Of a stretch of 54,960 nt of DNA, positions 1-54,960 are shown piece by piece. Source of the stretch: a virus; the IMG/VR virus record IMGVR_UViG_3300020457_000012, positions 1 through 54,960 of that record, one strand, 5' to 3'. The position numbers and the translations under genes are program-made. Under the pieces are notes generated by a model, which had not been told where the DNA came from, did no database searches, and saw only the letters and a list, made by a program, of their open reading frames with translations. Position 1 is the stretch's first letter. The number at the start of each line of letters is the position of its first letter.

Positions 1-542
1 TCTTCGAGCTGTCCAGCAGCTCGCTTGCCGGATCCATGCCCAGAAAAAATAACCGGATAATCACGATCGCCCCGTGCGCACAACGGCTTTCCGTCCCCGC
101 AATCAATACAGCTGAAATTATCCAGATATTCGGCAGGGCATCTGACAAGAGTCGTCCCGTCATATTTTGAAGATCTAAATGATTTCGACTCGCGCCAAAA
201 TGATTCATCAACAATAGAGACGGCGGGCTGGCCCCGTTTAATCCACTGTACGGCCTGTTGGAAAGTGTCGGCAGAAAAATTGATCACTGTTTTGGTTGGG
301 CCCAAAAGGGCTTTATACCATTTGGGGTGAAAGTGAGAGTAAGTCATAGATTCACCCGCTCTGGGCTTAGCGTTCAAAACTGCATCCATATAAACCAGAT
401 CAGGCATGTCTGAACCGCAACCGCTTGGATTCAGGCTGCAGCTCTTTGGGCAAGTGTCAAAAACAGACTGGTCACCCGCCCTATATGTCACGGCGCAGCC
501 CTTAGTTTTTGTAGCTCTGCTTATTTCCACTGTCTTTAACAT
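1..542 (-). CDS. Cys-containing phage hypothetical protein (C-terminus cut by window edge)
   Basis: An open frame starts at ATG 542 and runs off the left edge, giving 180 visible residues without a stop. The visible part has two cysteine clusters, CPKSC near residue 31 and CIDCGDGKPLC about 100 residues later, followed by ARGDRDYPVIFFSGHGSGK. This pattern (an early CPxxC, a central ordered part, a late Cys cluster next to a basic Gly stretch) resembles a widespread but uncharacterised phage protein family, and the cysteines may bind a metal. The start overlaps the stop of the upstream gene by 7 bases, which suggests translational coupling. Function unknown. Confidence 0.7.
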   Translation of the reverse strand, partial: MLKTVEISRATKTKGCAVTYRAGDQSVFDTCPKSCSLNPSGCGSDMPDLVYMDAVLNAKPRAGESMTYSHFHPKWYKALLGPTKTVINFSADTFQQAVQWIKRGQPAVSIVDESFWRESKSFRSSKYDGTTLVRCPAEYLDNFSCIDCGDGKPLCARGDRDYPVIFSGHGSGKRAAGQLE

Positions 543-769
543 TGCTCAATTCTCCGACCATATGAGTCAAGCTCCGTGTAAACTCGACGCTGAATTAAGT
601 GCACTATGTCTGCGGTTTCGTGCTTGTCCGGTATATCGTACAGATCGAGCTGCCAAAATTTTCCGCCGTATTCCATAATTACCCCGACGTCATCCCCATG
701 TATTGGGTGCTCGTAAAACTTGCGGCCCGCGACTTTAAAAAGCGGCTTGAATTTTGTAATTTTGTGCAT
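536..769 (-). CDS. hypothetical protein, 77 aa
   Basis: Small soluble protein with aromatic and charged residues and no recognisable domain. A GGAG ribosome-binding site lies just upstream of the ATG, and the gene overlaps the next gene (start at 542). It is separated from the upstream DUF932 gene by a hairpin terminator, so it probably has its own promoter in the 770-840 stretch, although no strong TTGACA/TATAAT pair is visible there. Function unknown. Confidence 0.6.
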   Translation of the reverse strand: MHKITKFKPLFKVAGRKFYEHPIHGDDVGVIMEYGGKFWQLDLYDIPDKHETADIVHLIQRRVYTELDSYGRRIEQC

Positions 770-841
770 TTTTGAATCTCCATTAATTGCACTGTTTTGA
801 TGAATATAAGACTAACCCCATATTGGGCTTTATGTCAAAAA

Positions 842-869
842 AAAAGCCCAGATCTGACTCTGGGCTTTT
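842..869. terminator. bidirectional intrinsic terminator
   Basis: Perfect 11-bp inverted repeat, AAAAGCCCAGA (842-852) with TCTGGGCTTTT (859-869), and a 6-base loop. It has an A-run on one side and a T-run on the other. It lies directly downstream of the DUF932 gene on the minus strand. Confidence 0.85.
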
Positions 870-888
870 CTTAATGTTGAAGCTGCTG

Positions 889-2034
889 TTAGGCTGCTAT
901 ACTGGCCCGACTCACGCTAGCCCAATTGGCGGGGCTCATGTTTAAAACATCCCCGCCCAGACGTTGCCATTCATCGACGTGATCAGCTTCAGCATTATTC
1001 GCGCAAGCTGTCACGGCGTTCATGAGGGTGGCGCGGCTTATCGGCTGGCCCTGCTCATATCCAGACTGGCCGATCGTATTTAAAAGCCCGTCAAAAATTG
1101 TGCTTGTTTGCTTTTTAGGAATTGCAAGCACTTTGCCAAGCTGTTCAACCGCGCCTTGCGTGTAGGTCCCTTCAATCACGTCCCCTGCTGCTGCCTTCAT
1201 CTGCTCCAGTACAGCGTCGAAAGATTCGCGGCTGGCATAATTGCGGGTAATGTCGCGCAGCTTCAAGCCAAGTGCCGCATTATCCGCATTTTTTGCTTCG
1301 TCTGAAAGAATGCTCCAAGTGTCATCATCCCCGCGAGCTGACGTAATGTGCGAGCTGCGCGACCTGTTTTGCGTTTGCATTCCGTTTAAGCAGGCCAGTG
1401 TCCAGTTAATCTGAAACACTTGAATAGAGCCCTGACCAACCTCAGAATTACTGATACCGATTCCCAGTGCCATAACATCACCAACATTTGCGCCTTCGCC
1501 AATTATGGTCTCAGACTTGAATCGGGCATAAAGCCTTTTTTCTGTAATGTCTGCGTTTTGGATTTTCCACTGGGCGTCTGATTCCATCAGCTCAGGCAAA
1601 ACAGTTTCAATCAAGTGCACATTGTCAAAAGTCTTGAACTTGTCAGAAACAAAAGCCCGTGCAGTCCCATAAGTTTCGGTGTCCATGTGCGTCCGGATCA
1701 TGCGGGTCACTGGTTCATTTTGCCATATAGCATTCACAAGTCCGTCCCATTCTTCAGGATAGCTAGACTGCAGCCGTCTAGCAGTCCGCACGTCTATTCC
1801 AGCACGGGCTGCTATCTGGTCAAAAGCAACATCATTGATCCATAAATGTCTAGTGGGCTCACCGCCCTGACCCTCCAAAATAATTGAAGACTTACGGGGC
1901 TCTAATAATTCTGCAGTTTTATAAAAAGCTTGGTCAGTTGGCACTAGAAAGTCCTGTGATCTAGCAGCCTGATCCTGCACCTTTAGCATGAGGTTTTGTA
2001 AAGTGTTGCCTTCGTTTTCAATAACGTGTGTCAT
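889..2034 (-). CDS. DUF932 / phage-plasmid-like protein (TIGR03299-like)
   Basis: A 381-aa protein. The order FLVPTDQAFYKTA near residue 30, the central AFVSDKFKTFDN, and a C-terminal half with repeated short helices fit the DUF932 phage/plasmid-like family, whose molecular role is unknown. Members often sit next to DNA-metabolism genes. Start ATG 2034 is supported by GGAG 8 bases upstream. A consensus promoter (2070-2098) drives it and a strong terminator (842-869) follows, so it is probably a single-gene transcription unit. Dedicated control suggests an abundant or early product. Confidence 0.8.
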   Translation of the reverse strand: MTHVIENEGNTLQNLMLKVQDQAARSQDFLVPTDQAFYKTAELLEPRKSSIILEGQGGEPTRHLWINDVAFDQIAARAGIDVRTARRLQSSYPEEWDGLVNAIWQNEPVTRMIRTHMDTETYGTARAFVSDKFKTFDNVHLIETVLPELMESDAQWKIQNADITEKRLYARFKSETIIGEGANVGDVMALGIGISNSEVGQGSIQVFQINWTLACLNGMQTQNRSRSSHITSARGDDDTWSILSDEAKNADNAALGLKLRDITRNYASRESFDAVLEQMKAAAGDVIEGTYTQGAVEQLGKVLAIPKKQTSTIFDGLLNTIGQSGYEQGQPISRATLMNAVTACANNAEADHVDEWQRLGGDVLNMSPANWASVSRASIAA

Positions 2035-2069
2035 GTCTAAATCTCCATTATGACAGTTGAATTATTATT

Positions 2070-2098
2070 GTTATAGGCTTTGTCCTATATACTGTCAA
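2070..2098 (-). promoter_or_regulatory. sigma70-type promoter for the DUF932 gene
   Basis: On the minus strand TTGACA (2098-2093) is followed after exactly 17 bases by TATAAC (2075-2070). The spacer starts GTATATAGG, close to the TGTATGGG stretch in the spacers of the two promoters near 5310 and 5430. Confidence 0.8.
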
Positions 2099-2116
2099 AC
2101 AGAAATTTTAAAAAAT

Positions 2117-2141
2117 TCCCCCGCCAAAATGTGACGGGGGA
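2117..2141 (-). terminator. intrinsic terminator
   Basis: Stem TCCCCCG (2117-2123) with CGGGGGA (2135-2141). Read on the minus strand it is followed by ATTTTTT. It ends the small-gene operon that begins upstream of 3517 and insulates the DUF932 promoter. Confidence 0.75.
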
Positions 2142-2145
2142 TCTT

Positions 2146-2244
2146 TTAAAGTTTAGGCCATTTAAGCTTTTTTCTTTTATAAGGTTTTGAGGGCTCTTTG
2201 CCCTGCGGATAAAAAAGCCAGTGATATATTTTGATCAAGAACAT
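2146..2244 (-). CDS. possible 32-aa basic peptide
   Basis: A 32-codon frame from ATG 2244 to TAA 2146 overlaps the last 10 bases of the preceding gene. The product begins MFLIKIYHWLFYPQGKEP and ends in a Lys-rich tail, KRKKLKWPKL: a hydrophobic-aromatic start followed by a basic tail. No good Shine-Dalgarno is visible (GGAA about 10 bases upstream), so expression would depend on coupling. It sits immediately before the terminator. Plausible but unproven. Confidence 0.3.
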   Translation of the reverse strand: MFLIKIYHWLFYPQGKEPSKPYKRKKLKWPKL

Positions 2245-2714
2245 GCGGCAGTTTCCATAACGACTTCTTCGTTGTACTCTTCATCATCATGCTGACGGGT
2301 TTCTTTTGTGATAATGAAGCCTTCCCGATTCACGTAATGGCGGGGGTCTGTAAATGTCCAATGAACTCCCTCTTCTGTGTCGGTAATAATGACGGCCCAA
2401 ATATGTTTCAAAACACTTTCTTTCCATTCGCCTGTCATGTCTGCGGGAGACAAGTTTTGTCTGTCTGCTATTTTGGCGAACGCTGCATTAAGTGTTAGGA
2501 AGTAATCTCCATTAGGGTCTCTGATTTCTTCATAGGGAAATTCTTTCGCCTCAATAGTTCTTTCAATTGTGAAGTCGTGCCCGTCATCCGTTCGCTTCCA
2601 ATTAAACTCATCAGGATTAATTTTTGCCAATTCAAAAGCTTTTTCTTCACTTTCGGCAATGACTATGGCCTCATAGCCCACATCTTTTGTTGCTATAACT
2701 TTAAAACTTTTCAT
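2235..2714 (-). CDS. hypothetical protein, 159 aa, DpnD/PcfM-like N-terminus
   Basis: The first 35 residues (KVIATKDVGYEAIVIAESEEKAFELA) match the short beta-beta-alpha pattern seen in DpnD/PcfM-like small proteins, in which a strand pair is followed by an AESEEEA helix. The remainder is acidic and unrecognised. The start overlaps the stop of the next upstream gene by ATGA (2711-2714), indicating an operon. No catalytic motif is visible. Confidence 0.65.
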   Translation of the reverse strand: MKSFKVIATKDVGYEAIVIAESEEKAFELAKINPDEFNWKRTDDGHDFTIERTIEAKEFPYEEIRDPNGDYFLTLNAAFAKIADRQNLSPADMTGEWKESVLKHIWAVIITDTEEGVHWTFTDPRHYVNREGFIITKETRQHDDEEYNEEVVMETAACS

Positions 2715-3055
2715 TTTTTTTCCTTCTCTATAATTCCAGTGAATTTAACATAAACAGACTCACCACGGGCCTGTTCAGCAGCCTCTACTGCGTCTGCCCT
2801 GTGTTCATTAAGCTCATAAAAATCGACATTGGTATTTTTAACAGCTTGCCAAAGTAAGTCAAAAAACTGCTGCCTGTTCATGTCAGTGCCCACATCTTTC
2901 GGCATTATGCAAACTTCACGCTCACAATCATGACACCATTGTGAAATGTCATCGTTATGCCATTGTTTGCGGCTGTTACAAAAAAACCTATTTGCAACCC
3001 AATCACTGCCGCCGCACTCCTCACAAACATGAGGTGTTTCTTCAAAACTAAACAT
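2711..3055 (-). CDS. small zinc-ribbon-like protein, 114 aa
   Basis: The N-terminal half has spaced cysteines: VCEECGG at residues 10-15, FFCNS about 10 residues on, then QWCHDCEREVC. Four or more Cys with intervening His suggest one or two zinc-binding ribbons. The C-terminal half is acidic and helical. Overlaps both neighbours, so part of the 2235-3517 operon. The partner (nucleic acid or protein) cannot be told. Confidence 0.65.
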   Translation of the reverse strand: MFSFEETPHVCEECGGSDWVANRFFCNSRKQWHNDDISQWCHDCEREVCIMPKDVGTDMNRQQFFDLLWQAVKNTNVDFYELNEHRADAVEAAEQARGESVYVKFTGIIEKEKK

Positions 3056-3254
3056 TGTGAGTCCTCAAATACCATTCTTTATATTTTTTGTAGGCCAACA
3101 GCTTGTAGGCGTACAAGTCTGCGAACTCCCAATCTGCTATAGGGTCAAAATCATCAAAGACGGTTTCTATCTCATTCTCAATCATCACCATTAATGCGTT
3201 AGCTTCTGGTGGGGATAGCTCAAGAGGTTTAAGAATTTTCTGTGTTGTTTTCAT
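3048..3254 (-). CDS. hypothetical protein, 68 aa
   Basis: Small soluble acidic protein in an operon, with stop and start overlaps to both neighbours (8 bp with the downstream gene, ATGA with the upstream gene). It is mostly helical in appearance, with an Asp/Glu-rich centre and a basic end. No family recognised. Confidence 0.6.
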   Translation of the reverse strand: MKTTQKILKPLELSPPEANALMVMIENEIETVFDDFDPIADWEFADLYAYKLLAYKKYKEWYLRTHNV

Positions 3255-3517
3255 AGCAAGCCCCCCAGCATATAAGTCATAAAATCATTTTGCTTTGTGA
3301 TAACGCCATCAGAATATTTATAGATGCCATGCAGCTCCATGCCCTCACGTTTCTTTTTACAAACGTGAATCATGTCCCCATCTTTCAAACTGTCTGGAAA
3401 TACGGAAAGAGTGTGAGCTAAAGCAGGCCCAATATCAGAAAGTTTCTTTGCTTTAGAATAAATAGAAAAGCCGCTGCTACGCTGCTTTGGGGTTGCATAC
3501 CAATAGGTCATGCCCAT
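3251..3517 (-). CDS. hypothetical protein, 88 aa
   Basis: First gene of the small-gene operon read leftward to 2146. A ribosome-binding site AGGAGATGGGC precedes ATG 3517, and a promoter lies at 3544-3571. The protein is basic with a KKKREG patch near the middle and no recognised domain. Confidence 0.6.
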   Translation of the reverse strand: MGMTYWYATPKQRSSGFSIYSKAKKLSDIGPALAHTLSVFPDSLKDGDMIHVCKKKREGMELHGIYKYSDGVITKQNDFMTYMLGGLL

Positions 3518-3543
3518 CTCCTTTAGTTACTGTTGACGACTAA

Positions 3544-3571
3544 AGGATAAGTCTTATACAACAAATGTCAA
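3544..3571 (-). promoter_or_regulatory. probable sigma70 promoter for the 3251-3517 operon
   Basis: Minus strand TTGACA (3571-3566), a 16-base spacer, then TATCCT (3549-3544). It overlaps the 3-prime end of the VRR-NUC gene and lies 27 bases upstream of the first start codon of the operon. Confidence 0.6.
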
Positions 3572-3979
3572 GTCTAAAAATTCTTGCCAATTTATTGGAT
3601 TAGAAAATTTAAACTGGGGCTCTAACAACAATCCTCTGTCCACCAACTCAATTGCTTGTTCCCCGTTATAGACAAAAATGTCTGCATTTTTTGTGTGTAC
3701 AAAAATATAAGTTGGGGCGTGTTTGTGCTGAGTCATCCAAGACACTTGGTGTGGAGATAACCGGACGGCAGAGCCCTTTGTTGTTTTTAACTCTACAAAA
3801 TAAAATTTTCCCAATTCAGAACAAACGACAAGATCAGGCACACCAAGAGAAGCCCAACTCTCCAAACGGGTGAGTCGGATATTAGGCCGACACTTCTTCT
3901 GATGTTTCCGAAATTTCTGATAAAAGCTCGACTCCAGATTTTTCTTCTTCTGGGGTGATGTTGATAATATCGTGTCCAT
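3554..3979 (-). CDS. VRR-NUC / Holliday-junction-resolvase-like nuclease
   Basis: A 141-aa protein with the PD-(D/E)xK nuclease core in VRR-NUC order: helix ESSFYQKFRKHQKK, then GVPDLVV (about residues 51-57), FVELKTTKG (about 67-75) and LSPHQVSWM. The conserved Asp, Glu and Lys are all present. Family members cut branched or flapped DNA; in a phage this would resolve replication or recombination intermediates, possibly before packaging. The frame overlaps the end of the terminase gene by 98 bases, and the overlapping part encodes the first domain helix, so the long overlap is probably real. The ribosome-binding site is weak, consistent with coupling. Confidence 0.82.
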   Translation of the reverse strand: MDTILSTSPQKKKNLESSFYQKFRKHQKKCRPNIRLTRLESWASLGVPDLVVCSELGKFYFVELKTTKGSAVRLSPHQVSWMTQHKHAPTYIFVHTKNADIFVYNGEQAIELVDRGLLLEPQFKFSNPINWQEFLDLTFVV

Positions 3980-4445
3980 GCTGGTCTTTTAATTCCTGCA
4001 AAGCCTTTTCAACTTCTTCACGAGACATGCTGTCAATCGACCCATGTCTAATTTCAGACTTATTAATGTAAATATTTCCCTGAGCCTGCCCCCTACGATA
4101 TTCAGCTTGGACGGCTGCAGAGTATGCCCCATTTTCAATAGCCAGGTCACGTATGCGCTGCATGTCACGGACATGACGGGCAAAAGTAATGCCGTACTTT
4201 TCATCCAACTCTGCCCTGTATGCTTTTATAGCAGCTACAACATTTGGGTGCATGTTTGAATTAGTAAGCTCAGAAGCTTTCACATGTGCAGACTTTTCAG
4301 GATAGCCTGCATTTATAGCGGCTTGACGTTTTGTAATCATACCGTCGTTTGCAACAAACTCTTTCACAAACTTCTCTTGTTTGGGCGTCAGAGGAGTTTC
4401 TATGCTTTTACGAGGTCTACCTCTAGATTTTTTGACGACTTGCAT
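3882..4445 (-). CDS. terS: terminase small subunit
   Basis: A 187-aa protein. After a basic leader RGRPRK, residues 19-60 show the helix-turn-helix typical of Terminase_2-type small subunits: LTPKQEKFVKEFV, then KRQAAINAGYPEKSAHVKASEL. The C-terminal part is an acidic helix, likely for large-subunit contact. It recognises the packaging site in phage DNA and delivers it to the large terminase. The large subunit is not in the window. The AT-rich region upstream (4446-4853) could hold the recognition site. The end overlaps the VRR-NUC gene. Confidence 0.85.
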   Translation of the reverse strand: MQVVKKSRGRPRKSIETPLTPKQEKFVKEFVANDGMITKRQAAINAGYPEKSAHVKASELTNSNMHPNVVAAIKAYRAELDEKYGITFARHVRDMQRIRDLAIENGAYSAAVQAEYRRGQAQGNIYINKSEIRHGSIDSMSREEVEKALQELKDQHGHDIINITPEEEKSGVELLSEISETSEEVSA

Positions 4446-4736
4446 TGTAGCCCTTTATATAGCTTCCTATCCTAAAACTAAATGAATAAAGCTATTTTGG
4501 CAACCAATAGGAAAAAAGTTACATGTTACAAAAAAAGTTACAAAATTATTTTTGTATATATATGTTATTATTGTAGAAATTGCCTGTGTAACATTTTGAT
4601 CATTTGAATCGCCTTAAAAAAATGAAAAAAATATTTTTTTGTTAAATCTGTACATATATAAGTTTCACAGCAAGCAACCCCTTATCCAGCAAGGGTTACA
4701 GCGTAACTTTTTTGTGTTTGAAAAGTGTTACAAAAG

Positions 4737-4776
4737 TTACACCCTGCTCTGGTCATCGCAACAGAACAGGGTGTAA
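4737..4776. terminator. large hairpin, possible terminator
   Basis: Arms 4737-4751 (TTACACCCTGCTCTG) and 4762-4776 (CAGAACAGGGTGTAA) pair at 14 of 15 positions, with a 10-base loop. It lies 78 bases downstream of the 4854-5240 gene on the minus strand. The following minus-strand sequence has a short T-run (CTTTTG), so it could terminate that transcript, or be a protein-binding palindrome. Confidence 0.55.
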
Positions 4777-4821
4777 TTGTCAATCAACAGCAGAATGGAG
4801 ATTCTTGCATACATAACCCTA

Positions 4822-4840
4822 GTCCGTGGGCCGTGCATCG
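4822..4840. repeat. dispersed CCGTGGGCCG repeat, copy 1
   Basis: Noncoding copy with GTCCGTGGGCCGTG. The 10-mer CCGTGGGCCG occurs three times in 55 kb (here, about 6072 and about 25604), plus a one-mismatch copy near 28561; far more than chance for a GC-rich word in this composition. Confidence 0.4.
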
Positions 4841-4853
4841 TCAAGTTTTTTTT

Positions 4854-5240
4854 TCAGCCAACTTTTTTAGAGTCGACATTCACCCAATGCTGGTAACTCT
4901 TGTTAAGAGAATTAAACCAGTAGTCCATAAACTCCTCATGAGTGAGGTTTTTGTCTTTGGACTTTTTCATTGTGGTGGACGTCAGCTTAAAAAAGCCGAT
5001 TGGCACAATGGTGTTTGCCGTTTCGGACATCCATGAGAGGCCACCGTTATCATTAACTTCGGTGGTTTCATACGGCGCATACCACACTTGAACAAAGTGA
5101 GGGTACGGCCCGTTTCGATCCGCTGCTTGACGAGCAGCCGAAACTGGATCTTTATCACAGGCCCACGTTCCACGATAACCCGCAGTTGATGCAAAGAAAG
5201 TGTAGCCGTTAGGCAGAACATAATCAGAAGTGTCGGACAT
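4854..5240 (-). CDS. hypothetical protein, 128 aa
   Basis: Soluble protein with a first half rich in aromatic and small residues, containing ACDKDPVSAARQAADRNG, and a basic second half; no known domain. It is the only gene driven by the strong minus promoter at 5309-5337, facing the GNAT-like gene across the operator array, so it may be an early host-directed protein. ATG 5240 is preceded by AAAGGG. A short hairpin lies in its leader. Confidence 0.6.
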   Translation of the reverse strand: MSDTSDYVLPNGYTFFASTAGYRGTWACDKDPVSAARQAADRNGPYPHFVQVWYAPYETTEVNDNGGLSWMSETANTIVPIGFFKLTSTTMKKSKDKNLTHEEFMDYWFNSLNKSYQHWVNVDSKKVG

Positions 5241-5254
5241 GACAATCCCTTTCT

Positions 5255-5271
5255 CCGGAGAAGCTCTCCGG
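5255..5271 (-). other. leader hairpin next to the ribosome-binding site
   Basis: CCGGAGA (5255-5261) pairs with TCTCCGG (5265-5271) around a 3-base loop, directly before the AAAGGG ribosome-binding site of the 128-aa gene. It may stabilise the 5-prime end of the message or tune translation. Confidence 0.5.
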
Positions 5272-5308
5272 TGCTGGTTAGTTATTCACAATGTCAAACA
5301 TCAGCTAT

Positions 5309-5337
5309 AGTATACAACTTATCCCATACAATGTCAA
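5309..5337 (-). promoter_or_regulatory. near-consensus sigma70 promoter, leftward
   Basis: TTGACA (5337-5332), a 17-base spacer beginning TTGTATGGG, and TATACT (5314-5309) on the minus strand. Drives the 128-aa gene. Its -35 box and first spacer bases match the opposing promoter at 5418-5446. Confidence 0.85.
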
Positions 5338-5373
5338 GTAAAAAATTTTTAAAAAACTAATCATTTCAACACT

Positions 5374-5417
5374 GTCAAAAAATTGACACGTCAAAAAATT
5401 GGCGTCAAATTATTGAC
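5374..5417. promoter_or_regulatory. three tandem palindromic operators GTCAA-N4-TTGAC
   Basis: Palindromes at 5374-5387 (perfect, AAAA spacer), 5390-5403 (TTGGC in the second half, one mismatch) and 5404-5417 (perfect, ATTA spacer). They lie between two divergent promoters and the third abuts the TTGACA of the rightward promoter. This is the arrangement expected for a dimeric helix-turn-helix or ribbon-helix-helix repressor acting on both promoters. The binding protein is not identified. Confidence 0.75.
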
Positions 5418-5446
5418 TTGACAATGTATGGGCGTTGTGGTATACT
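5418..5446 (+). promoter_or_regulatory. near-consensus sigma70 promoter, rightward
   Basis: TTGACA (5418-5423), a 17-base spacer beginning ATGTATGGG, and TATACT (5441-5446). Drives the plus-strand GNAT-like gene, giving a leader of about 70 bases. Confidence 0.85.
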
Positions 5447-5523
5447 GTACAATGGAGAATTTTTTAAAATTTCTTCACGCTATTTGACATCGTAAATATC
5501 AATCAACAGCAAAGGAGATCCAT

Positions 5524-6120
5524 GTGACTTGCCTTATGATAGAGCCTGTGTCCAATATGACAGCTAACCATGCTGTTTGTAATTGGCACAGACACAACGA
5601 CCCGTTGCCTGACTTACACCTGTCGTTTTGTTATGGTCTGTATGAGTATAACAGATTGGCTGGAGCTGGCATCGGCTGCAAGACATTGTTAGGTGTTGCT
5701 ATGGTAGGTAATCCTTGTGGTAGACCAACGGGCCCGGACCGCAAGCTTATCCTTGAAATTAGAAGGGTATGTTTTAAGCCTGGGGTCAAGTTCCATCAAT
5801 TGCGTCGTTATTATACAGACAAAATTTTTAAAGATGAAATGTCTAAAAGAGTTATGCCTGTACTGGTTCGCAACTTAGACGGGACGCAGCCGTTTGCTCA
5901 AGGTAATGCCATCAATGCTTACACTGTGCCAAGCTTCTTTCTTCGCGTCGCAGAGTTTTATGTAAAACAAAAATTTACAAATATCAAAAAACTGTGGACG
6001 TACATACAGGAGACAGAGGACGGCAGATATATCAGTGAAGCTGGCTATCACATAGACCATTATGTGAAGAGCCGTGGGCCGCGACACGTCGCAAAGTTAC
6101 GGTTTGCTAAAGAACTTTAA
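5524..6120 (+). CDS. Mom / XF1762-like acyltransferase-fold phage protein
   Basis: A 198-aa protein. The order AVCNWHRHNDPLP, LLGVAMVGNPCGRPTG and LEIRRVCF within the first 90 residues matches the core of XF1762/Mom-related GNAT-like phage proteins (WH.H..P, then GVA.VG.P.GR, then LE..RVC). Mom of phage Mu modifies adenine in DNA; most relatives have unknown substrates. The start is taken as GTG 5524 because AAGGAG ends 6 bases before it. The overlapping ATG at 5522 is followed at once by TGA. The C-terminal 80 residues are basic and not recognised. It has its own promoter and terminator. The acceptor is not shown by the sequence. Confidence 0.62.
   Translation: MTCLMIEPVSNMTANHAVCNWHRHNDPLPDLHLSFCYGLYEYNRLAGAGIGCKTLLGVAMVGNPCGRPTGPDRKLILEIRRVCFKPGVKFHQLRRYYTDKIFKDEMSKRVMPVLVRNLDGTQPFAQGNAINAYTVPSFFLRVAEFYVKQKFTNIKKLWTYIQETEDGRYISEAGYHIDHYVKSRGPRHVAKLRFAKEL
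6069..6088. repeat. dispersed CCGTGGGCCG repeat, copy 2
   Basis: GAGCCGTGGGCCGCGA within the 3-prime part of the Mom/XF1762-like gene; encodes SRGPRH. Confidence 0.4.
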
Positions 6121-6125
6121 AAAAG

Positions 6126-6162
6126 AACGACGGGCGATTTATATTTCACCCGTCGTTTTTTA
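6126..6162. terminator. bidirectional intrinsic terminator
   Basis: AACGACGGG (6126-6134) pairs with CCCGTCGTT (6149-6157), followed on the plus strand by more T residues. Lies between the convergent 5524-6120 and 6193-6465 genes. Confidence 0.85.
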
Positions 6163-6192
6163 TTTCTCAAACGCGACCAGTCGAAGCGTCGT

Positions 6193-6465
6193 TTAGTGGA
6201 CCGTGTCATCTGGTAGTTCTGCTGCTTTACGTGCAAAGCTGTCTGCGACTGCTATCATTTCGGACACGGTTTCAGGATCAGCGCAGCTTCGATAAGCACA
6301 TTCGATAATCACTGTAAGCAGCCCGACCATGACCAAGGGCTCGTGTTGTGCGTCTCCTGCCTTTGTAGCTTTAGAAATTTCTTCAAGAGCATCGACACCC
6401 ATGTGATACCCGTGTTCGAAGTCTTTACTGTCACTATTGACTATGAGGCGCACTAATTCGGTCAT
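6193..6465 (-). CDS. hypothetical protein, 90 aa
   Basis: Acidic helical small protein, last of a three-gene minus-strand operon; its start overlaps the upstream stop by ATGA (6462-6465). It has a Cys pair around residues 56 and 61 (ECAYRSC) but no recognised fold. Function unknown. Confidence 0.6.
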   Translation of the reverse strand: MTELVRLIVNSDSKDFEHGYHMGVDALEEISKATKAGDAQHEPLVMVGLLTVIIECAYRSCADPETVSEMIAVADSFARKAAELPDDTVH

Positions 6466-6668
6466 CCCTGCAATATCCTGTTCCAGTGTTTATTTATAAC
6501 AGAAACTTCTTGATGCGCTTCACGAGAGTAACCACGGTCACGCAGCAAATTTTGATTATGCAGGTTAACTACCTTTTGAATGGCTTCCATCGACTCATGC
6601 CACTGAGGACGTAGGCCCTCCACATAGCCAGCTTTATTCACCATATCTTTTACGGTTTCATCATCCAT
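6462..6668 (-). CDS. hypothetical protein, 68 aa
   Basis: Small, charged, His- and Asn-rich helical protein preceded by AGGAAG. It sits between the 90-aa and 93-aa genes of the same operon. No family recognised. Confidence 0.6.
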   Translation of the reverse strand: MDDETVKDMVNKAGYVEGLRPQWHESMEAIQKVVNLHNQNLLRDRGYSREAHQEVSVINKHWNRILQG

Positions 6669-6680
6669 ATGCTTATCTTC

Positions 6681-6962
6681 CTATTTTTGGGACTTTTGAT
6701 CAATTAGTATTATTTTGTGAGTCAAATCACCAAACAGGTCATCAAGCTTTGCAACTGCAGTCATATCCTGATATTTGATATCTTCTCTATTCAAATAACG
6801 CAGATGCAAAGTAGTCAACAAATTCCTGGTGTTTCGCAAAACGGTTAAATCATCTTCAGTAAAAACTACGCCTTGTGGGCGGTCTGCCTGTTTAATTACT
6901 TCGCCCGCAACTTTAAGCTCGACTTTACGCGGGCGACCAACTTTCTTTTTATCTTCTGTCAT
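6681..6962 (-). CDS. small basic protein with AT-hook-like VGRPRK, 93 aa
   Basis: The frame is open to 6995, but the start is set at ATG 6962 because AAGGAG lies 6 bases upstream, whereas the 6995 ATG has no site. Residues 5-14 (KKVGRPRKVE) resemble an AT-hook; the rest is helical. First gene of the leftward operon, driven by the promoter at 6999-7026. It may bind AT-rich DNA; as a small promoter-proximal basic protein it is one candidate regulator, without direct evidence. Confidence 0.6.
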   Translation of the reverse strand: MTEDKKKVGRPRKVELKVAGEVIKQADRPQGVVFTEDDLTVLRNTRNLLTTLHLRYLNREDIKYQDMTAVAKLDDLFGDLTHKIILIDQKSQK

Positions 6963-6972
6963 TCTGTTCTCC

Positions 6973-7001
6973 TTGACAACCATTGAATAGGTCACTAGTA
7001 T
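6973..7001 (+). promoter_or_regulatory. sigma70 promoter, rightward
   Basis: TTGACA (6973-6978), a 17-base spacer, TAGTAT (6996-7001). Drives the plus-strand 7039-8124 genes. It is interleaved with a leftward promoter, so the two may exclude each other. Confidence 0.7.
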
Positions 7002-7026
7002 ATAAGAGTTATTTTATATAAGTCAA
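6999..7026 (-). promoter_or_regulatory. probable sigma70 promoter, leftward
   Basis: Minus strand TTGACT (7026-7021), a 16-base spacer and TATATA (7004-6999). Drives the 6193-6962 operon. The -10 box overlaps the -10 of the rightward promoter. Confidence 0.6.
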
Positions 7027-7038
7027 GAGGAGTTTTAT

Positions 7039-7254
7039 ATGAACGCCGCAGACATGAGCGTAGAAGAATTTAAAAGACATCTGGCGGACATGCGCGACAG
7101 GCTTTTCTATTATAAAAACTATAATAAAGAGACGGGCTCGAAGCGTGATGACCCAAAGAGCAAACGCACTTACCTGACTCAGAAGCGTGGGCAGGGGTTA
7201 GCGAGCGGTTCGCTAAAGCGTCGCAAGCCTATGCGTCATCAGCGTCCATACTAG
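7039..7254 (+). CDS. small basic hypothetical protein, 71 aa
   Basis: Preceded by GAGGAG 7 bases before ATG 7039. About a third of the residues are Lys or Arg, concentrated after residue 30 (GSKRDDPKSKRTYLTQKR). It ends in TAG overlapping the GTG of the next gene (TAGTG). Probably binds nucleic acid; role unknown. Confidence 0.6.
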   Translation: MNAADMSVEEFKRHLADMRDRLFYYKNYNKETGSKRDDPKSKRTYLTQKRGQGLASGSLKRRKPMRHQRPY

Positions 7255-7943
7255 TGCGGTTAATATGTAGATATGTTTGTGTCGATGATCCCGTGCCGGA
7301 AGGCTGGACGTTACACAAACTATATGGTCATCATGGTGCAAATGGATATGGAGTAATTACAATGGCTGACAACAGAGAAAAGGATGATTTCTATCCAACG
7401 CCTCCTGAAGCCACAAAGGCTATGATGGCCCGTTGTCCGTGGTTAAAGTTGCCTGAAGAGGGGAACAAGTATGCCATATGGGAGCCCGCGTGTGGCGAAG
7501 GTCATATGTCAGAAGTTTTTAAAGAAGCAGGGCTAAGCACATACAGCACGGATCTCGTGGACCGTGGTTATGGTGACGCTCACGGTGTAGATTTTTTAAT
7601 GGAGCAGAAGAGCTTTGCTCCGTGGATAATTACAAACCCTCCGTATAAGCTTGCCAATGAGTTTGTAAAACATGCGTACAAACTCCAGGTTGAGAACAAG
7701 CAGGGCGAAGGGTTTATATTTTTGTTGCGACTAGCATTTTTAGAGGGACAAAAACGGTATACAGAAATTTTTAAAGATATGCCGCCCAGTAAAGTGCTAG
7801 TGCATACAAAGAGGCTGACCTTGATTCGGGGCGACCACGAAGAAGCGTGGTATGGTTCGGGCAAGACAGCTATGGCGTGGTTTGTCTGGGAGATAGACCC
7901 ATTTACGAAAGAAGGGGCTCAGCCCCGCATTCAATGGTTATAA
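7254..7943 (+). CDS. phage DNA adenine methyltransferase-like protein with N-terminal extension
   Basis: The SAM-binding motif EPACGEG (residues 77-83) and catalytic NPPY (128-131) place it among N6-adenine DNA methyltransferases; FYPTPPEAT just before is typical of the phage group. Residues 1-36, ending PVPEGWTLHKLYGHHGANGY, look like a separate short conserved phage peptide joined in frame. Two starts are possible: GTG 7254, coupled to the upstream stop (TAGTG), or ATG 7362 with GGAG 8 bases upstream, which would give a plain 193-aa methyltransferase. It likely methylates phage DNA against host restriction. The target-recognition part is short. Confidence 0.78.
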   Translation: MRLICRYVCVDDPVPEGWTLHKLYGHHGANGYGVITMADNREKDDFYPTPPEATKAMMARCPWLKLPEEGNKYAIWEPACGEGHMSEVFKEAGLSTYSTDLVDRGYGDAHGVDFLMEQKSFAPWIITNPPYKLANEFVKHAYKLQVENKQGEGFIFLLRLAFLEGQKRYTEIFKDMPPSKVLVHTKRLTLIRGDHEEAWYGSGKTAMAWFVWEIDPFTKEGAQPRIQWL

Positions 7944-7953
7944 GGAGACCAAC

Positions 7954-8124
7954 ATGTTGCATAAGTTTTTAAAATTGTTTTTCCCATGCTTTGCGAAGTC
8001 AGAAAAGCTTGAGCCGTTTAAACATCCGCAAGAGGAGGGGGTTCAAGATATGTTGAATAAAGCGAGGGAGAAGAAAATGAAAGCCGCACCTAAAAAGCGG
8101 GGCAGGCCAAAGAAGAAGAAATAG
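7954..8124 (+). CDS. 56-aa basic protein with C-terminal AT-hook-like KRGRPKKKK
   Basis: ATG 7954 follows AAGGAG with 6 bases spacing, 10 bases after the methyltransferase stop. It begins MLHKFLKLFFPCF, a short hydrophobic-aromatic segment, and ends APKKRGRPKKKK, an AT-hook-like tail. The stop codon TAG shares its last G with the stem of the conserved hairpin that follows. It is a real operon member by spacing and ribosome-binding site. Confidence 0.65.
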   Translation: MLHKFLKLFFPCFAKSEKLEPFKHPQEEGVQDMLNKAREKKMKAAPKKRGRPKKKK

Positions 8125-8172
8125 GGCAGAGATATTTGGGATCGGCTGGTTAAAACTTTCTCTGCCCCTTTT
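8124..8172 (+). terminator. intrinsic terminator with conserved 26-base loop (copy 1)
   Basis: GGGCAGAGA (8124-8132) pairs with TCTCTGCCC (8159-8167), then CTTTT. The loop contains TGGGATCGGCTGGTTAAAA. A second copy with the same arms and nearly the same loop is found on the minus strand at 51277-51322. Ends the plus-strand 7039-8124 unit. Confidence 0.8.
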
Positions 8173-8187
8173 GTATACGAACTTTTT

Positions 8188-8218
8188 AAAAGAGCAGCTT
8201 AACTGGTTGCTCTTTTTT
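8188..8218. terminator. bidirectional intrinsic terminator
   Basis: AAAAGAGCA (8188-8196) pairs with TGCTCTTTT (8208-8216), 11-base loop, T-run on the plus strand and A-run on the other side. It overlaps the final codons of the 8199-8435 gene. Confidence 0.8.
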
Positions 8219-8435
8219 CTTGTTCCATATAGGGATTGTCGTCCTGCATAAGCAAAGAAGCCGTAACGCCAAGGTTATATAACGCTTCCTGCATTGGATT
8301 GTCGGAGGCTTTGCCCCGCTCAGATAGAAAAACCTCGATAGGTTGGCCTGTCTTTGGATGATAACTTACAGTTACAGACAGCCCCATGCCAACTTCCTTC
8401 GTTACACAAGGTCTTCGGGTAGGTAAATCCAACAT
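8199..8435 (-). CDS. hypothetical protein, 78 aa
   Basis: Preceded by GAGGAG. The central part (VTVSYHPKTGQPIEVFLSERGK) suggests a small beta-sheet protein; the C-terminus is polar. Last gene of the rightmost early minus-strand group before the terminator 8188-8218. Not recognised. Confidence 0.6.
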   Translation of the reverse strand: MLDLPTRRPCVTKEVGMGLSVTVSYHPKTGQPIEVFLSERGKASDNPMQEALYNLGVTASLLMQDDNPYMEQEKRATS

Positions 8436-8497
8436 ATTTCACTCCTCATTTGTTTGATTCTATCAGTCTATAGAGAAGGTAAAGTTGAATCTAGATA

Positions 8498-8659
8498 TTA
8501 ATCTGTCTCTTTTATCTCATATCCTTCAGTTCGGCAAAACACGTCAAACATGACGCGGAGCTGACCGGATATACTTCGGTTTTCTAATTCTGCGATCTTC
8601 TTAATGCCTTTGTATACTTTGATAGGCACTAACACTGATTTCCATTTCGACGTATCCAT
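8498..8659 (-). CDS. ribbon-helix-helix DNA-binding protein, 53 aa
   Basis: Starts at ATG 8659, with AGAAGG 7 bases upstream. The order is a basic strand KWKSVLVPIKV, a helix YKGIKKIAELEN, then RSISGQLRVMFDVF, i.e. strand-helix-helix as in Arc/MetJ-type regulators. It could bind the GTCAA-N4-TTGAC palindromes, but that is only a suggestion. The frame is open further upstream, where the sequence is occupied by a leader hairpin (8683-8727). Confidence 0.65.
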   Translation of the reverse strand: MDTSKWKSVLVPIKVYKGIKKIAELENRSISGQLRVMFDVFCRTEGYEIKETD

Positions 8660-8682
8660 AAGACCCTTCTCCATAATTCCCT

Positions 8683-8727
8683 GGCAAGGACAGGGCCTCA
8701 AATGAGGGTTGGATCCCTGCCCTTACC
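8683..8727 (-). promoter_or_regulatory. structured leader upstream of the RHH gene
   Basis: On the minus strand GGTAAGGGCAGGG (8727-8715) pairs with CCCTGTCCTTGCC (8695-8683) at all 13 positions counting two wobbles, and a nested CCTCA/TGAGG stem (8696-8707) lies in the loop. There is no T-run, so a terminator is less likely than a translation-control or stability element. A TATAAT box lies upstream at 8751-8746, but no good -35. Confidence 0.5.
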
Positions 8728-8772
8728 TGTGAGATAATATAAGACATTATACTAGAAATAGCAAGAGAAAAC

Positions 8773-10668
8773 CTACATACTCTCGCCCCAGTTGTCTCCT
8801 ATCTCAATATCTGTTTTCATTGGCACTTCTAGCTCTATTGCATCGCACATAATCTCTGCTATATTTTTCGCGGCCTGTTCATTTTCTATGCTGAAAGCGA
8901 GCTCGTCGTGCACCTGCAACAACGGCAGGCATCCCTCTTTGTACAAGTTTACCATTGCTTTCTTTGTCATGTCCGCAGCCGACGCCTGTATTAAACGGTT
9001 TAAAGCTTTGTATGCCTTGGACCGTTGCAGGGGGACCGTGGGCCCGTAATGTGCGCGGGCCTCATCATACTTCATGGCCTTGTGCATACCAAACTTGGTA
9101 GGCTCAAAGTCTGGGAACCTACACTTGCGGCCCAACAGAGACCGGATAGAGCCCTCTTCGTTACCGTTTTGGACACGGTCTTGCACAACCTTCATAAGCT
9201 TTTTAACAAACGGCACTCGCTGATCATACTGCCGTGTCAACTCTTTTGCCTCTTCCCCTGACAGGTCCAACTGGTCCCCTAGCTTGCCAACACCCATGCC
9301 GTACATCATGCCTAAGTTTATAACTTTTGCCTGCTTGCGCGGTATGTCTGCCATGTCCGCGACCATCGTATGAAAGTCCATGTCTGGGTTGTTCTTGTAG
9401 CCGTCAACAAATTCGTCAACTTTGGGCATAGGCTTGCCTGTGCGCTTTTGGTACAAAGCTGCAAAGTGTACAAGAATGCGAGGCTCTTGCTGTGAGTAAT
9501 CTATGGACGCCCACTTTTCTTCCTCATTTGGTACAAAAACGGACCTAATTAAAGGCCCCAGTTTTGGATGGCGAGCGGGGATCTGTTGAAGGTTGGGGTT
9601 ATTCATAGAAATTCGTCCCGAAACGGTCCCACCGTCGTCAGATCTAATTTGGTTTATGTGCCCGTGCACTCTGCCGTCACGACCTATGTGCTTCTGCAGC
9701 CCGTCAATGAACGTGCCTTTACTTTTATTAAATTCTCTTGCCAACAGGATCTGCTTCGGCAAGGGGTGTTTGTGCGTATTAAGGAAGCTTTTAGTAAACG
9801 ACGGGGCGTCCTTTGTCGTCCTGGGGTAGTCAAGCTCCAACTTATCAAACGCCTTTGCGATAGAAGCTGCGGCCCATATCTCCACGTCAAAGCCTACGAG
9901 CTTGTGCAGCTCCTCTCGCGCTTTCTTCTCTTCTGACAGCATAAACTGGGTTGCCCGTTCCATTGCATCTTGGTCCACCCGTATGCCCTGCATGGTCATG
10001 TCAACAAGACAGGGCAGCAGGTCTCGTTCAAGCTCGTGAACCGTGGTCAGTTCTTCGCGTTCTATCTGAACTTTAAAATATTTCCACAGCTCCAGTGTAA
10101 GCACCGCATCCTGCTCTGCATATTCACCTACAAAGTTGGCAGGCATGCGCCACATTTCGCCCTTGGGGTCAAAGCCAAATTCTTTCGCAGCCTCGACCAA
10201 GGCACGTTCTGATTTGGTTTTGTTTATATGGTCATAGGCAACAGCGTTCAGACTGTAACTGAAACGGTTCTCATCCAGCAGCGCAGCCACCACCATTGTG
10301 TCTATGATGTTGCCCTTAACTTCAAAGCCGCTTGCTTTCAGCCAACCAAGGTCATATTGAGCGTTGTGCATGACCTTATCAGCAGGGCAGGCAAGCACCT
10401 TTTTCATATAGTTTCCAACGATTCGCTCGTCTAAGTTGCCCCCACCTTCGTGTTTTATAGGCAGATAGCCCTGCCAGCCGTCTACAGCTAGGGCAAAACC
10501 GACAACATAACCGTCCCTGCGGGGCCAGCCTGGGCCAAGCGTTTTGATGTTTGGGTCACATGTTTCAAGGTCAATAGCTATTTCTTTTGCGTCTGTCAGG
10601 TCTGGCAGCTCAAAGGGCGGAGCCCACTCAAAACTTTTTAATGGAGACATAAACTCAATTTCATTCAT
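8773..10668 (-). CDS. polA: DNA polymerase I, family A, with 3-5 proofreading exonuclease
   Basis: A 631-aa replicative polymerase. The exonuclease domain shows D33-L-E35, HNAQYD (101-106) and YAEQD (183-187). The polymerase domain shows motif A with D390 in SIDYSQQEPR (usual form DYSQIELR), motif B RKQAKVINLGMMYG (444-457) and motif C VHDE (586-589). No 5-3 exonuclease domain. The position of E. coli Phe762 is Leu (L452); in viral surveys Leu762 forms are associated with slower copying and often temperate phages. Overlaps the DUF3310 gene by 8 bp at the head of the gene. Confidence 0.95.
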   Translation of the reverse strand: MNEIEFMSPLKSFEWAPPFELPDLTDAKEIAIDLETCDPNIKTLGPGWPRRDGYVVGFALAVDGWQGYLPIKHEGGGNLDERIVGNYMKKVLACPADKVMHNAQYDLGWLKASGFEVKGNIIDTMVVAALLDENRFSYSLNAVAYDHINKTKSERALVEAAKEFGFDPKGEMWRMPANFVGEYAEQDAVLTLELWKYFKVQIEREELTTVHELERDLLPCLVDMTMQGIRVDQDAMERATQFMLSEEKKAREELHKLVGFDVEIWAAASIAKAFDKLELDYPRTTKDAPSFTKSFLNTHKHPLPKQILLAREFNKSKGTFIDGLQKHIGRDGRVHGHINQIRSDDGGTVSGRISMNNPNLQQIPARHPKLGPLIRSVFVPNEEEKWASIDYSQQEPRILVHFAALYQKRTGKPMPKVDEFVDGYKNNPDMDFHTMVADMADIPRKQAKVINLGMMYGMGVGKLGDQLDLSGEEAKELTRQYDQRVPFVKKLMKVVQDRVQNGNEEGSIRSLLGRKCRFPDFEPTKFGMHKAMKYDEARAHYGPTVPLQRSKAYKALNRLIQASAADMTKKAMVNLYKEGCLPLLQVHDELAFSIENEQAAKNIAEIMCDAIELEVPMKTDIEIGDNWGESM

Positions 10669-10885
10669 TAGTCTCTCCTATTTCATATTGTAAACGTGCT
10701 AAATAAAACTGCGCTTTAGCAAGGTCCTCAGCAGGATTGCTCTTGTGCTCATACCGCCATATGTATTTGATTATCGCACCCTGCAGGTAGTATTTGTAGC
10801 CCGGACCCAAAGCCGCTTTGATTGCATCAAGGCATTCTACCTTGCCAAGCGTGTAATGCTTGGGGCTGTTAACCATGTCGCTCAT
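10661..10885 (-). CDS. DUF3310 protein
   Basis: A 74-aa protein. VNSPKHYTLGKVECLDAI, then GAIIKYIWRYEHK and DLAKAQFYLARL, is the full DUF3310 signature. The family is found in many phages, alone or fused to nucleotide kinase-type proteins (T7 gp1.7-like); its activity alone is unclear. Sits between helicase and polymerase with stop/start overlaps on both sides, which fits a nucleotide- or replisome-linked role. Confidence 0.85.
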   Translation of the reverse strand: MSDMVNSPKHYTLGKVECLDAIKAALGPGYKYYLQGAIIKYIWRYEHKSNPAEDLAKAQFYLARLQYEIGETNE

Positions 10886-12414
10886 ATCTGATAGCTCCTT
10901 ATGCCGTCCATAGGTGAAACGATAAACAGGTTTTGCTTTGACCGTGTCACGCCTACATAAAACAATCGGTGCAGATCATCTAACATCCGGCGACCTTCGC
11001 GTGTGTCTGAAGATATGGATTGATCAGAGGCATTTGATATGTCTGTGTACAGGACAACATTGGTAGCCTCACCGCCTTTTGTGCCGTGTATAGTAGAGAC
11101 CTTGATCCGTGGTGCGCGGTTTAAGTCCTCTCCTCTACGAAGCAGCGCAGCTATATAGGTTTTGTTGTCTTCGGATATCTTGTCCATAGCCACGTCCCAC
11201 GTCATGTCTTTGGTTGCAAGCAGCCCCATGTTTTCCTGCAAGCTTGCCAGCGTGAACATATCGTCAGCCTGTGTGTTAGGTAAATTTTTAAAACCTCGCT
11301 TTATGCGGGTGATGGATTTCATAAAGTAGTACAGGTCTTTCACAGCATTAGCAGTGACTTCTTCGCCTTTGACGAGGGACTTCCAAGTATCCAAGGCAAT
11401 AGCCAACTTCAAACTAATGCTTCTGTAGCCCCTGTTTTCGAAGTAAAAACCGTGTTGTTTCAACGATTCGCACACCTCGTTGAGCATATAGTTGCACTGA
11501 GCCATGATCATCCAATCGCCTTTTTTAAATTTTTCTATGTCAGGCTCAAATATGTGATGGACAGTGCCGTCCTCTGGCTTTGGGTTGTAGTGCTTTGGAC
11601 GACGGATAGTAATGCGATTGGCTATCCGCTGCGCTACCTTATGCACTGTGCGGGGCACACGATAGGACTGTGAAAGAACCTCTGACCCTTCTTCTACATT
11701 TAAAAAATGCTCAACGTCAGCCCCAGCCCAACGATAAATAGCTTGGTCATCATCGCCTGCTGCATACATACGTCTAGATTTTTCGTTGAGAACGTGGGCT
11801 ATCTCCCACTGCAGGGGTGATAAATCCTGCGCTTCATCAAGAAAGGTAACGTCAAAACGTGGGCAGACCCGTGAGCCGTTTTGAGAGAACCATTCTAATA
11901 TGTCAGTGTAGTCATACAGGCGGTTTGCTCTCTTATACTTGCGATAACACTCATCTATGTATTTTACCGTCGTGAGCGGTTCCTCGATGCCGCTATGCCT
12001 ATATGTCTCATCAATTACCTCTTTCTTGAGCCGTGAGAGCTGTATAAGCTGCATGATGGGGTTATCCCTAGCTGCCGCACCTATATCGTCATCTTCGCTC
12101 CCTGACGAGGCTCTGAGGTTGAATCCAATTGTATTGCCTAACTCAACCAGATGTTCTGATGCCAAGAGCTGGTCTCGTTTGATGTCGGACAGATTGTAAC
12201 AGAAGCTGTGCAGGGTGCGAAAAAAGTATAAATCGTGCTCTGTATCCAGATTAAACCGTGATGCTGCACGTTCTTTTGCCTCCCGCGCGGCCTTACGAGT
12301 AAAAGCAAGGAAAGCTATTTGCCCTGGAGGTGTGCCCTTTTCTATGGATTTTTCAACCATATCAAGGAGCGTAGTTGTTTTGCCTGTACCTGGCGGGCCA
12401 TATATCACAAACAT
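10882..12414 (-). CDS. UvrD/Rep-type superfamily 1 DNA helicase
   Basis: A 510-aa protein with SF1A motifs in order: Walker A GPPGTGKTT (6-14), motif Ia FLAFTRKAA, motif II FLDEAQD (191-197), motif III GDDDQAIYRWAGA (220-232), motif IV QSYRVP, motif V STIHGTKG and motif VI YVGVTR. Compact compared with UvrD. ATP-driven 3-5 unwinding is expected, serving replication or recombination. Its ATG overlaps the primase stop (TAATG). Confidence 0.92.
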   Translation of the reverse strand: MFVIYGPPGTGKTTTLLDMVEKSIEKGTPPGQIAFLAFTRKAAREAKERAASRFNLDTEHDLYFFRTLHSFCYNLSDIKRDQLLASEHLVELGNTIGFNLRASSGSEDDDIGAAARDNPIMQLIQLSRLKKEVIDETYRHSGIEEPLTTVKYIDECYRKYKRANRLYDYTDILEWFSQNGSRVCPRFDVTFLDEAQDLSPLQWEIAHVLNEKSRRMYAAGDDDQAIYRWAGADVEHFLNVEEGSEVLSQSYRVPRTVHKVAQRIANRITIRRPKHYNPKPEDGTVHHIFEPDIEKFKKGDWMIMAQCNYMLNEVCESLKQHGFYFENRGYRSISLKLAIALDTWKSLVKGEEVTANAVKDLYYFMKSITRIKRGFKNLPNTQADDMFTLASLQENMGLLATKDMTWDVAMDKISEDNKTYIAALLRRGEDLNRAPRIKVSTIHGTKGGEATNVVLYTDISNASDQSISSDTREGRRMLDDLHRLFYVGVTRSKQNLFIVSPMDGIRSYQI

Positions 12415-13955
12415 TAGAAAGGTATATCCTGTTCGTCCACCTCAAATTCTGGGGACTTTATTGTGGTGTTAGAGATTTGGTAAGCAGGAATAGCCCACAC
12501 ACGAACGACACGTCCGCTAATCCTTAATATTGTAGATTCACCGCCTATGTCCCGCAACCTCTGTGAAATTTGGTGTGTTTTAAACTCAAAGAACCGTTGT
12601 CTTTTTAAAAAGTTCTCTAGGTCACGCAAACGAAAGAAGGTTTGTTTCTTCTCTTCATCAGTCCACGGGCGACGCAGAAGGATCTCCTCTTTGTCAGCAG
12701 CGGTCTGCATATTGCGGCAGAAGTCTTCCAAGTAATCATAGAACGCACCGTCAATAGACGAATCTTCTGACGCTTCCATCACCCCACCTTCGGTCTCTGT
12801 CATGTCCCGCAGCAATGCTGCAACACGGTTTTCCCAGATGTTCTTACTGACAGTAGGGGGCATGACGTTAAGCTGTTCAATACAACTCTTTTGAAACGCA
12901 GCTTGGCTTTGCAGACCCTCTGTAGCTAACTCAAGAGGCTCGCCATTTACGTCCATAAACCAGATGGGCGGCTTTGAATTGTATTTGCGTAGGTTTGCAA
13001 CAGAGGCAGATTGCCCGACGTTGCCTACACCATACTTCCGGGTCAGACACTTGTCTCTATCGCAAAATTCATTGATAGGGGCGTCTGAGCATTTGTATTG
13101 GTAGTCTTTTCGGTTAAGTTGCCTGACCAATATGTTGACCTCTGCCAAGGGCAACGGCGGGTCAAAGTGCGCCATGTTGTACTGCATCAGCTCGTTTTCC
13201 CATGTATCAGGGAATGCCTTGCGTAAATAAACACCGACGTTAAACAGACCATTGTTGCGAGTACCCTCTGGAAAGCCTTGGTTGCATAGATGCTGCAGGC
13301 AAGGAGGCCCGTCTTTAATTGGTGTGCGGTCCTGCTTCTCTACGCTCAGAGCTTCTATTTGCTCTACGGTTTGGACAGCCTCTTCATACAGACCGAAGAA
13401 CTCTTCGAGAGTTGCAGCGGAACCATCTGCCTTAAATGCGTAGCGCAAACTTTGTTCATGGTCATAGTAGGGGAGGTTAAGAAAGTTTCCAACGTCTCCC
13501 CTGTCGAGTTGTAGTTTTATCTGCTTTGGAAAAATTTCGCTTCCAGCATAACCCAGTGCCGCTGAAATAGAGGTAAGCGTGTCTTGTAGAATTTTTGCAC
13601 TAATCCAATCTTTAGAAAAAAGAAAAACATGTGCTCCCCCTGACTTGGAACGACATACAATTAAAGGCAGCTTCATTTCTACAATCTTATCAAGCAGCTC
13701 TTTGTGATTAAAACCAGTATACTGGTCTATGTCGATACAGCCCCATTTACAATTGTTGTCCGCATTAATCGGAATGATACCAATTGCTGGGCCCTTACCA
13801 GACAAATGGCCTTCCCATGTTTGTGCAGTCCTGGGAGAACGCAAAACACTAGCTTGCCCTGACTGCTTGCCATTGACTTGTTGTTTCTGGATCTCATAGG
13901 TGCCATACGCCTCTTCGAGCCCAGCGAATATTTCTGAGAATTTATCTGCGGACAT
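12414..13955 (-). CDS. archaeo-eukaryotic-type primase (TOTE-system-like primase domain)
   Basis: A 513-aa protein starting at ATG 13955 after GGGGGG; a TTG four codons earlier is in frame but overlaps that site. The AEP core shows D75-I-D77 (WGCIDIDQY), SKSGGAH (103-109, nucleotide-binding His109) and LDRGDVGNFLNLP (150-162). Residues about 240-320 look like a PriCT-type helical segment ending in clustered Cys (CSDAPINEFCDRDKC), probably metal-binding. It would make primers for the phage polymerase without DnaG. The C-terminal 170 residues are not recognised. Coupled to the SF1 helicase. Confidence 0.83.
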   Translation of the reverse strand: MSADKFSEIFAGLEEAYGTYEIQKQQVNGKQSGQASVLRSPRTAQTWEGHLSGKGPAIGIIPINADNNCKWGCIDIDQYTGFNHKELLDKIVEMKLPLIVCRSKSGGAHVFLFSKDWISAKILQDTLTSISAALGYAGSEIFPKQIKLQLDRGDVGNFLNLPYYDHEQSLRYAFKADGSAATLEEFFGLYEEAVQTVEQIEALSVEKQDRTPIKDGPPCLQHLCNQGFPEGTRNNGLFNVGVYLRKAFPDTWENELMQYNMAHFDPPLPLAEVNILVRQLNRKDYQYKCSDAPINEFCDRDKCLTRKYGVGNVGQSASVANLRKYNSKPPIWFMDVNGEPLELATEGLQSQAAFQKSCIEQLNVMPPTVSKNIWENRVAALLRDMTETEGGVMEASEDSSIDGAFYDYLEDFCRNMQTAADKEEILLRRPWTDEEKKQTFFRLRDLENFLKRQRFFEFKTHQISQRLRDIGGESTILRISGRVVRVWAIPAYQISNTTIKSPEFEVDEQDIPF

Positions 13956-13975
13956 ATTACCCCCCAAACAAAAGT

Positions 13976-14004
13976 CCTCTAGTCAGCACAATACTGACTA
14001 GAGG
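13976..14004 (-). terminator. hairpin terminator or attenuator between SSB-like and primase genes
   Basis: CCTCTAGTCAG (13976-13986) pairs perfectly with CTGACTAGAGG (13994-14004), 7-base loop. On the minus strand it is followed by ACTTTTGTTT, a moderate T-run, and then the primase ribosome-binding site. It could partly separate high SSB from lower primase expression. Confidence 0.7.
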
Positions 14005-14017
14005 TGATGTTATTTGT

Positions 14018-14842
14018 TTAGAATGGTAGGTCGCCGCCTGAGTCGTCAGCAGTCTCTTTACGGGATTCTGCAGTCTCTTCAGCAGGTACAGGGTCATGCT
14101 CATGTTTGACTGTAACTTCACCCTTTTCAATTGAGGCGTTAAACTCTTTCGCCGCCTTGTACTGGTGCTTTTCAGATATCGGGCTATCGAGGCTCATTTC
14201 CCAACCGTGCCAACTTCCTTTGCTGTTTTCTTCGCTCACAGTCTTCAGAAGATAAATGTGGCTAAACATCGGCGGCGTGAAGGGTCCGTTTTCCCCATTC
14301 ATCTCACGCGACATAATCATGCTCATCCACTTACGAGACTTTTTGAGTTGCGTAGATTTCATTGCAATCAGCGCATTGGTCATGCCACCCTCTGGGTTTA
14401 TCACTTTTACATACCATTGAGCTGTCTGCTCAACATAATCACCTGATCCGTCATCGACATATTCTTTGTTGTCATTTGGATCTCGATTTGTCTTAGGCAG
14501 ATTGGGGTCATTAGCCTCGTGTATCATCACTGGTGCCGCGATACCCGTGCCTCGTGGTTGCCACCTTATAAACTTTCTTTGATAAGCGCACGGTATAACT
14601 TTGATACCCTCTTTGCCTTTATAGACTTCTCCCGTAACAGTGTTAACGATGTCGCCTTTGCGTACATCGTCACGCTCATCAAGAATACCGTCCAAGCCAG
14701 ATACAATCTTAAGAAAGGGCAAGGCCATATCTTCATTAGATACATTCTGAATACCTGCGCTTGCGTCTGCTTCAAACATAGAAACGTCGAACTCCGCTAC
14801 CGCAGTTGCCTGCTCCTTTTTCACAACTTGCTTTTCAGTCAT
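14018..14842 (-). CDS. probable phage ssDNA-binding protein
   Basis: A 274-aa protein. The start is ATG 14842 with GGAGG 7 bases upstream and an ATGA overlap with the previous gene; the frame is open further upstream only because of a shadow over that gene. It has a central conserved part (LPFLKIVSG, NTVTGEVYKGKEGIKVIPC, MKSTQLKKSRKW) and a flexible acidic tail ending DDSGGDLPF, like the partner-binding tips of SSB proteins. It lies between the primase and the partner gene. Assignment rests on the tail, context and resemblance to phage replication-module proteins, not on a visible OB signature. Confidence 0.65.
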   Translation of the reverse strand: MTEKQVVKKEQATAVAEFDVSMFEADASAGIQNVSNEDMALPFLKIVSGLDGILDERDDVRKGDIVNTVTGEVYKGKEGIKVIPCAYQRKFIRWQPRGTGIAAPVMIHEANDPNLPKTNRDPNDNKEYVDDGSGDYVEQTAQWYVKVINPEGGMTNALIAMKSTQLKKSRKWMSMIMSREMNGENGPFTPPMFSHIYLLKTVSEENSKGSWHGWEMSLDSPISEKHQYKAAKEFNASIEKGEVTVKHEHDPVPAEETAESRKETADDSGGDLPF

Positions 14843-15420
14843 TTTTTTGCCTCCTTGATTAATGCCCGTTGACCGATATGTGCCCCAAATAACTCCATAG
14901 GGAAGGGCTCGCCTTTTTCTGTTTGGTCTTTTACCCAAGCTCTGAGTGTTGATGAGTGGACGCTTTCTGCCTGTTCTGGCGACAAGCCCTGTTCGGAGAC
15001 CTTTGACAGAAATTCTGCTGCTTTTTGGTCTTCCCCCATGCCGAAGTTTACTGACACGATATTTTTTACCATGTCCCCATGTCCATTCTGCCGCAACCAT
15101 TCGAATGCCTCCTCTCTTTTATCCACTGGTATTGATGCTCCATACGTTTTTTTGATTTCAACTTCAGAACCATCTTGCAGTTTAAAAGAAGATACACCCA
15201 TTTCCATGAGCATTTGTGGTAGCTCATGGTCAGACATTTTATACAACTCTTTCTTCGCCTCTCTAACCTTTTCTTCTAGGTTCTTGACGAGACTTTGTTG
15301 GTCTGTAATTTGTTGGGCTAATTTTGCGACACCTTTCAGATTGCTATCATCAAACGTGCCAAGTGGTGATTTGGAAGGGGACTTTATATCCTCTTCCATC
15401 AAAGACGTTAAGTCACTCAT
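14839..15420 (-). CDS. conserved phage replication-module protein with N-terminal coiled coil
   Basis: A 193-aa protein. Residues 30-65 form a coiled coil (QQITDQQSLVKNLEEKVREAKKEL cut here for length is all heptad-like), followed by a basic beta segment around VEIKKTYGASI and the C-terminal FPMELFGAHIGQRALI. The last motif is common in uncharacterised phage proteins encoded beside SSB-like genes. It overlaps the SSB-like gene by ATGA and is first in the replication operon (15420 down to 8773), so it may be a binding partner of that protein. Function unknown. Confidence 0.65.
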   Translation of the reverse strand: MSDLTSLMEEDIKSPSKSPLGTFDDSNLKGVAKLAQQITDQQSLVKNLEEKVREAKKELYKMSDHELPQMLMEMGVSSFKLQDGSEVEIKKTYGASIPVDKREEAFEWLRQNGHGDMVKNIVSVNFGMGEDQKAAEFLSKVSEQGLSPEQAESVHSSTLRAWVKDQTEKGEPFPMELFGAHIGQRALIKEAKK

Positions 15421-15458
15421 TTCTTTCTCCTGTCGTCGTTGAGTGTTTCTTAAAACAC

Positions 15459-15487
15459 TTGATATATCCTATATAAATGTATACATT
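15459..15487 (+). promoter_or_regulatory. probable promoter for the SNF2-like helicase
   Basis: TTGATA (15459-15464), a 17-base spacer, TACATT (15482-15487), ending 22 bases before ATG 15509. Weaker than the other promoters and overlapping the leftward promoter. Confidence 0.45.
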
Positions 15488-15498
15488 AACATAGTCAA
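15470..15498 (-). promoter_or_regulatory. sigma70 promoter for the replication operon
   Basis: Minus strand TTGACT (15498-15493), a 17-base spacer, TATATA (15475-15470), about 50 bases before ATG 15420. The same TTGACT/TATATA pair occurs at 6999-7026, suggesting co-regulation. Confidence 0.65.
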
Positions 15499-15508
15499 GG
15501 AGATTAAT

Positions 15509-16963
15509 ATGCAAAAATATAAGTTCAAAACCAAACCGTATGAGCATCAAAAAACGGTCTTGGAAGATTCGTGGTCCGCGAGTAATTATGCTTTATTTAT
15601 GGAAATGGGGACAGGCAAATCGAAGATTGCAATAGACACCATCGGAGCCTTGTTCGAGGACGGTAAAATTGACACCGCTTTGATTATTGCCCCTAAAGGT
15701 GTTTTTCATAACTGGTCACAAAAAGAAATCGTAGCGCATTTGCCAGACCATGTACAGCGCAAGGTCCTTAGTTGGCAACCTAACATTACAAAAACTTTTA
15801 AAAGTCAGTTTGAAGAGTTCTGTAAGAATACTGATGAGCTACGTATATTTGTTATGAACGTAGAAGCGTTTAGCACGAGTAAAGGAGCTACGACGGCTGA
15901 ATGGTTTGGGAAGAATTTCGGTGAAAAGGGTATGATGGTTGTTGATGAGTCTACAACAATAAAGAACCGAAAAGCTGCCCGGACTAAAGCTGTTGTAAAG
16001 ACGGGGGAGTTATTCGCATATAAGCGTCTCCTGACAGGCTCCCCCGTCACCAAATCACCTATGGACCTTTACTCTCAGTGTGAGTTTTTGGGCCAAAGCA
16101 TGTTGGGTTTTCCAAGCTATTTTGCGTTCCAGGGTAGATATGCGGTTCTGCAAAGACGCACAATGGGGCATAGATCTTTTCAACAAATTGTTGGGTTCCA
16201 AAGATTAGAAGAGCTCAATGCCAAACTCGATGTATTCAGCAGGCGTATCTTAAAAAAAGAATGTTTGGACCTGCCTGAAAAGATATATGTCAGACGCGAG
16301 GTAGACCTCACAGACGAACAGAAAAAACTGTATACACAAATGTCAAAGCTTGCACTCGCTCAATTGCGGGACGGCAGTCTGGTCAGCACCAACAATGTAC
16401 TTACGCAGATTATGCGCTTACAACAGATCTGCTGCGGGTTTATCAAGAATGATGATGACTTGATTAGTGAAGTAAAATCTAATCGACTTCACGAGCTTGT
16501 GAATATCTGTGAAGAAACTACTGGCAAAGTCATTATATGGGCAACTTTCGTTCACGATATTGAGAAAATTTGTGACATGCTCACAAAAGAATTTGGCATA
16601 GAAAGTTTTGGTGCGTTCTACGGGGCAACCGCGCAGGAGCAAAGGCAAGAAATTGTAGACCAGTTTCAAGACCCCAATTCAAACATGCGCTTCTTTGTAG
16701 GTAACAGCCGCACTGGTGGGTTTGGTTTAACTCTAACAGAGGCCAGCACCGTGGTGTATTACAGCAATAATTATGACCTTGAGATAAGGCTGCAGTCAGA
16801 GGATAGAGCGCACCGCATTGGTCAAAAGAATAATGTAACTTATGTGGACCTCGTTAGCCCCAAAACAATTGACGACAAGATATTGACGGCTTTGCAAAAT
16901 AAACAGAACATTGCAAATATGGTTTTAGGTGAGGAAATAAAAGAATGGTTCGAAACAGAGTAG
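15509..16963 (+). CDS. SNF2-like superfamily 2 DNA helicase/translocase
   Basis: A 484-aa protein. ATG 15509 is chosen because AAGGAG lies 6 bases upstream; an in-frame ATG at 15443 has no site. Motifs: YEHQ Q-motif-like (11-14), Walker A MGTGKSK (33-39), motif II as VVDEST (144-149) instead of DEAH/DEGH, motif III LTGSPV, motif V GGFGLTL and motif VI SEDRAHRIGQ, all typical of SNF2 proteins. Short, with no extra targeting domain. It would translocate on dsDNA during replication, repair or recombination. Plus strand, divergent from the replication operon. Confidence 0.92.
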   Translation: MQKYKFKTKPYEHQKTVLEDSWSASNYALFMEMGTGKSKIAIDTIGALFEDGKIDTALIIAPKGVFHNWSQKEIVAHLPDHVQRKVLSWQPNITKTFKSQFEEFCKNTDELRIFVMNVEAFSTSKGATTAEWFGKNFGEKGMMVVDESTTIKNRKAARTKAVVKTGELFAYKRLLTGSPVTKSPMDLYSQCEFLGQSMLGFPSYFAFQGRYAVLQRRTMGHRSFQQIVGFQRLEELNAKLDVFSRRILKKECLDLPEKIYVRREVDLTDEQKKLYTQMSKLALAQLRDGSLVSTNNVLTQIMRLQQICCGFIKNDDDLISEVKSNRLHELVNICEETTGKVIIWATFVHDIEKICDMLTKEFGIESFGAFYGATAQEQRQEIVDQFQDPNSNMRFFVGNSRTGGFGLTLTEASTVVYYSNNYDLEIRLQSEDRAHRIGQKNNVTYVDLVSPKTIDDKILTALQNKQNIANMVLGEEIKEWFETE

Positions 16964-17133
16964 AAGACGGCCCTATCAAGAAAGCTTTGGACACGGGCCG
17001 TTGTCCGCGTTGCTTGTGCCAGATGCAGCCTGTCGATGTTCACGGGCATCAGCAATGTGCTGTGTGCAAGTTTTATATTGTTGAATGTTGTGACGGCGAA
17101 ACGTGTTTAAGTGCGCCTGCTCAGGAAGCTTAA
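16945..17133 (+). CDS. small zinc-ribbon protein, 62 aa
   Basis: Overlaps the end of the helicase by 19 bases and ends 27 bases inside the convergent virion gene. Residues 20-42 hold CPRCLCQM and, 15 residues on, CAVC, a classic two-knuckle zinc ribbon, followed by ECCDGETC. GAGG lies upstream of the ATG. Likely nucleic-acid binding, made with the helicase. Confidence 0.65.
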   Translation: MVRNRVEDGPIKKALDTGRCPRCLCQMQPVDVHGHQQCAVCKFYIVECCDGETCLSAPAQEA

Positions 17134-18660
17134 AAGCTCTCCAACGCCCATGTCTTTGCCTTGAAGGGGTCTTCTAAATTCAATACCTGGGCTGTTTGGG
17201 TTCACGTTAAAATTTAAAGTTCCCCCGCCAAATGGGACAGATGTATTAGGGCCTTGCTCCGTTAACAAATCTTGAAGCAAGCCAGAGTTCAATAAGTCTG
17301 CAATAGATGGAATATCTAACTCTGCTAATGCTGTGCTATCTCTTAAATCTCTTGTTGGGGCTTGCGACTCTCCAACGCCCCCAAAAGATCTGCTTTCGGG
17401 CCCTAACAGGTCTAGGAACTCTTGACGATTTAAACCCACGTTGGGAGCGTTTCTTGGGCGGTCAAATCCTTCGTTAGGAGCGTTTCTTGGGCGGTCTTCA
17501 AATCGCATTAAACCTTCGTTAGGGGCATTCCTTAATTCTGGAAATAGGTCCTGAACTGTAAAAGTATCTTCAGGTTTTGCAGGGTTCATACCCACATTGG
17601 AAGCGTTTCTTAGTTCTGGAAATAAATCCTCAAGTGTAAACGTATCTTCAGGCTTTGCGGGGTTCATACCAAAGTTTCTTGCATAAGTGTCCGGCAAAGG
17701 TAAATCCGGTCTTGGTGCCGGAGACGACGGGTCTCTCAACATATCTGCTACTGTGTTGTCATCAAGCCTTTGGTCAAACTCAGCGGGCATCATGGGGCCT
17801 TGTGGGTTAGCCTCTTCAACAGCTATGGGTGTAGCAATGGGAGTGTTGATTGGAATGGATTGAGCTAAAGCGTCAACTTCTCTGCTTGGGTCTCTAGACC
17901 CCATTACAGGTCCGCTTGCAACCGGGGCTTGTTGCTGGTTACCAAAGGCTAAACCTTGCAACCGATCACCCAAACTGCTTTTTAGTTGTTCAGCAAGGGT
18001 TGGATTTTCTCGTTCTCTCATTTCAGGAGTGACCCTGCTTGCAAGATAAGGATCTTCCGTGCCTAATCCACTTAAAAAAGATCCTGCAAAAGGAACTGCT
18101 CCTATACCTGTTCTGACTAATTGCTCTCCCGGACCCATCTGACGAGTGACCATTTCAATAGGACCTTGGTATGTGCCTCTACCCGCGCGGTCAATGCCCC
18201 CACTTGTAATTTTGCCGCTTTCGTCGATATCAGGATTTCTATAAAGGTCATACTGTCTTTGTTTAAATCGAGCTGCACTAGTGCCCGGTTTTCTATTATG
18301 AAGACGATCAAGGTCACGAAACTGCTGGCTGTAATCTATGCCTTTGCCGCCCAGTGACCGATTAAACCTATCTAGAAATGCTGCAAAACCTGATGGTCTT
18401 CTCCCAAAGGGATTTCTATCGGTAATACTGTAAGTCTTTTCAAACTGGTCTTTTGTCAAGCCAGCTCCTGGGCGAGCGATAAATCTGTTGTTATCGTCGC
18501 CGTCGCCCCCGCCTCCGCCATAAACTTGGTCGGAAGTATATCCCAACTGAGATGCGGCAGTGCCTCTACCCGGTCCGCCCGTAGAAACGTAAGTACTTTC
18601 CCCTGTTGCGGGATTTACACCACCGACATCAAACGGATCGTATTCGTCTTCCATTGCCAT
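17107..18660 (-). CDS. Gly/Pro/Asn-rich virion-associated hypothetical protein with short repeats, 517 aa
   Basis: Last gene of the leftward virion operon. Low-complexity and probably disordered: Gly-Asp-rich near residues 45-60 (YGGGGGDGDDNN), then repeats of NVGMNPAKPEDTF with FPELRNA (two copies about 35 residues apart) degenerating into RPRNAPNEGF units. No enzymatic motif. Position after the endolysin and among large virion proteins suggests a structural or ejected protein. Similar in composition to the 375-aa protein at 51326-52453. Confidence 0.6.
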   Translation of the reverse strand: MAMEDEYDPFDVGGVNPATGESTYVSTGGPGRGTAASQLGYTSDQVYGGGGGDGDDNNRFIARPGAGLTKDQFEKTYSITDRNPFGRRPSGFAAFLDRFNRSLGGKGIDYSQQFRDLDRLHNRKPGTSAARFKQRQYDLYRNPDIDESGKITSGGIDRAGRGTYQGPIEMVTRQMGPGEQLVRTGIGAVPFAGSFLSGLGTEDPYLASRVTPEMRERENPTLAEQLKSSLGDRLQGLAFGNQQQAPVASGPVMGSRDPSREVDALAQSIPINTPIATPIAVEEANPQGPMMPAEFDQRLDDNTVADMLRDPSSPAPRPDLPLPDTYARNFGMNPAKPEDTFTLEDLFPELRNASNVGMNPAKPEDTFTVQDLFPELRNAPNEGLMRFEDRPRNAPNEGFDRPRNAPNVGLNRQEFLDLLGPESRSFGGVGESQAPTRDLRDSTALAELDIPSIADLLNSGLLQDLLTEQGPNTSVPFGGGTLNFNVNPNSPGIEFRRPLQGKDMGVGELLSFLSRRT

Positions 18661-18661
18661 C

Positions 18662-19180
18662 TTATGCTTCCCTCATTTCAAGCGCAGCTTCTAAAGTCTC
18701 TTCGTTGCGACGCAGCCAACCTTTACCAAAGGTATCAAAAGTTTTCAAAGAGCGATAGTAGTCCGCACGGTTTTTTGCCAGTGCATTTAATAGGACAACC
18801 GTGTCTGTGTCTTTAATACGAGCCATTGTCTTTGGTCCAATAACACCGTCCTCTTTGGCCCCAACCAAGGACTGTAACACACGGGCGGGGCGTCCTGGTC
18901 CGCTGTTCACGGCCCAATCAAAAGTGGCTAAGTCTAACCCTGTATCAAGCTCGTCTGCCATGACACGATCCCAATAGTTCTTTTTATAAATTTCCTGCAC
19001 ATGCTCTTCGGAAATGTTCTTCAGTTCATCTACATCTTCCAAGGGACGACCCAAAAACTCTGCATAAGTTTTGTGTGTTATGCCCTTGTTGGTTGCGCCA
19101 CCGGGGTCGCTAGGATGATCCACAAATCCTCCTTCGTGGTGAAGTATCAAGCTTAAACTGTAAAAGAAGTTTGCTTCCAT
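18662..19180 (-). CDS. endolysin, GH108 family N-acetylmuramidase
   Basis: A 172-aa protein. HEGGFVDHPSDPGGATNKGIT near residues 15-36 is the GH108 active-site region; E16 of HEGG is the expected catalytic acid. The C-terminal half (VNSGPGRPARVLQ, then GVIGPKTMARI) fits the PG_binding_3 domain usual in this family. It cleaves the murein glycan to release virions. No signal peptide, so export needs the holin encoded 35 kb away at 53893. Start overlaps the stop of the 1265-aa gene. Confidence 0.9.
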   Translation of the reverse strand: MEANFFYSLSLILHHEGGFVDHPSDPGGATNKGITHKTYAEFLGRPLEDVDELKNISEEHVQEIYKKNYWDRVMADELDTGLDLATFDWAVNSGPGRPARVLQSLVGAKEDGVIGPKTMARIKDTDTVVLLNALAKNRADYYRSLKTFDTFGKGWLRRNEETLEAALEMREA

Positions 19181-22100
19181 TAGGTTCGCCTCGCAGCTAA
19201 CAAGCTTGTAATTCCATCACCGGGAAAAGCTGCAGCCATTTGAGTTCTTAAATTCGGGTTGGCAGGTGCCTGCGCCAGAATACCCGCTGAAGGGGTTCGA
19301 ACAGGCATCGGCGCAGGCGTAGGCACCCTGGGAGGAGGGGGTGCCATGCTTACAGGTCCAATAGTAAAGTCATCGAGATTGTCCATCAAGAAATCTCTTT
19401 GTTCACTAACCCCGCCTTTAGCGGCGTCTCGTCCCTGTTGTATTATTGCTTCATCAGCCTCACCCGTAGGCTCCTCTTCAAAAGCAACAGTTATGCCTGC
19501 GTTAATTAAGTAATTTTTCAAAGCTTTTGTTGCGGCTTTTGCTTGTGCTTCGGTTTTTGTCTCTCTTAGTAAAAGCACCATAAGTTTGGGGTCAAGCACA
19601 GCCTGTTCCAACAGATTTGCGTTTGCAGCTCCGGGGATAGAGTTTAGGAACTGGTCTGCTGCGGCTGCACCGACATTCGCTTCAACAATACCTTGTGGCC
19701 TTAACCCAGCAAATCTAGCCGCCCCTGTCGCAAGGCTGGAACCAGAAATTTTTGCAACCGCGCGGGTCAATAAACCGGGCATGTCTTGAACAACGTCTTT
19801 CAAACTTGTTGCCGTCGTCGTTTGTAGTTTCTCTCCTTGTTTCAAAATATACTCAAGCCTGTCTAATTCAGCTTCACTAAACACACCTTTTCTTTTTAAC
19901 AAGGTTGCTAAGCTCTCCCTGTTAGCTACACGAGGCCCTGCGCCCCCAACACCTGGAATTTGTCCGGGGCCCGTTTCTGTAGGTGTTTGGACGGTCGGGC
20001 TTGCTTTACCTTTTATCATTGGGCCAAACACAAATTGTCTGGCGGCACGGAAGTCGGGTATGCCATCAGCGTGTAACCCGCCCTCAACCTGCACCAAATC
20101 GAGAAACACTGACTTCAATCCCTTAACCGCGTCTTCTGGCTCAAGGCCCTCTGCTCTCAGCATTTCCACAACTTCATCATTTGTATTTGCGCGAAGAACG
20201 GAATCAATCAAACCCTCAGTCAGTTTAGAAGGATTGGTATTATTGCTTACTGCCTCACTAAAAGCCAACGTAGGATTGTCGTCAGTGATTAAACGAGATA
20301 CTAACGCCCGTTGTTGGGTCTCTTTTTTGAATTTTGCTACAATTCCAGGATCATTAAGCATCTTTACAGCAGTTTCAAATTGCCTGCCGTTTTCAAGCAT
20401 CTCTCGTAACTGAGGATAGAGCTGCAAAATATCATCATTTTCTTGTATAAATTTTTGAGCTGCTTCAGGCACAATACGCCCGTTTGCGTCCAAAACGCCA
20501 TAATTCGGATGACGAGCGGCATAAGAGACAGCTTGAAATAAAGATTGACTTAAGCCTTGTTGTTGAGCCTCGCCAAATATTTCTTCATCTGAAATTTGTA
20601 ATTCTAGGGGAATGTCTAACTCTTCAATTTGGTCTTGAATAAATGTTTTTGTATCTTCTAAATCTCTAAACTTCATAGTTCTAGCGTTGATACTACCGCC
20701 CATCAAAAAGTCAGGTATTAATTCTTCTCTTACGCGCAGGCCACCTTCCTTTGTTTTTTCTAATAGGTCGCCTGCAAAAGTGCGATTGAAAGCACTTTTT
20801 TTAGCGCGAGTAAATGCCCGTGCTCTTTGGTAAGAATCATCGCTTCCCAAAACAATGCCTTCTAAATCATCAATTGCCTCTTTTAATTCTCGTAACGGTT
20901 TTGATTGTCCGTATAGACCGTCTTTTTCAAGCCTTCTAATTTCATCATTTATTGTTGTGCGAAGTTTCTTTGTATCTTTTGTAGTAATGGACTCTGGTGA
21001 TTCAAACTCTTCTTCAGGTTTACTTATTTGTCTTTGATTTTCAGACATTGCTTTCGACCGACGGATGCGAGCATTAGCTGCCCTTTCTGCAAGCTTTAAA
21101 TCTTCTGATTTATCGCCAGCTCTACGACGTTGTGCAATGTAATCAAGAACTTGATAATCTTGCGACGGACGAACAAAAGGACCATCATCTAACTGTGATA
21201 TTCCCCTTATTCTTAAATCTTCAGGAGAGTTTACTATTCCAAGAATGCGTTCATATGCTTTTTCAGTTAATGGGGGTAAATTATCTAAAGCTCTTTGAGC
21301 AGCTATAACCTCTTTACTGTCTGCGGTAATTAAATTTCTACCACTTTTAACTTCAAAAGCAGCTAAAGCTTGTCTGACATTAGATGGAAAATCTTGTGTT
21401 GTTAGAAAAAATTCCTCTTTTATACCAGAAATACTCTCTTTTAGATTGTCTAGTTGCTTAAAGGGTATATCGACGGTCGGGGTGGCGTTCCAAAGGTTTT
21501 TTTCTTGTTTTAAAATTGATTCAACAAGTCCGTCTATTCTTACTTTGATGCCCCTACCAATAATAGAAAAATCGTTTGACCCCAAAGCTGCAGCGGCGTT
21601 TCTAGCTTGTTCGTTAGCCGTGGTCAGTTGTCTTGAAATCATGTCTTTGTATAAATCTTCACGTATTTGTTGGGCAAGCACTAGTGATGCGGGGTCACCC
21701 TCTTCTCGTAAGGCACCCACCAACCTCATGTAAAAGTTTACTTGCTCTTCATACGCATCCATCAACTTTAAATCTAACTTGCTCGTGCCGCTGTTAGCTT
21801 GTTTTGCGTAGTTCTCCAACATTCCAAAAATCGGGTCGTCTGTAAGACCTGCGACTGTCAGACTTGGCATCTCCTCGCCATCCAAAAGTTCTCTTGCAAA
21901 AGCAGGCAATCTTCCATCTGGCCCAATTTGAGCTTCAATTGCATTTGCTATTTCATTAGGATCACGACCTGTATCTCTCAACAGTTTTTGTAATTTTAAA
22001 CCAAAAGAAGTTTGCCTAGCGGTGGTTTCACCGTAGTTTCTAAATTTGTTAGTGATTGTTCCTATATTATTTAAAAGTATTCCTGCAGGCGTTTTGGTAA

Positions 22101-22977
22101 TGATAAAGCCCCCAGCCAATTCACCACCAGCGACAGACATGGGGTCTCCTTGGCTTGCAATGTCCCCTACACCTGCTCCTACACCTGCTCCTGTAAGCAT
22201 TGATGTTTCAGAACTAAGAAATTTTCCACGGTCATTACGAGCAGATCTACCAACTTGTTGAGCAGTTTTGCCAAGAAATTCAACTGTTTTTCCCGGTAAA
22301 AGCAAGGGCGGATATAGTTGACCAGCTTTTCGAATGTTTTCAGATAACAGGAATCCACCAAAATCTTTGGTAGAGTCTCCGATAAATCTTGCCCCAAATA
22401 TAAAAGGACCACCTGACCCCATAGACTTACCCATTGCTTCAGCAAATCTGTTTTGTGGCAATCGTGTGCCCTGTTTGTCTAAAATTTGAAATCTTTCGGC
22501 TGCACTCACAAGAGGTTCACCGAATGTATTTGTAGCCCCAATCGCTCCAAACAAAGATGCTATAGGAATAAGAGGAGCTTTAACATTTGGGGGTATAGGT
22601 GCTTTTGCCACTCCCTTGCCAACAGTAAATGCTCCAGCAACCATTGGACCTCCAGTTTCAAGAACTCCCCTGATTAAACCATCAGTAAAAGCATTGATAG
22701 TTCCTGGTTTTGCGGCATTTGTATAAGCATATAAAAAATTTCCGGGGTCTACTGGTCTTCCTTTATCATCTTTCAATGGAAGATCGATATTAAAGTTGTC
22801 TGCAACTGCTGCAACAATGGCATCTTGGGGTATGCCCGCCGCATAAAGCGCATCATAATCTAAATCAATCGCATCAGATTCCTTTTGAGTATCTACAGGA
22901 CCAAACGGGTTAAAGTTAGCACTTACCCATTCTGAGAAGGATAGATTTTGATTTGGTTGAGCAGTTTGTGTCGTCAT
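19180..22977 (-). CDS. very large internal-virion-like protein, 1265 aa
   Basis: Largest protein in the window. Residues about 100-160 are Gly/Ala-rich and weakly hydrophobic; the central 800 residues are charged and helical with repeated Arg/Glu/Leu patterns; the last 70 are Pro-rich (SMAPPPPRVPTPAPM). Size, helical content and position between other large virion genes and the endolysin resemble the ejected core proteins of podoviruses. No transglycosylase motif was recognised. It starts 1 bp into the stop of the 890-aa gene. Confidence 0.7.
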   Translation of the reverse strand: MTTQTAQPNQNLSFSEWVSANFNPFGPVDTQKESDAIDLDYDALYAAGIPQDAIVAAVADNFNIDLPLKDDKGRPVDPGNFLYAYTNAAKPGTINAFTDGLIRGVLETGGPMVAGAFTVGKGVAKAPIPPNVKAPLIPIASLFGAIGATNTFGEPLVSAAERFQILDKQGTRLPQNRFAEAMGKSMGSGGPFIFGARFIGDSTKDFGGFLLSENIRKAGQLYPPLLLPGKTVEFLGKTAQQVGRSARNDRGKFLSSETSMLTGAGVGAGVGDIASQGDPMSVAGGELAGGFIITKTPAGILLNNIGTITNKFRNYGETTARQTSFGLKLQKLLRDTGRDPNEIANAIEAQIGPDGRLPAFARELLDGEEMPSLTVAGLTDDPIFGMLENYAKQANSGTSKLDLKLMDAYEEQVNFYMRLVGALREEGDPASLVLAQQIREDLYKDMISRQLTTANEQARNAAAALGSNDFSIIGRGIKVRIDGLVESILKQEKNLWNATPTVDIPFKQLDNLKESISGIKEEFFLTTQDFPSNVRQALAAFEVKSGRNLITADSKEVIAAQRALDNLPPLTEKAYERILGIVNSPEDLRIRGISQLDDGPFVRPSQDYQVLDYIAQRRRAGDKSEDLKLAERAANARIRRSKAMSENQRQISKPEEEFESPESITTKDTKKLRTTINDEIRRLEKDGLYGQSKPLRELKEAIDDLEGIVLGSDDSYQRARAFTRAKKSAFNRTFAGDLLEKTKEGGLRVREELIPDFLMGGSINARTMKFRDLEDTKTFIQDQIEELDIPLELQISDEEIFGEAQQQGLSQSLFQAVSYAARHPNYGVLDANGRIVPEAAQKFIQENDDILQLYPQLREMLENGRQFETAVKMLNDPGIVAKFKKETQQRALVSRLITDDNPTLAFSEAVSNNTNPSKLTEGLIDSVLRANTNDEVVEMLRAEGLEPEDAVKGLKSVFLDLVQVEGGLHADGIPDFRAARQFVFGPMIKGKASPTVQTPTETGPGQIPGVGGAGPRVANRESLATLLKRKGVFSEAELDRLEYILKQGEKLQTTTATSLKDVVQDMPGLLTRAVAKISGSSLATGAARFAGLRPQGIVEANVGAAAADQFLNSIPGAANANLLEQAVLDPKLMVLLLRETKTEAQAKAATKALKNYLINAGITVAFEEEPTGEADEAIIQQGRDAAKGGVSEQRDFLMDNLDDFTIGPVSMAPPPPRVPTPAPMPVRTPSAGILAQAPANPNLRTQMAAAFPGDGITSLLAARRT

Positions 22978-25649
22978 TAAAAATCCCCGAGAGGTTGGGT
23001 ATTTCGTCTCAACTGGTTAGCACTGCCTTGCTTTTGTCCCGTGAGACCAAAGTTGTCAGCTAATTGAGACCAATTAGATTGCAATTGAGTTAACTCACGG
23101 ATGCTGTCCTTTAAACGCTCAACCCGGTCTTGGCTTGTTAATGGGTCGGCTAAAGCGGACTCTTTCAAATCAATAGCATCCTGCAGTCTTGCAGTCATTT
23201 TTTCAGAATTTAAACGAACTTTTTGCGTAGTTAAAAACGGACTGCCGGGATTAAATAACAGACTACTTATTTCTCGTCTAAGTCCTTCAGAATCTTTGCC
23301 AGCTAATTCTTTTAAGGCAGCAGTCTTAGTTTGATTCATGAGATAATTCATGCTTTCTACGGCCTCTGCTGATTCAGGATTCTTGGGAATAAAGTTTCCG
23401 CCGAAAGCTTCTACAAGTACACCAAAACCACCATCAACTAGAGTTCTTCCCATCCAATCAGTAAAACCAATGGCGTCTTCCATATTAACACCAGATTCTT
23501 CTGCGCTTAAAATAATATTTGGTTTTTTAAAGCGGGCGACAACTGACTCAAAAGGGTCAGTTTGAGGCGGCAAGAGCCCATAATCTGAGAAGTTGGGGTC
23601 TTTCTGTCTTGCTTTAGCAATAGCACCAATCACATAATCAGGCACTGCATTTTTCTGTACAACTACACCGCCACTTCCATCAGGGTTGGGGACTAGAACG
23701 CTTGATGACTGTATTGCTGCCAAATTAGTATCAAAATCCATTTGCATCTGTGGGGTCCACTCTTGGTCCTGCCCACTTGCCCAAGCGTCCAATTTTAATG
23801 CAAGAGGTTGAATATTGGCGTAAGCGTTCTTTTTAGTAACGTCCTTACTTGGTTTTTCTGGTAAATAATATGCCCCGCCAGTTTGATCAGGATTGAGAGC
23901 TGCTAACATTTCAGCATCGTTTTTAACTAACTTCATTTCACCTGCTTCATTAAACATGGGCAGAGGGTCAAAGTTGCTTGCAACAATAACGCTACCTGTT
24001 GGGAACAGCGCAACAGCTTTGTTGCCCAAAGTCTTTATCATATCCTTATTGAATGGAAAGAAGTCCTGTTGAATAAACTGATTGTATTCATCTGGAGTTT
24101 TTGCGTATTTCTTTTCAAATCCAGTTCCGTCAGCTTTTGGCTTCACAAGCACTGTAGTTACGAAGTCTTCAGGTGTAATGGTAGAAAAGCCTTGGGCATT
24201 GAAATTATTTAAATCACCTTCAGTGAAGGCAATTTTCTCTTCCCGTTTGCCGTCATCACCAATTTTAAACATAGCCTTTGGAGTTGAAAGTTTACCTCTA
24301 TCATAATTGGTGCGACTGACGAGTGAAGTCCGTCTGGTTTTCAACGTCTTTAACTCGTCTGTGCTCATGGGCGGTATGGCGTCTCCAGCGTTATAAACTT
24401 TGCCGCCTATTGTTACAGGCTCAGACGCAATTAAGTCACTTGTTATAGGAGAGGTATCCTCTTTCACAAGCTTGAATAAAGTTCTTGAAGTACCTAAAGA
24501 GCTTAGTTCATTAGACCCAAGGCTTATCTCGTCTCCAGGGTTTATTGTTCCAATTCCTGGAAGAGTTAAGGGCTCCTCGCCTTCGTATTTATATTCGGCC
24601 TGTGCCCCAGCAGCTTGAGGTTTTGGAGGGTCTTTTACTTCTTTTAATTGCGTTCTTATAGACTTGAATACAGTGTTTAACTCATTTCCTCCAATTGGAA
24701 AGGTCTGACCCGGCTGTATAGTTCCTACACCAGGAATATCAGCGGGTTCTTTGCCTTCGTATCTGTAATCTTTAGTTGTGCCTGCACCAAGCGGTTTTTG
24801 AGGTTTTGGTGTGCCATCTTGTATTTTTATGCCACCCCGAAATACATCATATTCAGGATTAACCGCTTCTATCTTTTGAGACGCTGTATACTGATCGCTT
24901 GCCATGTCCAGAGCAGCGGCTTTAGCAGCAGCTTCACGCTTATTCTTTGCTTCTCTTACCGAAGCACCAGAAGTAGCCAATAAGGGACCAATAGGCATCA
25001 AGGCTTCTGCAACGGGAACTCCTTGTGCTATTTGCAATCCTGCAGGGGCTAAACCTCCTAACAGAAGGTTAGCCAACGCCTGTTTTCTGTCTGCCTCTTC
25101 ATCCCCGCCGTAAATCTGACGAGCTAACTCTAAGTTTTTATTATAAAAATCCATTAGCTTAGGAGAAGAGGGGGCAGCTTTACCCCTTCCGCCTGCCATG
25201 CCCTGCTGTATTGCGTTCATCAAAGGCTGCGTTATTGTCTGGGCTTGACCCCCGTTACTAAACTTTTGCACGATACCTTGTGTCATCTCCTTGGTCACAG
25301 GAGTGTCCATAGCCCGTTGCGCTATTTGACCAATACCTTGGTCAACAGGGGCCTGTGCCTCACGCATCTGCATTACAGGCTGTACCAACGTAACCACAGA
25401 TTCAGGTGTCTTGTTAGCGTCCTTCATGCCCACAATGCCGCCAAGCTCCTGCCTGCGCTCCTTCATGGTGCGCTCATCACCGCGCATCGCGTTCATTAAT
25501 TCTACAGGGTCCTTTGCTGCAGCAATGCCGCCCATTGCGTCAGACATGACTTTTTCGCCAGCCTTTTTCATCAGCATTTGCTCTGCTTGCTTTACTGGCT
25601 GATCCGTGGGCCGTGAGCCGCGAAACATGTTTCTGTCATAAACAGACAT
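22977..25649 (-). CDS. large internal-virion-like protein with three repeats, 890 aa
   Basis: The N-terminal 250 residues are Gln/Ala/Met-rich and helical. Then three tandem units of about 55-60 residues follow, each with YEGKEP/YEGEEP or ASEPVTI, an IPGVGTI/LPGIGTI turn, a PG and a NEL or DEL helix. The third unit is degenerate. The rest is mixed and ends Gln/Asn-rich. No enzymatic motif. Overlaps its neighbours by one base on each side. Probable virion component delivered with DNA, by context. Confidence 0.65.
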   Translation of the reverse strand: MSVYDRNMFRGSRPTDQPVKQAEQMLMKKAGEKVMSDAMGGIAAAKDPVELMNAMRGDERTMKERRQELGGIVGMKDANKTPESVVTLVQPVMQMREAQAPVDQGIGQIAQRAMDTPVTKEMTQGIVQKFSNGGQAQTITQPLMNAIQQGMAGGRGKAAPSSPKLMDFYNKNLELARQIYGGDEEADRKQALANLLLGGLAPAGLQIAQGVPVAEALMPIGPLLATSGASVREAKNKREAAAKAAALDMASDQYTASQKIEAVNPEYDVFRGGIKIQDGTPKPQKPLGAGTTKDYRYEGKEPADIPGVGTIQPGQTFPIGGNELNTVFKSIRTQLKEVKDPPKPQAAGAQAEYKYEGEEPLTLPGIGTINPGDEISLGSNELSSLGTSRTLFKLVKEDTSPITSDLIASEPVTIGGKVYNAGDAIPPMSTDELKTLKTRRTSLVSRTNYDRGKLSTPKAMFKIGDDGKREEKIAFTEGDLNNFNAQGFSTITPEDFVTTVLVKPKADGTGFEKKYAKTPDEYNQFIQQDFFPFNKDMIKTLGNKAVALFPTGSVIVASNFDPLPMFNEAGEMKLVKNDAEMLAALNPDQTGGAYYLPEKPSKDVTKKNAYANIQPLALKLDAWASGQDQEWTPQMQMDFDTNLAAIQSSSVLVPNPDGSGGVVVQKNAVPDYVIGAIAKARQKDPNFSDYGLLPPQTDPFESVVARFKKPNIILSAEESGVNMEDAIGFTDWMGRTLVDGGFGVLVEAFGGNFIPKNPESAEAVESMNYLMNQTKTAALKELAGKDSEGLRREISSLLFNPGSPFLTTQKVRLNSEKMTARLQDAIDLKESALADPLTSQDRVERLKDSIRELTQLQSNWSQLADNFGLTGQKQGSANQLRRNTQPLGDF
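25601..25626. repeat. dispersed CCGTGGGCCG repeat, copy 3
   Basis: GATCCGTGGGCCGTG followed by AGCCGCGA, in the 5-prime end of the 890-aa gene; joins both flanking variants of copies 1 and 2. Confidence 0.4.
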
Positions 25650-26473
25650 TATCCAAATAACCCTAACTGATTAGCACCTGACGCGGCAGACAAACCTGCA
25701 ATACCATAACCAAACAATTGTTGCATTGGGCTCGCTTCATTAGGAGCAGTGCCGTCTGTAAAAGTCATTGCGCTACTTGGTGCGCCTTGATAAATGTCAG
25801 ATAAGAACCCAATTCGTTGGTAAGGCTCCATCATTTGTTGTGTTTGGGTTTGACGCAAAGTATCAAATTCGGCTTGGTTCTGTGCCTGTTCCCTTGCACC
25901 TAAATCAAATTGGAAGCCTATGCCGCTTTGGTCTGCGCCCTGTTGAACTTGCCCTAAACTTGCAATGCCTGTAGCAGCTTGACCCAAACGATTCAAAGCA
26001 TCGTTATACCCTTGTGAGCGGAGCTTTGCCCCCAAATCTCCAGCATCTCTTGCAGCTTCTGCAGCAAGAACGCCCTGTAGCAAGGCTCCACGAGCACCGC
26101 CATAAGCCCCTTGGCCCATTGCTGCGTCTTCAAACTGCTTGGACTGTTGTCTGGCTTGATCAAAAATATCTTGTTGAGACCTTTGAATTACTTCGCCAAC
26201 GTAAGGGTCCATAGCGGCTTGTATTGCTGCGGGGTCTGCACCAACGGTGGCTGCAAGGTAATCTCTAGCTAAATCAAAATCTGCTGTCGGGTCGAACATG
26301 GTGTCGCCCCGCCGCAAAGCTTCTTTTTGCAGATCAGTTAGCCCAGCAATTTCATAATCAGGTAAATCTAATTGAATGTCAGCTAATTCTTTAGCTGAGT
26401 CCAACAACCCAAGTTTACGAGCCTCTATCTCAGGAGATTCCTGTGTTATTTGCCTTATTGTTTGTGAAGACAT
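25649..26473 (-). CDS. virion-associated protein, 274 aa
   Basis: Gln/Ala/Gly-rich helical protein with the pattern QQDIFDQARQQSKQFEDAAMGQGAYGG and long amphipathic helices, as in many small internal virion proteins of marine phages. No catalytic motif. One-base overlaps with both neighbours put it in the virion operon. Role inferred from context only. Confidence 0.62.
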   Translation of the reverse strand: MSSQTIRQITQESPEIEARKLGLLDSAKELADIQLDLPDYEIAGLTDLQKEALRRGDTMFDPTADFDLARDYLAATVGADPAAIQAAMDPYVGEVIQRSQQDIFDQARQQSKQFEDAAMGQGAYGGARGALLQGVLAAEAARDAGDLGAKLRSQGYNDALNRLGQAATGIASLGQVQQGADQSGIGFQFDLGAREQAQNQAEFDTLRQTQTQQMMEPYQRIGFLSDIYQGAPSSAMTFTDGTAPNEASPMQQLFGYGIAGLSAASGANQLGLFG

Positions 26474-27918
26474 TATGCTCTAGCCTCTAAATTACGCATT
26501 AAACCATACATATTATCTATGCCTTTATCTATACTCCCCCCACCCGCAGCTCTTACAGCATCACGAGTCATTACAAACTCTCCGTCCATCAACATAGCAG
26601 GCACGTCATCTTTTGTGCCGGACCCTTCTCCAGGCCCAATTCCACCGTTACGACGCGGAAAGTAGTCAACTTCCCCGCCATCTTTAAAATTCATCATTGG
26701 CATAAAGGGGCGTCCTGCTGCCATAGCTCCAAGGCCTTTAAAAAGTGGCTCAGGGGCAGGGTCTCCATGTGTCGATGGCATATTTCTACCCAACTGGCTC
26801 TCCATAGGTCGACCAAACTGATCCGTTCCAGACCCTGTATCCATTGGCATATACTGTGGAGTTGGAAAACCAAGAGAAGCCATGTCCCCCAAAGAAAGTT
26901 GAGGGGTCTGTGAGGAAGGTATTGCCATGTTATTGATAGGAGACATGCCTGTCATTATTCCAGACCCACCAGACCCAGTGGTGATACTACGCAGACCGTC
27001 TGCCATTTGTCTGCTTTGGTTAGATAAGTCCATCAAACCGCCAACCACGCCTCCTTGGGCATACTTTTTAGCAAGCTGAGGAGAAATCTTTTGTTGAACA
27101 CCTTCAGGTAATTTAGAGAAACCTTTATATTTATCAGGAACTTTAGTGGAGCCCCCGTCTTCAAAGTTGCGAATGGAAGGTTTAAGAATGTCTTCCATCG
27201 TTGATCTATATGCGTAAGGGTCTAAATTCGCGACTCTAAACTGATCTGAATCCACTGTTTCAAGAGGGCTTAAACCTTCGCCTTCTTCCTCTTCCTCGCT
27301 GAATAGGGTCATCGCACCTAAACCTAACGCAGCAGGGACCCCAAAACGCTGGAGGACGCTTGGGTTAAGTTCTTTTTGCAACTCCGCCATAGCCTGCTTG
27401 TCGGTAGCTCCTGCAGCTATCTTATCTGCATAATTTTGCGACCCCCTAATGGCGTCAGCATCGTAGGTTTCAGGTAACAAGTAACTTGTTTGTTTTTCAA
27501 GGGTTGGAAGCCCCAGACCTTCATCAGACGTAGCTGCTTCAAACGCTTGCGCTCTTCCTGCTTCCGTTTGAAGCGGGTCATATTCAAAAGGCTTTTGCGT
27601 ACCACCTATTAAAGTGGAAGTGCTTTCACGCAAAGGACGAGAGAATACGCCTCTTGTAGCGTCAAAGTCAGCTCTTAAATTATCTGCAAAACTTTTGTCG
27701 CCCATAAATCCTACTTTAAGAGCACCAATGCCCCCACCAAGGGCTGCAGACTTCAATGCGTCCTTTGCATCACCCCCCTGTAACAAGGTGCCAATGCCTG
27801 CACCAAGAGCACCAGATGCAACCGCACCCAATCCCGGTAGAAAGGCATTGATAGCTACAGGCAGTACAATTGGGGCTACATCCCCAATAACATCTTTGAT
27901 TTTATCGAAAAGACCCAT
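26473..27918 (-). CDS. virion-associated protein with Gly/Ala-rich N-terminus and conserved C-terminal motif, 481 aa
   Basis: Residues 1-60 (MGLFDKIKDVIGDVAPIVLP, then repeated GAG) form a hydrophobic Gly/Ala segment that could insert in a membrane. The middle is disordered and Met/Pro-rich. Near the C-terminus GSGTKDDVPAMLMDGEFVMT is a motif shared by many large phage virion proteins of unknown role. Likely an ejected or tail-associated protein. Confidence 0.65.
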   Translation of the reverse strand: MGLFDKIKDVIGDVAPIVLPVAINAFLPGLGAVASGALGAGIGTLLQGGDAKDALKSAALGGGIGALKVGFMGDKSFADNLRADFDATRGVFSRPLRESTSTLIGGTQKPFEYDPLQTEAGRAQAFEAATSDEGLGLPTLEKQTSYLLPETYDADAIRGSQNYADKIAAGATDKQAMAELQKELNPSVLQRFGVPAALGLGAMTLFSEEEEEGEGLSPLETVDSDQFRVANLDPYAYRSTMEDILKPSIRNFEDGGSTKVPDKYKGFSKLPEGVQQKISPQLAKKYAQGGVVGGLMDLSNQSRQMADGLRSITTGSGGSGIMTGMSPINNMAIPSSQTPQLSLGDMASLGFPTPQYMPMDTGSGTDQFGRPMESQLGRNMPSTHGDPAPEPLFKGLGAMAAGRPFMPMMNFKDGGEVDYFPRRNGGIGPGEGSGTKDDVPAMLMDGEFVMTRDAVRAAGGGSIDKGIDNMYGLMRNLEARA

Positions 27919-28142
27919 TATGCAACCTTTATTGTGCCACCATCATTATACAGTGCCCCTGTCTCAAGTCCAGTGGCAGACGTAGGTAAGTCAGTCAAAG
28001 TTATGGTAGAAGCTCTTATCGGTCCAGGATTACGCTCCTGCTCAATAAAAGTCTGTATTGCCCGCACCAAATCCACCAGGTAATTTTGTTCATATTCTGG
28101 CGGTGGTTCAGGTAATCTTGGTGGCGGTTGAGTGCTTGCCAT
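27918..28142 (-). CDS. small Pro-rich virion-module protein, 74 aa
   Basis: The N-terminal 20 residues are Pro-rich (STQPPPRLPEPPPEYEQN); the rest has a helix and a beta-turn end, TGLETGALYNDGG, seen in phage fibre or tail junction peptides. Sits between the nozzle-like gene and the 481-aa gene with one-base overlaps. Role unknown. Confidence 0.6.
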   Translation of the reverse strand: MASTQPPPRLPEPPPEYEQNYLVDLVRAIQTFIEQERNPGPIRASTITLTDLPTSATGLETGALYNDGGTIKVA

Positions 28143-31100
28143 TATCTCCTGCCATCTTGTCTGACATCTACCCTTGGGCTACCCAGCTTCCATTTAGACC
28201 CTATTGCATCTGATTCTACACGAAGTGCAAAGGAACGTCCACGAACTCTTACATCTAATTGATTTGTAAATTTTTCAACAGGAACAGAGGCGGTGCGAAT
28301 CGCCGGAACTGCTGAACTTTGATCAAAATCTGCCCCAGGATAATTACGACCTTTTATTGTAAAAGTTGCCTGTGGCGAAGACAAAGCAACCGAACCATCA
28401 AATGTTAAATCAGGAATTACTCTGCTCACATAAGTGAACCTATCCCCGTCACCAATGTCTATGCCTGCAGATTCAATGAATGAGTTCATGGCGGTGCCGT
28501 CGTCGTCATAGCCAAGCTCATGGTTGTAAAGAAAACCATCTGCCGTGGCTAAGGGAAAGAGCCGTGTGCCGCGATCCAACCACGCTGTTCTAGAAAGTGT
28601 GCCAAAATACCAAACTTTTTCGCTATAATTAAAGGTTACATACTTGTCATTTTCAGAAGCACTTTCAGATGGATAAAACCAAATTACCTCACTAAACTCT
28701 GTATTCACTCCCACCACTACTTTATTTCGTTCCTCAAGGTTGAAATCCAAAAATACTTTGTCGCGAACAGTGCAAGGTAGGGTTTGAGTGCGACCGTCAT
28801 AAACGTAAAAAGTATCAATGCCCATCCAAAAAACAAAATCTTCTGTCGCTGCGGCTGCATTTGGGCTCATAATAGTAATATTACTTGAAATTTGTTGAAG
28901 ACCAAACACGTTTGGCTCCCCTACAAATCTCATTGACGTCAGTGCGGTGTCTGTCCAAACAAGTATTTCACGTTTTGTTTCAATAGCTTGCATAAAAGTA
29001 GATCCTGCACCTAAAGGTAAAGTTCCTGCCGTATTGTTTACAGTCGGGAAAAAATCTGTGGGCAGTTCTCTTGATGAAAATCTTATTAAAAGCGGGTCTT
29101 GTATGCCGTTTCCATTTATGTCAGAAGCACTTGAGCCTATGTCATCTGCGCCAAAAGCAATAACATGACGTTGTGTGTCTGAAACTAGAACTTGTTTGCA
29201 TTTAGTAGGAATGCTTGTTCTTGTTCCCGGTCGAGTGTTTAATGGAATTGCACGAGAGGCCAGTGTGCTTGTCCTGTCCCAATAGTATATTTGGTCATCT
29301 CTTGGATTTAATATTAAATCTTCAACAAAGTTATCGTGAGACCATAATCTTATTTGATTACGAGTAGTAACCCCTCCAGATGCAGCGTCACCCCACCCGG
29401 CAAAGTCATTAATTGGGTCAGCATTACCTTTTGCTAACCGCACAATAGAACCGTCAGCGTGAGTTGCAGCTACAGTCGGGCCAAAAGTATTGACGTTTGA
29501 ACTTGTTTGAGTACCTGCATACCCTCTTGTGCACCCAGTCAAATCATTTGTAACCGCTGTAATTGTAAAGGTTACGTCATTAAGAGGGGTTGCACCACCT
29601 AACGTGTTACCAGTTATTGTAATAGTGTCCCCAACTGCGTAACCACTCCCAGCGGTGGTTGCGGTGACTGACGTGTATGTTGTTGATCCTGCAACAACAG
29701 TAAATTCTGCGCCTGTGCCGCTGCCGCTTGTGCTTGCTTGAGCCTTACCTGTATGCGTGGCTGCTCCAGCCGATCCACCAGAGGCTGTTATAGATCCTAC
29801 TGTTTTGACACCAGTGCTTGATACGCCGCCTACAAGTATAAGCTCATTGTCTATTAAGATTACATCATTGGCAACTATACCAGTTGTGCTAGTCAGTGTA
29901 ATTGTGGTGTCAGAGGAGCTAAGAGTTCCACCTTCGTTCAAGGTTGTTTGTAAAGCACCAGAAGTAACCCCGTAATATTGTCCAGCACCCCAACCTGTAC
30001 CTCCCACGGTTGTATTTAAACCTACGTTTATCTGATATTCTGCTGTGGTGTTGTTTACAAGACTGTCTACTCGAAATGTTTTAGAACTTGCGCCTGCTGC
30101 GCCCGCTCCGAGTGCAAGAAATAAAGAAAAAGTATCACCTACCTTGTACCCACTTCCTCCGTTACTTACAGAGTTTGCTCCACTAAAAGTGTAAAAAAAT
30201 CGAAAAGTAAACGCAGTCGTTGGATTACTTTGTGTTTGAGTGGGAGTAAAGCCTACAGTATTTTGAGTAAAGTTTGCAGTAAAGCCTGTCCCAGGCCCTG
30301 CGTTAGGTTGAGTTAAATCAAAAGTATGTGGTTCAACAGAAGTTATATTTAAAACAAGATCATTCGCTGTTGTTGCCCCGCCAAGACTTGTTCCTGCAAT
30401 TGTTATGTTTTCATTTACGTCGTAACCATCACCGCCATCTGTAACCGCATCTACAGTATATCCGCCAGAACCATCTGTTGTAATGGTAAATTTAGCCCCC
30501 GCACCTGCACCAGACGACGTGCCTGTGACGTTTGTAAACGTAGCACTGCCTGTAGAAGTCCCGGAGGTAACACTCACTGTTTTTACAGGATTACTGTTTT
30601 CTGCAGGGTTTACACCAGATACTTGGTCGGCATTTGTGGGGTCAATGGAAGAAATTGGGCCAATTACACTTGATTGTTGTTGAGATTGAGCGGTAATGGA
30701 CATAGTTTCAATGCTGCTGGACGCTCCGTCTGAAATATCTCCGTCAAGGGAAGTTACAGTAATGGTGAGATTGTTAGTTGGTGTAGAGCCGCCAAGAGAA
30801 GCACCTGGAATGGTTATCGTATCATTTACTGCATAGCCCGTGCCTATCTTTGTCACAGTTACAGAGCCATAACTTGAGCCACCTGCAACCACAGTAAATT
30901 CTGCACCTGTCCCACTACCGCTTGTTGCGCTCTGCGTTTTTTCAGTGTGCGTAGCTGAACCAGCAGAAGTGCCAGCGAAGGTTGTTTGTCTTACTCCAGT
31001 AATATTAGCTGTTGCGGTTAATGTGATCTGATAATTATCTGCATCAAGCACAGCAGTTATTCGATGTTCTGTATTAAGTAAAGCTGCAGTTATATTTGGA

Positions 31101-31510
31101 CCTAAAGATTCTGCTCCAGAAAAAGTTACAAAATCATTTTCTGCTGCACCGTGTCCAGGGTTTGTTACTTTAATAATATTTGAATTATTTGTAGAGGTAA
31201 AAAACACTTCTCCTGGGGAAGTAGTGGTTCTTACAGGAGTAATATCATTAAATCTTTGCCCCTCTTCAATATAATACTTTATTTCGGATCCTAGCCCTAG
31301 AAAGTCGGAGCCGTCTAACGCAATCCAGTTATGAAGACCGCGAACCGTACCCAAGTAAGTGCTGCTACTATACTTGGACCAACCGCCCATTTTTTCAGGG
31401 TAGCCAAACCGAAACCTAATTTTGTCACAATCGCGCCACCCACCTTCATTGGAATATGAAGTAATGTCCGTATTAATACCAGGTTGAAATTGTAACTTTG
31501 TTAACGCCAT
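28142..31510 (-). CDS. tail nozzle/stabilisation-like protein with large repeated beta insert, 1122 aa
   Basis: The N-terminus (FQPGINTDITSYSNEGGW, then DCDKIRFRFGYPEKMGGW) and C-terminal half (LQQISSNITIMSPNAAAA, AWLDRGTRLFPLATADG) match the large nozzle or tail-tube-closing protein of P22-like and marine podoviruses. Residues about 180-700 are an insert with at least three Thr/Gly-rich units, each carrying GTGAEFTVVAG or GAGAKFTI followed by GYAVGDTITI or GYDVNENITI and then LGG. The insert probably forms extra beta domains outside the tube. It follows the fibre array in the operon. Confidence 0.75.
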   Translation of the reverse strand: MALTKLQFQPGINTDITSYSNEGGWRDCDKIRFRFGYPEKMGGWSKYSSSTYLGTVRGLHNWIALDGSDFLGLGSEIKYYIEEGQRFNDITPVRTTTSPGEVFFTSTNNSNIIKVTNPGHGAAENDFVTFSGAESLGPNITAALLNTEHRITAVLDADNYQITLTATANITGVRQTTFAGTSAGSATHTEKTQSATSGSGTGAEFTVVAGGSSYGSVTVTKIGTGYAVNDTITIPGASLGGSTPTNNLTITVTSLDGDISDGASSSIETMSITAQSQQQSSVIGPISSIDPTNADQVSGVNPAENSNPVKTVSVTSGTSTGSATFTNVTGTSSGAGAGAKFTITTDGSGGYTVDAVTDGGDGYDVNENITIAGTSLGGATTANDLVLNITSVEPHTFDLTQPNAGPGTGFTANFTQNTVGFTPTQTQSNPTTAFTFRFFYTFSGANSVSNGGSGYKVGDTFSLFLALGAGAAGASSKTFRVDSLVNNTTAEYQINVGLNTTVGGTGWGAGQYYGVTSGALQTTLNEGGTLSSSDTTITLTSTTGIVANDVILIDNELILVGGVSSTGVKTVGSITASGGSAGAATHTGKAQASTSGSGTGAEFTVVAGSTTYTSVTATTAGSGYAVGDTITITGNTLGGATPLNDVTFTITAVTNDLTGCTRGYAGTQTSSNVNTFGPTVAATHADGSIVRLAKGNADPINDFAGWGDAASGGVTTRNQIRLWSHDNFVEDLILNPRDDQIYYWDRTSTLASRAIPLNTRPGTRTSIPTKCKQVLVSDTQRHVIAFGADDIGSSASDINGNGIQDPLLIRFSSRELPTDFFPTVNNTAGTLPLGAGSTFMQAIETKREILVWTDTALTSMRFVGEPNVFGLQQISSNITIMSPNAAAATEDFVFWMGIDTFYVYDGRTQTLPCTVRDKVFLDFNLEERNKVVVGVNTEFSEVIWFYPSESASENDKYVTFNYSEKVWYFGTLSRTAWLDRGTRLFPLATADGFLYNHELGYDDDGTAMNSFIESAGIDIGDGDRFTYVSRVIPDLTFDGSVALSSPQATFTIKGRNYPGADFDQSSAVPAIRTASVPVEKFTNQLDVRVRGRSFALRVESDAIGSKWKLGSPRVDVRQDGRR
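28557..28576. repeat. dispersed CCGTGGGCCG repeat, diverged copy 4
   Basis: AGAGCCGTGTGCCGCGA, one base different from copy 2 over 16 bases, inside the nozzle-like gene (encodes DRGTRLF on the minus strand). Confidence 0.35.
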
Positions 31511-31517
31511 GTGTTAC

Positions 31518-32243
31518 CTATGTGGGTTGCGGAACATTGTTTAAACTTAATAAATTAATCATAAAACCTTGTTTTCCAATACTTACTGGGGACTTTGCGG
31601 AAAACCTGTACCATCTATGATTTGAATTTATGTTTTGGTAATACAAACTTACCACAGATGGGTTATTGGGGTAAGCTGCTCCTGTATAAGATACGTTACT
31701 GATGCTTCCATTAGTATTCCAATTTATTCGCCAATAGAGAGTATTTCCAAGACTTCCGTGGTAAATACACCTGAATTTTAATACCTCATCGGTTACTGTT
31801 GAACTATCGGTACCTCCGTACAAAACTACATTGTCTGTCAAAGCGGAAACATCCTCATTTTGACCAACTCCAAAAGAAAGCGTGGTTATAAATCCTGTTC
31901 CTGCGCGAAACACGGGTTGATAATAACGCACATTATTACTGGTATTTCCTGAATAAGCGTAGGGTGTACCCGTCACTGAATCTGAAGCCGCTAATCCTAC
32001 TCCAGAAAAACTTGCTGTAGGATCATACCGCATACTAAATTTAATGCTTCTGTTTGAAGTTCCGCCTGAACTTCTAAAATTACTAAAACTCAATGGCCCG
32101 CTTGTGGGTACATTCACTGTTGTTGCATTAGTGGGTACAATACCTGCTCCCTTGTAGTACTCTCCCAATCCATCCGGCTGAGTACCACCGAATACAGTTC
32201 TTATGTCCGACATGTTTATTGCGCCAGAATCAGGTATAGGCAT
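31518..32243 (-). CDS. tail fibre-type protein, 241 aa
   Basis: Starts MPIPDSGAINMSDIRTVFGG and has SGPLSFSNFRSS at about residues 50-60, the N-terminal signature common to many short phage fibre proteins. The rest is beta-rich with no repeats. It ends the array of fibre genes, 7 bases before the nozzle-like gene. Likely a virion surface or receptor-contact protein. Confidence 0.65.
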   Translation of the reverse strand: MPIPDSGAINMSDIRTVFGGTQPDGLGEYYKGAGIVPTNATTVNVPTSGPLSFSNFRSSGGTSNRSIKFSMRYDPTASFSGVGLAASDSVTGTPYAYSGNTSNNVRYYQPVFRAGTGFITTLSFGVGQNEDVSALTDNVVLYGGTDSSTVTDEVLKFRCIYHGSLGNTLYWRINWNTNGSISNVSYTGAAYPNNPSVVSLYYQNINSNHRWYRFSAKSPVSIGKQGFMINLLSLNNVPQPT

Positions 32244-32261
32244 AGTTTTATACTCCTATAT

Positions 32262-33080
32262 TTATGGTAAACTACCAAACGCAGTTATATCACCTTCAGA
32301 AGTAATCGCTCCATCTGTTGCAATTTTAGCTACGGCGGTTGTTGTGCCGCCTGTTGTGTAGCTGAAAACTAATTCATTATTTACAACGCTCAGCGTCCAA
32401 TCGCCTAGATTAAAAGTACTGCCGCTAATTGGCACGGTAGAAAAACTTAAAGTTCCAGAACCATCTGTTTGTAGATACTGACCGTTTGTTCCATCAGCGG
32501 TTGGGTAACTTAGACCATCAAGAACAACTTTACCACTGCCGTTTGGGGTAATGGCTATATTGCGGTTTGACGTACTAACAATAGAGTGTGTTTGAACATC
32601 TAAGTTAGCTCCTAATTGTGGAGATGAATCATTCACTAAATCAGTTGGAGGGGTTAAGTTTTTGAAAATACCTGAAGTAGCCCCATTTTTCGTTCCATCG
32701 CCCGTTACTGCTTGGGTAGCACCTGATGCGATTTCAACACCAGTGCTGGCACTGTAAGAAACGCCTTTATACACAACTCGACAGGCAGAATCGGTGTCAT
32801 TCTTAACAGTAAAATGTTTTTCTTGGTTAATAGGGGTGACGCGCATTTCGAAGGTAGAGCCGGGGGTTCCTGTTAAAATTATAACCGTATGCTGCCCATC
32901 AGAAACCGCCCCATCTGTTGTCGTTAAATCAAAGTCTCCAGTTACCGCTTTTTCAAGCTGACCATGCAATCCCGCGTCAATAATATCAAAATTACGATTG
33001 ACGGTTGTTCCCCAAGAACCTGCCTGTTCTCCAGAGCCCGGCTGTTCTATGCCTGTATTATTTGTGTAGGTACTTGCCAT
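32262..33080 (-). CDS. fibre-type protein, 272 aa
   Basis: The N-terminus (GIEQPGSGEQAGSWGTTVNRNFDIID) is the attachment-like module of T4-type and marine phage fibres. The middle has beta strands, and LQTDGSGTLSFS around residue 205 is a frequent fibre motif. Structural, beta-rich, no chaperone domain. Directly downstream of the 244-aa repeat protein. Confidence 0.68.
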   Translation of the reverse strand: MASTYTNNTGIEQPGSGEQAGSWGTTVNRNFDIIDAGLHGQLEKAVTGDFDLTTTDGAVSDGQHTVIILTGTPGSTFEMRVTPINQEKHFTVKNDTDSACRVVYKGVSYSASTGVEIASGATQAVTGDGTKNGATSGIFKNLTPPTDLVNDSSPQLGANLDVQTHSIVSTSNRNIAITPNGSGKVVLDGLSYPTADGTNGQYLQTDGSGTLSFSTVPISGSTFNLGDWTLSVVNNELVFSYTTGGTTTAVAKIATDGAITSEGDITAFGSLP

Positions 33081-33815
33081 TTATACCACCTTATTTGTCC
33101 ATGTTTCCGACGACGTTCCTGCGTTTATCTGAGTCCAGGTATCGCCAGTGTGTGTGACTTGTGTCCAGTTTTCTGGTGTGCTACCCGCGTCAATTTGCTC
33201 CCAGAGTATATCACCATTTGCTGTTATCACAAATACACTGTTGATTTCTATCGGTCCTTCGCCTGCTCCAGGGTAAATTATGATAAGTCCGCCTAGAGTC
33301 GATAGGTTAAATTGTGAATCCATATCGACTGTAGCAAGAGTCAACAAACCTCCTAATGGGTCTACCTCAAACTCAAAATCTTGTGTGCTTATAAGATCTA
33401 ACAACACATTAGATGCTGTGGTCTGTGTGAAGTTTGCGTCTAACTGAGCAACACCCGCAGCTATCAAGGTTTGTGTAGTAGTCTGTGTGAAGTTTGCATC
33501 TATTGCCGCAACCCCAGAAGCATTAAAGTTTGCAGCCGTGGTTTGATCAAACTGAGCATCTAGTGAAGCAGAGGTTATAGCAAAACGAACACCATTTGTA
33601 GTTTGAGTAAAGTCTGAAGATATATCTATTTCAGCAACAAGCGTTCCTGAAGCTGCTGCAAGCTTAGAGAAAAAAGCATTTACATCCATACTACCGCTGA
33701 ATATGGCGGATAAGTCCGTTGACTGTGTGAAGTTTGCGTCGAGCGTTTGACTTCCAAAAAGAACAATGCCGTCAGTAGCTATACTGTTTTCAGCTATTGC
33801 GTGAGAACCAAACAT
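33081..33815 (-). CDS. fibre-type protein with DANFTQTT repeats, 244 aa
   Basis: Contains at least six imperfect repeats of about 20-25 residues with core DANFTQT, DAQFDQT, SSDFTQT or similar, spaced across residues 25-150. A Trp-rich end carries ENWTQVTH, DTWTQINAG and ETWTNK, a small repeat of its own. Repetition suggests a beta-solenoid or stalk. Stop-start overlap with the 183-aa gene. Confidence 0.62.
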   Translation of the reverse strand: MFGSHAIAENSIATDGIVLFGSQTLDANFTQSTDLSAIFSGSMDVNAFFSKLAAASGTLVAEIDISSDFTQTTNGVRFAITSASLDAQFDQTTAANFNASGVAAIDANFTQTTTQTLIAAGVAQLDANFTQTTASNVLLDLISTQDFEFEVDPLGGLLTLATVDMDSQFNLSTLGGLIIIYPGAGEGPIEINSVFVITANGDILWEQIDAGSTPENWTQVTHTGDTWTQINAGTSSETWTNKVV

Positions 33816-34366
33816 TATCCTGCAATCTCCATGACTGTAATTGACGACACACCTCTTGCCCCATAGTCGTTATCACTGTCATTCTTTGTCCTATTTAAAT
33901 AAAATGTTCCGTTATAAGTAGAACCTAAAGTGCCTTGTATCTTGTAAGTCGTAGCTGATGTTGTCGCAGGAGAATCTAAAAACATTCCACTAAGTTCTCC
34001 CATTTCAAAATTATATGGGGTTGCCTGTGACCGAAGCACGCTAGTTGACCCAAACCTATTTCCAGAACTATTTCCCACCGAAATTGCAGTGCTACCCCTT
34101 ACTAGTCGAATATGTGCTGTTGCAGTAGTACTTTGTGAAACATTACAAGAAAACATAACAAATATTTTGTTGCTTGATGAGGTTGGTGTTATGCTTACAG
34201 ACATACCACTTATATCAACAAAATTGTCTGTATTTGATGAAGCAAAGCTAGTTACGTCAGTTTTAGTCGTACTAACTACCTGAAGAACAGAGCCAGCAGG
34301 CTGTTTAAGAGACGGAATTGTAGTGCTTGTGCCTAATAAATTAGCAAGATTACGGGCGTTACTCAT
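33815..34366 (-). CDS. short fibre/decoration protein, C-terminal module Y, 183 aa
   Basis: After a short leader containing PAGSVLQVVSTTKTD, the C-terminal 130 residues (ISGMSVSITPTSSSNKIFV to GVSSITVMEIAG) are a beta-sandwich module. The same module, recognisable by SITPxSSSxK, FLDSP, NRTxxD and RGVSxxTVMEI, ends the 181-aa protein at 35779 and, more distantly, the 156-aa protein at 37602. The PAGSVLQVV leader is shared with the 156-aa protein. One member of the shuffled array. Confidence 0.65.
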   Translation of the reverse strand: MSNARNLANLLGTSTTIPSLKQPAGSVLQVVSTTKTDVTSFASSNTDNFVDISGMSVSITPTSSSNKIFVMFSCNVSQSTTATAHIRLVRGSTAISVGNSSGNRFGSTSVLRSQATPYNFEMGELSGMFLDSPATTSATTYKIQGTLGSTYNGTFYLNRTKNDSDNDYGARGVSSITVMEIAG

Positions 34367-34369
34367 AGC

Positions 34370-34768
34370 TTACTCCGGCTTATCAGGCCACACCACATCG
34401 TCAAGTGATGAGTATGTTTTGGTTATGTCGCGCAATGCCTGACGATAGGCTGTGCGTTCTGTGGACATAGTAAGGTCAGATGATGCCCACCAATCTGTTT
34501 CAGCGATACGGCGATTACGCTCTTCGCGTAACAAGTTTAATGGTTCAGCGTTATTTAAATTAGTTAGCTCTCTATCTACTAATGCCCAAGTGATACCCTT
34601 GTCTTGCCAAACCTTAGGGTCACTTGATAACATCGCAGAACCATTTTTATCTACGCCTGTTACAAGTCGAAAGGCTGCATCAAAAGATTGTGCGCTCGTA
34701 GGCTCACCGTACAGTACGAACTGGCAGTCTGGGTCTAGTGCTAAAATTGCTTCTGATACTGTTGCCAT
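34370..34768 (-). CDS. tail fibre assembly-like protein, 132 aa
   Basis: Not beta-rich like its neighbours. The C-terminal half LREERNRRIAETDWWASSDL, then TAYRQALRDIT, matches the short helical motif found at the ends of phage tail fibre assembly/chaperone-type proteins. The N-terminal half (ILALDPDCQFVLYGEPTSAQSFD) is predicted to be alpha/beta. In the middle of the fibre array it is a candidate chaperone for the neighbouring fibres. Confidence 0.62.
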   Translation of the reverse strand: MATVSEAILALDPDCQFVLYGEPTSAQSFDAAFRLVTGVDKNGSAMLSSDPKVWQDKGITWALVDRELTNLNNAEPLNLLREERNRRIAETDWWASSDLTMSTERTAYRQALRDITKTYSSLDDVVWPDKPE

Positions 34769-34771
34769 AAT

Positions 34772-35281
34772 TTAACCTACAAACCTAAATGTTGCCCAAT
34801 TATAGGGAACATGACTAGAATCAACCGTGCTTGAGTAAAAATTTTTAGTGTGTTCAGGCTTAAAATACAGTTCATCGTTTGCAGAGCATTCTATGGTAAA
34901 AGAAGCCCCCGCAATTGCACGGGCGTTAGTGTAAAATCGAGTTAGTTTTGCCTCAGTGCCGCCGCTATTTCTTACAGGGAATATTCCATAGGCATCACTG
35001 TTGTTTTCAGTTAAAGAAGCAAGTTCAACTTGGTATAACCCCGCCACAGGACAGGTAAATTTATAGGTAGAAGTGTTAAAATGATTGCCATTATTCACAA
35101 CAGCGACAGAAAAATCTAATATGGCATTAGCTGCTTTTGATACATAGGAGTTTGAAGCGGCAAAAGTAACAAAAGCGTAGGGAATTACAGGTCTTGAAAC
35201 CCTGCCACTGCTGTCAATCGACAGCGCGGTGTTCGAGTTCGTTGGGTCTTGGATTTCGGTGACTTTTAATATGCTAGTCAT
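34772..35281 (-). CDS. short fibre/decoration protein, N-module A plus C1q-like end, 169 aa
   Basis: N-terminal module A: TSILKVTEIQDPTNSNTALSIDSSGRV. The C-terminal 110 residues (FNTSTYKFTCPVAGLYQVELASL and on) have the strand pattern of a C1q/TNF-like beta-sandwich, which usually trimerises. The same two-part build recurs at 35291, 38940 and 39447. Likely exposed on fibre tips or head surface. Confidence 0.66.
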   Translation of the reverse strand: MTSILKVTEIQDPTNSNTALSIDSSGRVSRPVIPYAFVTFAASNSYVSKAANAILDFSVAVVNNGNHFNTSTYKFTCPVAGLYQVELASLTENNSDAYGIFPVRNSGGTEAKLTRFYTNARAIAGASFTIECSANDELYFKPEHTKNFYSSTVDSSHVPYNWATFRFVG

Positions 35282-35290
35282 CTTGTTCTC

Positions 35291-35782
35291 TTATCCTATC
35301 AAATACCCAGAAAATATTGTATCAGCGGCTGCCGCAAAGTAATCAGCAGCTCCGCCAGAAGTCACAGTAAGCTCATCCCCTGCGGCAAGAGCATGTATTG
35401 CTGAAAAGGATATATTGCCATAACCTGTTGAAGATACTTCTTCAAAGTATCCTCTTTGGATTCTTGTGCCGTTTTTCTTAAGCTCAATATTTATGCTTTC
35501 ATTTCCACTCGTATCATCACGAACAACTCCAAAATGCACTGCAATAAAATAGTTGCCGCTTACAGGAACAACATATTTATAGTTTGTTGTATCAAAAGCA
35601 TTTCCCACATTTATTGTAGTATTGTCGTATGGAATAGGACTTGTGGTTTGATAATTGCCGTCATCAGCGTAAGCGTGAAAAGCTGGTGTTGCTGGTTTGA
35701 ACACACGCCCACTGCTATCAATGGACAGCGCGGCTGTGCCGCTGGAGTTCTGGATGTTATCAACTTTGACTATGCTAGTCAT
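35291..35782 (-). CDS. short fibre/decoration protein, N-module A plus C1q-like end, 163 aa
   Basis: Module A (TSIVKVDNIQNSSGTAALSIDSSGRV) followed by a C1q-like domain (FDTTNYKYVVPVSGNYFIAVHFG to FSGYLIG). The N-terminal 28 residues differ from the 34772 paralogue at only a few positions, while the C-terminal halves are far apart. The gene overlaps its upstream neighbour by ATGA. Confidence 0.66.
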   Translation of the reverse strand: MTSIVKVDNIQNSSGTAALSIDSSGRVFKPATPAFHAYADDGNYQTTSPIPYDNTTINVGNAFDTTNYKYVVPVSGNYFIAVHFGVVRDDTSGNESINIELKKNGTRIQRGYFEEVSSTGYGNISFSAIHALAAGDELTVTSGGAADYFAAAADTIFSGYLIG

Positions 35783-36324
35783 CCGCCAATCTCCATAACA
35801 GTAAGTGTTGATACACCGCGAGCATCATAACCACCTGAATTATTTAAATCTCTATGGGTTCTATTAATATGGCATGAGTGACTTTGATCTGCTCTTGTAG
35901 CAAATTGAACTTTATAAGTAACAGTAGATGCAGTATTAGGTGAATCAAGATGTTGGGCTGAAAGAAATAACATTTGATAAGCACTTGAGCCTATAATATT
36001 AGAAGAAAAACTAAAGCTACTTGTACTTCTAGTAAATGAAGCCGATCCATCAGGAAGATGAATAGCTGTTCCGTTTCTTACAAATCTACAAAAATTAAAA
36101 TACGAGTCGCTACTTGCTGCTATACAGCAAGACAAAAGAAATTTAGAGCTAGATGATTTTGGTGTTATGCTTATGCTCAGATTTGTAATATCTGTAAATG
36201 AACTACTAGTTGAAGTTTGAGTTCCAGTAAAATTTACAGATTGAATATTAATAATATGACCCGGAATTTCCACCCCGTTGTTTGTGGTCTTCTCATTTAT
36301 TGTATCTACAAATAATGTTGACAT
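35779..36324 (-). CDS. short fibre/decoration protein, variant N-module plus module Y, 181 aa
   Basis: The N-terminus STLFVDTINEKTTNNGVEIPG is a diverged form of module A. The C-terminus is module Y (SITPKSSSSKFLL, LDSPNTASTVTYK, NRTHRDL, ARGVSTLTVMEIGG), as in the 183-aa protein. Different N-terminus and same C-terminus is direct evidence of module exchange within the array. Confidence 0.65.
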   Translation of the reverse strand: MSTLFVDTINEKTTNNGVEIPGHIINIQSVNFTGTQTSTSSSFTDITNLSISITPKSSSSKFLLSCCIAASSDSYFNFCRFVRNGTAIHLPDGSASFTRSTSSFSFSSNIIGSSAYQMLFLSAQHLDSPNTASTVTYKVQFATRADQSHSCHINRTHRDLNNSGGYDARGVSTLTVMEIGG

Positions 36325-36332
36325 GACTTAGC

Positions 36333-36866
36333 CTATTTAATCTTAGTTATTTGAACTTGAGTAAAAATAGAACCATCTAGCCCAGAAACTTGACTGTTGG
36401 TTGCTACCCCAAATCCATATTGAGAAAAAGTACTTTCAGTAAAATGTCTTACTTTATAAGTTGTATTTGATGTTGGGGTCACTACAGCATAACCTGTTGA
36501 AACAGAATGACCGTTATAAGTGCTAACCGCGTAAACACTTGCGCCACGCGAAACTACAGCAGAGTTTGTAACATCATAAAGCTGTGCTTGATTTCTATTA
36601 ACTTTATATGCTGGACAACTATAAATAATACTGTAAGTTCCAGCACCTAAAATAAATTGATTAGATGATATTGTTACAATGTTGTCTGGGTCATGTAGTT
36701 TTGTGTTTAAATCTCTATCATTTACTGTGTTTGCCGTAGACGCCCCACCATCTGCATTATACGCTTTTTTGTCAGCTATAATAGCTACAGAATAACTATG
36801 CACATCTACCTTTGCAGCGGTTCCCGACGCAGTTTTTATCTGGTCTACATTTAGTATCGAAGCCAT
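36333..36866 (-). CDS. short fibre/decoration protein, N-module A plus module X, 177 aa
   Basis: Module A-like start (ASILNVDQIKTASGTAAKV). The C-terminal 125 residues are module X: LHDPDNIVTISSNQFILGAG, then AQLYDVTNSAVV and IFTQVQITKIK. The same module X ends the 284-aa protein at 38082, which has an unrelated N-terminus. The shared stretch DPDNIVTISSNQFILGAGTY is identical between the two. Confidence 0.66.
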   Translation of the reverse strand: MASILNVDQIKTASGTAAKVDVHSYSVAIIADKKAYNADGGASTANTVNDRDLNTKLHDPDNIVTISSNQFILGAGTYSIIYSCPAYKVNRNQAQLYDVTNSAVVSRGASVYAVSTYNGHSVSTGYAVVTPTSNTTYKVRHFTESTFSQYGFGVATNSQVSGLDGSIFTQVQITKIK

Positions 36867-36873
36867 CTGCGCC

Positions 36874-37602
36874 TCACAGTATTGTTAGATTACCACTTAC
36901 GGTAATTGTAGTTGATGAATCTATGGTCAGCGGACCAATAGCTAATGCGTTCTTGGTTGATGCTATTGTAGTATCTTCGTCTACTGTTTGTCCATTGGTT
37001 CGGAATACAGCCGTATCAACCGTGGTGTTTGTAGTCTGAAATTGTGTTGCTGTAATCTCAGCCGCAAATGTACCGCCGCTAGACTTGCTGACTGTATCAG
37101 TCACAGTAAAAGCACGGAAGGCGCGGATGACTAACTCATCGTTTACCGCTGCACCAGAACCAAGTGTGATCGTATCACCATTGCTGGCGGTAAAGTCTGA
37201 ACTGTCAAGATGCACACCGTTTAGGTATACGTCCACATCGTTACCAGAGAAGGCCAGTATTGCACCGTTAGCATCTGCACCTGTAAACGCAGTCTGACTT
37301 GCTGTTGCTGTGTACTTGAACAACTGCATACCAAAGCTGGTAGGCTGATCTACAGCACGACCAAAGTAGCGAACCTGTATTACATCGCCATTAGCTGGCG
37401 CAGAAGAGAAGGTTAGTGTCGTGCCTTGCGCTGTATACGCCTTGCCTATCCCTGGCTCTTGAATGACGTTACCAATAACAACCATAATAGCTTCTCCACT
37501 GACAACGCTTTGCGCCAGCGTAAACGCAGTTGCGCTTCCAGTGCCTGTAAAGGTCTGAAAGCTGATGTCACCTACGTTTGGGTCAATACCTATATATGCC
37601 AT
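36874..37602 (-). CDS. fibre protein with N-module B, 242 aa
   Basis: Module B: MAYIGIDPNVGDISFQTFTG, GSATAFTLAQSV, GNVIQEPGIGKAYTAQGTTL, a beta domain common at the N-terminus of T7-like and marine phage tail fibres. A second such beta unit follows (KYTATASQTAFTGADANG). The last 60 residues (ATQFQTTNTTVDT to VSGNLTIL) resemble the end of the 70-aa protein at 39979. It overlaps the next gene by one base. Confidence 0.67.
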   Translation of the reverse strand: MAYIGIDPNVGDISFQTFTGTGSATAFTLAQSVVSGEAIMVVIGNVIQEPGIGKAYTAQGTTLTFSSAPANGDVIQVRYFGRAVDQPTSFGMQLFKYTATASQTAFTGADANGAILAFSGNDVDVYLNGVHLDSSDFTASNGDTITLGSGAAVNDELVIRAFRAFTVTDTVSKSSGGTFAAEITATQFQTTNTTVDTAVFRTNGQTVDEDTTIASTKNALAIGPLTIDSSTTITVSGNLTIL

Positions 37603-38072
37603 TAGCCTGCAATCTCTTTAAGTATTATTATTTGGGAAGAGCCACCACTGCCAGTTCCCCAACCATGAAAAACAGAGTTTGAACCATTCATGCTCTTGAA
37701 CCTAAGTCTATAAGTTGTTGCGCTAGTTGTAGACGGGCTGTCTAAAAAATTAATTACCATTGGTTGCCAACCACCAGTTTGTTGGTTTGCTTGAAAAATT
37801 TCACCTGTATTTAAATCTACACCAGAACCTCCACTTATGGTTCTGTTTAGGCCGTACAATCCTATGTCACCACTTGAAGAGGTGTAAGACTGAGTTGAAA
37901 TTGTTACCAATATCTTGCTTGAAGTTGAAGAAGGTGTGATGGTTGCCACTAAACTTGTGTCGCTAAGAGATGTGTTAGCTGTACTCTCTTGGGTATTTGT
38001 CAAAACCTGTTGAACCACTTGCAACACAGAGCCAGCGGGTAAAGAGCTTGTTTGTATTTTGCTTAATGGCAT
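37602..38072 (-). CDS. short fibre/decoration protein, PAGSVLQVV leader plus diverged module Y, 156 aa
   Basis: Leader SSLPAGSVLQVVQQVL is shared with the 183-aa protein at 33815. The C-terminal part shows a diverged module Y (TITPSSTSSKILVTIS, FLDSPSTTSATTYRLRFK, IIILKEIAG). Same build as 33815, far lower identity outside the motifs. Structural, role by context. Confidence 0.63.
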   Translation of the reverse strand: MPLSKIQTSSLPAGSVLQVVQQVLTNTQESTANTSLSDTSLVATITPSSTSSKILVTISTQSYTSSSGDIGLYGLNRTISGGSGVDLNTGEIFQANQQTGGWQPMVINFLDSPSTTSATTYRLRFKSMNGSNSVFHGWGTGSGGSSQIIILKEIAG

Positions 38073-38081
38073 TTCAAACTC

Positions 38082-38936
38082 CTATCCCATCTTTGTAATC
38101 TTGACTTGAGTATAAATACTATCCACGCCAGAGAGTGATGCGTTCACTCCCAGCCCGTTGCTGCTTTTTCCTGATTCTATATAATGAACAATCTTGTAGG
38201 TAGTGTTTGAAGTTATAACGACTCTGGCATAACCAAAACTAGAACCATATCCACCATTAGTGCCGTGTGAATATTCCATAGAGCCATATTGAACTGATGC
38301 ACTATTTGTTACATCGTAGAGTTGAGCAATGTGCCTATCTCCAAAATAGGAGGGTGCAGAAAATTCTATAATATACGTTCCTGCACCTAATATAAATTGG
38401 TTAGATGATATTGTGACAATGTTATCAGGGTCGAATAGTTTAGTGTTTAAGTCCCTGTTGTTTCCGCCACTGCCCCATGATATTGATGTACCCCCGCTTG
38501 TACTGTTAGATTTTACATCAGCTATAACTGCCACAGAGATCGGGGTCTGAGCCGCCCCGCTTGCTAACTTATCAGATGTTACAGCATCATCAGCTATCTT
38601 CGCTGTAGTCACCGCACTAGCCGCCAGCTTCGCAGTTGTAATAGAAAGATCTGGTGCTTCCAGACGTGTAGTTACTTCTGCCTGACCACGGTAGATAACG
38701 TACACATTGCCTGTACCAGAAGGCGGAGCTTCATCAAACGTCAGGGTAGTTCCTGTGGCTGTGTATGATTTACCAGATCCAGGCTCCTGTTGCACGTTGC
38801 CAACAAATACTTCTAGCTCCTCACCAGTGTTCACGGCGCGGTTAAGTGTGAACGCGGTCGCCGAACCTGTGCCGTTGAAGGATTGGCTTGTCGTCTTTGT
38901 TAACTGTTTATTTGGTTGTGCGCCTATGTATGCCAT
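38082..38936 (-). CDS. fibre protein, N-module B plus module X, 284 aa
   Basis: Module B (MAYIGAQPNKQLTKTTSQSF, GSATAFTLNRAV, NVQQEPGSGKSYTATGTTLTF) covers residues 1-90. A linker with repeated TTAKIADDAVTSDKLASGAA follows, the trimeric-stalk repeat typical of phage fibres. Module X ends it (DPDNIVTISSNQFILGAG, YTQVKITKMG). Combines the N-terminus of the 36874 protein with the C-terminus of the 36333 protein. Confidence 0.7.
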   Translation of the reverse strand: MAYIGAQPNKQLTKTTSQSFNGTGSATAFTLNRAVNTGEELEVFVGNVQQEPGSGKSYTATGTTLTFDEAPPSGTGNVYVIYRGQAEVTTRLEAPDLSITTAKLAASAVTTAKIADDAVTSDKLASGAAQTPISVAVIADVKSNSTSGGTSISWGSGGNNRDLNTKLFDPDNIVTISSNQFILGAGTYIIEFSAPSYFGDRHIAQLYDVTNSASVQYGSMEYSHGTNGGYGSSFGYARVVITSNTTYKIVHYIESGKSSNGLGVNASLSGVDSIYTQVKITKMG

Positions 38937-38939
38937 TTC

Positions 38940-39443
38940 TTAGCCCACCAAATATCCGCTAAACTGACCATAGGCTTCAAAGTCCCAGCTTGTGTCACCC
39001 CCAACATACACTAGATTTGTGATTGCCACATTTGCGGCAAGTTCAAATATCCCTGAATATGTCATTGAGTGATGTGGACCTTCATTAGATTCAATAACAT
39101 AAGCCTGAGCATTAGTTGCGACAGTGCCGTCAAAAGCTATGTTTGTAATTATGTAAATTCCTGAATTAGCGTGATCTATTCTCATGTTATAGTTAATGTG
39201 ATATAGGCCAGCGACAGGCGTTGTATATGCGTAAGTGCTGGTATTAAAATTCCCGTCATTTATGATGGCGGTATTCCACGGACAGGTTATATACGCATTT
39301 TGTGTGGTTTGTGCGGCTGTCCCTGTTCTACCCGCAGACCATACTGGCCTAGCAGGAGTAAGAACATGCCCACTACTATCAATGGTTATAGCATCTGTGC
39401 CGTTGGTGTGTTGTATGGTCTGTACGCCTAGTTCTGATGCCAT
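38940..39443 (-). CDS. short fibre/decoration protein, N-module A plus C1q-like end, 167 aa
   Basis: Module A (ASELGVQTIQHTNGTDAITIDSSGHVLTP) then a C1q-like sandwich (FNTSTYAYTTPVAGLYHINYNM to FSGYLVG). The FNTSTYxYTxPVAGLYxxxY start of the domain matches 34772 and the FSGYLVG end matches 35291. Array member. Confidence 0.66.
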   Translation of the reverse strand: MASELGVQTIQHTNGTDAITIDSSGHVLTPARPVWSAGRTGTAAQTTQNAYITCPWNTAIINDGNFNTSTYAYTTPVAGLYHINYNMRIDHANSGIYIITNIAFDGTVATNAQAYVIESNEGPHHSMTYSGIFELAANVAITNLVYVGGDTSWDFEAYGQFSGYLVG

Positions 39444-39446
39444 AAC

Positions 39447-39986
39447 TTACCCCACCTTAAACATAGATACATATGTATCATTGTTAATACTGACATTGGA
39501 ATCCCCAGAGTGTTGATAAAACCAAGCCAAAAACAATCCAGAAGTTAAATACAGCATTCCTGTTGCGGTAAACGCATCGTATGACGTATTACCACTGCCT
39601 TGAGTTAATGTTCTAGCATACGTAATTCCAGTGCTGGTTCCTGAAGAATCAGTTGATTCAAAATTCATATAATAATAAGAGCCAGCGAAACTATCCAGTC
39701 TGCCGTCAATACCATAGAAGTAATAACCAGTTGCAGGGATAGTTATTACACCAGTGCTAATGTTTAAAACAGTGCCTCCCGCACCATCAGTATTAAACCC
39801 TCCTGCACCGGGAACTGCATATTGACTAAACCTTGTTCCACCCGATGTAATAGTTTGAGTTGGGTTTATCTTAGCGCGAAAACCAACTGGACTACCTTGA
39901 CTTAATCGACTGTTGCTATCGATAGTTAACGCAGACGCAGCAGAGGTCTTGCCATGTATTTCATCTACAAGAATACGACTAGACAA
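39447..39986 (-). CDS. short fibre/decoration protein, N-module A plus C1q-like end, 179 aa
   Basis: Module A variant (SSRILVDEIHGKTSAASALTIDSNSRL) and a C1q-like beta sandwich starting around STGVITIPATGYYFYGID. It ends YVSMFKVG, as C1q-like ends in phages often do. It starts the A-module series in transcription order, overlapping the 70-aa gene by 8 bases. Confidence 0.65.
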   Translation of the reverse strand: MSSRILVDEIHGKTSAASALTIDSNSRLSQGSPVGFRAKINPTQTITSGGTRFSQYAVPGAGGFNTDGAGGTVLNISTGVITIPATGYYFYGIDGRLDSFAGSYYYMNFESTDSSGTSTGITYARTLTQGSGNTSYDAFTATGMLYLTSGLFLAWFYQHSGDSNVSINNDTYVSMFKVG

Positions 39987-40191
39987 CGGTTAGCACTCCA
40001 TTAACAGTGATTGTAGCGGAGATGGTTATCGGCCCAAACGCCCCTGCGTTTTCTGTAGAGGCCACAGTCAGGTCGCTAGTAATGCTAGTAGCGTTTGTGC
40101 GAAACGGGTTAGTGGTGGTTGATGCTGCAATATCTACGTTAGAAACACCGCCGTCTTTTATCTGATTTGTATTAATCGTGCTAAGTGCCAT
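39979..40191 (-). CDS. small fibre-module protein, 70 aa
   Basis: MALSTINTNQIKDGGVSNVDIAASTT is a short fibre N-terminal module. The C-terminal part (NATSITSDLTVASTENAGAFGPITI, split by a weak turn, then TVNGVLTVV) resembles the end of the 242-aa protein at 36874 (STKNALAIGPLTI, TVSGNLTIL). It looks like a minimal fibre unit, N-module and C-strand without a receptor domain. Confidence 0.62.
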   Translation of the reverse strand: MALSTINTNQIKDGGVSNVDIAASTTTNPFRTNATSITSDLTVASTENAGAFGPITISATITVNGVLTVV

Positions 40192-40520
40192 TAGGTAATC
40201 TCCAATACAGACAGTGTAACATCTGCTGCTGACGCTTGACTTGCTGTTATTCTCAAAATGTCGGAAGCATTCATCACAATTTTTTGATCGCCGCCAACCG
40301 CCACTAATGACGAGCCAACAGGGACAATAGCTGACTTTACAATGTGTACATTGTCGCCATCGTTATTGATTAGCTGTACATTTACTGTGATTGAAACCGC
40401 CAATATGTTAGCTATGTTCAAGCCGATTATTGTTGTTTCAGTCGCGCTGGGGCAGGTGTAGACATCGGCGTTTCCAGTGCCTACCGCCGTATCTGTGAAA
40501 GTCTTAAACGCATTTGCCAT
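40191..40520 (-). CDS. small virion decoration-type protein, 109 aa
   Basis: Beta-rich protein with a recurrent marine phage pattern: VYTCPSATETTIIGLNIANI, VTVNVQLIN and VGSSLVAVGGDQKIV. Probably a baseplate or fibre-associated small subunit. Lies between two fibre-type genes with tight spacing. No further function can be read. Confidence 0.6.
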   Translation of the reverse strand: MANAFKTFTDTAVGTGNADVYTCPSATETTIIGLNIANILAVSITVNVQLINNDGDNVHIVKSAIVPVGSSLVAVGGDQKIVMNASDILRITASQASAADVTLSVLEIT

Positions 40521-40524
40521 GTCA

Positions 40525-40905
40525 CTATCCTAACGCTATTGCGAACGCCAACGCATTCGGGTCTTGCTCTGTAAAGTTCTGCGCTACATTACTTGCATTA
40601 TTAAATATCATCTTCTCTGCTGGCAACGTACAGAAGATGGTGCGGGTGCCTGATGTCCAACTAACAGCGGCATCAGAATTACTAGACTGCAAAATTGTGG
40701 TACGGGCCAAGGTTGTACCAGATGCAGTATAGGTGCCGATACCTATTTCAAAGTCAGTTCCGTCTGTACAGCAATAGTATGTAGTGTTTGTATTACCTAT
40801 CTGGCTGAAAGCCTCAAAACCACCTACAGCACCAGCAAGCGTATAAGTGCCTGTGCCAGTGGTAGTTGTAGTTTCTTTTATGCGGTCTTTCAGAACAAGG
40901 GCCAT
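40525..40905 (-). CDS. fibre/baseplate-type protein, 126 aa
   Basis: The segment KETTTTTGTGTYTLAGAV, then FEIGIGTYTASGTTLARTT, is a beta domain found at the start of many marine phage fibres and neck fibres. It contains tandem Cys (YYCC) in the middle. Ends with an ANALAFAIALG-like hydrophobic tip. Part of the fibre module. Confidence 0.65.
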   Translation of the reverse strand: MALVLKDRIKETTTTTGTGTYTLAGAVGGFEAFSQIGNTNTTYYCCTDGTDFEIGIGTYTASGTTLARTTILQSSNSDAAVSWTSGTRTIFCTLPAEKMIFNNASNVAQNFTEQDPNALAFAIALG

Positions 40906-41345
40906 TACTTCAATTCAATAGTTAAGTTGTTTGAGTTAATACGAAAAACATCACCTGTAGCGATTGTTTTTGAAGCATCTAACGCACCAATAAACAATAT
41001 GTTTCCACCACTTGAGGCATCTGCAATAAAGGCATGTGTAACTACATTTGTTGTTCCTGTGGATGCCGGAAACTCAAAGTTGTTAGTGTTTTTTATTGTC
41101 TGCTGATCTGTGCTAGAACTTGCTAAAGTCCAATCTGCCGCAACAATTTGCTTTCTTGTATAACTACCAAAAGTGGCTTCAGTCAAAGAGCCAGCTTCTG
41201 CGTCAGAAACAGCGGTTGCTAGTCCAACATAAATGCTGTCTCCTGGTGAAGCAAAAGTTGTACCACTAATAGCGGCATTGTTTTTAAAAATAAAATTGAG
41301 CAGTCGATGCTCAAGATACGTGGTTGCTGCGTTACTCGTTGCCAT
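40905..41345 (-). CDS. tail fibre-type protein, 146 aa
   Basis: The pattern ATTYLEHRLLNFIFKNN, SIYVGLATAVSDAEAGSL, YTRKQIVAADWT, ending NNLTIELK, is the common short phage tail-fibre protein family (SPG..YVGL, then Y.R..I). Beta-rich. Role as virion surface component by family and context. Confidence 0.68.
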   Translation of the reverse strand: MATSNAATTYLEHRLLNFIFKNNAAISGTTFASPGDSIYVGLATAVSDAEAGSLTEATFGSYTRKQIVAADWTLASSSTDQQTIKNTNNFEFPASTGTTNVVTHAFIADASSGGNILFIGALDASKTIATGDVFRINSNNLTIELK

Positions 41346-41354
41346 TTGTTACTC

Positions 41355-42002
41355 CTAAGTCCTTGGCCTATTAGGTAAACCCCTACGATTCGCATCTGAG
41401 TTTTCTCTAGCTTCCGCCAAGTCTTTCAAACGCTGAATCTCCTGCGCGAACCTTTGTTCGTACAGTTGCATCATATCCTGCTCACCTTTCATGTAAGTAT
41501 ACGCTTCCACGAGTGAGCCGTAAAGAAGAGCGTTAGGGGCGTTTTCGCTCAACCATGATGTTCCCGAATCCGCTCCAGCAGTTATGCTGGCGGGTCTGTA
41601 GTAATAATGTAGTTCAACCGTGTAGTTACTGTCTGGTGTTGGACTTACAATAAAATTATCTACGTCATAGATACTGTAATATTTTGGTCTAGCGTTTGCG
41701 CCTGTGTCTATAGAATACTGTTGAACAAAGTTAACATCTTTAAAATCTAAAAATACTTTATTTGATGCTGTTGTTATTTGCAAAGAAAACGGGGCAAGAT
41801 AATCGGTTGGGCAACTTAGAAAAGGATCGTTATTACTTAAAGCAGAGGTCGCATTTTTACGAAACAACTCAAGATCAACAAGTGTAAAGATACGATCCTC
41901 TGCGCCACGAATAAACACAGGCAGATTTGTGACGAAGGATGTTTCGGTATTTTCCGAAAAGTCTTGAATAGCTTGTTTGAGTTGTGCGTATGTAAAAGAC
42001 AT
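41355..42002 (-). CDS. adaptor/tail-tube-type structural protein, 215 aa
   Basis: The N-terminal helix (TYAQLKQAIQDFSENTETSF) and the centre PKYYSIYDVDNFIVSPTPDS, then VELHYYYRP, match a family of head-tail joining or tail-tube proteins in marine podoviruses and other phages. The C-terminal helix is long and charged (LYEQRFAQEIQRLKDLAE). Located just before the fibre array and after the first adaptor (43253) in transcription order. Confidence 0.65.
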   Translation of the reverse strand: MSFTYAQLKQAIQDFSENTETSFVTNLPVFIRGAEDRIFTLVDLELFRKNATSALSNNDPFLSCPTDYLAPFSLQITTASNKVFLDFKDVNFVQQYSIDTGANARPKYYSIYDVDNFIVSPTPDSNYTVELHYYYRPASITAGADSGTSWLSENAPNALLYGSLVEAYTYMKGEQDMMQLYEQRFAQEIQRLKDLAEARENSDANRRGLPNRPRT

Positions 42003-42014
42003 GTTACCTGCTCA

Positions 42015-42665
42015 CTATACTATTGTTATATTTCCAACCATGCTGCTGTGAACAGTGCACTGATACACTAATGTAGTATCACTTGGTTCGTGTGGCACGA
42101 TGAACTGAGTCAAGCCTGTTGTGCTGTTGAAGTTTTCTGTGACACCTGTTGTAAAAGCAGAACCACCATCAGATGTTCTTATTTGCAAAGGGTGTCCACT
42201 TACATGAGCAGAGTTATCTATCAAATAAGTATGACCTTTGTAAAAAGTAAAGTTAGGGTTGTTACCAGCCGTAGCACCCGGACCTGTAAACTGGTATGCT
42301 GAACCAGTGGCAGCACTAACTGTATATTTAGTTACAGGACCTGTTGTTTCATCATTAAGTCGAAGCCATGCTCCACCATGTGCGAAGTACATTCCTCCCG
42401 CAGCGTGAACGTGAGCTATAGCACCATGATAGGCCGAAGCACTGGGAAGATCGCTTAGAGCCGCATAGTAAAAAACAATTTTGTTTGCACCAGAGCTAAC
42501 GTCGATAACACCATTTGTGTCAATAATGTCTGTCAGTGCTGTGCCGTTACCCAACGCATTGTAAATTTCGTTGAAGTTGTCGTTTATCTTATCCGCTCCG
42601 GCACGAAGGGTATCGCCAGTACCATCATTTGCGGCAGAACCAATTCCTACTGTTTGTTTAGCCAT
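42015..42665 (-). CDS. virion protein with cupredoxin-like C-terminal domain, 216 aa
   Basis: The N-terminus VGIGSAANDGTGDTLRAGADKIN is a fibre attachment module. Residues 110-216 look like a type I copper domain: GHPL with H158, then YQCTVHSSM with C203, H206 and M209, the amicyanin-like C-x2-H-x2-M spacing. All four ligand types are present, so copper binding is possible. Related fibre-linked cupredoxin folds occur in cyanophages. Whether copper is bound is unknown. Confidence 0.62.
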   Translation of the reverse strand: MAKQTVGIGSAANDGTGDTLRAGADKINDNFNEIYNALGNGTALTDIIDTNGVIDVSSGANKIVFYYAALSDLPSASAYHGAIAHVHAAGGMYFAHGGAWLRLNDETTGPVTKYTVSAATGSAYQFTGPGATAGNNPNFTFYKGHTYLIDNSAHVSGHPLQIRTSDGGSAFTTGVTENFNSTTGLTQFIVPHEPSDTTLVYQCTVHSSMVGNITIV

Positions 42666-43253
42666 TTAACCCTCGTCAAAAGTCTTAGTTGCCGAATCGA
42701 GTGTAACATTTGTAGCATCAAAGGTCGATGCTGTTGTTGGTGGTGTTGGTGCAGCAGTCCCCGGCCCAACGGTCGCATTGTCACCGCCGCCTCGTGTACC
42801 ACCGACTGTTGCTGTTTCTCCTCCCGTGATGGTGATTGTATAGGAGTCATCGTCAATAACCGTGATCGTATACCCGGTAGCCTTTTCAAGACTAGCTTCT
42901 GAAAACCCATCAAATGCCTCCACTTTACGAAAAACAACAGCATCTGATGTGCTGCGACCATGAGAAGGTTCAAATACTGTAACTACAGCGGAACCGGAAG
43001 AACCAGACTGAAATGCATTTTTTATTAAAAGTCTTTGACCAGCTACTTCTGTGCTTGTGTCTGGTCTAGGTTCAAAAAGTGCTTGTGGATCTGAACCAGG
43101 AGAAATAGGTTCTAACTGTGGATGTTTTGGTTCGTACTCATCTGGACCAACTTTAAGACCATTCCATTCGGTTATCATTTCAGACAAACGATAACGAAAG
43201 CCAGAGCGATCTGATATTCCGTAAGCATGTTTTCCAGATGCGTATCTAGCCAT
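42666..43253 (-). CDS. conserved virion-module protein, 195 aa
   Basis: Residues 1-60 (RYASGKHAYGISDRSGFRYRLSE, then MITEWNGLKVGPDEYEPKHP) are a strongly conserved signature of an uncharacterised marine phage structural family. A beta region carries TGYTITVIDDDSYTITI, and the tail is Thr/Gly/Pro-rich and disordered. Sits between adaptor and cupredoxin-like genes. Role unknown. Confidence 0.65.
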   Translation of the reverse strand: MARYASGKHAYGISDRSGFRYRLSEMITEWNGLKVGPDEYEPKHPQLEPISPGSDPQALFEPRPDTSTEVAGQRLLIKNAFQSGSSGSAVVTVFEPSHGRSTSDAVVFRKVEAFDGFSEASLEKATGYTITVIDDDSYTITITGGETATVGGTRGGGDNATVGPGTAAPTPPTTASTFDATNVTLDSATKTFDEG

Positions 43254-43921
43254 TAGTTTACCCGAAGATAAGAAATACTAGGCTGTAGCTTCAACGGTAC
43301 TCTATCTTCGTCCTCATCCGCTGCACGTTGGAACTCTTCTTCATACACAGACTTCAAAAGTTGTACCCGTTCTGGTGCTCTTTTAATTGATAAATAATAC
43401 GCCAGCCCCGCAACCATACAAGGCAAGAATCGAAATGGTGCATCAGTTGTGTTGGCTAATGTATCAACGTCTTCTATGCGCTTTACATAATAGTACACAA
43501 GCGTATCTGTAGAATTTTCCGGCGTAGCCCACAAAGTAATCTGTGGTGTGCTTTGTCTATTATAGTAATATTGACTTGGTCTGCCTTGAGTTGTTTTATT
43601 AGGTATGCCTAAATATTCCCCACGAGACATCCGGGTCAACTCTTGATCCACGCCACTACGACGTAACGAAACTTCAAGTAGATCCGTGTAATTTGAGTCT
43701 AAGGTATATGTTGCGGTTCCCTGTGTTAGAGCCTGCGTTGCCTGCTTTACTGTCCATAAATTAAGACCACGATTAGCCCAATCAGCAAACATCAAGTTCA
43801 TGGAACGACGTGCCGTTTTAGCATCATATCCAGTGCGAACCTCAAGTCCGCACCGTTCATATGCTTCTTCAATTATCTCAGCTACGTCGAGGTCGAAGTC
43901 TGTTGAACCTGAAGTTGCCAT
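43253..43921 (-). CDS. head-tail adaptor (P22 gp4-like)
   Basis: A 222-aa protein. IADIIEEAYERCG-like start (DLDVAEIIEEAYERCGLE), RSMNLMFADWANRGLNLW, a middle beta part (LLEVSLRRSG, IPNKTTQGRPSQYYYNRQ) and FLPCMVAGLAYYLSIKR, then EEEFQRAADEDE. This is the full pattern of the gp4-type adaptor that links portal to tail machine. About the normal length. One-base overlap with the next gene. Confidence 0.8.
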   Translation of the reverse strand: MATSGSTDFDLDVAEIIEEAYERCGLEVRTGYDAKTARRSMNLMFADWANRGLNLWTVKQATQALTQGTATYTLDSNYTDLLEVSLRRSGVDQELTRMSRGEYLGIPNKTTQGRPSQYYYNRQSTPQITLWATPENSTDTLVYYYVKRIEDVDTLANTTDAPFRFLPCMVAGLAYYLSIKRAPERVQLLKSVYEEEFQRAADEDEDRVPLKLQPSISYLRVN

Positions 43922-43923
43922 AA

Positions 43924-44598
43924 TTAATCCTCTGCATATAGGTTATCAAAAATCTGATTTACATCTAACGTGTAGTCTAAATCTGACTTAGAGTAGTGAA
44001 CATGCTGTGACGGTCTAAAATCTGGAGCACCTTGCCCTGTTTCAAACCACGCAGGATGCGTTACTCTTACTCTGTTATTTGGTAAAGCTATGATGTTTCC
44101 TGTCCATTTACCCGCATCTAATAGTTCAAGCACATGACTTTGTTTGTGCTGTGCAGGATCGTCAGCTACCTCACTATCCGTGTAGTCTACCGTAAAGTAA
44201 TATTTAGCTGGATACATTTCACCATCTACTTTCGCTAACCAAGGGCATGGCTGTGCTCTGTCTAAAACATACACTGCATGTGTGTGTGACATACAATCCC
44301 AAGGCTGCGCATAATGCACAGGCATGGGTTCAGGCCACTCATCCAATGGGGTGTCTCCAACCAAAGCTGTTATAGGCATTCTTGCCCACATTGCACCCCC
44401 GTGAATGTTGTCTTCACTGGTGTCATCCACCTCACATCCAGTGAAAATAGTTTGAAAACTTAAGCAGCGATTTGGCATCGCTGTGACGGCTATCGCCATC
44501 GCATGAAGAAAGTCCCCGTGGTGGTCATCATGATTGCAGGTATACTCTCTTCGCACCCAACACTTAAAGTGTGGAATGTTACTTTGAAGAAATGCCAC
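43924..44598 (-). CDS. conserved phage protein of unknown function, 224 aa
   Basis: Rich in His, Cys and Trp; motifs FKCWVRREYTCNHDDHHGDF and AVTAMPNRCLSFQTIFTG near the N-terminus, and PWLAKVDGEMYPAKYYFTVDY near the middle. The family recurs in marine phage virion operons. The clustered His/Cys may bind a metal. No enzymatic family recognised. Confidence 0.62.
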   Translation of the reverse strand: MAFLQSNIPHFKCWVRREYTCNHDDHHGDFLHAMAIAVTAMPNRCLSFQTIFTGCEVDDTSEDNIHGGAMWARMPITALVGDTPLDEWPEPMPVHYAQPWDCMSHTHAVYVLDRAQPCPWLAKVDGEMYPAKYYFTVDYTDSEVADDPAQHKQSHVLELLDAGKWTGNIIALPNNRVRVTHPAWFETGQGAPDFRPSQHVHYSKSDLDYTLDVNQIFDNLYAED

Positions 44599-44611
44599 GT
44601 TTTACACACCT

Positions 44612-44866
44612 TTATCTGCTTCTGCTAGTGCCACCACGGCGCATTTTTTTAGCTCCGCCACGGGCATAACCTTTTTTCTTCATAGTACCGCCGTTAGCAC
44701 GTTTAACACCGCCACGAGCCATACCTTTTTTCTTCATAGTACCGCCGTTAGCACGTTTGACTGCACCACCAACCTTCTTTCTGGTCACGCCGCCGCGCTT
44801 CATACCTTTTTTCTTCATGTTTGCACCGCCAAGTGCTCTACCTTTTTTCTTCTTTTTCATCGCCAT
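44612..44866 (-). CDS. Lys/Gly repeat protein, 84 aa
   Basis: Nearly half of the residues are Lys, Arg or Gly. It carries an 18-residue repeat, KRANGGTMKKKGMARGGV, twice in tandem plus degenerate copies (MKKKGMKRGGVTRKK). GGAG precedes ATG 44866. Highly basic and disordered; could condense DNA or bind RNA in the head. Corresponding DNA is a 54-bp tandem repeat. Confidence 0.65.
   Translation of the reverse strand: MAMKKKKKGRALGGANMKKKGMKRGGVTRKKVGGAVKRANGGTMKKKGMARGGVKRANGGTMKKKGYARGGAKKMRRGGTSRSR
44652..44759. repeat. 54-bp tandem repeat, two copies
   Basis: A 54-bp unit with the core CCTTTTTTCTTCATAGTACC occurs at about 44652-44705 and 44706-44759, differing at a handful of positions. It encodes the 18-residue KRANGGTMKKKG unit of the overlying gene and is likely to change copy number by slippage. 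Confidence 0.8.
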
Positions 44867-44876
44867 TTTAATCTCC

Positions 44877-45053
44877 TTATGAACGATTAAGTTTGGGCAT
44901 CTGGCTTGCCCCAGCCATCTCTTTGCGAGTCATAAATTTACCGTCTCGTGCTTTTATAGTGCCGCCCTTTTTCTTAAAGCCCATATTGTTTCTAACAGAT
45001 TGAGGCAGATTTGGCAGTCCTTTGTTGTCAGGGGGTATGTCTTTTAACGTCAT
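44877..45053 (-). CDS. small virion-module protein, 58 aa
   Basis: Starts at ATG 45053, overlapping the previous stop by ATGA; ends 44877 and is followed by GGAG for the next gene. Begins MTLKDIPPDNKGLPNLPQS, then VRNNMGFKKKGGTIKARDGK. Basic, no domain. Short enough to be missed by length cut-offs, but overlap and spacing support it. Confidence 0.68.
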   Translation of the reverse strand: MTLKDIPPDNKGLPNLPQSVRNNMGFKKKGGTIKARDGKFMTRKEMAGASQMPKLNRS

Positions 45054-45331
45054 TTTTTCTTTTTCCTTTTCAAAGATTTTACACGTCGAGGCTTGCCTGC
45101 TGGCTGACCTATTCTTTTCTTCTGAGCTATCCTACTACGTTTTTCAGCGGCTGTCATTTCGCTTGATGTTTTGGGTGTTTTGCTAGAAACCCTTTTAGAG
45201 GGGCGACAATATGGAGTACCTCGTTTTTCACCTTTGCGTCTGCCACACGCTTTCCCCGTGCGCTGATCCTTCCAATCTTCTTTGAACCACCGTTTGAGAG
45301 CAAGACCAGCTTTTGTTTTTCTAACAGCCAT
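45050..45331 (-). CDS. basic Cys-containing protein (DUF5872-like), 93 aa
   Basis: ALKRWFKEDWKDQRTGKACG, then RRKGEKRGTPYCRPSKRVS, shows the two-Cys pattern (GKxCG...YCxPS) of DUF5872-like phage proteins. The C-terminal 40 residues are almost purely Lys/Arg/Ser. Probably nucleic-acid binding; a member of the basic-peptide run. Overlaps the 58-aa gene by ATGA. Confidence 0.68.
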   Translation of the reverse strand: MAVRKTKAGLALKRWFKEDWKDQRTGKACGRRKGEKRGTPYCRPSKRVSSKTPKTSSEMTAAEKRSRIAQKKRIGQPAGKPRRVKSLKRKKKK

Positions 45332-45341
45332 ATTCTTCCCA

Positions 45342-45785
45342 TCAGCCTCTAATACTTACAATTATAAATATTCCTAATCCTATTAATATAGCAATTATAA
45401 CTGACACTAACGTCCATTCCATAACTGCTTCTATCAACCGCTCCCGTTTTCTTTTCTTTGCCTGCCGTTCTTTTCGTAAATCACCCTGTACTTTTAACAC
45501 GTCTCTCCAAGCATTAAATCCGTAGTTGGCAACCAAGAAGTTACGAAGCTCTGCTTCCATCTTTTCTGCCTTCTTTTTTGCAGCGTAGGTGTGTAAAGCT
45601 TCCTCTTCTACACTACCAAACCGCCTACCCTTTGCCTTCTCATGCCCCTCTTTAATTTGGCCTATAGCACCCATAAGTTTACCAATGTCTTTTGACATTG
45701 ATGTCACTTCTTTGCCAAGGGCGAATCCTTTTTTAATCGCCTGATATGAAGCTGTGGCGGTGGCGATTAATGTAACAGGATCCAT
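45342..45785 (-). CDS. membrane-anchored coiled protein, 147 aa
   Basis: Residues 1-120 are charged and helical (VTLIATATASYQAIKKGFAL, then many Lys/Glu); one transmembrane segment lies at about 122-143 (WTLVSVIIAILIGLGIFIIV). A C-tail-anchored topology. Could be a lysis accessory or an internal head membrane protein. No family recognised. Confidence 0.62.
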   Translation of the reverse strand: MDPVTLIATATASYQAIKKGFALGKEVTSMSKDIGKLMGAIGQIKEGHEKAKGRRFGSVEEEALHTYAAKKKAEKMEAELRNFLVANYGFNAWRDVLKVQGDLRKERQAKKRKRERLIEAVMEWTLVSVIIAILIGLGIFIIVSIRG

Positions 45786-46058
45786 CTACGACTGCGTTAC
45801 CGCCCCCCTTGTTCTTTTACGTCTTCGATTCATTACAGCACCACATCCACGCGCCACTGCTGTCCCTCTGACGGCTTTTCCTCTGAAAGCGCGCTTGGGC
45901 TTTTGGTCGTGTATGCCACCATCGGCTTTCTTTGTTGACTTGCCATAATTGGCAGCACCGACTTTCCTGCACTTGGCGATGGCACCGCTTGCATATGCTG
46001 ACGGGAATACCCGGTAACGAGCTTTAACCTTGTGATAGCATGCATCTTTTTTACTCAT
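45786..46058 (-). CDS. basic Cys-containing protein (DUF5872-like), 90 aa
   Basis: MSKKDACYHKVKARYRVFPS, AYASGAIAKCRKVG is the core of the DUF5872 small phage protein family (DACYxKVK, then YASGAxxKCRK). The remainder is Lys/Arg-rich. ATG overlaps the stop of the 40-aa gene upstream (ATGA, 46055-46058). Likely binds nucleic acid in the virion; not demonstrated. Confidence 0.7.
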   Translation of the reverse strand: MSKKDACYHKVKARYRVFPSAYASGAIAKCRKVGAANYGKSTKKADGGIHDQKPKRAFRGKAVRGTAVARGCGAVMNRRRKRTRGAVTQS

Positions 46059-46177
46059 TTTTTATTCTTTCTACCTAGAACACTTTTTAAACTTTTTGCT
46101 TGTTTAGCATGTAATTTAGATGCCTTTTTTAAACCTTTAATAACTTTTTTAACTTTTTTCTTTTTAGCGTTGTTCAT
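46055..46177 (-). CDS. 40-aa Lys-rich peptide
   Basis: ATG 46177 overlaps the stop of the 51-aa gene (ATGA), and its stop overlaps the next ATG. Sequence MNNAKKKKVKKVIKGLKKAS, KLHAKQAKSLKSVLGRKNKK resembles small phage peptides with KVIKxLKKASKxHAxQAK. It is amphipathic-helical and strongly positive. Too short for usual gene calling, but the double overlap supports translation. Confidence 0.68.
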   Translation of the reverse strand: MNNAKKKKVKKVIKGLKKASKLHAKQAKSLKSVLGRKNKK

Positions 46178-46329
46178 TTTTTTCTCTTCTTTTTAGCAGC
46201 ACAATGTGCTTTTTGACTAAACCCACGCGGACGCTTGCAGTTTATTTTTGCTTTTCTTTTCTTACTCCACTTGCGTTTTTGAGGTGGCTTTGAGATTAAG
46301 CTGGGGATTGACCCACGCGATATCGCCAT
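46174..46329 (-). CDS. 51-aa Arg/Lys-rich peptide
   Basis: ATG 46329 lies inside the end of the 81-aa gene (68-bp overlap in another frame), with AGGAG 10 bases upstream. The product MAISRGSIPSLISKPPQKRK, then CKRPRGFSQKAHCAAKKKRKK has a two-Cys basic end like its neighbours. The stop overlaps the 40-aa start. Supported by overlaps on both sides of the run. Confidence 0.6.
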   Translation of the reverse strand: MAISRGSIPSLISKPPQKRKWSKKRKAKINCKRPRGFSQKAHCAAKKKRKK

Positions 46330-46507
46330 CGTTAACCCTCTCCTGTAGATAATAATCCCAGAGTTCTGCTAATAATTTATGATTTTGATCTACTTTAACA
46401 GAGATAACCGCTGTTTCTGTTTTTAATTCAACAACAGAAAATGCTATCCAACCAATAAAGGCAAGGCTTGCACCACTAAATAATGTGCTTATGTTCAACA
46501 TTTCCAT
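46262..46507 (-). CDS. small membrane protein, 81 aa
   Basis: One transmembrane segment at about residues 8-28 (TLFSGASLAFIGWIAFSVVEL), then a soluble polar part with a coiled-coil-like DQNHKLLAELWDYYLQE. N-in/C-out or the reverse cannot be told. Overlaps the upstream 94-aa gene by 13 bases. Holin accessory or spanin-like roles are possible but not shown. Confidence 0.6.
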   Translation of the reverse strand: MEMLNISTLFSGASLAFIGWIAFSVVELKTETAVISVKVDQNHKLLAELWDYYLQERVNDGDIAWVNPQLNLKATSKTQVE

Positions 46508-46779
46508 CTCCGTCTAGCCTGACGTAAGCGGCTATTAGGATTTTTAGCAGCTTTAGGAAACTTTTTCATTTGACCTGCGCTTCTAGCACAGAAAGACTTA
46601 CGTCTCTTAGCGTCCTTGCTGCCCTTTTTAACTTTACCTGTAACGGCTGTCTTTAATTTAGAACCAGGATTGGCGCGACGGTAAGCCGCCACGCCAGCCT
46701 TGGTCATGCCTGCCCCTGCTTTCGTTGAACGAAAGTTTTTCTTGTTACGAGGCGGCATCTTACTTTTTTTACGAGTCAT
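46495..46779 (-). CDS. basic phage protein (DUF6321-like), 94 aa
   Basis: ATG 46779 is used; a TTG four codons upstream is also in frame. The core AGAGMTKAGVAAYRRANPGS, KLKTAVTG, KSFCARSAGQMKK matches a small phage protein family with GMTxxGVxxYRRxNPGSKLKTAVT and a FCAR motif. Nearly 40 percent Lys/Arg. It starts the run of basic proteins. Confidence 0.7.
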   Translation of the reverse strand: MTRKKSKMPPRNKKNFRSTKAGAGMTKAGVAAYRRANPGSKLKTAVTGKVKKGSKDAKRRKSFCARSAGQMKKFPKAAKNPNSRLRQARRRWKC

Positions 46780-46783
46780 AGGA

Positions 46784-47059
46784 CTACCCAAAGAAAGCAG
46801 TGATTGAGTCTATGTTTGTTAGTGTAACATGACATCCGTCGTCAAATATTATTCCGTGGTCAGGAATAGTAATCTGAGTATCGTCACCTGCTACAAATGT
46901 CATGGTTAGAAGTGTTGTGCCACCGGAGCCACCAGTTTTAAAAACTGCCGCAGGAGACCCACTACCAGCAGAACGAACCACAAAAGCTTTTAAGCGGTTT
47001 CGACCACCAAGCAATGTGCCTGTGGCTGTAGCAGTTTTTGCTGTAATAGAAGCAGCCAT
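46784..47059 (-). CDS. small capsid-decoration-type protein, 91 aa
   Basis: Beta-rich with GGSGGTTLLTMTFVAGDDTQ and ITIPDHGIIFDDGCHVTL; similar in strand pattern to short phage head fibre or decoration subunits. Follows the 160-aa protein with a 12-base gap. Structural role inferred. Confidence 0.6.
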   Translation of the reverse strand: MAASITAKTATATGTLLGGRNRLKAFVVRSAGSGSPAAVFKTGGSGGTTLLTMTFVAGDDTQITIPDHGIIFDDGCHVTLTNIDSITAFFG

Positions 47060-47071
47060 ATCAGCCTCCTA

Positions 47072-47554
47072 TTAAGCAGTTGGTGAATCAGAAGCAATAC
47101 CAAAGAACTTCAGAGCAATAACACCGCCAGCACCTGCTGTACCGGAAATTACAACTTCAACCTCATCGGCTGTTTCTGTGGCCGCTGTAGTTGTACCACC
47201 AGACATGCCAAGAACACCGTTACAAGGGAAGAAGCCCTTGAAACCTGTTGCGTTAATGGCAATAGAAATGCCGTCCACAAAACCATCTGTGTCAGCATCT
47301 GTACCAATGTCAACCAAGTTTACGTTGTTAGCCGCAGCACTTGTTACTGTGATAGCAACGCCCATAGGAATGAAGTTTGAGGGTATTCCGATTGATGATT
47401 CTTTGTGCTCTGTACCACTTGCAGCGATTGTAATTGAAGTGCTGTAAGTAGAGAGAGTCATTTCATTAGTAAGACCACCAGTTGTGGCGTTCTTAATAAT
47501 AGTTTTGAACCCGTTTTCTGAACGAACGGGACCATTAAAAGTAGTATTAGCCAT
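47072..47554 (-). CDS. capsid-associated beta-rich protein, 160 aa
   Basis: FNGPVRSENGFKTI at the N-terminus and TEHKESSIGIPSNFIPMGVA, GLEVE-like TADEVEVVISGTAG near the end fit a common marine phage head-associated protein. AGGAG precedes ATG 47554. Separated from the capsid gene by a terminator, so its level may differ from capsid. No enzymatic part. Confidence 0.62.
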   Translation of the reverse strand: MANTTFNGPVRSENGFKTIIKNATTGGLTNEMTLSTYSTSITIAASGTEHKESSIGIPSNFIPMGVAITVTSAAANNVNLVDIGTDADTDGFVDGISIAINATGFKGFFPCNGVLGMSGGTTTAATETADEVEVVISGTAGAGGVIALKFFGIASDSPTA

Positions 47555-47623
47555 GTACGTCTCCTGTCTTGGCTAGTGTCAACCCCCCGATGGAGTTGTC
47601 AGGATAATTAAGTATACAATAAA

Positions 47624-47649
47624 AAAGGGCGAGTGAATACCCGCCCTTT
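47624..47649 (-). terminator. intrinsic terminator after the major capsid gene
   Basis: AAAGGGCG (47624-47631) pairs with CGCCCTTT (47642-47649), 10-base loop. Read on the minus strand it is followed by TTTTTTATTG. It lies 20 bases after the capsid stop codon. Either partial termination or a separate promoter must serve the downstream virion genes; none is obvious. Confidence 0.82.
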
Positions 47650-47668
47650 GAAAAAGATGTTTTCAACT

Positions 47669-48580
47669 TTATGCGCCTGGAGAACCAAACACACAGCGTG
47701 GATCTGAGAAGCCGAAGCTGTAACGCTCACGAGCTTTGTATCTCATGTTACCTGTGTCAAAGTCTGGGTCCATTGCAGTTGTCAAAGCCATACGCTCAAA
47801 GTGCTTAAAGCCATTTGGTGCGTCTGTCTTCAAGAAGAATGCATCTGTATCTGTTAGGTAGTCATTAACTACATAACCATTAGGAAGCATCCCCATTGAC
47901 TTCAGAGCGTTTACATCATTGTCTGATGTTCCAACACGAAGATTAGAAACAAGCAGACGTTCTGCAACAAACTGAAGCTGACGTGGAACAATTAACTTCA
48001 TGCCGCGAAGAGCAATGATTAAGCCACGCTCGTCAACGAAACCAGCGATGTTGATCAGAGCGTCTTCCAAAGAAGTTTCATTCAAATCAGCAGCAGTTGA
48101 TGGTTCGTTAGCAAATGTGCCACCATTTGTTAGCGGGTGTGATGCATCACACAAAGCAACACCGTCACCGCCAGCATTTGCGCCAGCACTAAAAGCATTG
48201 TTTAAGATAGATGCAGCCTTAACCTGCTTGGTGTGCGCCATAGAACGAGCTAGTGCACGAGTGTAACGAGCACCAAGACGATCATAAAGATTGTCTTCTA
48301 CAGCTTCTTCAGTGATTGAGAAGGCCATAGCCACTGTCTCGTGATTGTAACGAGCAGTGTATGCTTCATTCGCATCATCAAATGACACGCCTGAACCTTC
48401 ACTTTTTACAGGAGCCGCTCCGAATCCTGACAACATTACCTCTTCTTCAAACGCCCGGTCTGATGACTCGGTGTCAAAGATTTCCGCATGCTGCCCTTCG
48501 TAGCGGTCATATTCCATGCCGAACAGAGCGTTAAGACCAGGCTCTAGTTCTTTGGCGAGTTGTGCTCTAGAAATAGCCAT
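47669..48580 (-). CDS. major capsid protein, Mu gpT-like family
   Basis: A 303-aa protein. It carries the full order of the gpT-like head protein family: KSEGSGVSFDDANEAYTARY, MAFSITEEAVEDNLYDRLG, LNNAFSAG, DGVALCDASHPLTNGGTF, RGLIIALRGMKLIVPRQLQF, NDVNALKSMG, DAFFLKTDAPNGFKHFER, YKARERYSFGFSDPRCVFGS. It forms the icosahedral shell. Length is normal. Flanked by a decoration-type gene upstream and a terminator downstream. Confidence 0.9.
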   Translation of the reverse strand: MAISRAQLAKELEPGLNALFGMEYDRYEGQHAEIFDTESSDRAFEEEVMLSGFGAAPVKSEGSGVSFDDANEAYTARYNHETVAMAFSITEEAVEDNLYDRLGARYTRALARSMAHTKQVKAASILNNAFSAGANAGGDGVALCDASHPLTNGGTFANEPSTAADLNETSLEDALINIAGFVDERGLIIALRGMKLIVPRQLQFVAERLLVSNLRVGTSDNDVNALKSMGMLPNGYVVNDYLTDTDAFFLKTDAPNGFKHFERMALTTAMDPDFDTGNMRYKARERYSFGFSDPRCVFGSPGA

Positions 48581-48592
48581 TACCTACACTCC

Positions 48593-49207
48593 CTACGAAA
48601 TTGCCGCTTCAGAATCAGCCTGAAGCAGTGCGTGATTATTAAGCATCACAATCATAGAAATGCCAGCAGCAGCAAAGTCTTCGTTGTCAACATCCTCTTG
48701 AATGCCAACAATCTTCAAAGGAAGAGAAGCATTTGATGAGTCAAGAGTTGCAACATCCATCTTTGCACTGGAGATTCCTGTGGTTGTGCTACCACTTGCA
48801 CCACTATCTAACTGCGTATTTTCAAAAATAGCAGCTATAGCAGTGGCTCTATCGGTAAATGTAGCATCCGTTGCAATTATGAAACGCTGCATCGGGTTAT
48901 CATACACAAAACCAACAATGTCGAAGTTTGTGTCTGCACCTGATCCAGGCCATGTGTTTGAGAACACTCTTTTACCTGTAGTTGAGGATACATACTCACA
49001 TCCAGCAAAAACGCCAAGAGGAGCTTCGGTGTCCGCAGTAGCAGAACTAATGACGATTTCACCGCCATTGTCGCACTTAACTATTGAACCCTGAAAGATC
49101 GCGCTTGCGCCGCTGTCAATGAAGTATGCATTAGTACCGGAAGTAGCAGGAGTGCTACCAGCAGTATTAATCGGCTTTAGGCCGAAGGCAACATTTGCAT
49201 TTGCCAT
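48593..49207 (-). CDS. head decoration/stabilisation protein, 204 aa
   Basis: Beta-rich protein starting VAFGLKPINTAGSTPATSGT and with GSIVKCDNGGEIVISSA, PLGVFAGCEYVSSTTGKR; this family is encoded directly before the capsid gene in many marine phages. About 12 bases separate it from the capsid gene. Expected to bind the outer head surface. Confidence 0.68.
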   Translation of the reverse strand: MANANVAFGLKPINTAGSTPATSGTNAYFIDSGASAIFQGSIVKCDNGGEIVISSATADTEAPLGVFAGCEYVSSTTGKRVFSNTWPGSGADTNFDIVGFVYDNPMQRFIIATDATFTDRATAIAAIFENTQLDSGASGSTTTGISSAKMDVATLDSSNASLPLKIVGIQEDVDNEDFAAAGISMIVMLNNHALLQADSEAAIS

Positions 49208-49234
49208 TGCTTACTCCTTATTAAATCAAGAGGG

Positions 49235-49702
49235 CTAGGGTTTTTCCTTGCCCCCAAATGATACACGACTTTGCCTATCATTATGAATAGGCATTGAGGG
49301 GTGTTGTTCCCTCATAAGGTTTTGATCGACGGCATCCATTTGTGTGCGGGTCTGCTCCCGAAAATATTCAGTTCGTTCTTCTACCGTTTCTTCTGGGATT
49401 CGCGCCAACATTAGGCCACCAACCCCTATTACACCTGCGTGTTGACCATCCTCAATTGTTGGGTATCGACCCGATAACTCAGGATATTCGTCAGCACGAA
49501 CAGGTTCCCACCCTTCTCGTAACTTAGAAGAAACATTCATTTTATCATCTTCCCCCCGAATAGAGGTACGAATCCAGCGATGAACATATCCCTCCGGAGG
49601 CTCTGGAGCCTCTAACTTAGAAGGTGGTGCCCAAGGCTTGCGCCTTGTGGACTTTGCACGAGTTTGCGAGTCCCGTGAAACTCTTTTTGTAGAATCAGTC
49701 AT
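49235..49702 (-). CDS. conserved head-module protein, 155 aa
   Basis: Start set at ATG 49702 (AAGGAG 9 bases upstream, 5 bases after the scaffold stop). A basic leader (RRKPWAPPSKLEAPEPPEGY) then HRWIRTSIRGEDDKMNVSSK, REGWEPVRADEYP form a family usually found between scaffold and capsid genes in marine phages. Function unknown; association with head assembly by position. Confidence 0.65.
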   Translation of the reverse strand: MTDSTKRVSRDSQTRAKSTRRKPWAPPSKLEAPEPPEGYVHRWIRTSIRGEDDKMNVSSKLREGWEPVRADEYPELSGRYPTIEDGQHAGVIGVGGLMLARIPEETVEERTEYFREQTRTQMDAVDQNLMREQHPSMPIHNDRQSRVSFGGKEKP

Positions 49703-49706
49703 TCTC

Positions 49707-50621
49707 TTACTCCTTAACATACTTAGCGTATTCTTCGAGCGGAACATTCAACCGCTTTGCAATCGCTATCTGCGATGGAGTCAGCTTGACTGTTCTGCGC
49801 CCCTTAGTTGACTTCGACCGTGAGGCCGTGGACTCAGCAGAAGCGACTCTGGGTCCTGTATCGTTTTGAGAAGGAGAACCAAACTTATGTGGAAACTCTT
49901 TTCTAATGCGATTGTCAAGTTCAGTATAGTACTCATCGGACTGCGGGTCAAACCCCTCATCCTCAATTAATTGCCTGTGTAATCCAAAAGCAGCGTATGT
50001 CATAGGTTGATCAGAGCCAAACCAGTCGTTTTTTTCTGCCCATGCTTCGGCTTTTGGATCTGGTTGTTGTGGTTGTTGAGCCTGCTTTGGCTGTTGAGCC
50101 TGTGGTTCTTCTGCTGGCTGTTGTGCTTTTTGCTCTTGTTTTCGCTTTGCTTGTTCCAGTTGAGCTTGGTCCAAAGCAAGTTTACTTAGATTTTTTTGCG
50201 CCTCAAACATAGCCTCAGAGTCGCCATCATCATACGCTTTCTGATATGCCTGTTTTGCTGCTTCTATCTGAGAATCAACTCGTGTGCCAAACTCACTTGT
50301 GTAAGATTGATCTAAGGAACTCAATCTTTGTTTAAGCTCATCATTCTGTTTCTTTACCGCTTCTGCAAATTCAACAGCAGCTAACCGTTGAGCTTCTTCG
50401 TCTCTATACTTTTTTGTTAGTTTGCTAATTCTTTGCTGAACATTCTTAGAATACTCTTGAAGCTCTCCTTCGTTTGAAGCTTCTTGTTTATCCTGTTCTT
50501 GTTCCGGCTGTTCAGAGGTTTCTTCAGAAACTTTTACTTCCGTTTCTTGCTCCTGCTCTTCGGCTTCCTCAACAATAATTTCTTTTTCTTCAGCTTCTTG
50601 CTGTAATGCGTCGGTGGACAT
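49707..50621 (-). CDS. scaffold-like protein, 304 aa
   Basis: The first half is Glu/Gln-rich coiled coil, the middle (residues 155-195) is almost only Gln, Pro, Ala, Lys, and the last 40 residues are basic (KGRRTVKLTPSQIAIAKRL). A long acidic coiled coil with a basic C-terminal tip encoded one or two genes before the major capsid protein is the layout of podovirus scaffolds. No protease domain. Confidence 0.7.
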   Translation of the reverse strand: MSTDALQQEAEEKEIIVEEAEEQEQETEVKVSEETSEQPEQEQDKQEASNEGELQEYSKNVQQRISKLTKKYRDEEAQRLAAVEFAEAVKKQNDELKQRLSSLDQSYTSEFGTRVDSQIEAAKQAYQKAYDDGDSEAMFEAQKNLSKLALDQAQLEQAKRKQEQKAQQPAEEPQAQQPKQAQQPQQPDPKAEAWAEKNDWFGSDQPMTYAAFGLHRQLIEDEGFDPQSDEYYTELDNRIRKEFPHKFGSPSQNDTGPRVASAESTASRSKSTKGRRTVKLTPSQIAIAKRLNVPLEEYAKYVKE

Positions 50622-51046
50622 TATGCCGCTCCATACGTTTTGATATCGTCAGGATCAACGATGGTTGCAATGACTTCATCGTCATTGATAATTCTCACTT
50701 CGCCGCCCTCAATCTGGAATCGAGAACCAGCGTAGCGTCCAATACACACCCAATCACCTTCTTTACACCACGCCTCACCGCCAAACTTATCATGATCTTG
50801 ATAAGCCAAAGGACCTATCTTAACCACATAAGCAACTACGGTTGCGCGTGACTCACGCTCTCTTGTTTGATCGGGAACATATACCCCAGAGTCAGTTTTA
50901 TTACGACCCATGTACGGCATGACAAGTAATCGCCATCCGGTAGGCTGTGGTATTCTTTCTGTCAGGGTTTTTTTCTTTGCTTCTTTCTCGGCTTTTTCTT
51001 TTGCCTGTCGTTGAGCAAGAACATAGTCAGGTACTATCAGCGTCAT
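50621..51046 (-). CDS. GroES-like co-chaperonin
   Basis: A 141-aa protein. After a helical leader (30 residues), IPQPTGWRLLVMPY, KTDSGVYVPDQTRERESRAT, VVAYVVKIGPLAYQD, EGDWVCIGRYAGSRF and IINDDEVIATI trace the Cpn10 beta-barrel. The mobile-loop region is TDSGVYVPDQTRERESR. Phage GroES-like proteins (as T4 gp31) redirect GroEL to fold the capsid protein; the gene lies just before scaffold and capsid genes. The N-terminal 30 residues are extra. Confidence 0.78.
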   Translation of the reverse strand: MTLIVPDYVLAQRQAKEKAEKEAKKKTLTERIPQPTGWRLLVMPYMGRNKTDSGVYVPDQTRERESRATVVAYVVKIGPLAYQDHDKFGGEAWCKEGDWVCIGRYAGSRFQIEGGEVRIINDDEVIATIVDPDDIKTYGAA

Positions 51047-51248
51047 TGATATACTTCGCCTTTTCTAGCAGGGCCTTCATTTCATCAAGAGCGAAGGTGA
51101 CACCCTGTATTTCACCAACTCTTGCGCGGTAGTCTTCAATATCTGTTATACTACCGCTGGTTATAGAGACACTAATGTCTTGTATGCGATTATTCAAGAC
51201 CTTTTGATATTTGTTTATAAATTCGTATATGTCCACTTTTAAAACCAA
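51027..51248 (-). CDS. hypothetical protein with non-ATG start, 73 aa or 69 aa
   Basis: No ATG is in frame. TTG 51248 and GTG 51236 are the possible starts, and neither has a clear ribosome-binding site. The protein is helical and charged (VDIYEFINKYQKVLNNRIQD), with no known domain. It overlaps the GroES-like gene by 20 bases and follows the conserved hairpin at 51277. Role unknown. Confidence 0.5.
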   Translation of the reverse strand: MVLKVDIYEFINKYQKVLNNRIQDISVSITSGSITDIEDYRARVGEIQGVTFALDEMKALLEKAKYINDADST

Positions 51249-51276
51249 TATGTACGTTTAATCGTAACAAAAACAG

Positions 51277-51322
51277 GGGCAGAGAAATTTTTAACTAGCC
51301 GATCCCAACCCAATCTCTGCCC
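51277..51322 (-). terminator. intrinsic terminator with conserved loop (copy 2)
   Basis: On the minus strand GGGCAGAGA (51322-51314) pairs with TCTCTGCCC (51285-51277). The loop contains TGGGATCGGCTAGTTAAAA. Arms and loop are nearly identical to the plus-strand element at 8124-8167. It starts 4 bases after the stop of the 375-aa gene. On the plus strand the stem is followed by a T-run (CCCTTTTT). Confidence 0.8.
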
Positions 51323-51325
51323 TTT

Positions 51326-52453
51326 TTATGTTGTTAAGCTGAATGGAATTTTATATGTTAACTTAGGTCCGCCATCTTCTACACCAAATTGTAACTTATT
51401 CCCGCTCTCCGTTTCGTATAAAGTCCCGTCTTCAAGAAGATTATTTAAATTTAAGACATCCCCTTGCTGTATAATGTCAAAAACATTTGGAAGAAGGTCA
51501 CTTGCGTCGGCAACAAGGTTGGGGTTATCTCTTAATCCGCCTTGTTGCTGACTGTTTTCTATGCTCCCGTCAAATGTCAAAGATTCTTGCTTTTGTGTTG
51601 GTATTGTTGTTGATAGTGGTCTTTTTATTGCCGATTCATTTTCAAATCGACCACCTGACACTGTTTGACTTAATTCACTTAATTCAGGACCTCGTGCCTG
51701 AGTTCGTGTTTGTGCTGCCAATTCTTCGGCGGGGCTTAATTTACTTGTAATAAAATCTTTGGCTCTACCAAAAGCTTCGGGAATATTGACTCCACCAGTC
51801 AACAAACTAAACGGGCCGCTTTTTAAATCTGGATTTACCTGTGGGTCTAGTTGTGGGTCGTAGCCTGAAGAACCCATCGGAGCATAACCTATGTTATCTC
51901 CAGGAATCATGGATAGTGGTGCACCTAAACCAGCAGCAGTGCCCGCAAGTCTAGCTGCCATTTCTGAAGTAGACATAGGAGTGACCTGCTCTCGAACCTC
52001 GCCCTGTGCGGTCATCTCACCTTCAGAGTCTCCAAACAAGCTTCCAAAACCTCTGCGTTGTTCTGCTGCCGACAGGCGGTTAAAATTTTCGTATCTGCGA
52101 AAACCTGCGTCAAGTATTTGTTGAGCCTGTGCTTTTTGAAGAGGATTATTTACATCAAAAAAAGACATGTCTTTTTTATTAAATATAGAAGAAAAAATCC
52201 CGCCCTCGTTAGTGTCTCCAAACGGATTGGAAAGATTACGACCTGTGGCGTTTAAATAATTTTGATATCTTTCTGAATTACGAGGATCTGTTCGGATATT
52301 GTAGTCCTCTTGACTCTCACCACCAGAACCAGCACCGCCGACAAAAACATTACCGCCGCCGAAATCTACATCGGGGCGGTTATCTTCTCTAGCCGCGTCG
52401 GCTTGGCGGTCTTGCTGACCTCGATCCCCGCCAGTGTAGTCCTGTCTACCCAT
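51326..52453 (-). CDS. low-complexity virion-module protein, 375 aa
   Basis: Disordered, Gly/Asp/Asn/Gln-rich N-terminus (GGGNVFVGGAGSGGESQEDY), then a charged middle and a Ser/Pro-rich end. No domain. Resembles the 517-aa protein at 17107 in composition and may be a related type of virion protein. Its stop is directly followed by the conserved hairpin. One-base overlap with the upstream gene. Confidence 0.6.
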   Translation of the reverse strand: MGRQDYTGGDRGQQDRQADAAREDNRPDVDFGGGNVFVGGAGSGGESQEDYNIRTDPRNSERYQNYLNATGRNLSNPFGDTNEGGIFSSIFNKKDMSFFDVNNPLQKAQAQQILDAGFRRYENFNRLSAAEQRRGFGSLFGDSEGEMTAQGEVREQVTPMSTSEMAARLAGTAAGLGAPLSMIPGDNIGYAPMGSSGYDPQLDPQVNPDLKSGPFSLLTGGVNIPEAFGRAKDFITSKLSPAEELAAQTRTQARGPELSELSQTVSGGRFENESAIKRPLSTTIPTQKQESLTFDGSIENSQQQGGLRDNPNLVADASDLLPNVFDIIQQGDVLNLNNLLEDGTLYETESGNKLQFGVEDGGPKLTYKIPFSLTT

Positions 52454-52821
52454 TATCTCAACTTCGTTGCTCTAGGGTTACCCATGTATGCTCGGCCCAT
52501 GCCACGGACAAAAGCACCGTCAGCGGCCTTAATAACTTTTTCGTCATCACCACGACGCGTTAACTTTTTGCCTTTGCCTAGCATTACATTGGGATCCACT
52601 TCCTCCATCATAGGAACTTTTGGAGCGAAACGAGTCCCACCTTTTTTAGGAATATGTTTGCGCGCACCGCTTGGAGTTTCACCTTCAATTTTTGCTTTAG
52701 CTTTAGCTTTGCTCATGATAATAGAACCTTTATCTACTTTGCGACGACCTTTTTCAACCAGCTTTTTTGCTTGATCGTATGGAATACCGAGGTCATCAGC
52801 AAATTGTTTAATCCGTGTCAT
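52453..52821 (-). CDS. small basic helix-turn-helix-like protein, 122 aa
   Basis: The N-terminus (IKQFADDLGIPYDQAKKLVEKG) looks like a helix-turn-helix of the MerR/excisionase-like type. The rest is Lys/Arg/Gly-rich (AKAKAKIEGETPSGARKHIP). A recurrent small protein in marine phage virion operons. DNA binding is plausible; target unknown. Confidence 0.6.
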   Translation of the reverse strand: MTRIKQFADDLGIPYDQAKKLVEKGRRKVDKGSIIMSKAKAKAKIEGETPSGARKHIPKKGGTRFAPKVPMMEEVDPNVMLGKGKKLTRRGDDEKVIKAADGAFVRGMGRAYMGNPRATKLR

Positions 52822-52845
52822 GTCTCTATCCTACACTATTTTTTT

Positions 52846-53064
52846 CTAGTCAACCAGCTTTACAATATACTCTTTGCCATCAATGCCCGTAGCTACCTCT
52901 ACTTCGCGCTTCTCACAAGAGTAACGAGTATCTTTTTTGTCCTTCCAACCATTCCGTTCTATCTGACGTTTCATTCTTAAACAATCAGACATGCTCATCG
53001 GTCCAGTGTGTTCTATAACGCCACCACTTAAATACAGCAACAATGTCATTGTTTTAATTATCAC
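52846..53064 (-). CDS. small Cys-containing exported-type protein, 72 aa
   Basis: Hydrophobic N-terminus (IIKTMTLLLYLSGGVI) followed by a polar part with two cysteines (MSDCLRMKRQI and RYSCEKREV). It could be a signal-anchor or periplasmic protein, which fits a lysis or envelope role beside the holin. Not a recognised spanin. Overlaps the 132-aa gene by 11 bases. Confidence 0.58.
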   Translation of the reverse strand: MIIKTMTLLLYLSGGVIEHTGPMSMSDCLRMKRQIERNGWKDKKDTRYSCEKREVEVATGIDGKEYIVKLVD

Positions 53065-53452
53065 CGTTTCTAAGCTTCTCTAGGTTTTCTTCCAAACTTG
53101 TAATGCGACGCTCGTAAAAATCTAATGTTAACTTCTGCTGTTGATCAAAAGGAGCCTTACCGCTTTCTATATCTGTTTGCAATTTTTCCAACTCACCAGC
53201 CAAATGCTCTATTAGCATGTATTGTTCTGAATCAGCCGGGAGGCTCCCCATCTCTCCCCTCGGCCACTTTATTCTGAACTCTGTATTATGCTTAACATTA
53301 GACTCCATCATTGTGATGTTTGTTTCTATCTGATTAAGACGTTCTATGATCCCAAAATATGCCCATGTGGCAAGGGATGCCGCTGCAACCATGCTTATGA
53401 TGTTTCGTAAAGGTAGTGCTACCTCTGTATTTTCATTTAACTTTGCAGGCAT
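53054..53452 (-). CDS. membrane-anchored coiled-coil protein, 132 aa
   Basis: One transmembrane segment at about residues 18-37 (ISMVAAASLATWAYFGIIER) and two coiled-coil regions (LNQIETNITMMESNVKHN and the last 40 residues, ITSLEENLEKL). Type II-like topology resembles i-spanin-type or other lysis accessory proteins, but the sequence does not prove it. In the holin cluster. Confidence 0.58.
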   Translation of the reverse strand: MPAKLNENTEVALPLRNIISMVAAASLATWAYFGIIERLNQIETNITMMESNVKHNTEFRIKWPRGEMGSLPADSEQYMLIEHLAGELEKLQTDIESGKAPFDQQQKLTLDFYERRITSLEENLEKLRNGDN

Positions 53453-53670
53453 TAATTACACACTTCTTTTCCAGCACAGTCTTTAGGAAAGCATTGGATG
53501 TTCATCTTAAAATACTCGTTGTCATAGTTTGCCTTCCACATGTCTTTTTGTAACAAACTGTAACATTGGTCTTGAGTAAAAGATTGTTGCAAAACTATTT
53601 GATTGCCAACATAAACCCATTCGGCACCCGTGTGTCCCCACATCGAAATGACAAGGACAAACTCTTTCAT
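53452..53670 (-). CDS. small Cys-containing protein, 72 aa
   Basis: Start set at ATG 53670, which overlaps the upstream stop (ATGA); the frame is open further back but only as a shadow of the 68-aa gene. Pattern KEFVLVISMWGHTGAEWVYV, FTQDQCYSLL, YFKMNIQCFPKDC is found in many marine phages beside holins. The hydrophobic start may be a signal peptide; four Cys suggest disulfides in the periplasm. Confidence 0.65.
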   Translation of the reverse strand: MKEFVLVISMWGHTGAEWVYVGNQIVLQQSFTQDQCYSLLQKDMWKANYDNEYFKMNIQCFPKDCAGKEVCN

Positions 53671-53873
53671 TTTTCTGAGTTCAGCCAGACTGCCAGACTG
53701 CCTGTCATGGCCCCCGTGACCACCGATATCAGCGAAGCCTGCTGTGTTGTTAAATCCGGCTGCGAAAGTGCCCACTCAATACAGCGTATGTAAACGCCTG
53801 TCATGCACAGCATCATGAAACGTGGTAGTATTTTTAGCTCTAACAGCTTCCTTGCTACTTCTTCCGCACTCAT
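53667..53873 (-). CDS. small two-segment membrane protein, 68 aa
   Basis: Two hydrophobic helices (ILPRFMMLCMTGVYIRCIEWAL and SLISVVTGAMTGSLAVWL) separated by a polar loop with Asp/Gln. A recurrent small membrane protein in marine phages next to the 3TM holin; may be a second holin or antiholin. ATGA overlap with the downstream gene. Confidence 0.62.
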   Translation of the reverse strand: MSAEEVARKLLELKILPRFMMLCMTGVYIRCIEWALSQPDLTTQQASLISVVTGAMTGSLAVWLNSEK

Positions 53874-53892
53874 CAGAAAACACCTTTAACTA

Positions 53893-54273
53893 TTACTTCT
53901 TTCTAAATTTATCTACGCCCTTGATTCCTAGTGCCGCTGATATTGTAAGGAAAACTAGGTATGTATACCACTCAGGAAGCTCGTTCAAACGGTCAAAACC
54001 ATTTTTAACAATCTGTTCCATTCCTGGAATGAAGACTAAAATTAAGGGAATTAGTATAATTACCGTGACTATTTCATCCTTGATGGACGATTTTGTAGAC
54101 TCAGCCATAATCAATTCCCACTTGGAATCGTGAGTGGCTGCGGTTTTCATTATCTCCGCTTTCGCTTCCGCCTCAGTTTGCGCAAGAGTTGCCTTCGCCT
54201 TTTGCTTGGAAACTTGCCCCTCAACAAAAGATCCAGCCAATGAAGCAATGGGTCCAATAAGAGCCTGAAACAT
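53893..54273 (-). CDS. holin of the 3TM superfamily (GTA-holin-like)
   Basis: A 126-aa protein. ATG 54273 lies one base after the upstream stop (TGATATG). IGPIASLAGSFVEGQVSKQK, EAEAKAEIMKTAATHDSKWEL, then two or three hydrophobic segments (IVTVIILIPLILVFIPG and YTYLVFLTISAALGIKG) follow the family layout of a soluble helix in the middle and membrane helices after it. Forms the lesion that releases the endolysin encoded at 18662. Length is typical. Confidence 0.78.
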   Translation of the reverse strand: MFQALIGPIASLAGSFVEGQVSKQKAKATLAQTEAEAKAEIMKTAATHDSKWELIMAESTKSSIKDEIVTVIILIPLILVFIPGMEQIVKNGFDRLNELPEWYTYLVFLTISAALGIKGVDKFRKK

Positions 54274-54274
54274 A

Positions 54275-54733
54275 TCACATTCTACCCCTAAAAATATTAC
54301 CGAACATTGCACCTAGCCCATTAAGAGCTAATGGTGATGCGGGTTGCGATGTCGACATCTGTCCAAAATTACCGAATGGGACAGGTTGACGGTTAGAGAA
54401 ACCGGGAAACCCACCAAAGCCTCCCGAACCAGGAAACCTCCCACCACCGAATATTGACGGGGTAGGCATTGTTGAAATAGGAACTCTGTTGTCAAAACCA
54501 CCTTCTATCTGTCCTAGACCAGGTGGAACGCCTGGTTCCGCACTGAAACCCGGTTGTGCTGAACCATCAGCGGGACCCGGAGTTGCTGGCACCGAACCAC
54601 CAATAGAAGGTTGAGAAACTTGCCTAGCCTGTTCTTCCAACAGTTTGATCCTCTCCAGACTTTGATTTAACTGTTGATTCGTCGTGTCAAACGCCGATTG
54701 TAGTTGAGTGAGTAAACCTGCTATGCCAGCCAT
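54275..54733 (-). CDS. Gly/Pro-rich virion-module protein, 152 aa
   Basis: The N-terminal 40 residues are a coiled coil (LTQLQSAFDTTNQQLNQSLE); the rest is Gly/Pro/Phe-rich and disordered (FGGGRFPGSGGFGGFPGFSN). The ATG overlaps the stop of the probable portal (TAATG). Possibly a small portal- or head-associated protein. Confidence 0.58.
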   Translation of the reverse strand: MAGIAGLLTQLQSAFDTTNQQLNQSLERIKLLEEQARQVSQPSIGGSVPATPGPADGSAQPGFSAEPGVPPGLGQIEGGFDNRVPISTMPTPSIFGGGRFPGSGGFGGFPGFSNRQPVPFGNFGQMSTSQPASPLALNGLGAMFGNIFRGRM

Positions 54734-54960
54734 TATTGCCTCTTCAAGTTAGCTTGTGTGTCTATTCTATACACGTTTACTAAGTTACGGTCTTCAGCAA
54801 TCTGCTGCTGCAAGTTCTGCCGCTGCTTTGCTAAATCGTATGATTGCATCAGTTTAGCCTGATCAATCTGGAAGTCCATCGCATCGTTCATCGCTTTGCG
54901 TTGAATCTCTTGCGTATCGTTCTCCAGTTCCTGCTGACGGATAGCAACAAGCGGGTCTAG
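54733..54960 (-). CDS. C-terminal 75 residues of a probable portal protein
   Basis: Open to the right window edge; stop TAA at 54735-54733 overlaps the next ATG. Visible residues begin LDPLVAIRQQELENDTQEIQ and form an uninterrupted charged, Gln-rich helix. Many marine podovirus portals end with a DPLV..R.QEL start of a C-terminal coiled coil, and the gene directly precedes the head operon. Portal is therefore likely but cannot be confirmed from this fragment. Confidence 0.55.
   Translation of the reverse strand, partial: LDPLVAIRQQELENDTQEIQRKAMNDAMDFQIDQAKLMQSYDLAKQRQNLQQQIAEDRNLVNVYRIDTQANLKRQ

Follow-up and report, generated by a model that had tools for sequence, protein, structure and literature searches.

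The 54,960-nt window analyzed here (the whole stretch of DNA, positions 1 to 54,960 of IMG/VR virus record IMGVR_UViG_3300020457_000012) carries at positions 31518 to 41345 an array of 18 genes, all on the minus strand, about a dozen of which draw on a few shared N- and C-terminal modules. We consider it about 80% probable that this array constitutes a rack, mounted on a podovirus-type tail, of short fibres that bind receptors and whose tips are exchanged by recombination between phages. A preliminary description of this DNA had counted about fourteen small modular genes; the modular array is real, but approximately 11 of the 18 genes are modular. The first three genes (40905, 40525, and 40191, named by their lower coordinate), the last three (33081, 32262, and 31518), and the chaperone gene 34370 form a conserved frame. 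The features of the array and its flanks are as follows.

43253..43921, minus strand: homologue of tail adaptors, flanking the array upstream
40905..41345, minus strand: opening gene of the array, homologous to fibre I protein gp80 of podophage GP4 (PF23140, PDB 8jou)
40525..40905, minus strand: second conserved frame gene, 126 aa, order kept in nearly all relatives
40191..40520, minus strand: third conserved frame gene, 109 aa, order kept in nearly all relatives
39979..40191, minus strand: 70-aa gene, C terminus like that of 36874 (56% over 43 aa, E 4e-9)
39447..39986, minus strand: N-module A header and C1q-like tip, inferred TTG start (BLASTP and profile)
38940..39443, minus strand: N-module A header and C1q-like tip (BLASTP and profile)
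38082..38936, minus strand: N-module B, linker, and tip X, slot -2 (BLASTP; tip predicted to have a C1q/TNF fold)
37602..38072, minus strand: MPLSKI header and tip Y, slot -1 (BLASTP and profile)
36874..37602, minus strand: invariant central gene, 242 aa, N-module B at its start, anchor of the locus comparison
36333..36866, minus strand: slot +1 header (MASILNVDQI..) and tip X (BLASTP and locus comparison)
35779..36324, minus strand: slot +2 header (MSTLFVDTINEKT..) and tip Y, predicted TNF-like lectin fold
35291..35782, minus strand: extra N-module A gene with C1q tip (Pfam C1q, E 2.4e-11)
34772..35281, minus strand: slot +3 header (MTSILKVTEIQDPTNSN..) and C1q tip (Pfam C1q, E 8.6e-9)
34370..34768, minus strand: tail fibre assembly chaperone within the array (PF16778, phrog_4912)
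33815..34366, minus strand: own header (MSNARNLANLLG..) and tip Y (BLASTP and profile)
33081..33815, minus strand: conserved trailing frame gene, position kept in relatives
32262..33080, minus strand: conserved trailing frame gene, position kept in relatives
31518..32243, minus strand: conserved trailing frame gene, position kept in several relatives
28142..31510, minus strand: nozzle-like virion structural protein, downstream flank of the array

All-against-all BLASTP of the array proteins bore out the earlier proposal that a limited set of N- and C-modules occurs in changing combinations. As that proposal had it, C-module X ends both 36333, on N-module A, and 38082, on N-module B (57% over 168 aa, E 6e-49), N-module B starts both 36874 and 38082 (56% over 86 aa, E 6e-23), and C-module Y ends 33815, 35779, and 37602 (33815/35779, E 1e-14; 33815/37602, E 1e-9; 35779/37602, E 5e-7). 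The set assigned to N-module A holds in part: 34772, 35291, and 38940 clearly share this module plus a C1q-like tip (E 4e-14 to 1e-16), whereas 36333 and 39447 give short matches only (61% over 18 aa, E 0.013, and 43% over 30 aa, E 0.001). The first reading had missed the C-module common to 36874 and 39979 as well as the slot-specific N-modules of 35779 and 37602.

The comparison set comprised about 240 IMG/VR loci, with the central gene 36874 (84 to 100% identical in 80 loci and 240 to 244 aa long in 69 distinct loci) as the anchor. Metagenomic contigs were the source of evidence throughout. The class of the header, a segment of approximately 25 residues, follows gene position (58 of 62 at position +2 and 51 of 56 at +3), header identity being 65 to 84% within a slot (0.65, 0.77, and 0.84) and 18 to 41% between slots, and header order is colinear in the window and its relatives although the tips differ. 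Homologous tips were present in 28%, 59%, and 16% of within-slot locus pairs (slot +3, 16%) and in 17% of the pairs between slots +1 and +3; these two slots share a single tip pool. N-module B is retained with other C termini in relatives of 38082, the header of 33815 is 85 to 90% identical at the nucleotide level in L008, L010, and L018 with tips that are dissimilar in DNA, and the 35291 gene is absent at the corresponding place in L008, L016, and L018. The earlier view of N-modules acting as sockets and C-modules as exchangeable tips is supported, with the qualification that the N-modules are position-bound and not freely interchangeable: they mark ordered slots, one fixed position each, and the tips are free to vary. 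The conserved N-terminal anchor and variable C-terminal domain are those expected of a modular tail fibre or receptor-binding protein.

Between phages with 97 to 99% identity in the central gene, individual slots show replacement of the entire tip, and unrelated tips sit on 85 to 100% identical headers in near-identical phages. The homology breaks mostly at nt +64 to +82 and resumes 12 to 16 nt before the next start. Identical tip types were also found on different headers, with an overall range of 82 to 97% nucleotide identity, as in L018 slot +1 and L112 slot +3 (97%), L212 slot -1 and L223 slot +2 (97%), L092 and L190 slot +3 (87%), and L090 N-module B and L092 slot +1 (83%). The 39447 tip of the window (80% over 450 nt) sits on the slot-36333 header in L010, and the 38940 tip (88% over 417 nt) on the slot-34772 header in L016; apparent cross-slot tips that arise from gene-count shifts (e.g., window/L171) were left out of the move count. 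Whole-tip replacement and the presence of one tip on different headers uphold the original claim of recombination between cassettes, and we looked for uniform full-length divergence and for identical synteny among relatives and found neither. Since the two X copies in the window are only 57% identical, no recent in-genome shuffling is visible there, and the observed exchange is between phages.

Part of the shuffling could stem from chimeric metagenome assembly at the conserved headers, which we regard as improbable. The RBS-plus-header islands of 80 to 95 bp are 94 to 99% identical among close relatives, near-identical islands longer than the assembler k-mer could give false joins, and the window itself changes source at 41313 to 41367, with a 55-bp overlap. 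However, L019 and L020, two further IMG/VR contigs, carry the array DNA of the window at approximately 100% identity, so that the array did not arise through misassembly of this record; the alternative tips that slot +2 has on one header come from separate contigs (L209 and L213 for one, L105 and L208 for the other); tips moved between clearly different headers at 82 to 97% identity are beyond k-mer joins; and false joins account poorly for alleles that recur in more than one contig.

The genomic setting is that of a podophage tail. In tblastn searches, the 43253 product matches the "tail adaptor" of Roseobacter phage CRP-901/902 (43%) and of HTVC023P (48%) and the "adaptor protein" of DSL-LC04 (49%). 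Gene 40905 falls in the GP4 fibre I gp80 family (PF23140 Gp80, E 2.8e-30, 105.7 bits against a cut-off of 27; PDB 8jou chain a, E 1.9e-11), and 34370 matches tail fibre assembly families (PF16778 Phage_tail_APC, E 1.1e-11; phrog_4912 tail fiber assembly, E 9e-16), so that a fibre chaperone and a tail adaptor place the modular genes in the tail module. The 28142 product matches phrog_3287, a virion structural protein (E 1e-64), and, weakly, nozzle gp16 8zkk (E 0.16) and 9nwi_Y (E 6e-8). A role of the array proteins as head decorations or secreted adhesins is slightly less probable still than partial chimerism: PHROGs files some flanking families under "head and packaging," but the neighbours are the tail adaptor, the GP4 fibre I homologue, and the chaperone, and a number of the array proteins have matches among tail fibre families.

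The C1q-like ends claimed for 34772, 35291, 38940, and 39447 were recovered, the first two above the Pfam C1q cut-off (PF00386, 23.7 bits) with 36.1 and 44.4 bits, 38940 below it with 20.0 bits, and 39447 through its placement in the C1q-like tip family by profile (E 2.3e-18). As a predicted monomer, tip Y resembles the TNF-like lectins PLTL and BC2L-C (TM 0.46 to 0.57 by query and 0.58 to 0.74 by target), and tip X, with a modest model (pTM 0.52), resembles collagen X NC1, C1q, and C1ql1 (target TM 0.65 to 0.75); the C1q/TNF jelly-roll assignment of X and Y concerns predicted monomers only. Against PDB sequences, the X/N-module B profile found only antibodies, as chance matches. By match or by prediction, each of the three tip types (C1q-like, X, and Y) is a C1q/TNF-type jelly roll.

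Duplication and divergence in one lineage without recombination, with the pattern arising from unequal conservation of N- and C-terminal halves, is very improbable. Phage fibre N-terminal anchors generally evolve more slowly than tips, and the copies within the window are old, as seen from X; nevertheless, unrelated tips on near-identical headers refute duplication as the sole cause, and closely similar tip DNA on different headers argues against it as well.

Exchange of fibre tips between phages would most probably operate as follows: (i) each modular gene would encode a short, slot-specific N-terminal plug (25 to 30 residues in type A and about 85 to 125 in type B) followed by a single C-terminal knob, of the C1q/TNF jelly-roll type that forms trimers; (ii) the plug would be retained because it fits a particular tail site, and the knob, which would touch the host surface and bind receptors, would be exchanged; (iii) in co-infected cells, homology for recombination would be offered by the RBS-plus-header islands (about 80 to 95 bp), by the linkers between header and knob, and by the conserved frame genes; (iv) the replaced unit would start where one header ends and reach as far as the ribosome-binding site of the gene that follows; and (v) the outcome would be a population in which every slot has its own tip allele. 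The exchange has the look of ordinary phage-to-phage recombination and not of a programmed switch, because the record yielded no RT, resolvase, or tyrosine integrase and the headers show no extra synonymous conservation (third-codon identity of 0.49 to 0.60, versus 0.46 to 0.60 in the central gene). We thus rejected a dedicated switch (diversity-generating retroelement, site-specific invertase, or shufflon) shuffling tips in one genome as no less improbable than duplication, even if a cassette array with repeated modules recalls shufflons: no match to RVT_1, resolvase, or Phage_integrase, and hence no reverse transcriptase and no serine or tyrosine recombinase, was found in the record (itself probably approximately 5 kb short), the array has only weak inverted repeats, every array gene lies on one strand, and the third-codon identities indicate no conserved DNA-level site. 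The same values lend no support to headers as special DNA recombination sites.

More tentatively, and somewhat short of a reading that we would favour, the array may provide combinatorial attachment at the population level, in which a virion with fixed, distinct, slot-addressed sockets carries different trimeric knobs of one fold superfamily that the phage population reassorts slot by slot. If true, host-range phenotypes would arise from the allele combination over about ten loci and not from mutation of one fibre. The phage group is widespread, uncultured, and marine and infects bacteria; metagenomes make it possible to count the receptors sampled per population, the rate of tip movement, and the allowed header-tip pairs, and the array supplies compact header-knob units for binding assays.

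Fibre modularity and swapping are well known, but as a rule they concern a single fibre gene or a few. The T-even distal tail fibre system has one adhesin at one locus; in the array and its relatives, by contrast, swapping proceeds independently at many slots, every slot having a header of its own, and the knobs are predicted to belong to one fold superfamily. The T-even locus was the subject of Tetart, Desplats and Krisch in 1998. Here, a putative attachment apparatus is split into an ordered series of short genes, each addressed to a slot, and its breakpoints are clean and can be mapped. In the consulted portions of a study of marine metaviromic islands, C1q-domain and tail-fibre genes appear among the variable, poorly recruiting parts of pelagiphages, and under-recruiting genes and domains are described (PMC3909814), whereas the ordered array, slot headers, and header-to-header breakpoints belong to the loci compared here. 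Cryoconite phages, according to excerpts of another report, combine near-identical core genomes with shuffled receptor-binding variants, including C1q, attributed to recombination, in single genes per position as opposed to the multislot fibre rack proposed here (PMC7468147). The podophage GP4 tail (PDB 8jou) has, judging by the title of its report, three fibre types (Zheng et al. 2023, cited in PMC11784390), compared with about a dozen modular genes after the fibre I homologue in the window. A search of cultured phages for the array genes returned no full-length match. In the cultured marine podophages HTVC023P, HTVC027P, and CRP-901, fibre/tail genes lie downstream of a homologous tail adaptor, as in the window, but they are few and long (e.g., a 951-aa putative fibre in CRP-901) where the window has a row of single-knob genes.

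The array at 31518-41345 comprises 18 tightly packed genes, all on the minus strand. In the small modular genes among them, headers (short N-terminal modules) follow position while tips, or knobs (C-terminal modules), mostly do not. Genes are named by left coordinate, and positions (slots) are numbered from a central gene:

34370, minus strand: tail fibre assembly chaperone (PF16778)
34772, minus strand: slot +3
35779, minus strand: slot +2
36333, minus strand: slot +1
36874-37602, minus strand: invariant 242-aa central gene, anchor of the comparisons
37602, minus strand: slot -1
38082, minus strand: slot -2
40905, minus strand: first array gene

All-against-all BLASTP of the array proteins recovered the parts named in the preliminary description, which had read these genes as shuffled N-modules (A, B) and C-modules (X, Y, C1q-like). 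C-module X is common to 36333 and 38082 (57% over 168 aa, E 6e-49), N-module B to 36874 and 38082 (56%, E 6e-23) and C-module Y to 33815, 35779 and 37602 (E 1e-14 to 5e-7); N-module A and a C1q-like tip occur together in 34772, 35291 and 38940, and an additional C-module links 36874 with 39979. By profile, 39447 joins the C1q-like tip family (E 2.3e-18), while Pfam C1q lies over its cut-off in 34772 and 35291 and under it in 38940. Paired copies within the window are old, as the low identity of X indicates, so that the recent variation is that between phages. The Y tips end in a conserved C-terminal MEIGG/MEIAG, coded by ATGGAGATTG.. (35779-35800, 33815-33835), which also supplies the GGAG ribosome-binding site to the next, nearly overlapping gene. 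The middle domain of 36874 (residues 95-169) resembles T7-like pelagiphage tail fibres (62% to HTVC011P), and the central gene may thus be an old fibre piece turned hub.

Three IMG/VR scans, at the gene upstream of the array (80 loci), at 32262 (79) and at 36874 (80), provided relatives, and independent clustering of the N- and C-terminal fragments of their genes gave a shared layout of frame genes 40905-40525-40191, small modular genes around 36874, a chaperone and trailing frame genes, with differences in gene number and some inserts. In 69 distinct loci anchored on 36874, for which the three following genes were compared, header class tracked position (58/62 at +2, 51/56 at +3); at +1, 46 loci had the slot-1 header and 15, having no slot-1 gene, started directly with the slot-2 header. 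Headers averaged identities of 0.65 (slot 1), 0.77 (slot 2) and 0.84 (slot 3) within a slot and 0.18-0.41 across slots, while the share of pairs with homologous tips was 28%, 59% and 16% within these slots, respectively, and 17% between slots 1 and 3 (pairs being non-independent throughout). Slots 1 and 3 draw on a common pool, one tip family having 35 members in the former and 40 in the latter; the slot 2 tip is Y in 58 of 59. Against four relatives (L008, L010, L016, L018), the headers of the window are colinear and mostly 80-98% identical in DNA, and beyond the header DNA similarity was undetectable for most slots. Two of their genes are chimeras built directly from parts present in the window: L016_16250 joins the header of 34772 (88%) to the tip of 38940 (88% over 417 nt), and L010_5821 the header of 36333 (94% over 34 nt) to the tip of 39447 (80% over 450 nt). 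Other relatives (L067, 8545-9830; L066, L040, L051, L053) carry a different gene family of 340-370 aa (phrog_4492 tail fibre) and often, after it, a 60-aa gene (n6/c6) that is perhaps a tip-specific chaperone travelling with it.

In slot 3 pairs with unrelated tips, identity climbed from 0.28 (chance) at -60 to 0.69 right before the start codon, held at 0.7-0.9 across the header and was down to 0.29 by +84. Phages at least 95% identical in 36874 had the same tip in 71 slot comparisons and a wholly different tip on an at least 80% identical header in 69 (counts summed over six positions), and same and different slots alternate within one cluster (L105, L208, L209, L213; anchor 97-99%). Between such phages, local alignments mostly stop at +64 to +82 and, counted from the start of the following gene, restart at -12 to -16, repeatedly along the slots; judged from these boundaries, an exchanged unit starts where a header ends and extends as far as the ribosome-binding site of the gene that follows. 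Different headers can also carry near-identical tips (L018 slot +1 and L112 slot +3, 97%; L212 slot -1 and L223 slot +2, 97%; L217 slot -1 and L215 slot +2, 91%), and one C1q-like tip, at 82-90%, sits on three header types: N-module B (L090), slot +1 (L092, L184) and slot +3 (L190). Contig joins at identical headers were ruled out as their source.

Preservation of the header as a DNA site is opposed by its third-codon-position identity (0.49-0.60), which is no higher than that of the central gene (0.46-0.60) and argues that conservation acts on the encoded protein. The window record yielded no match to a reverse transcriptase, resolvase or integrase; tips would likely be exchanged when co-infecting phages recombine via short stretches of homology located in headers, linkers and frame genes. 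The tolerance of one header for many tips would be explained if the knobs come from one trimer-forming superfamily with equal base geometry: (i) C1q tips match C1q structures in sequence; (ii) the predicted model of Y (pLDDT 81) matches chlamydial Pgp3 and the TNF-like lectins PLTL and BC2L-C, and its profile matches the C-terminus of orf22, a solved 658-residue protein in PDB 9efk (E 3.5e-24); and (iii) the predicted X/N-module B model (pLDDT 72, pTM 0.52) matches collagen X NC1, C1q and TNF-family domains. The slot +2 header, modelled alone, gave low confidence (pLDDT 57), which would fit a plug that orders on binding.

Adhesin swapping mediated by motifs is known in T-even phages. In marine phages, C1q and fibre genes are known to form variable islands (PMC3909814), and cryoconite phages that are otherwise near-identical are known to differ by shuffled variants of receptor-binding genes (PMC7468147). 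Fibre swapping as such is well known; an ordered rack of many slots, each with its own header, in which knobs of one fold come from a common pool and are exchanged slot by slot, was not found in an incomplete coverage of the literature, and this combination is apparently new.

The record itself may combine two phages in one chimeric sequence, with the join at the array start. Its positions 1-41367 are 99.8-99.9% identical to IMG/VR 3300020408_000007 where covered (30004-34537 lies outside that cover; L019 covers 33068 upward), and 41313-54958 are 99.9% identical to 3300020293_000022. The source of near-identity switches at 41313-41367 with an exact 55-bp overlap; past this junction the former drops to 67-91% similarity where alignable, and the latter ends there. 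Either chimeric assembly or natural recombination at the array edge could produce the switch, and assembly is the more suspect since 55 bp is the size of a common assembler k-mer. The conclusions on the array stand, because it falls within the first of the two parts and both L019 and L020 confirm it. The record is also probably incomplete, as 3300020293_000022 (L085:13647-19057) extends about 5.4 kb beyond the window's right end with sequence absent from the window, and neither terminase large subunit nor portal was recognised among the window ORFs.

By homology, the array region is the fibre region of a podovirus-type tail. A tail adaptor lies upstream (43-49% to HTVC023P, CRP-901/902 and DSL-LC04), 40905 is homologous to gp80, the fibre I protein of podophage GP4 (PF23140, E 2.8e-30; PDB 8jou match), 42015 has a T4 gp9/10-like N-terminal domain, and a large virion structural protein weakly similar to nozzle proteins lies downstream. 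Cultured relatives have a few longer genes at the array's place, whereas the window has a row of small ones. Elsewhere, the product of 12414-13967 is primase-like and contains an archaeo-eukaryotic primase domain of the TOTE type (PF22548, E 1.9e-12).
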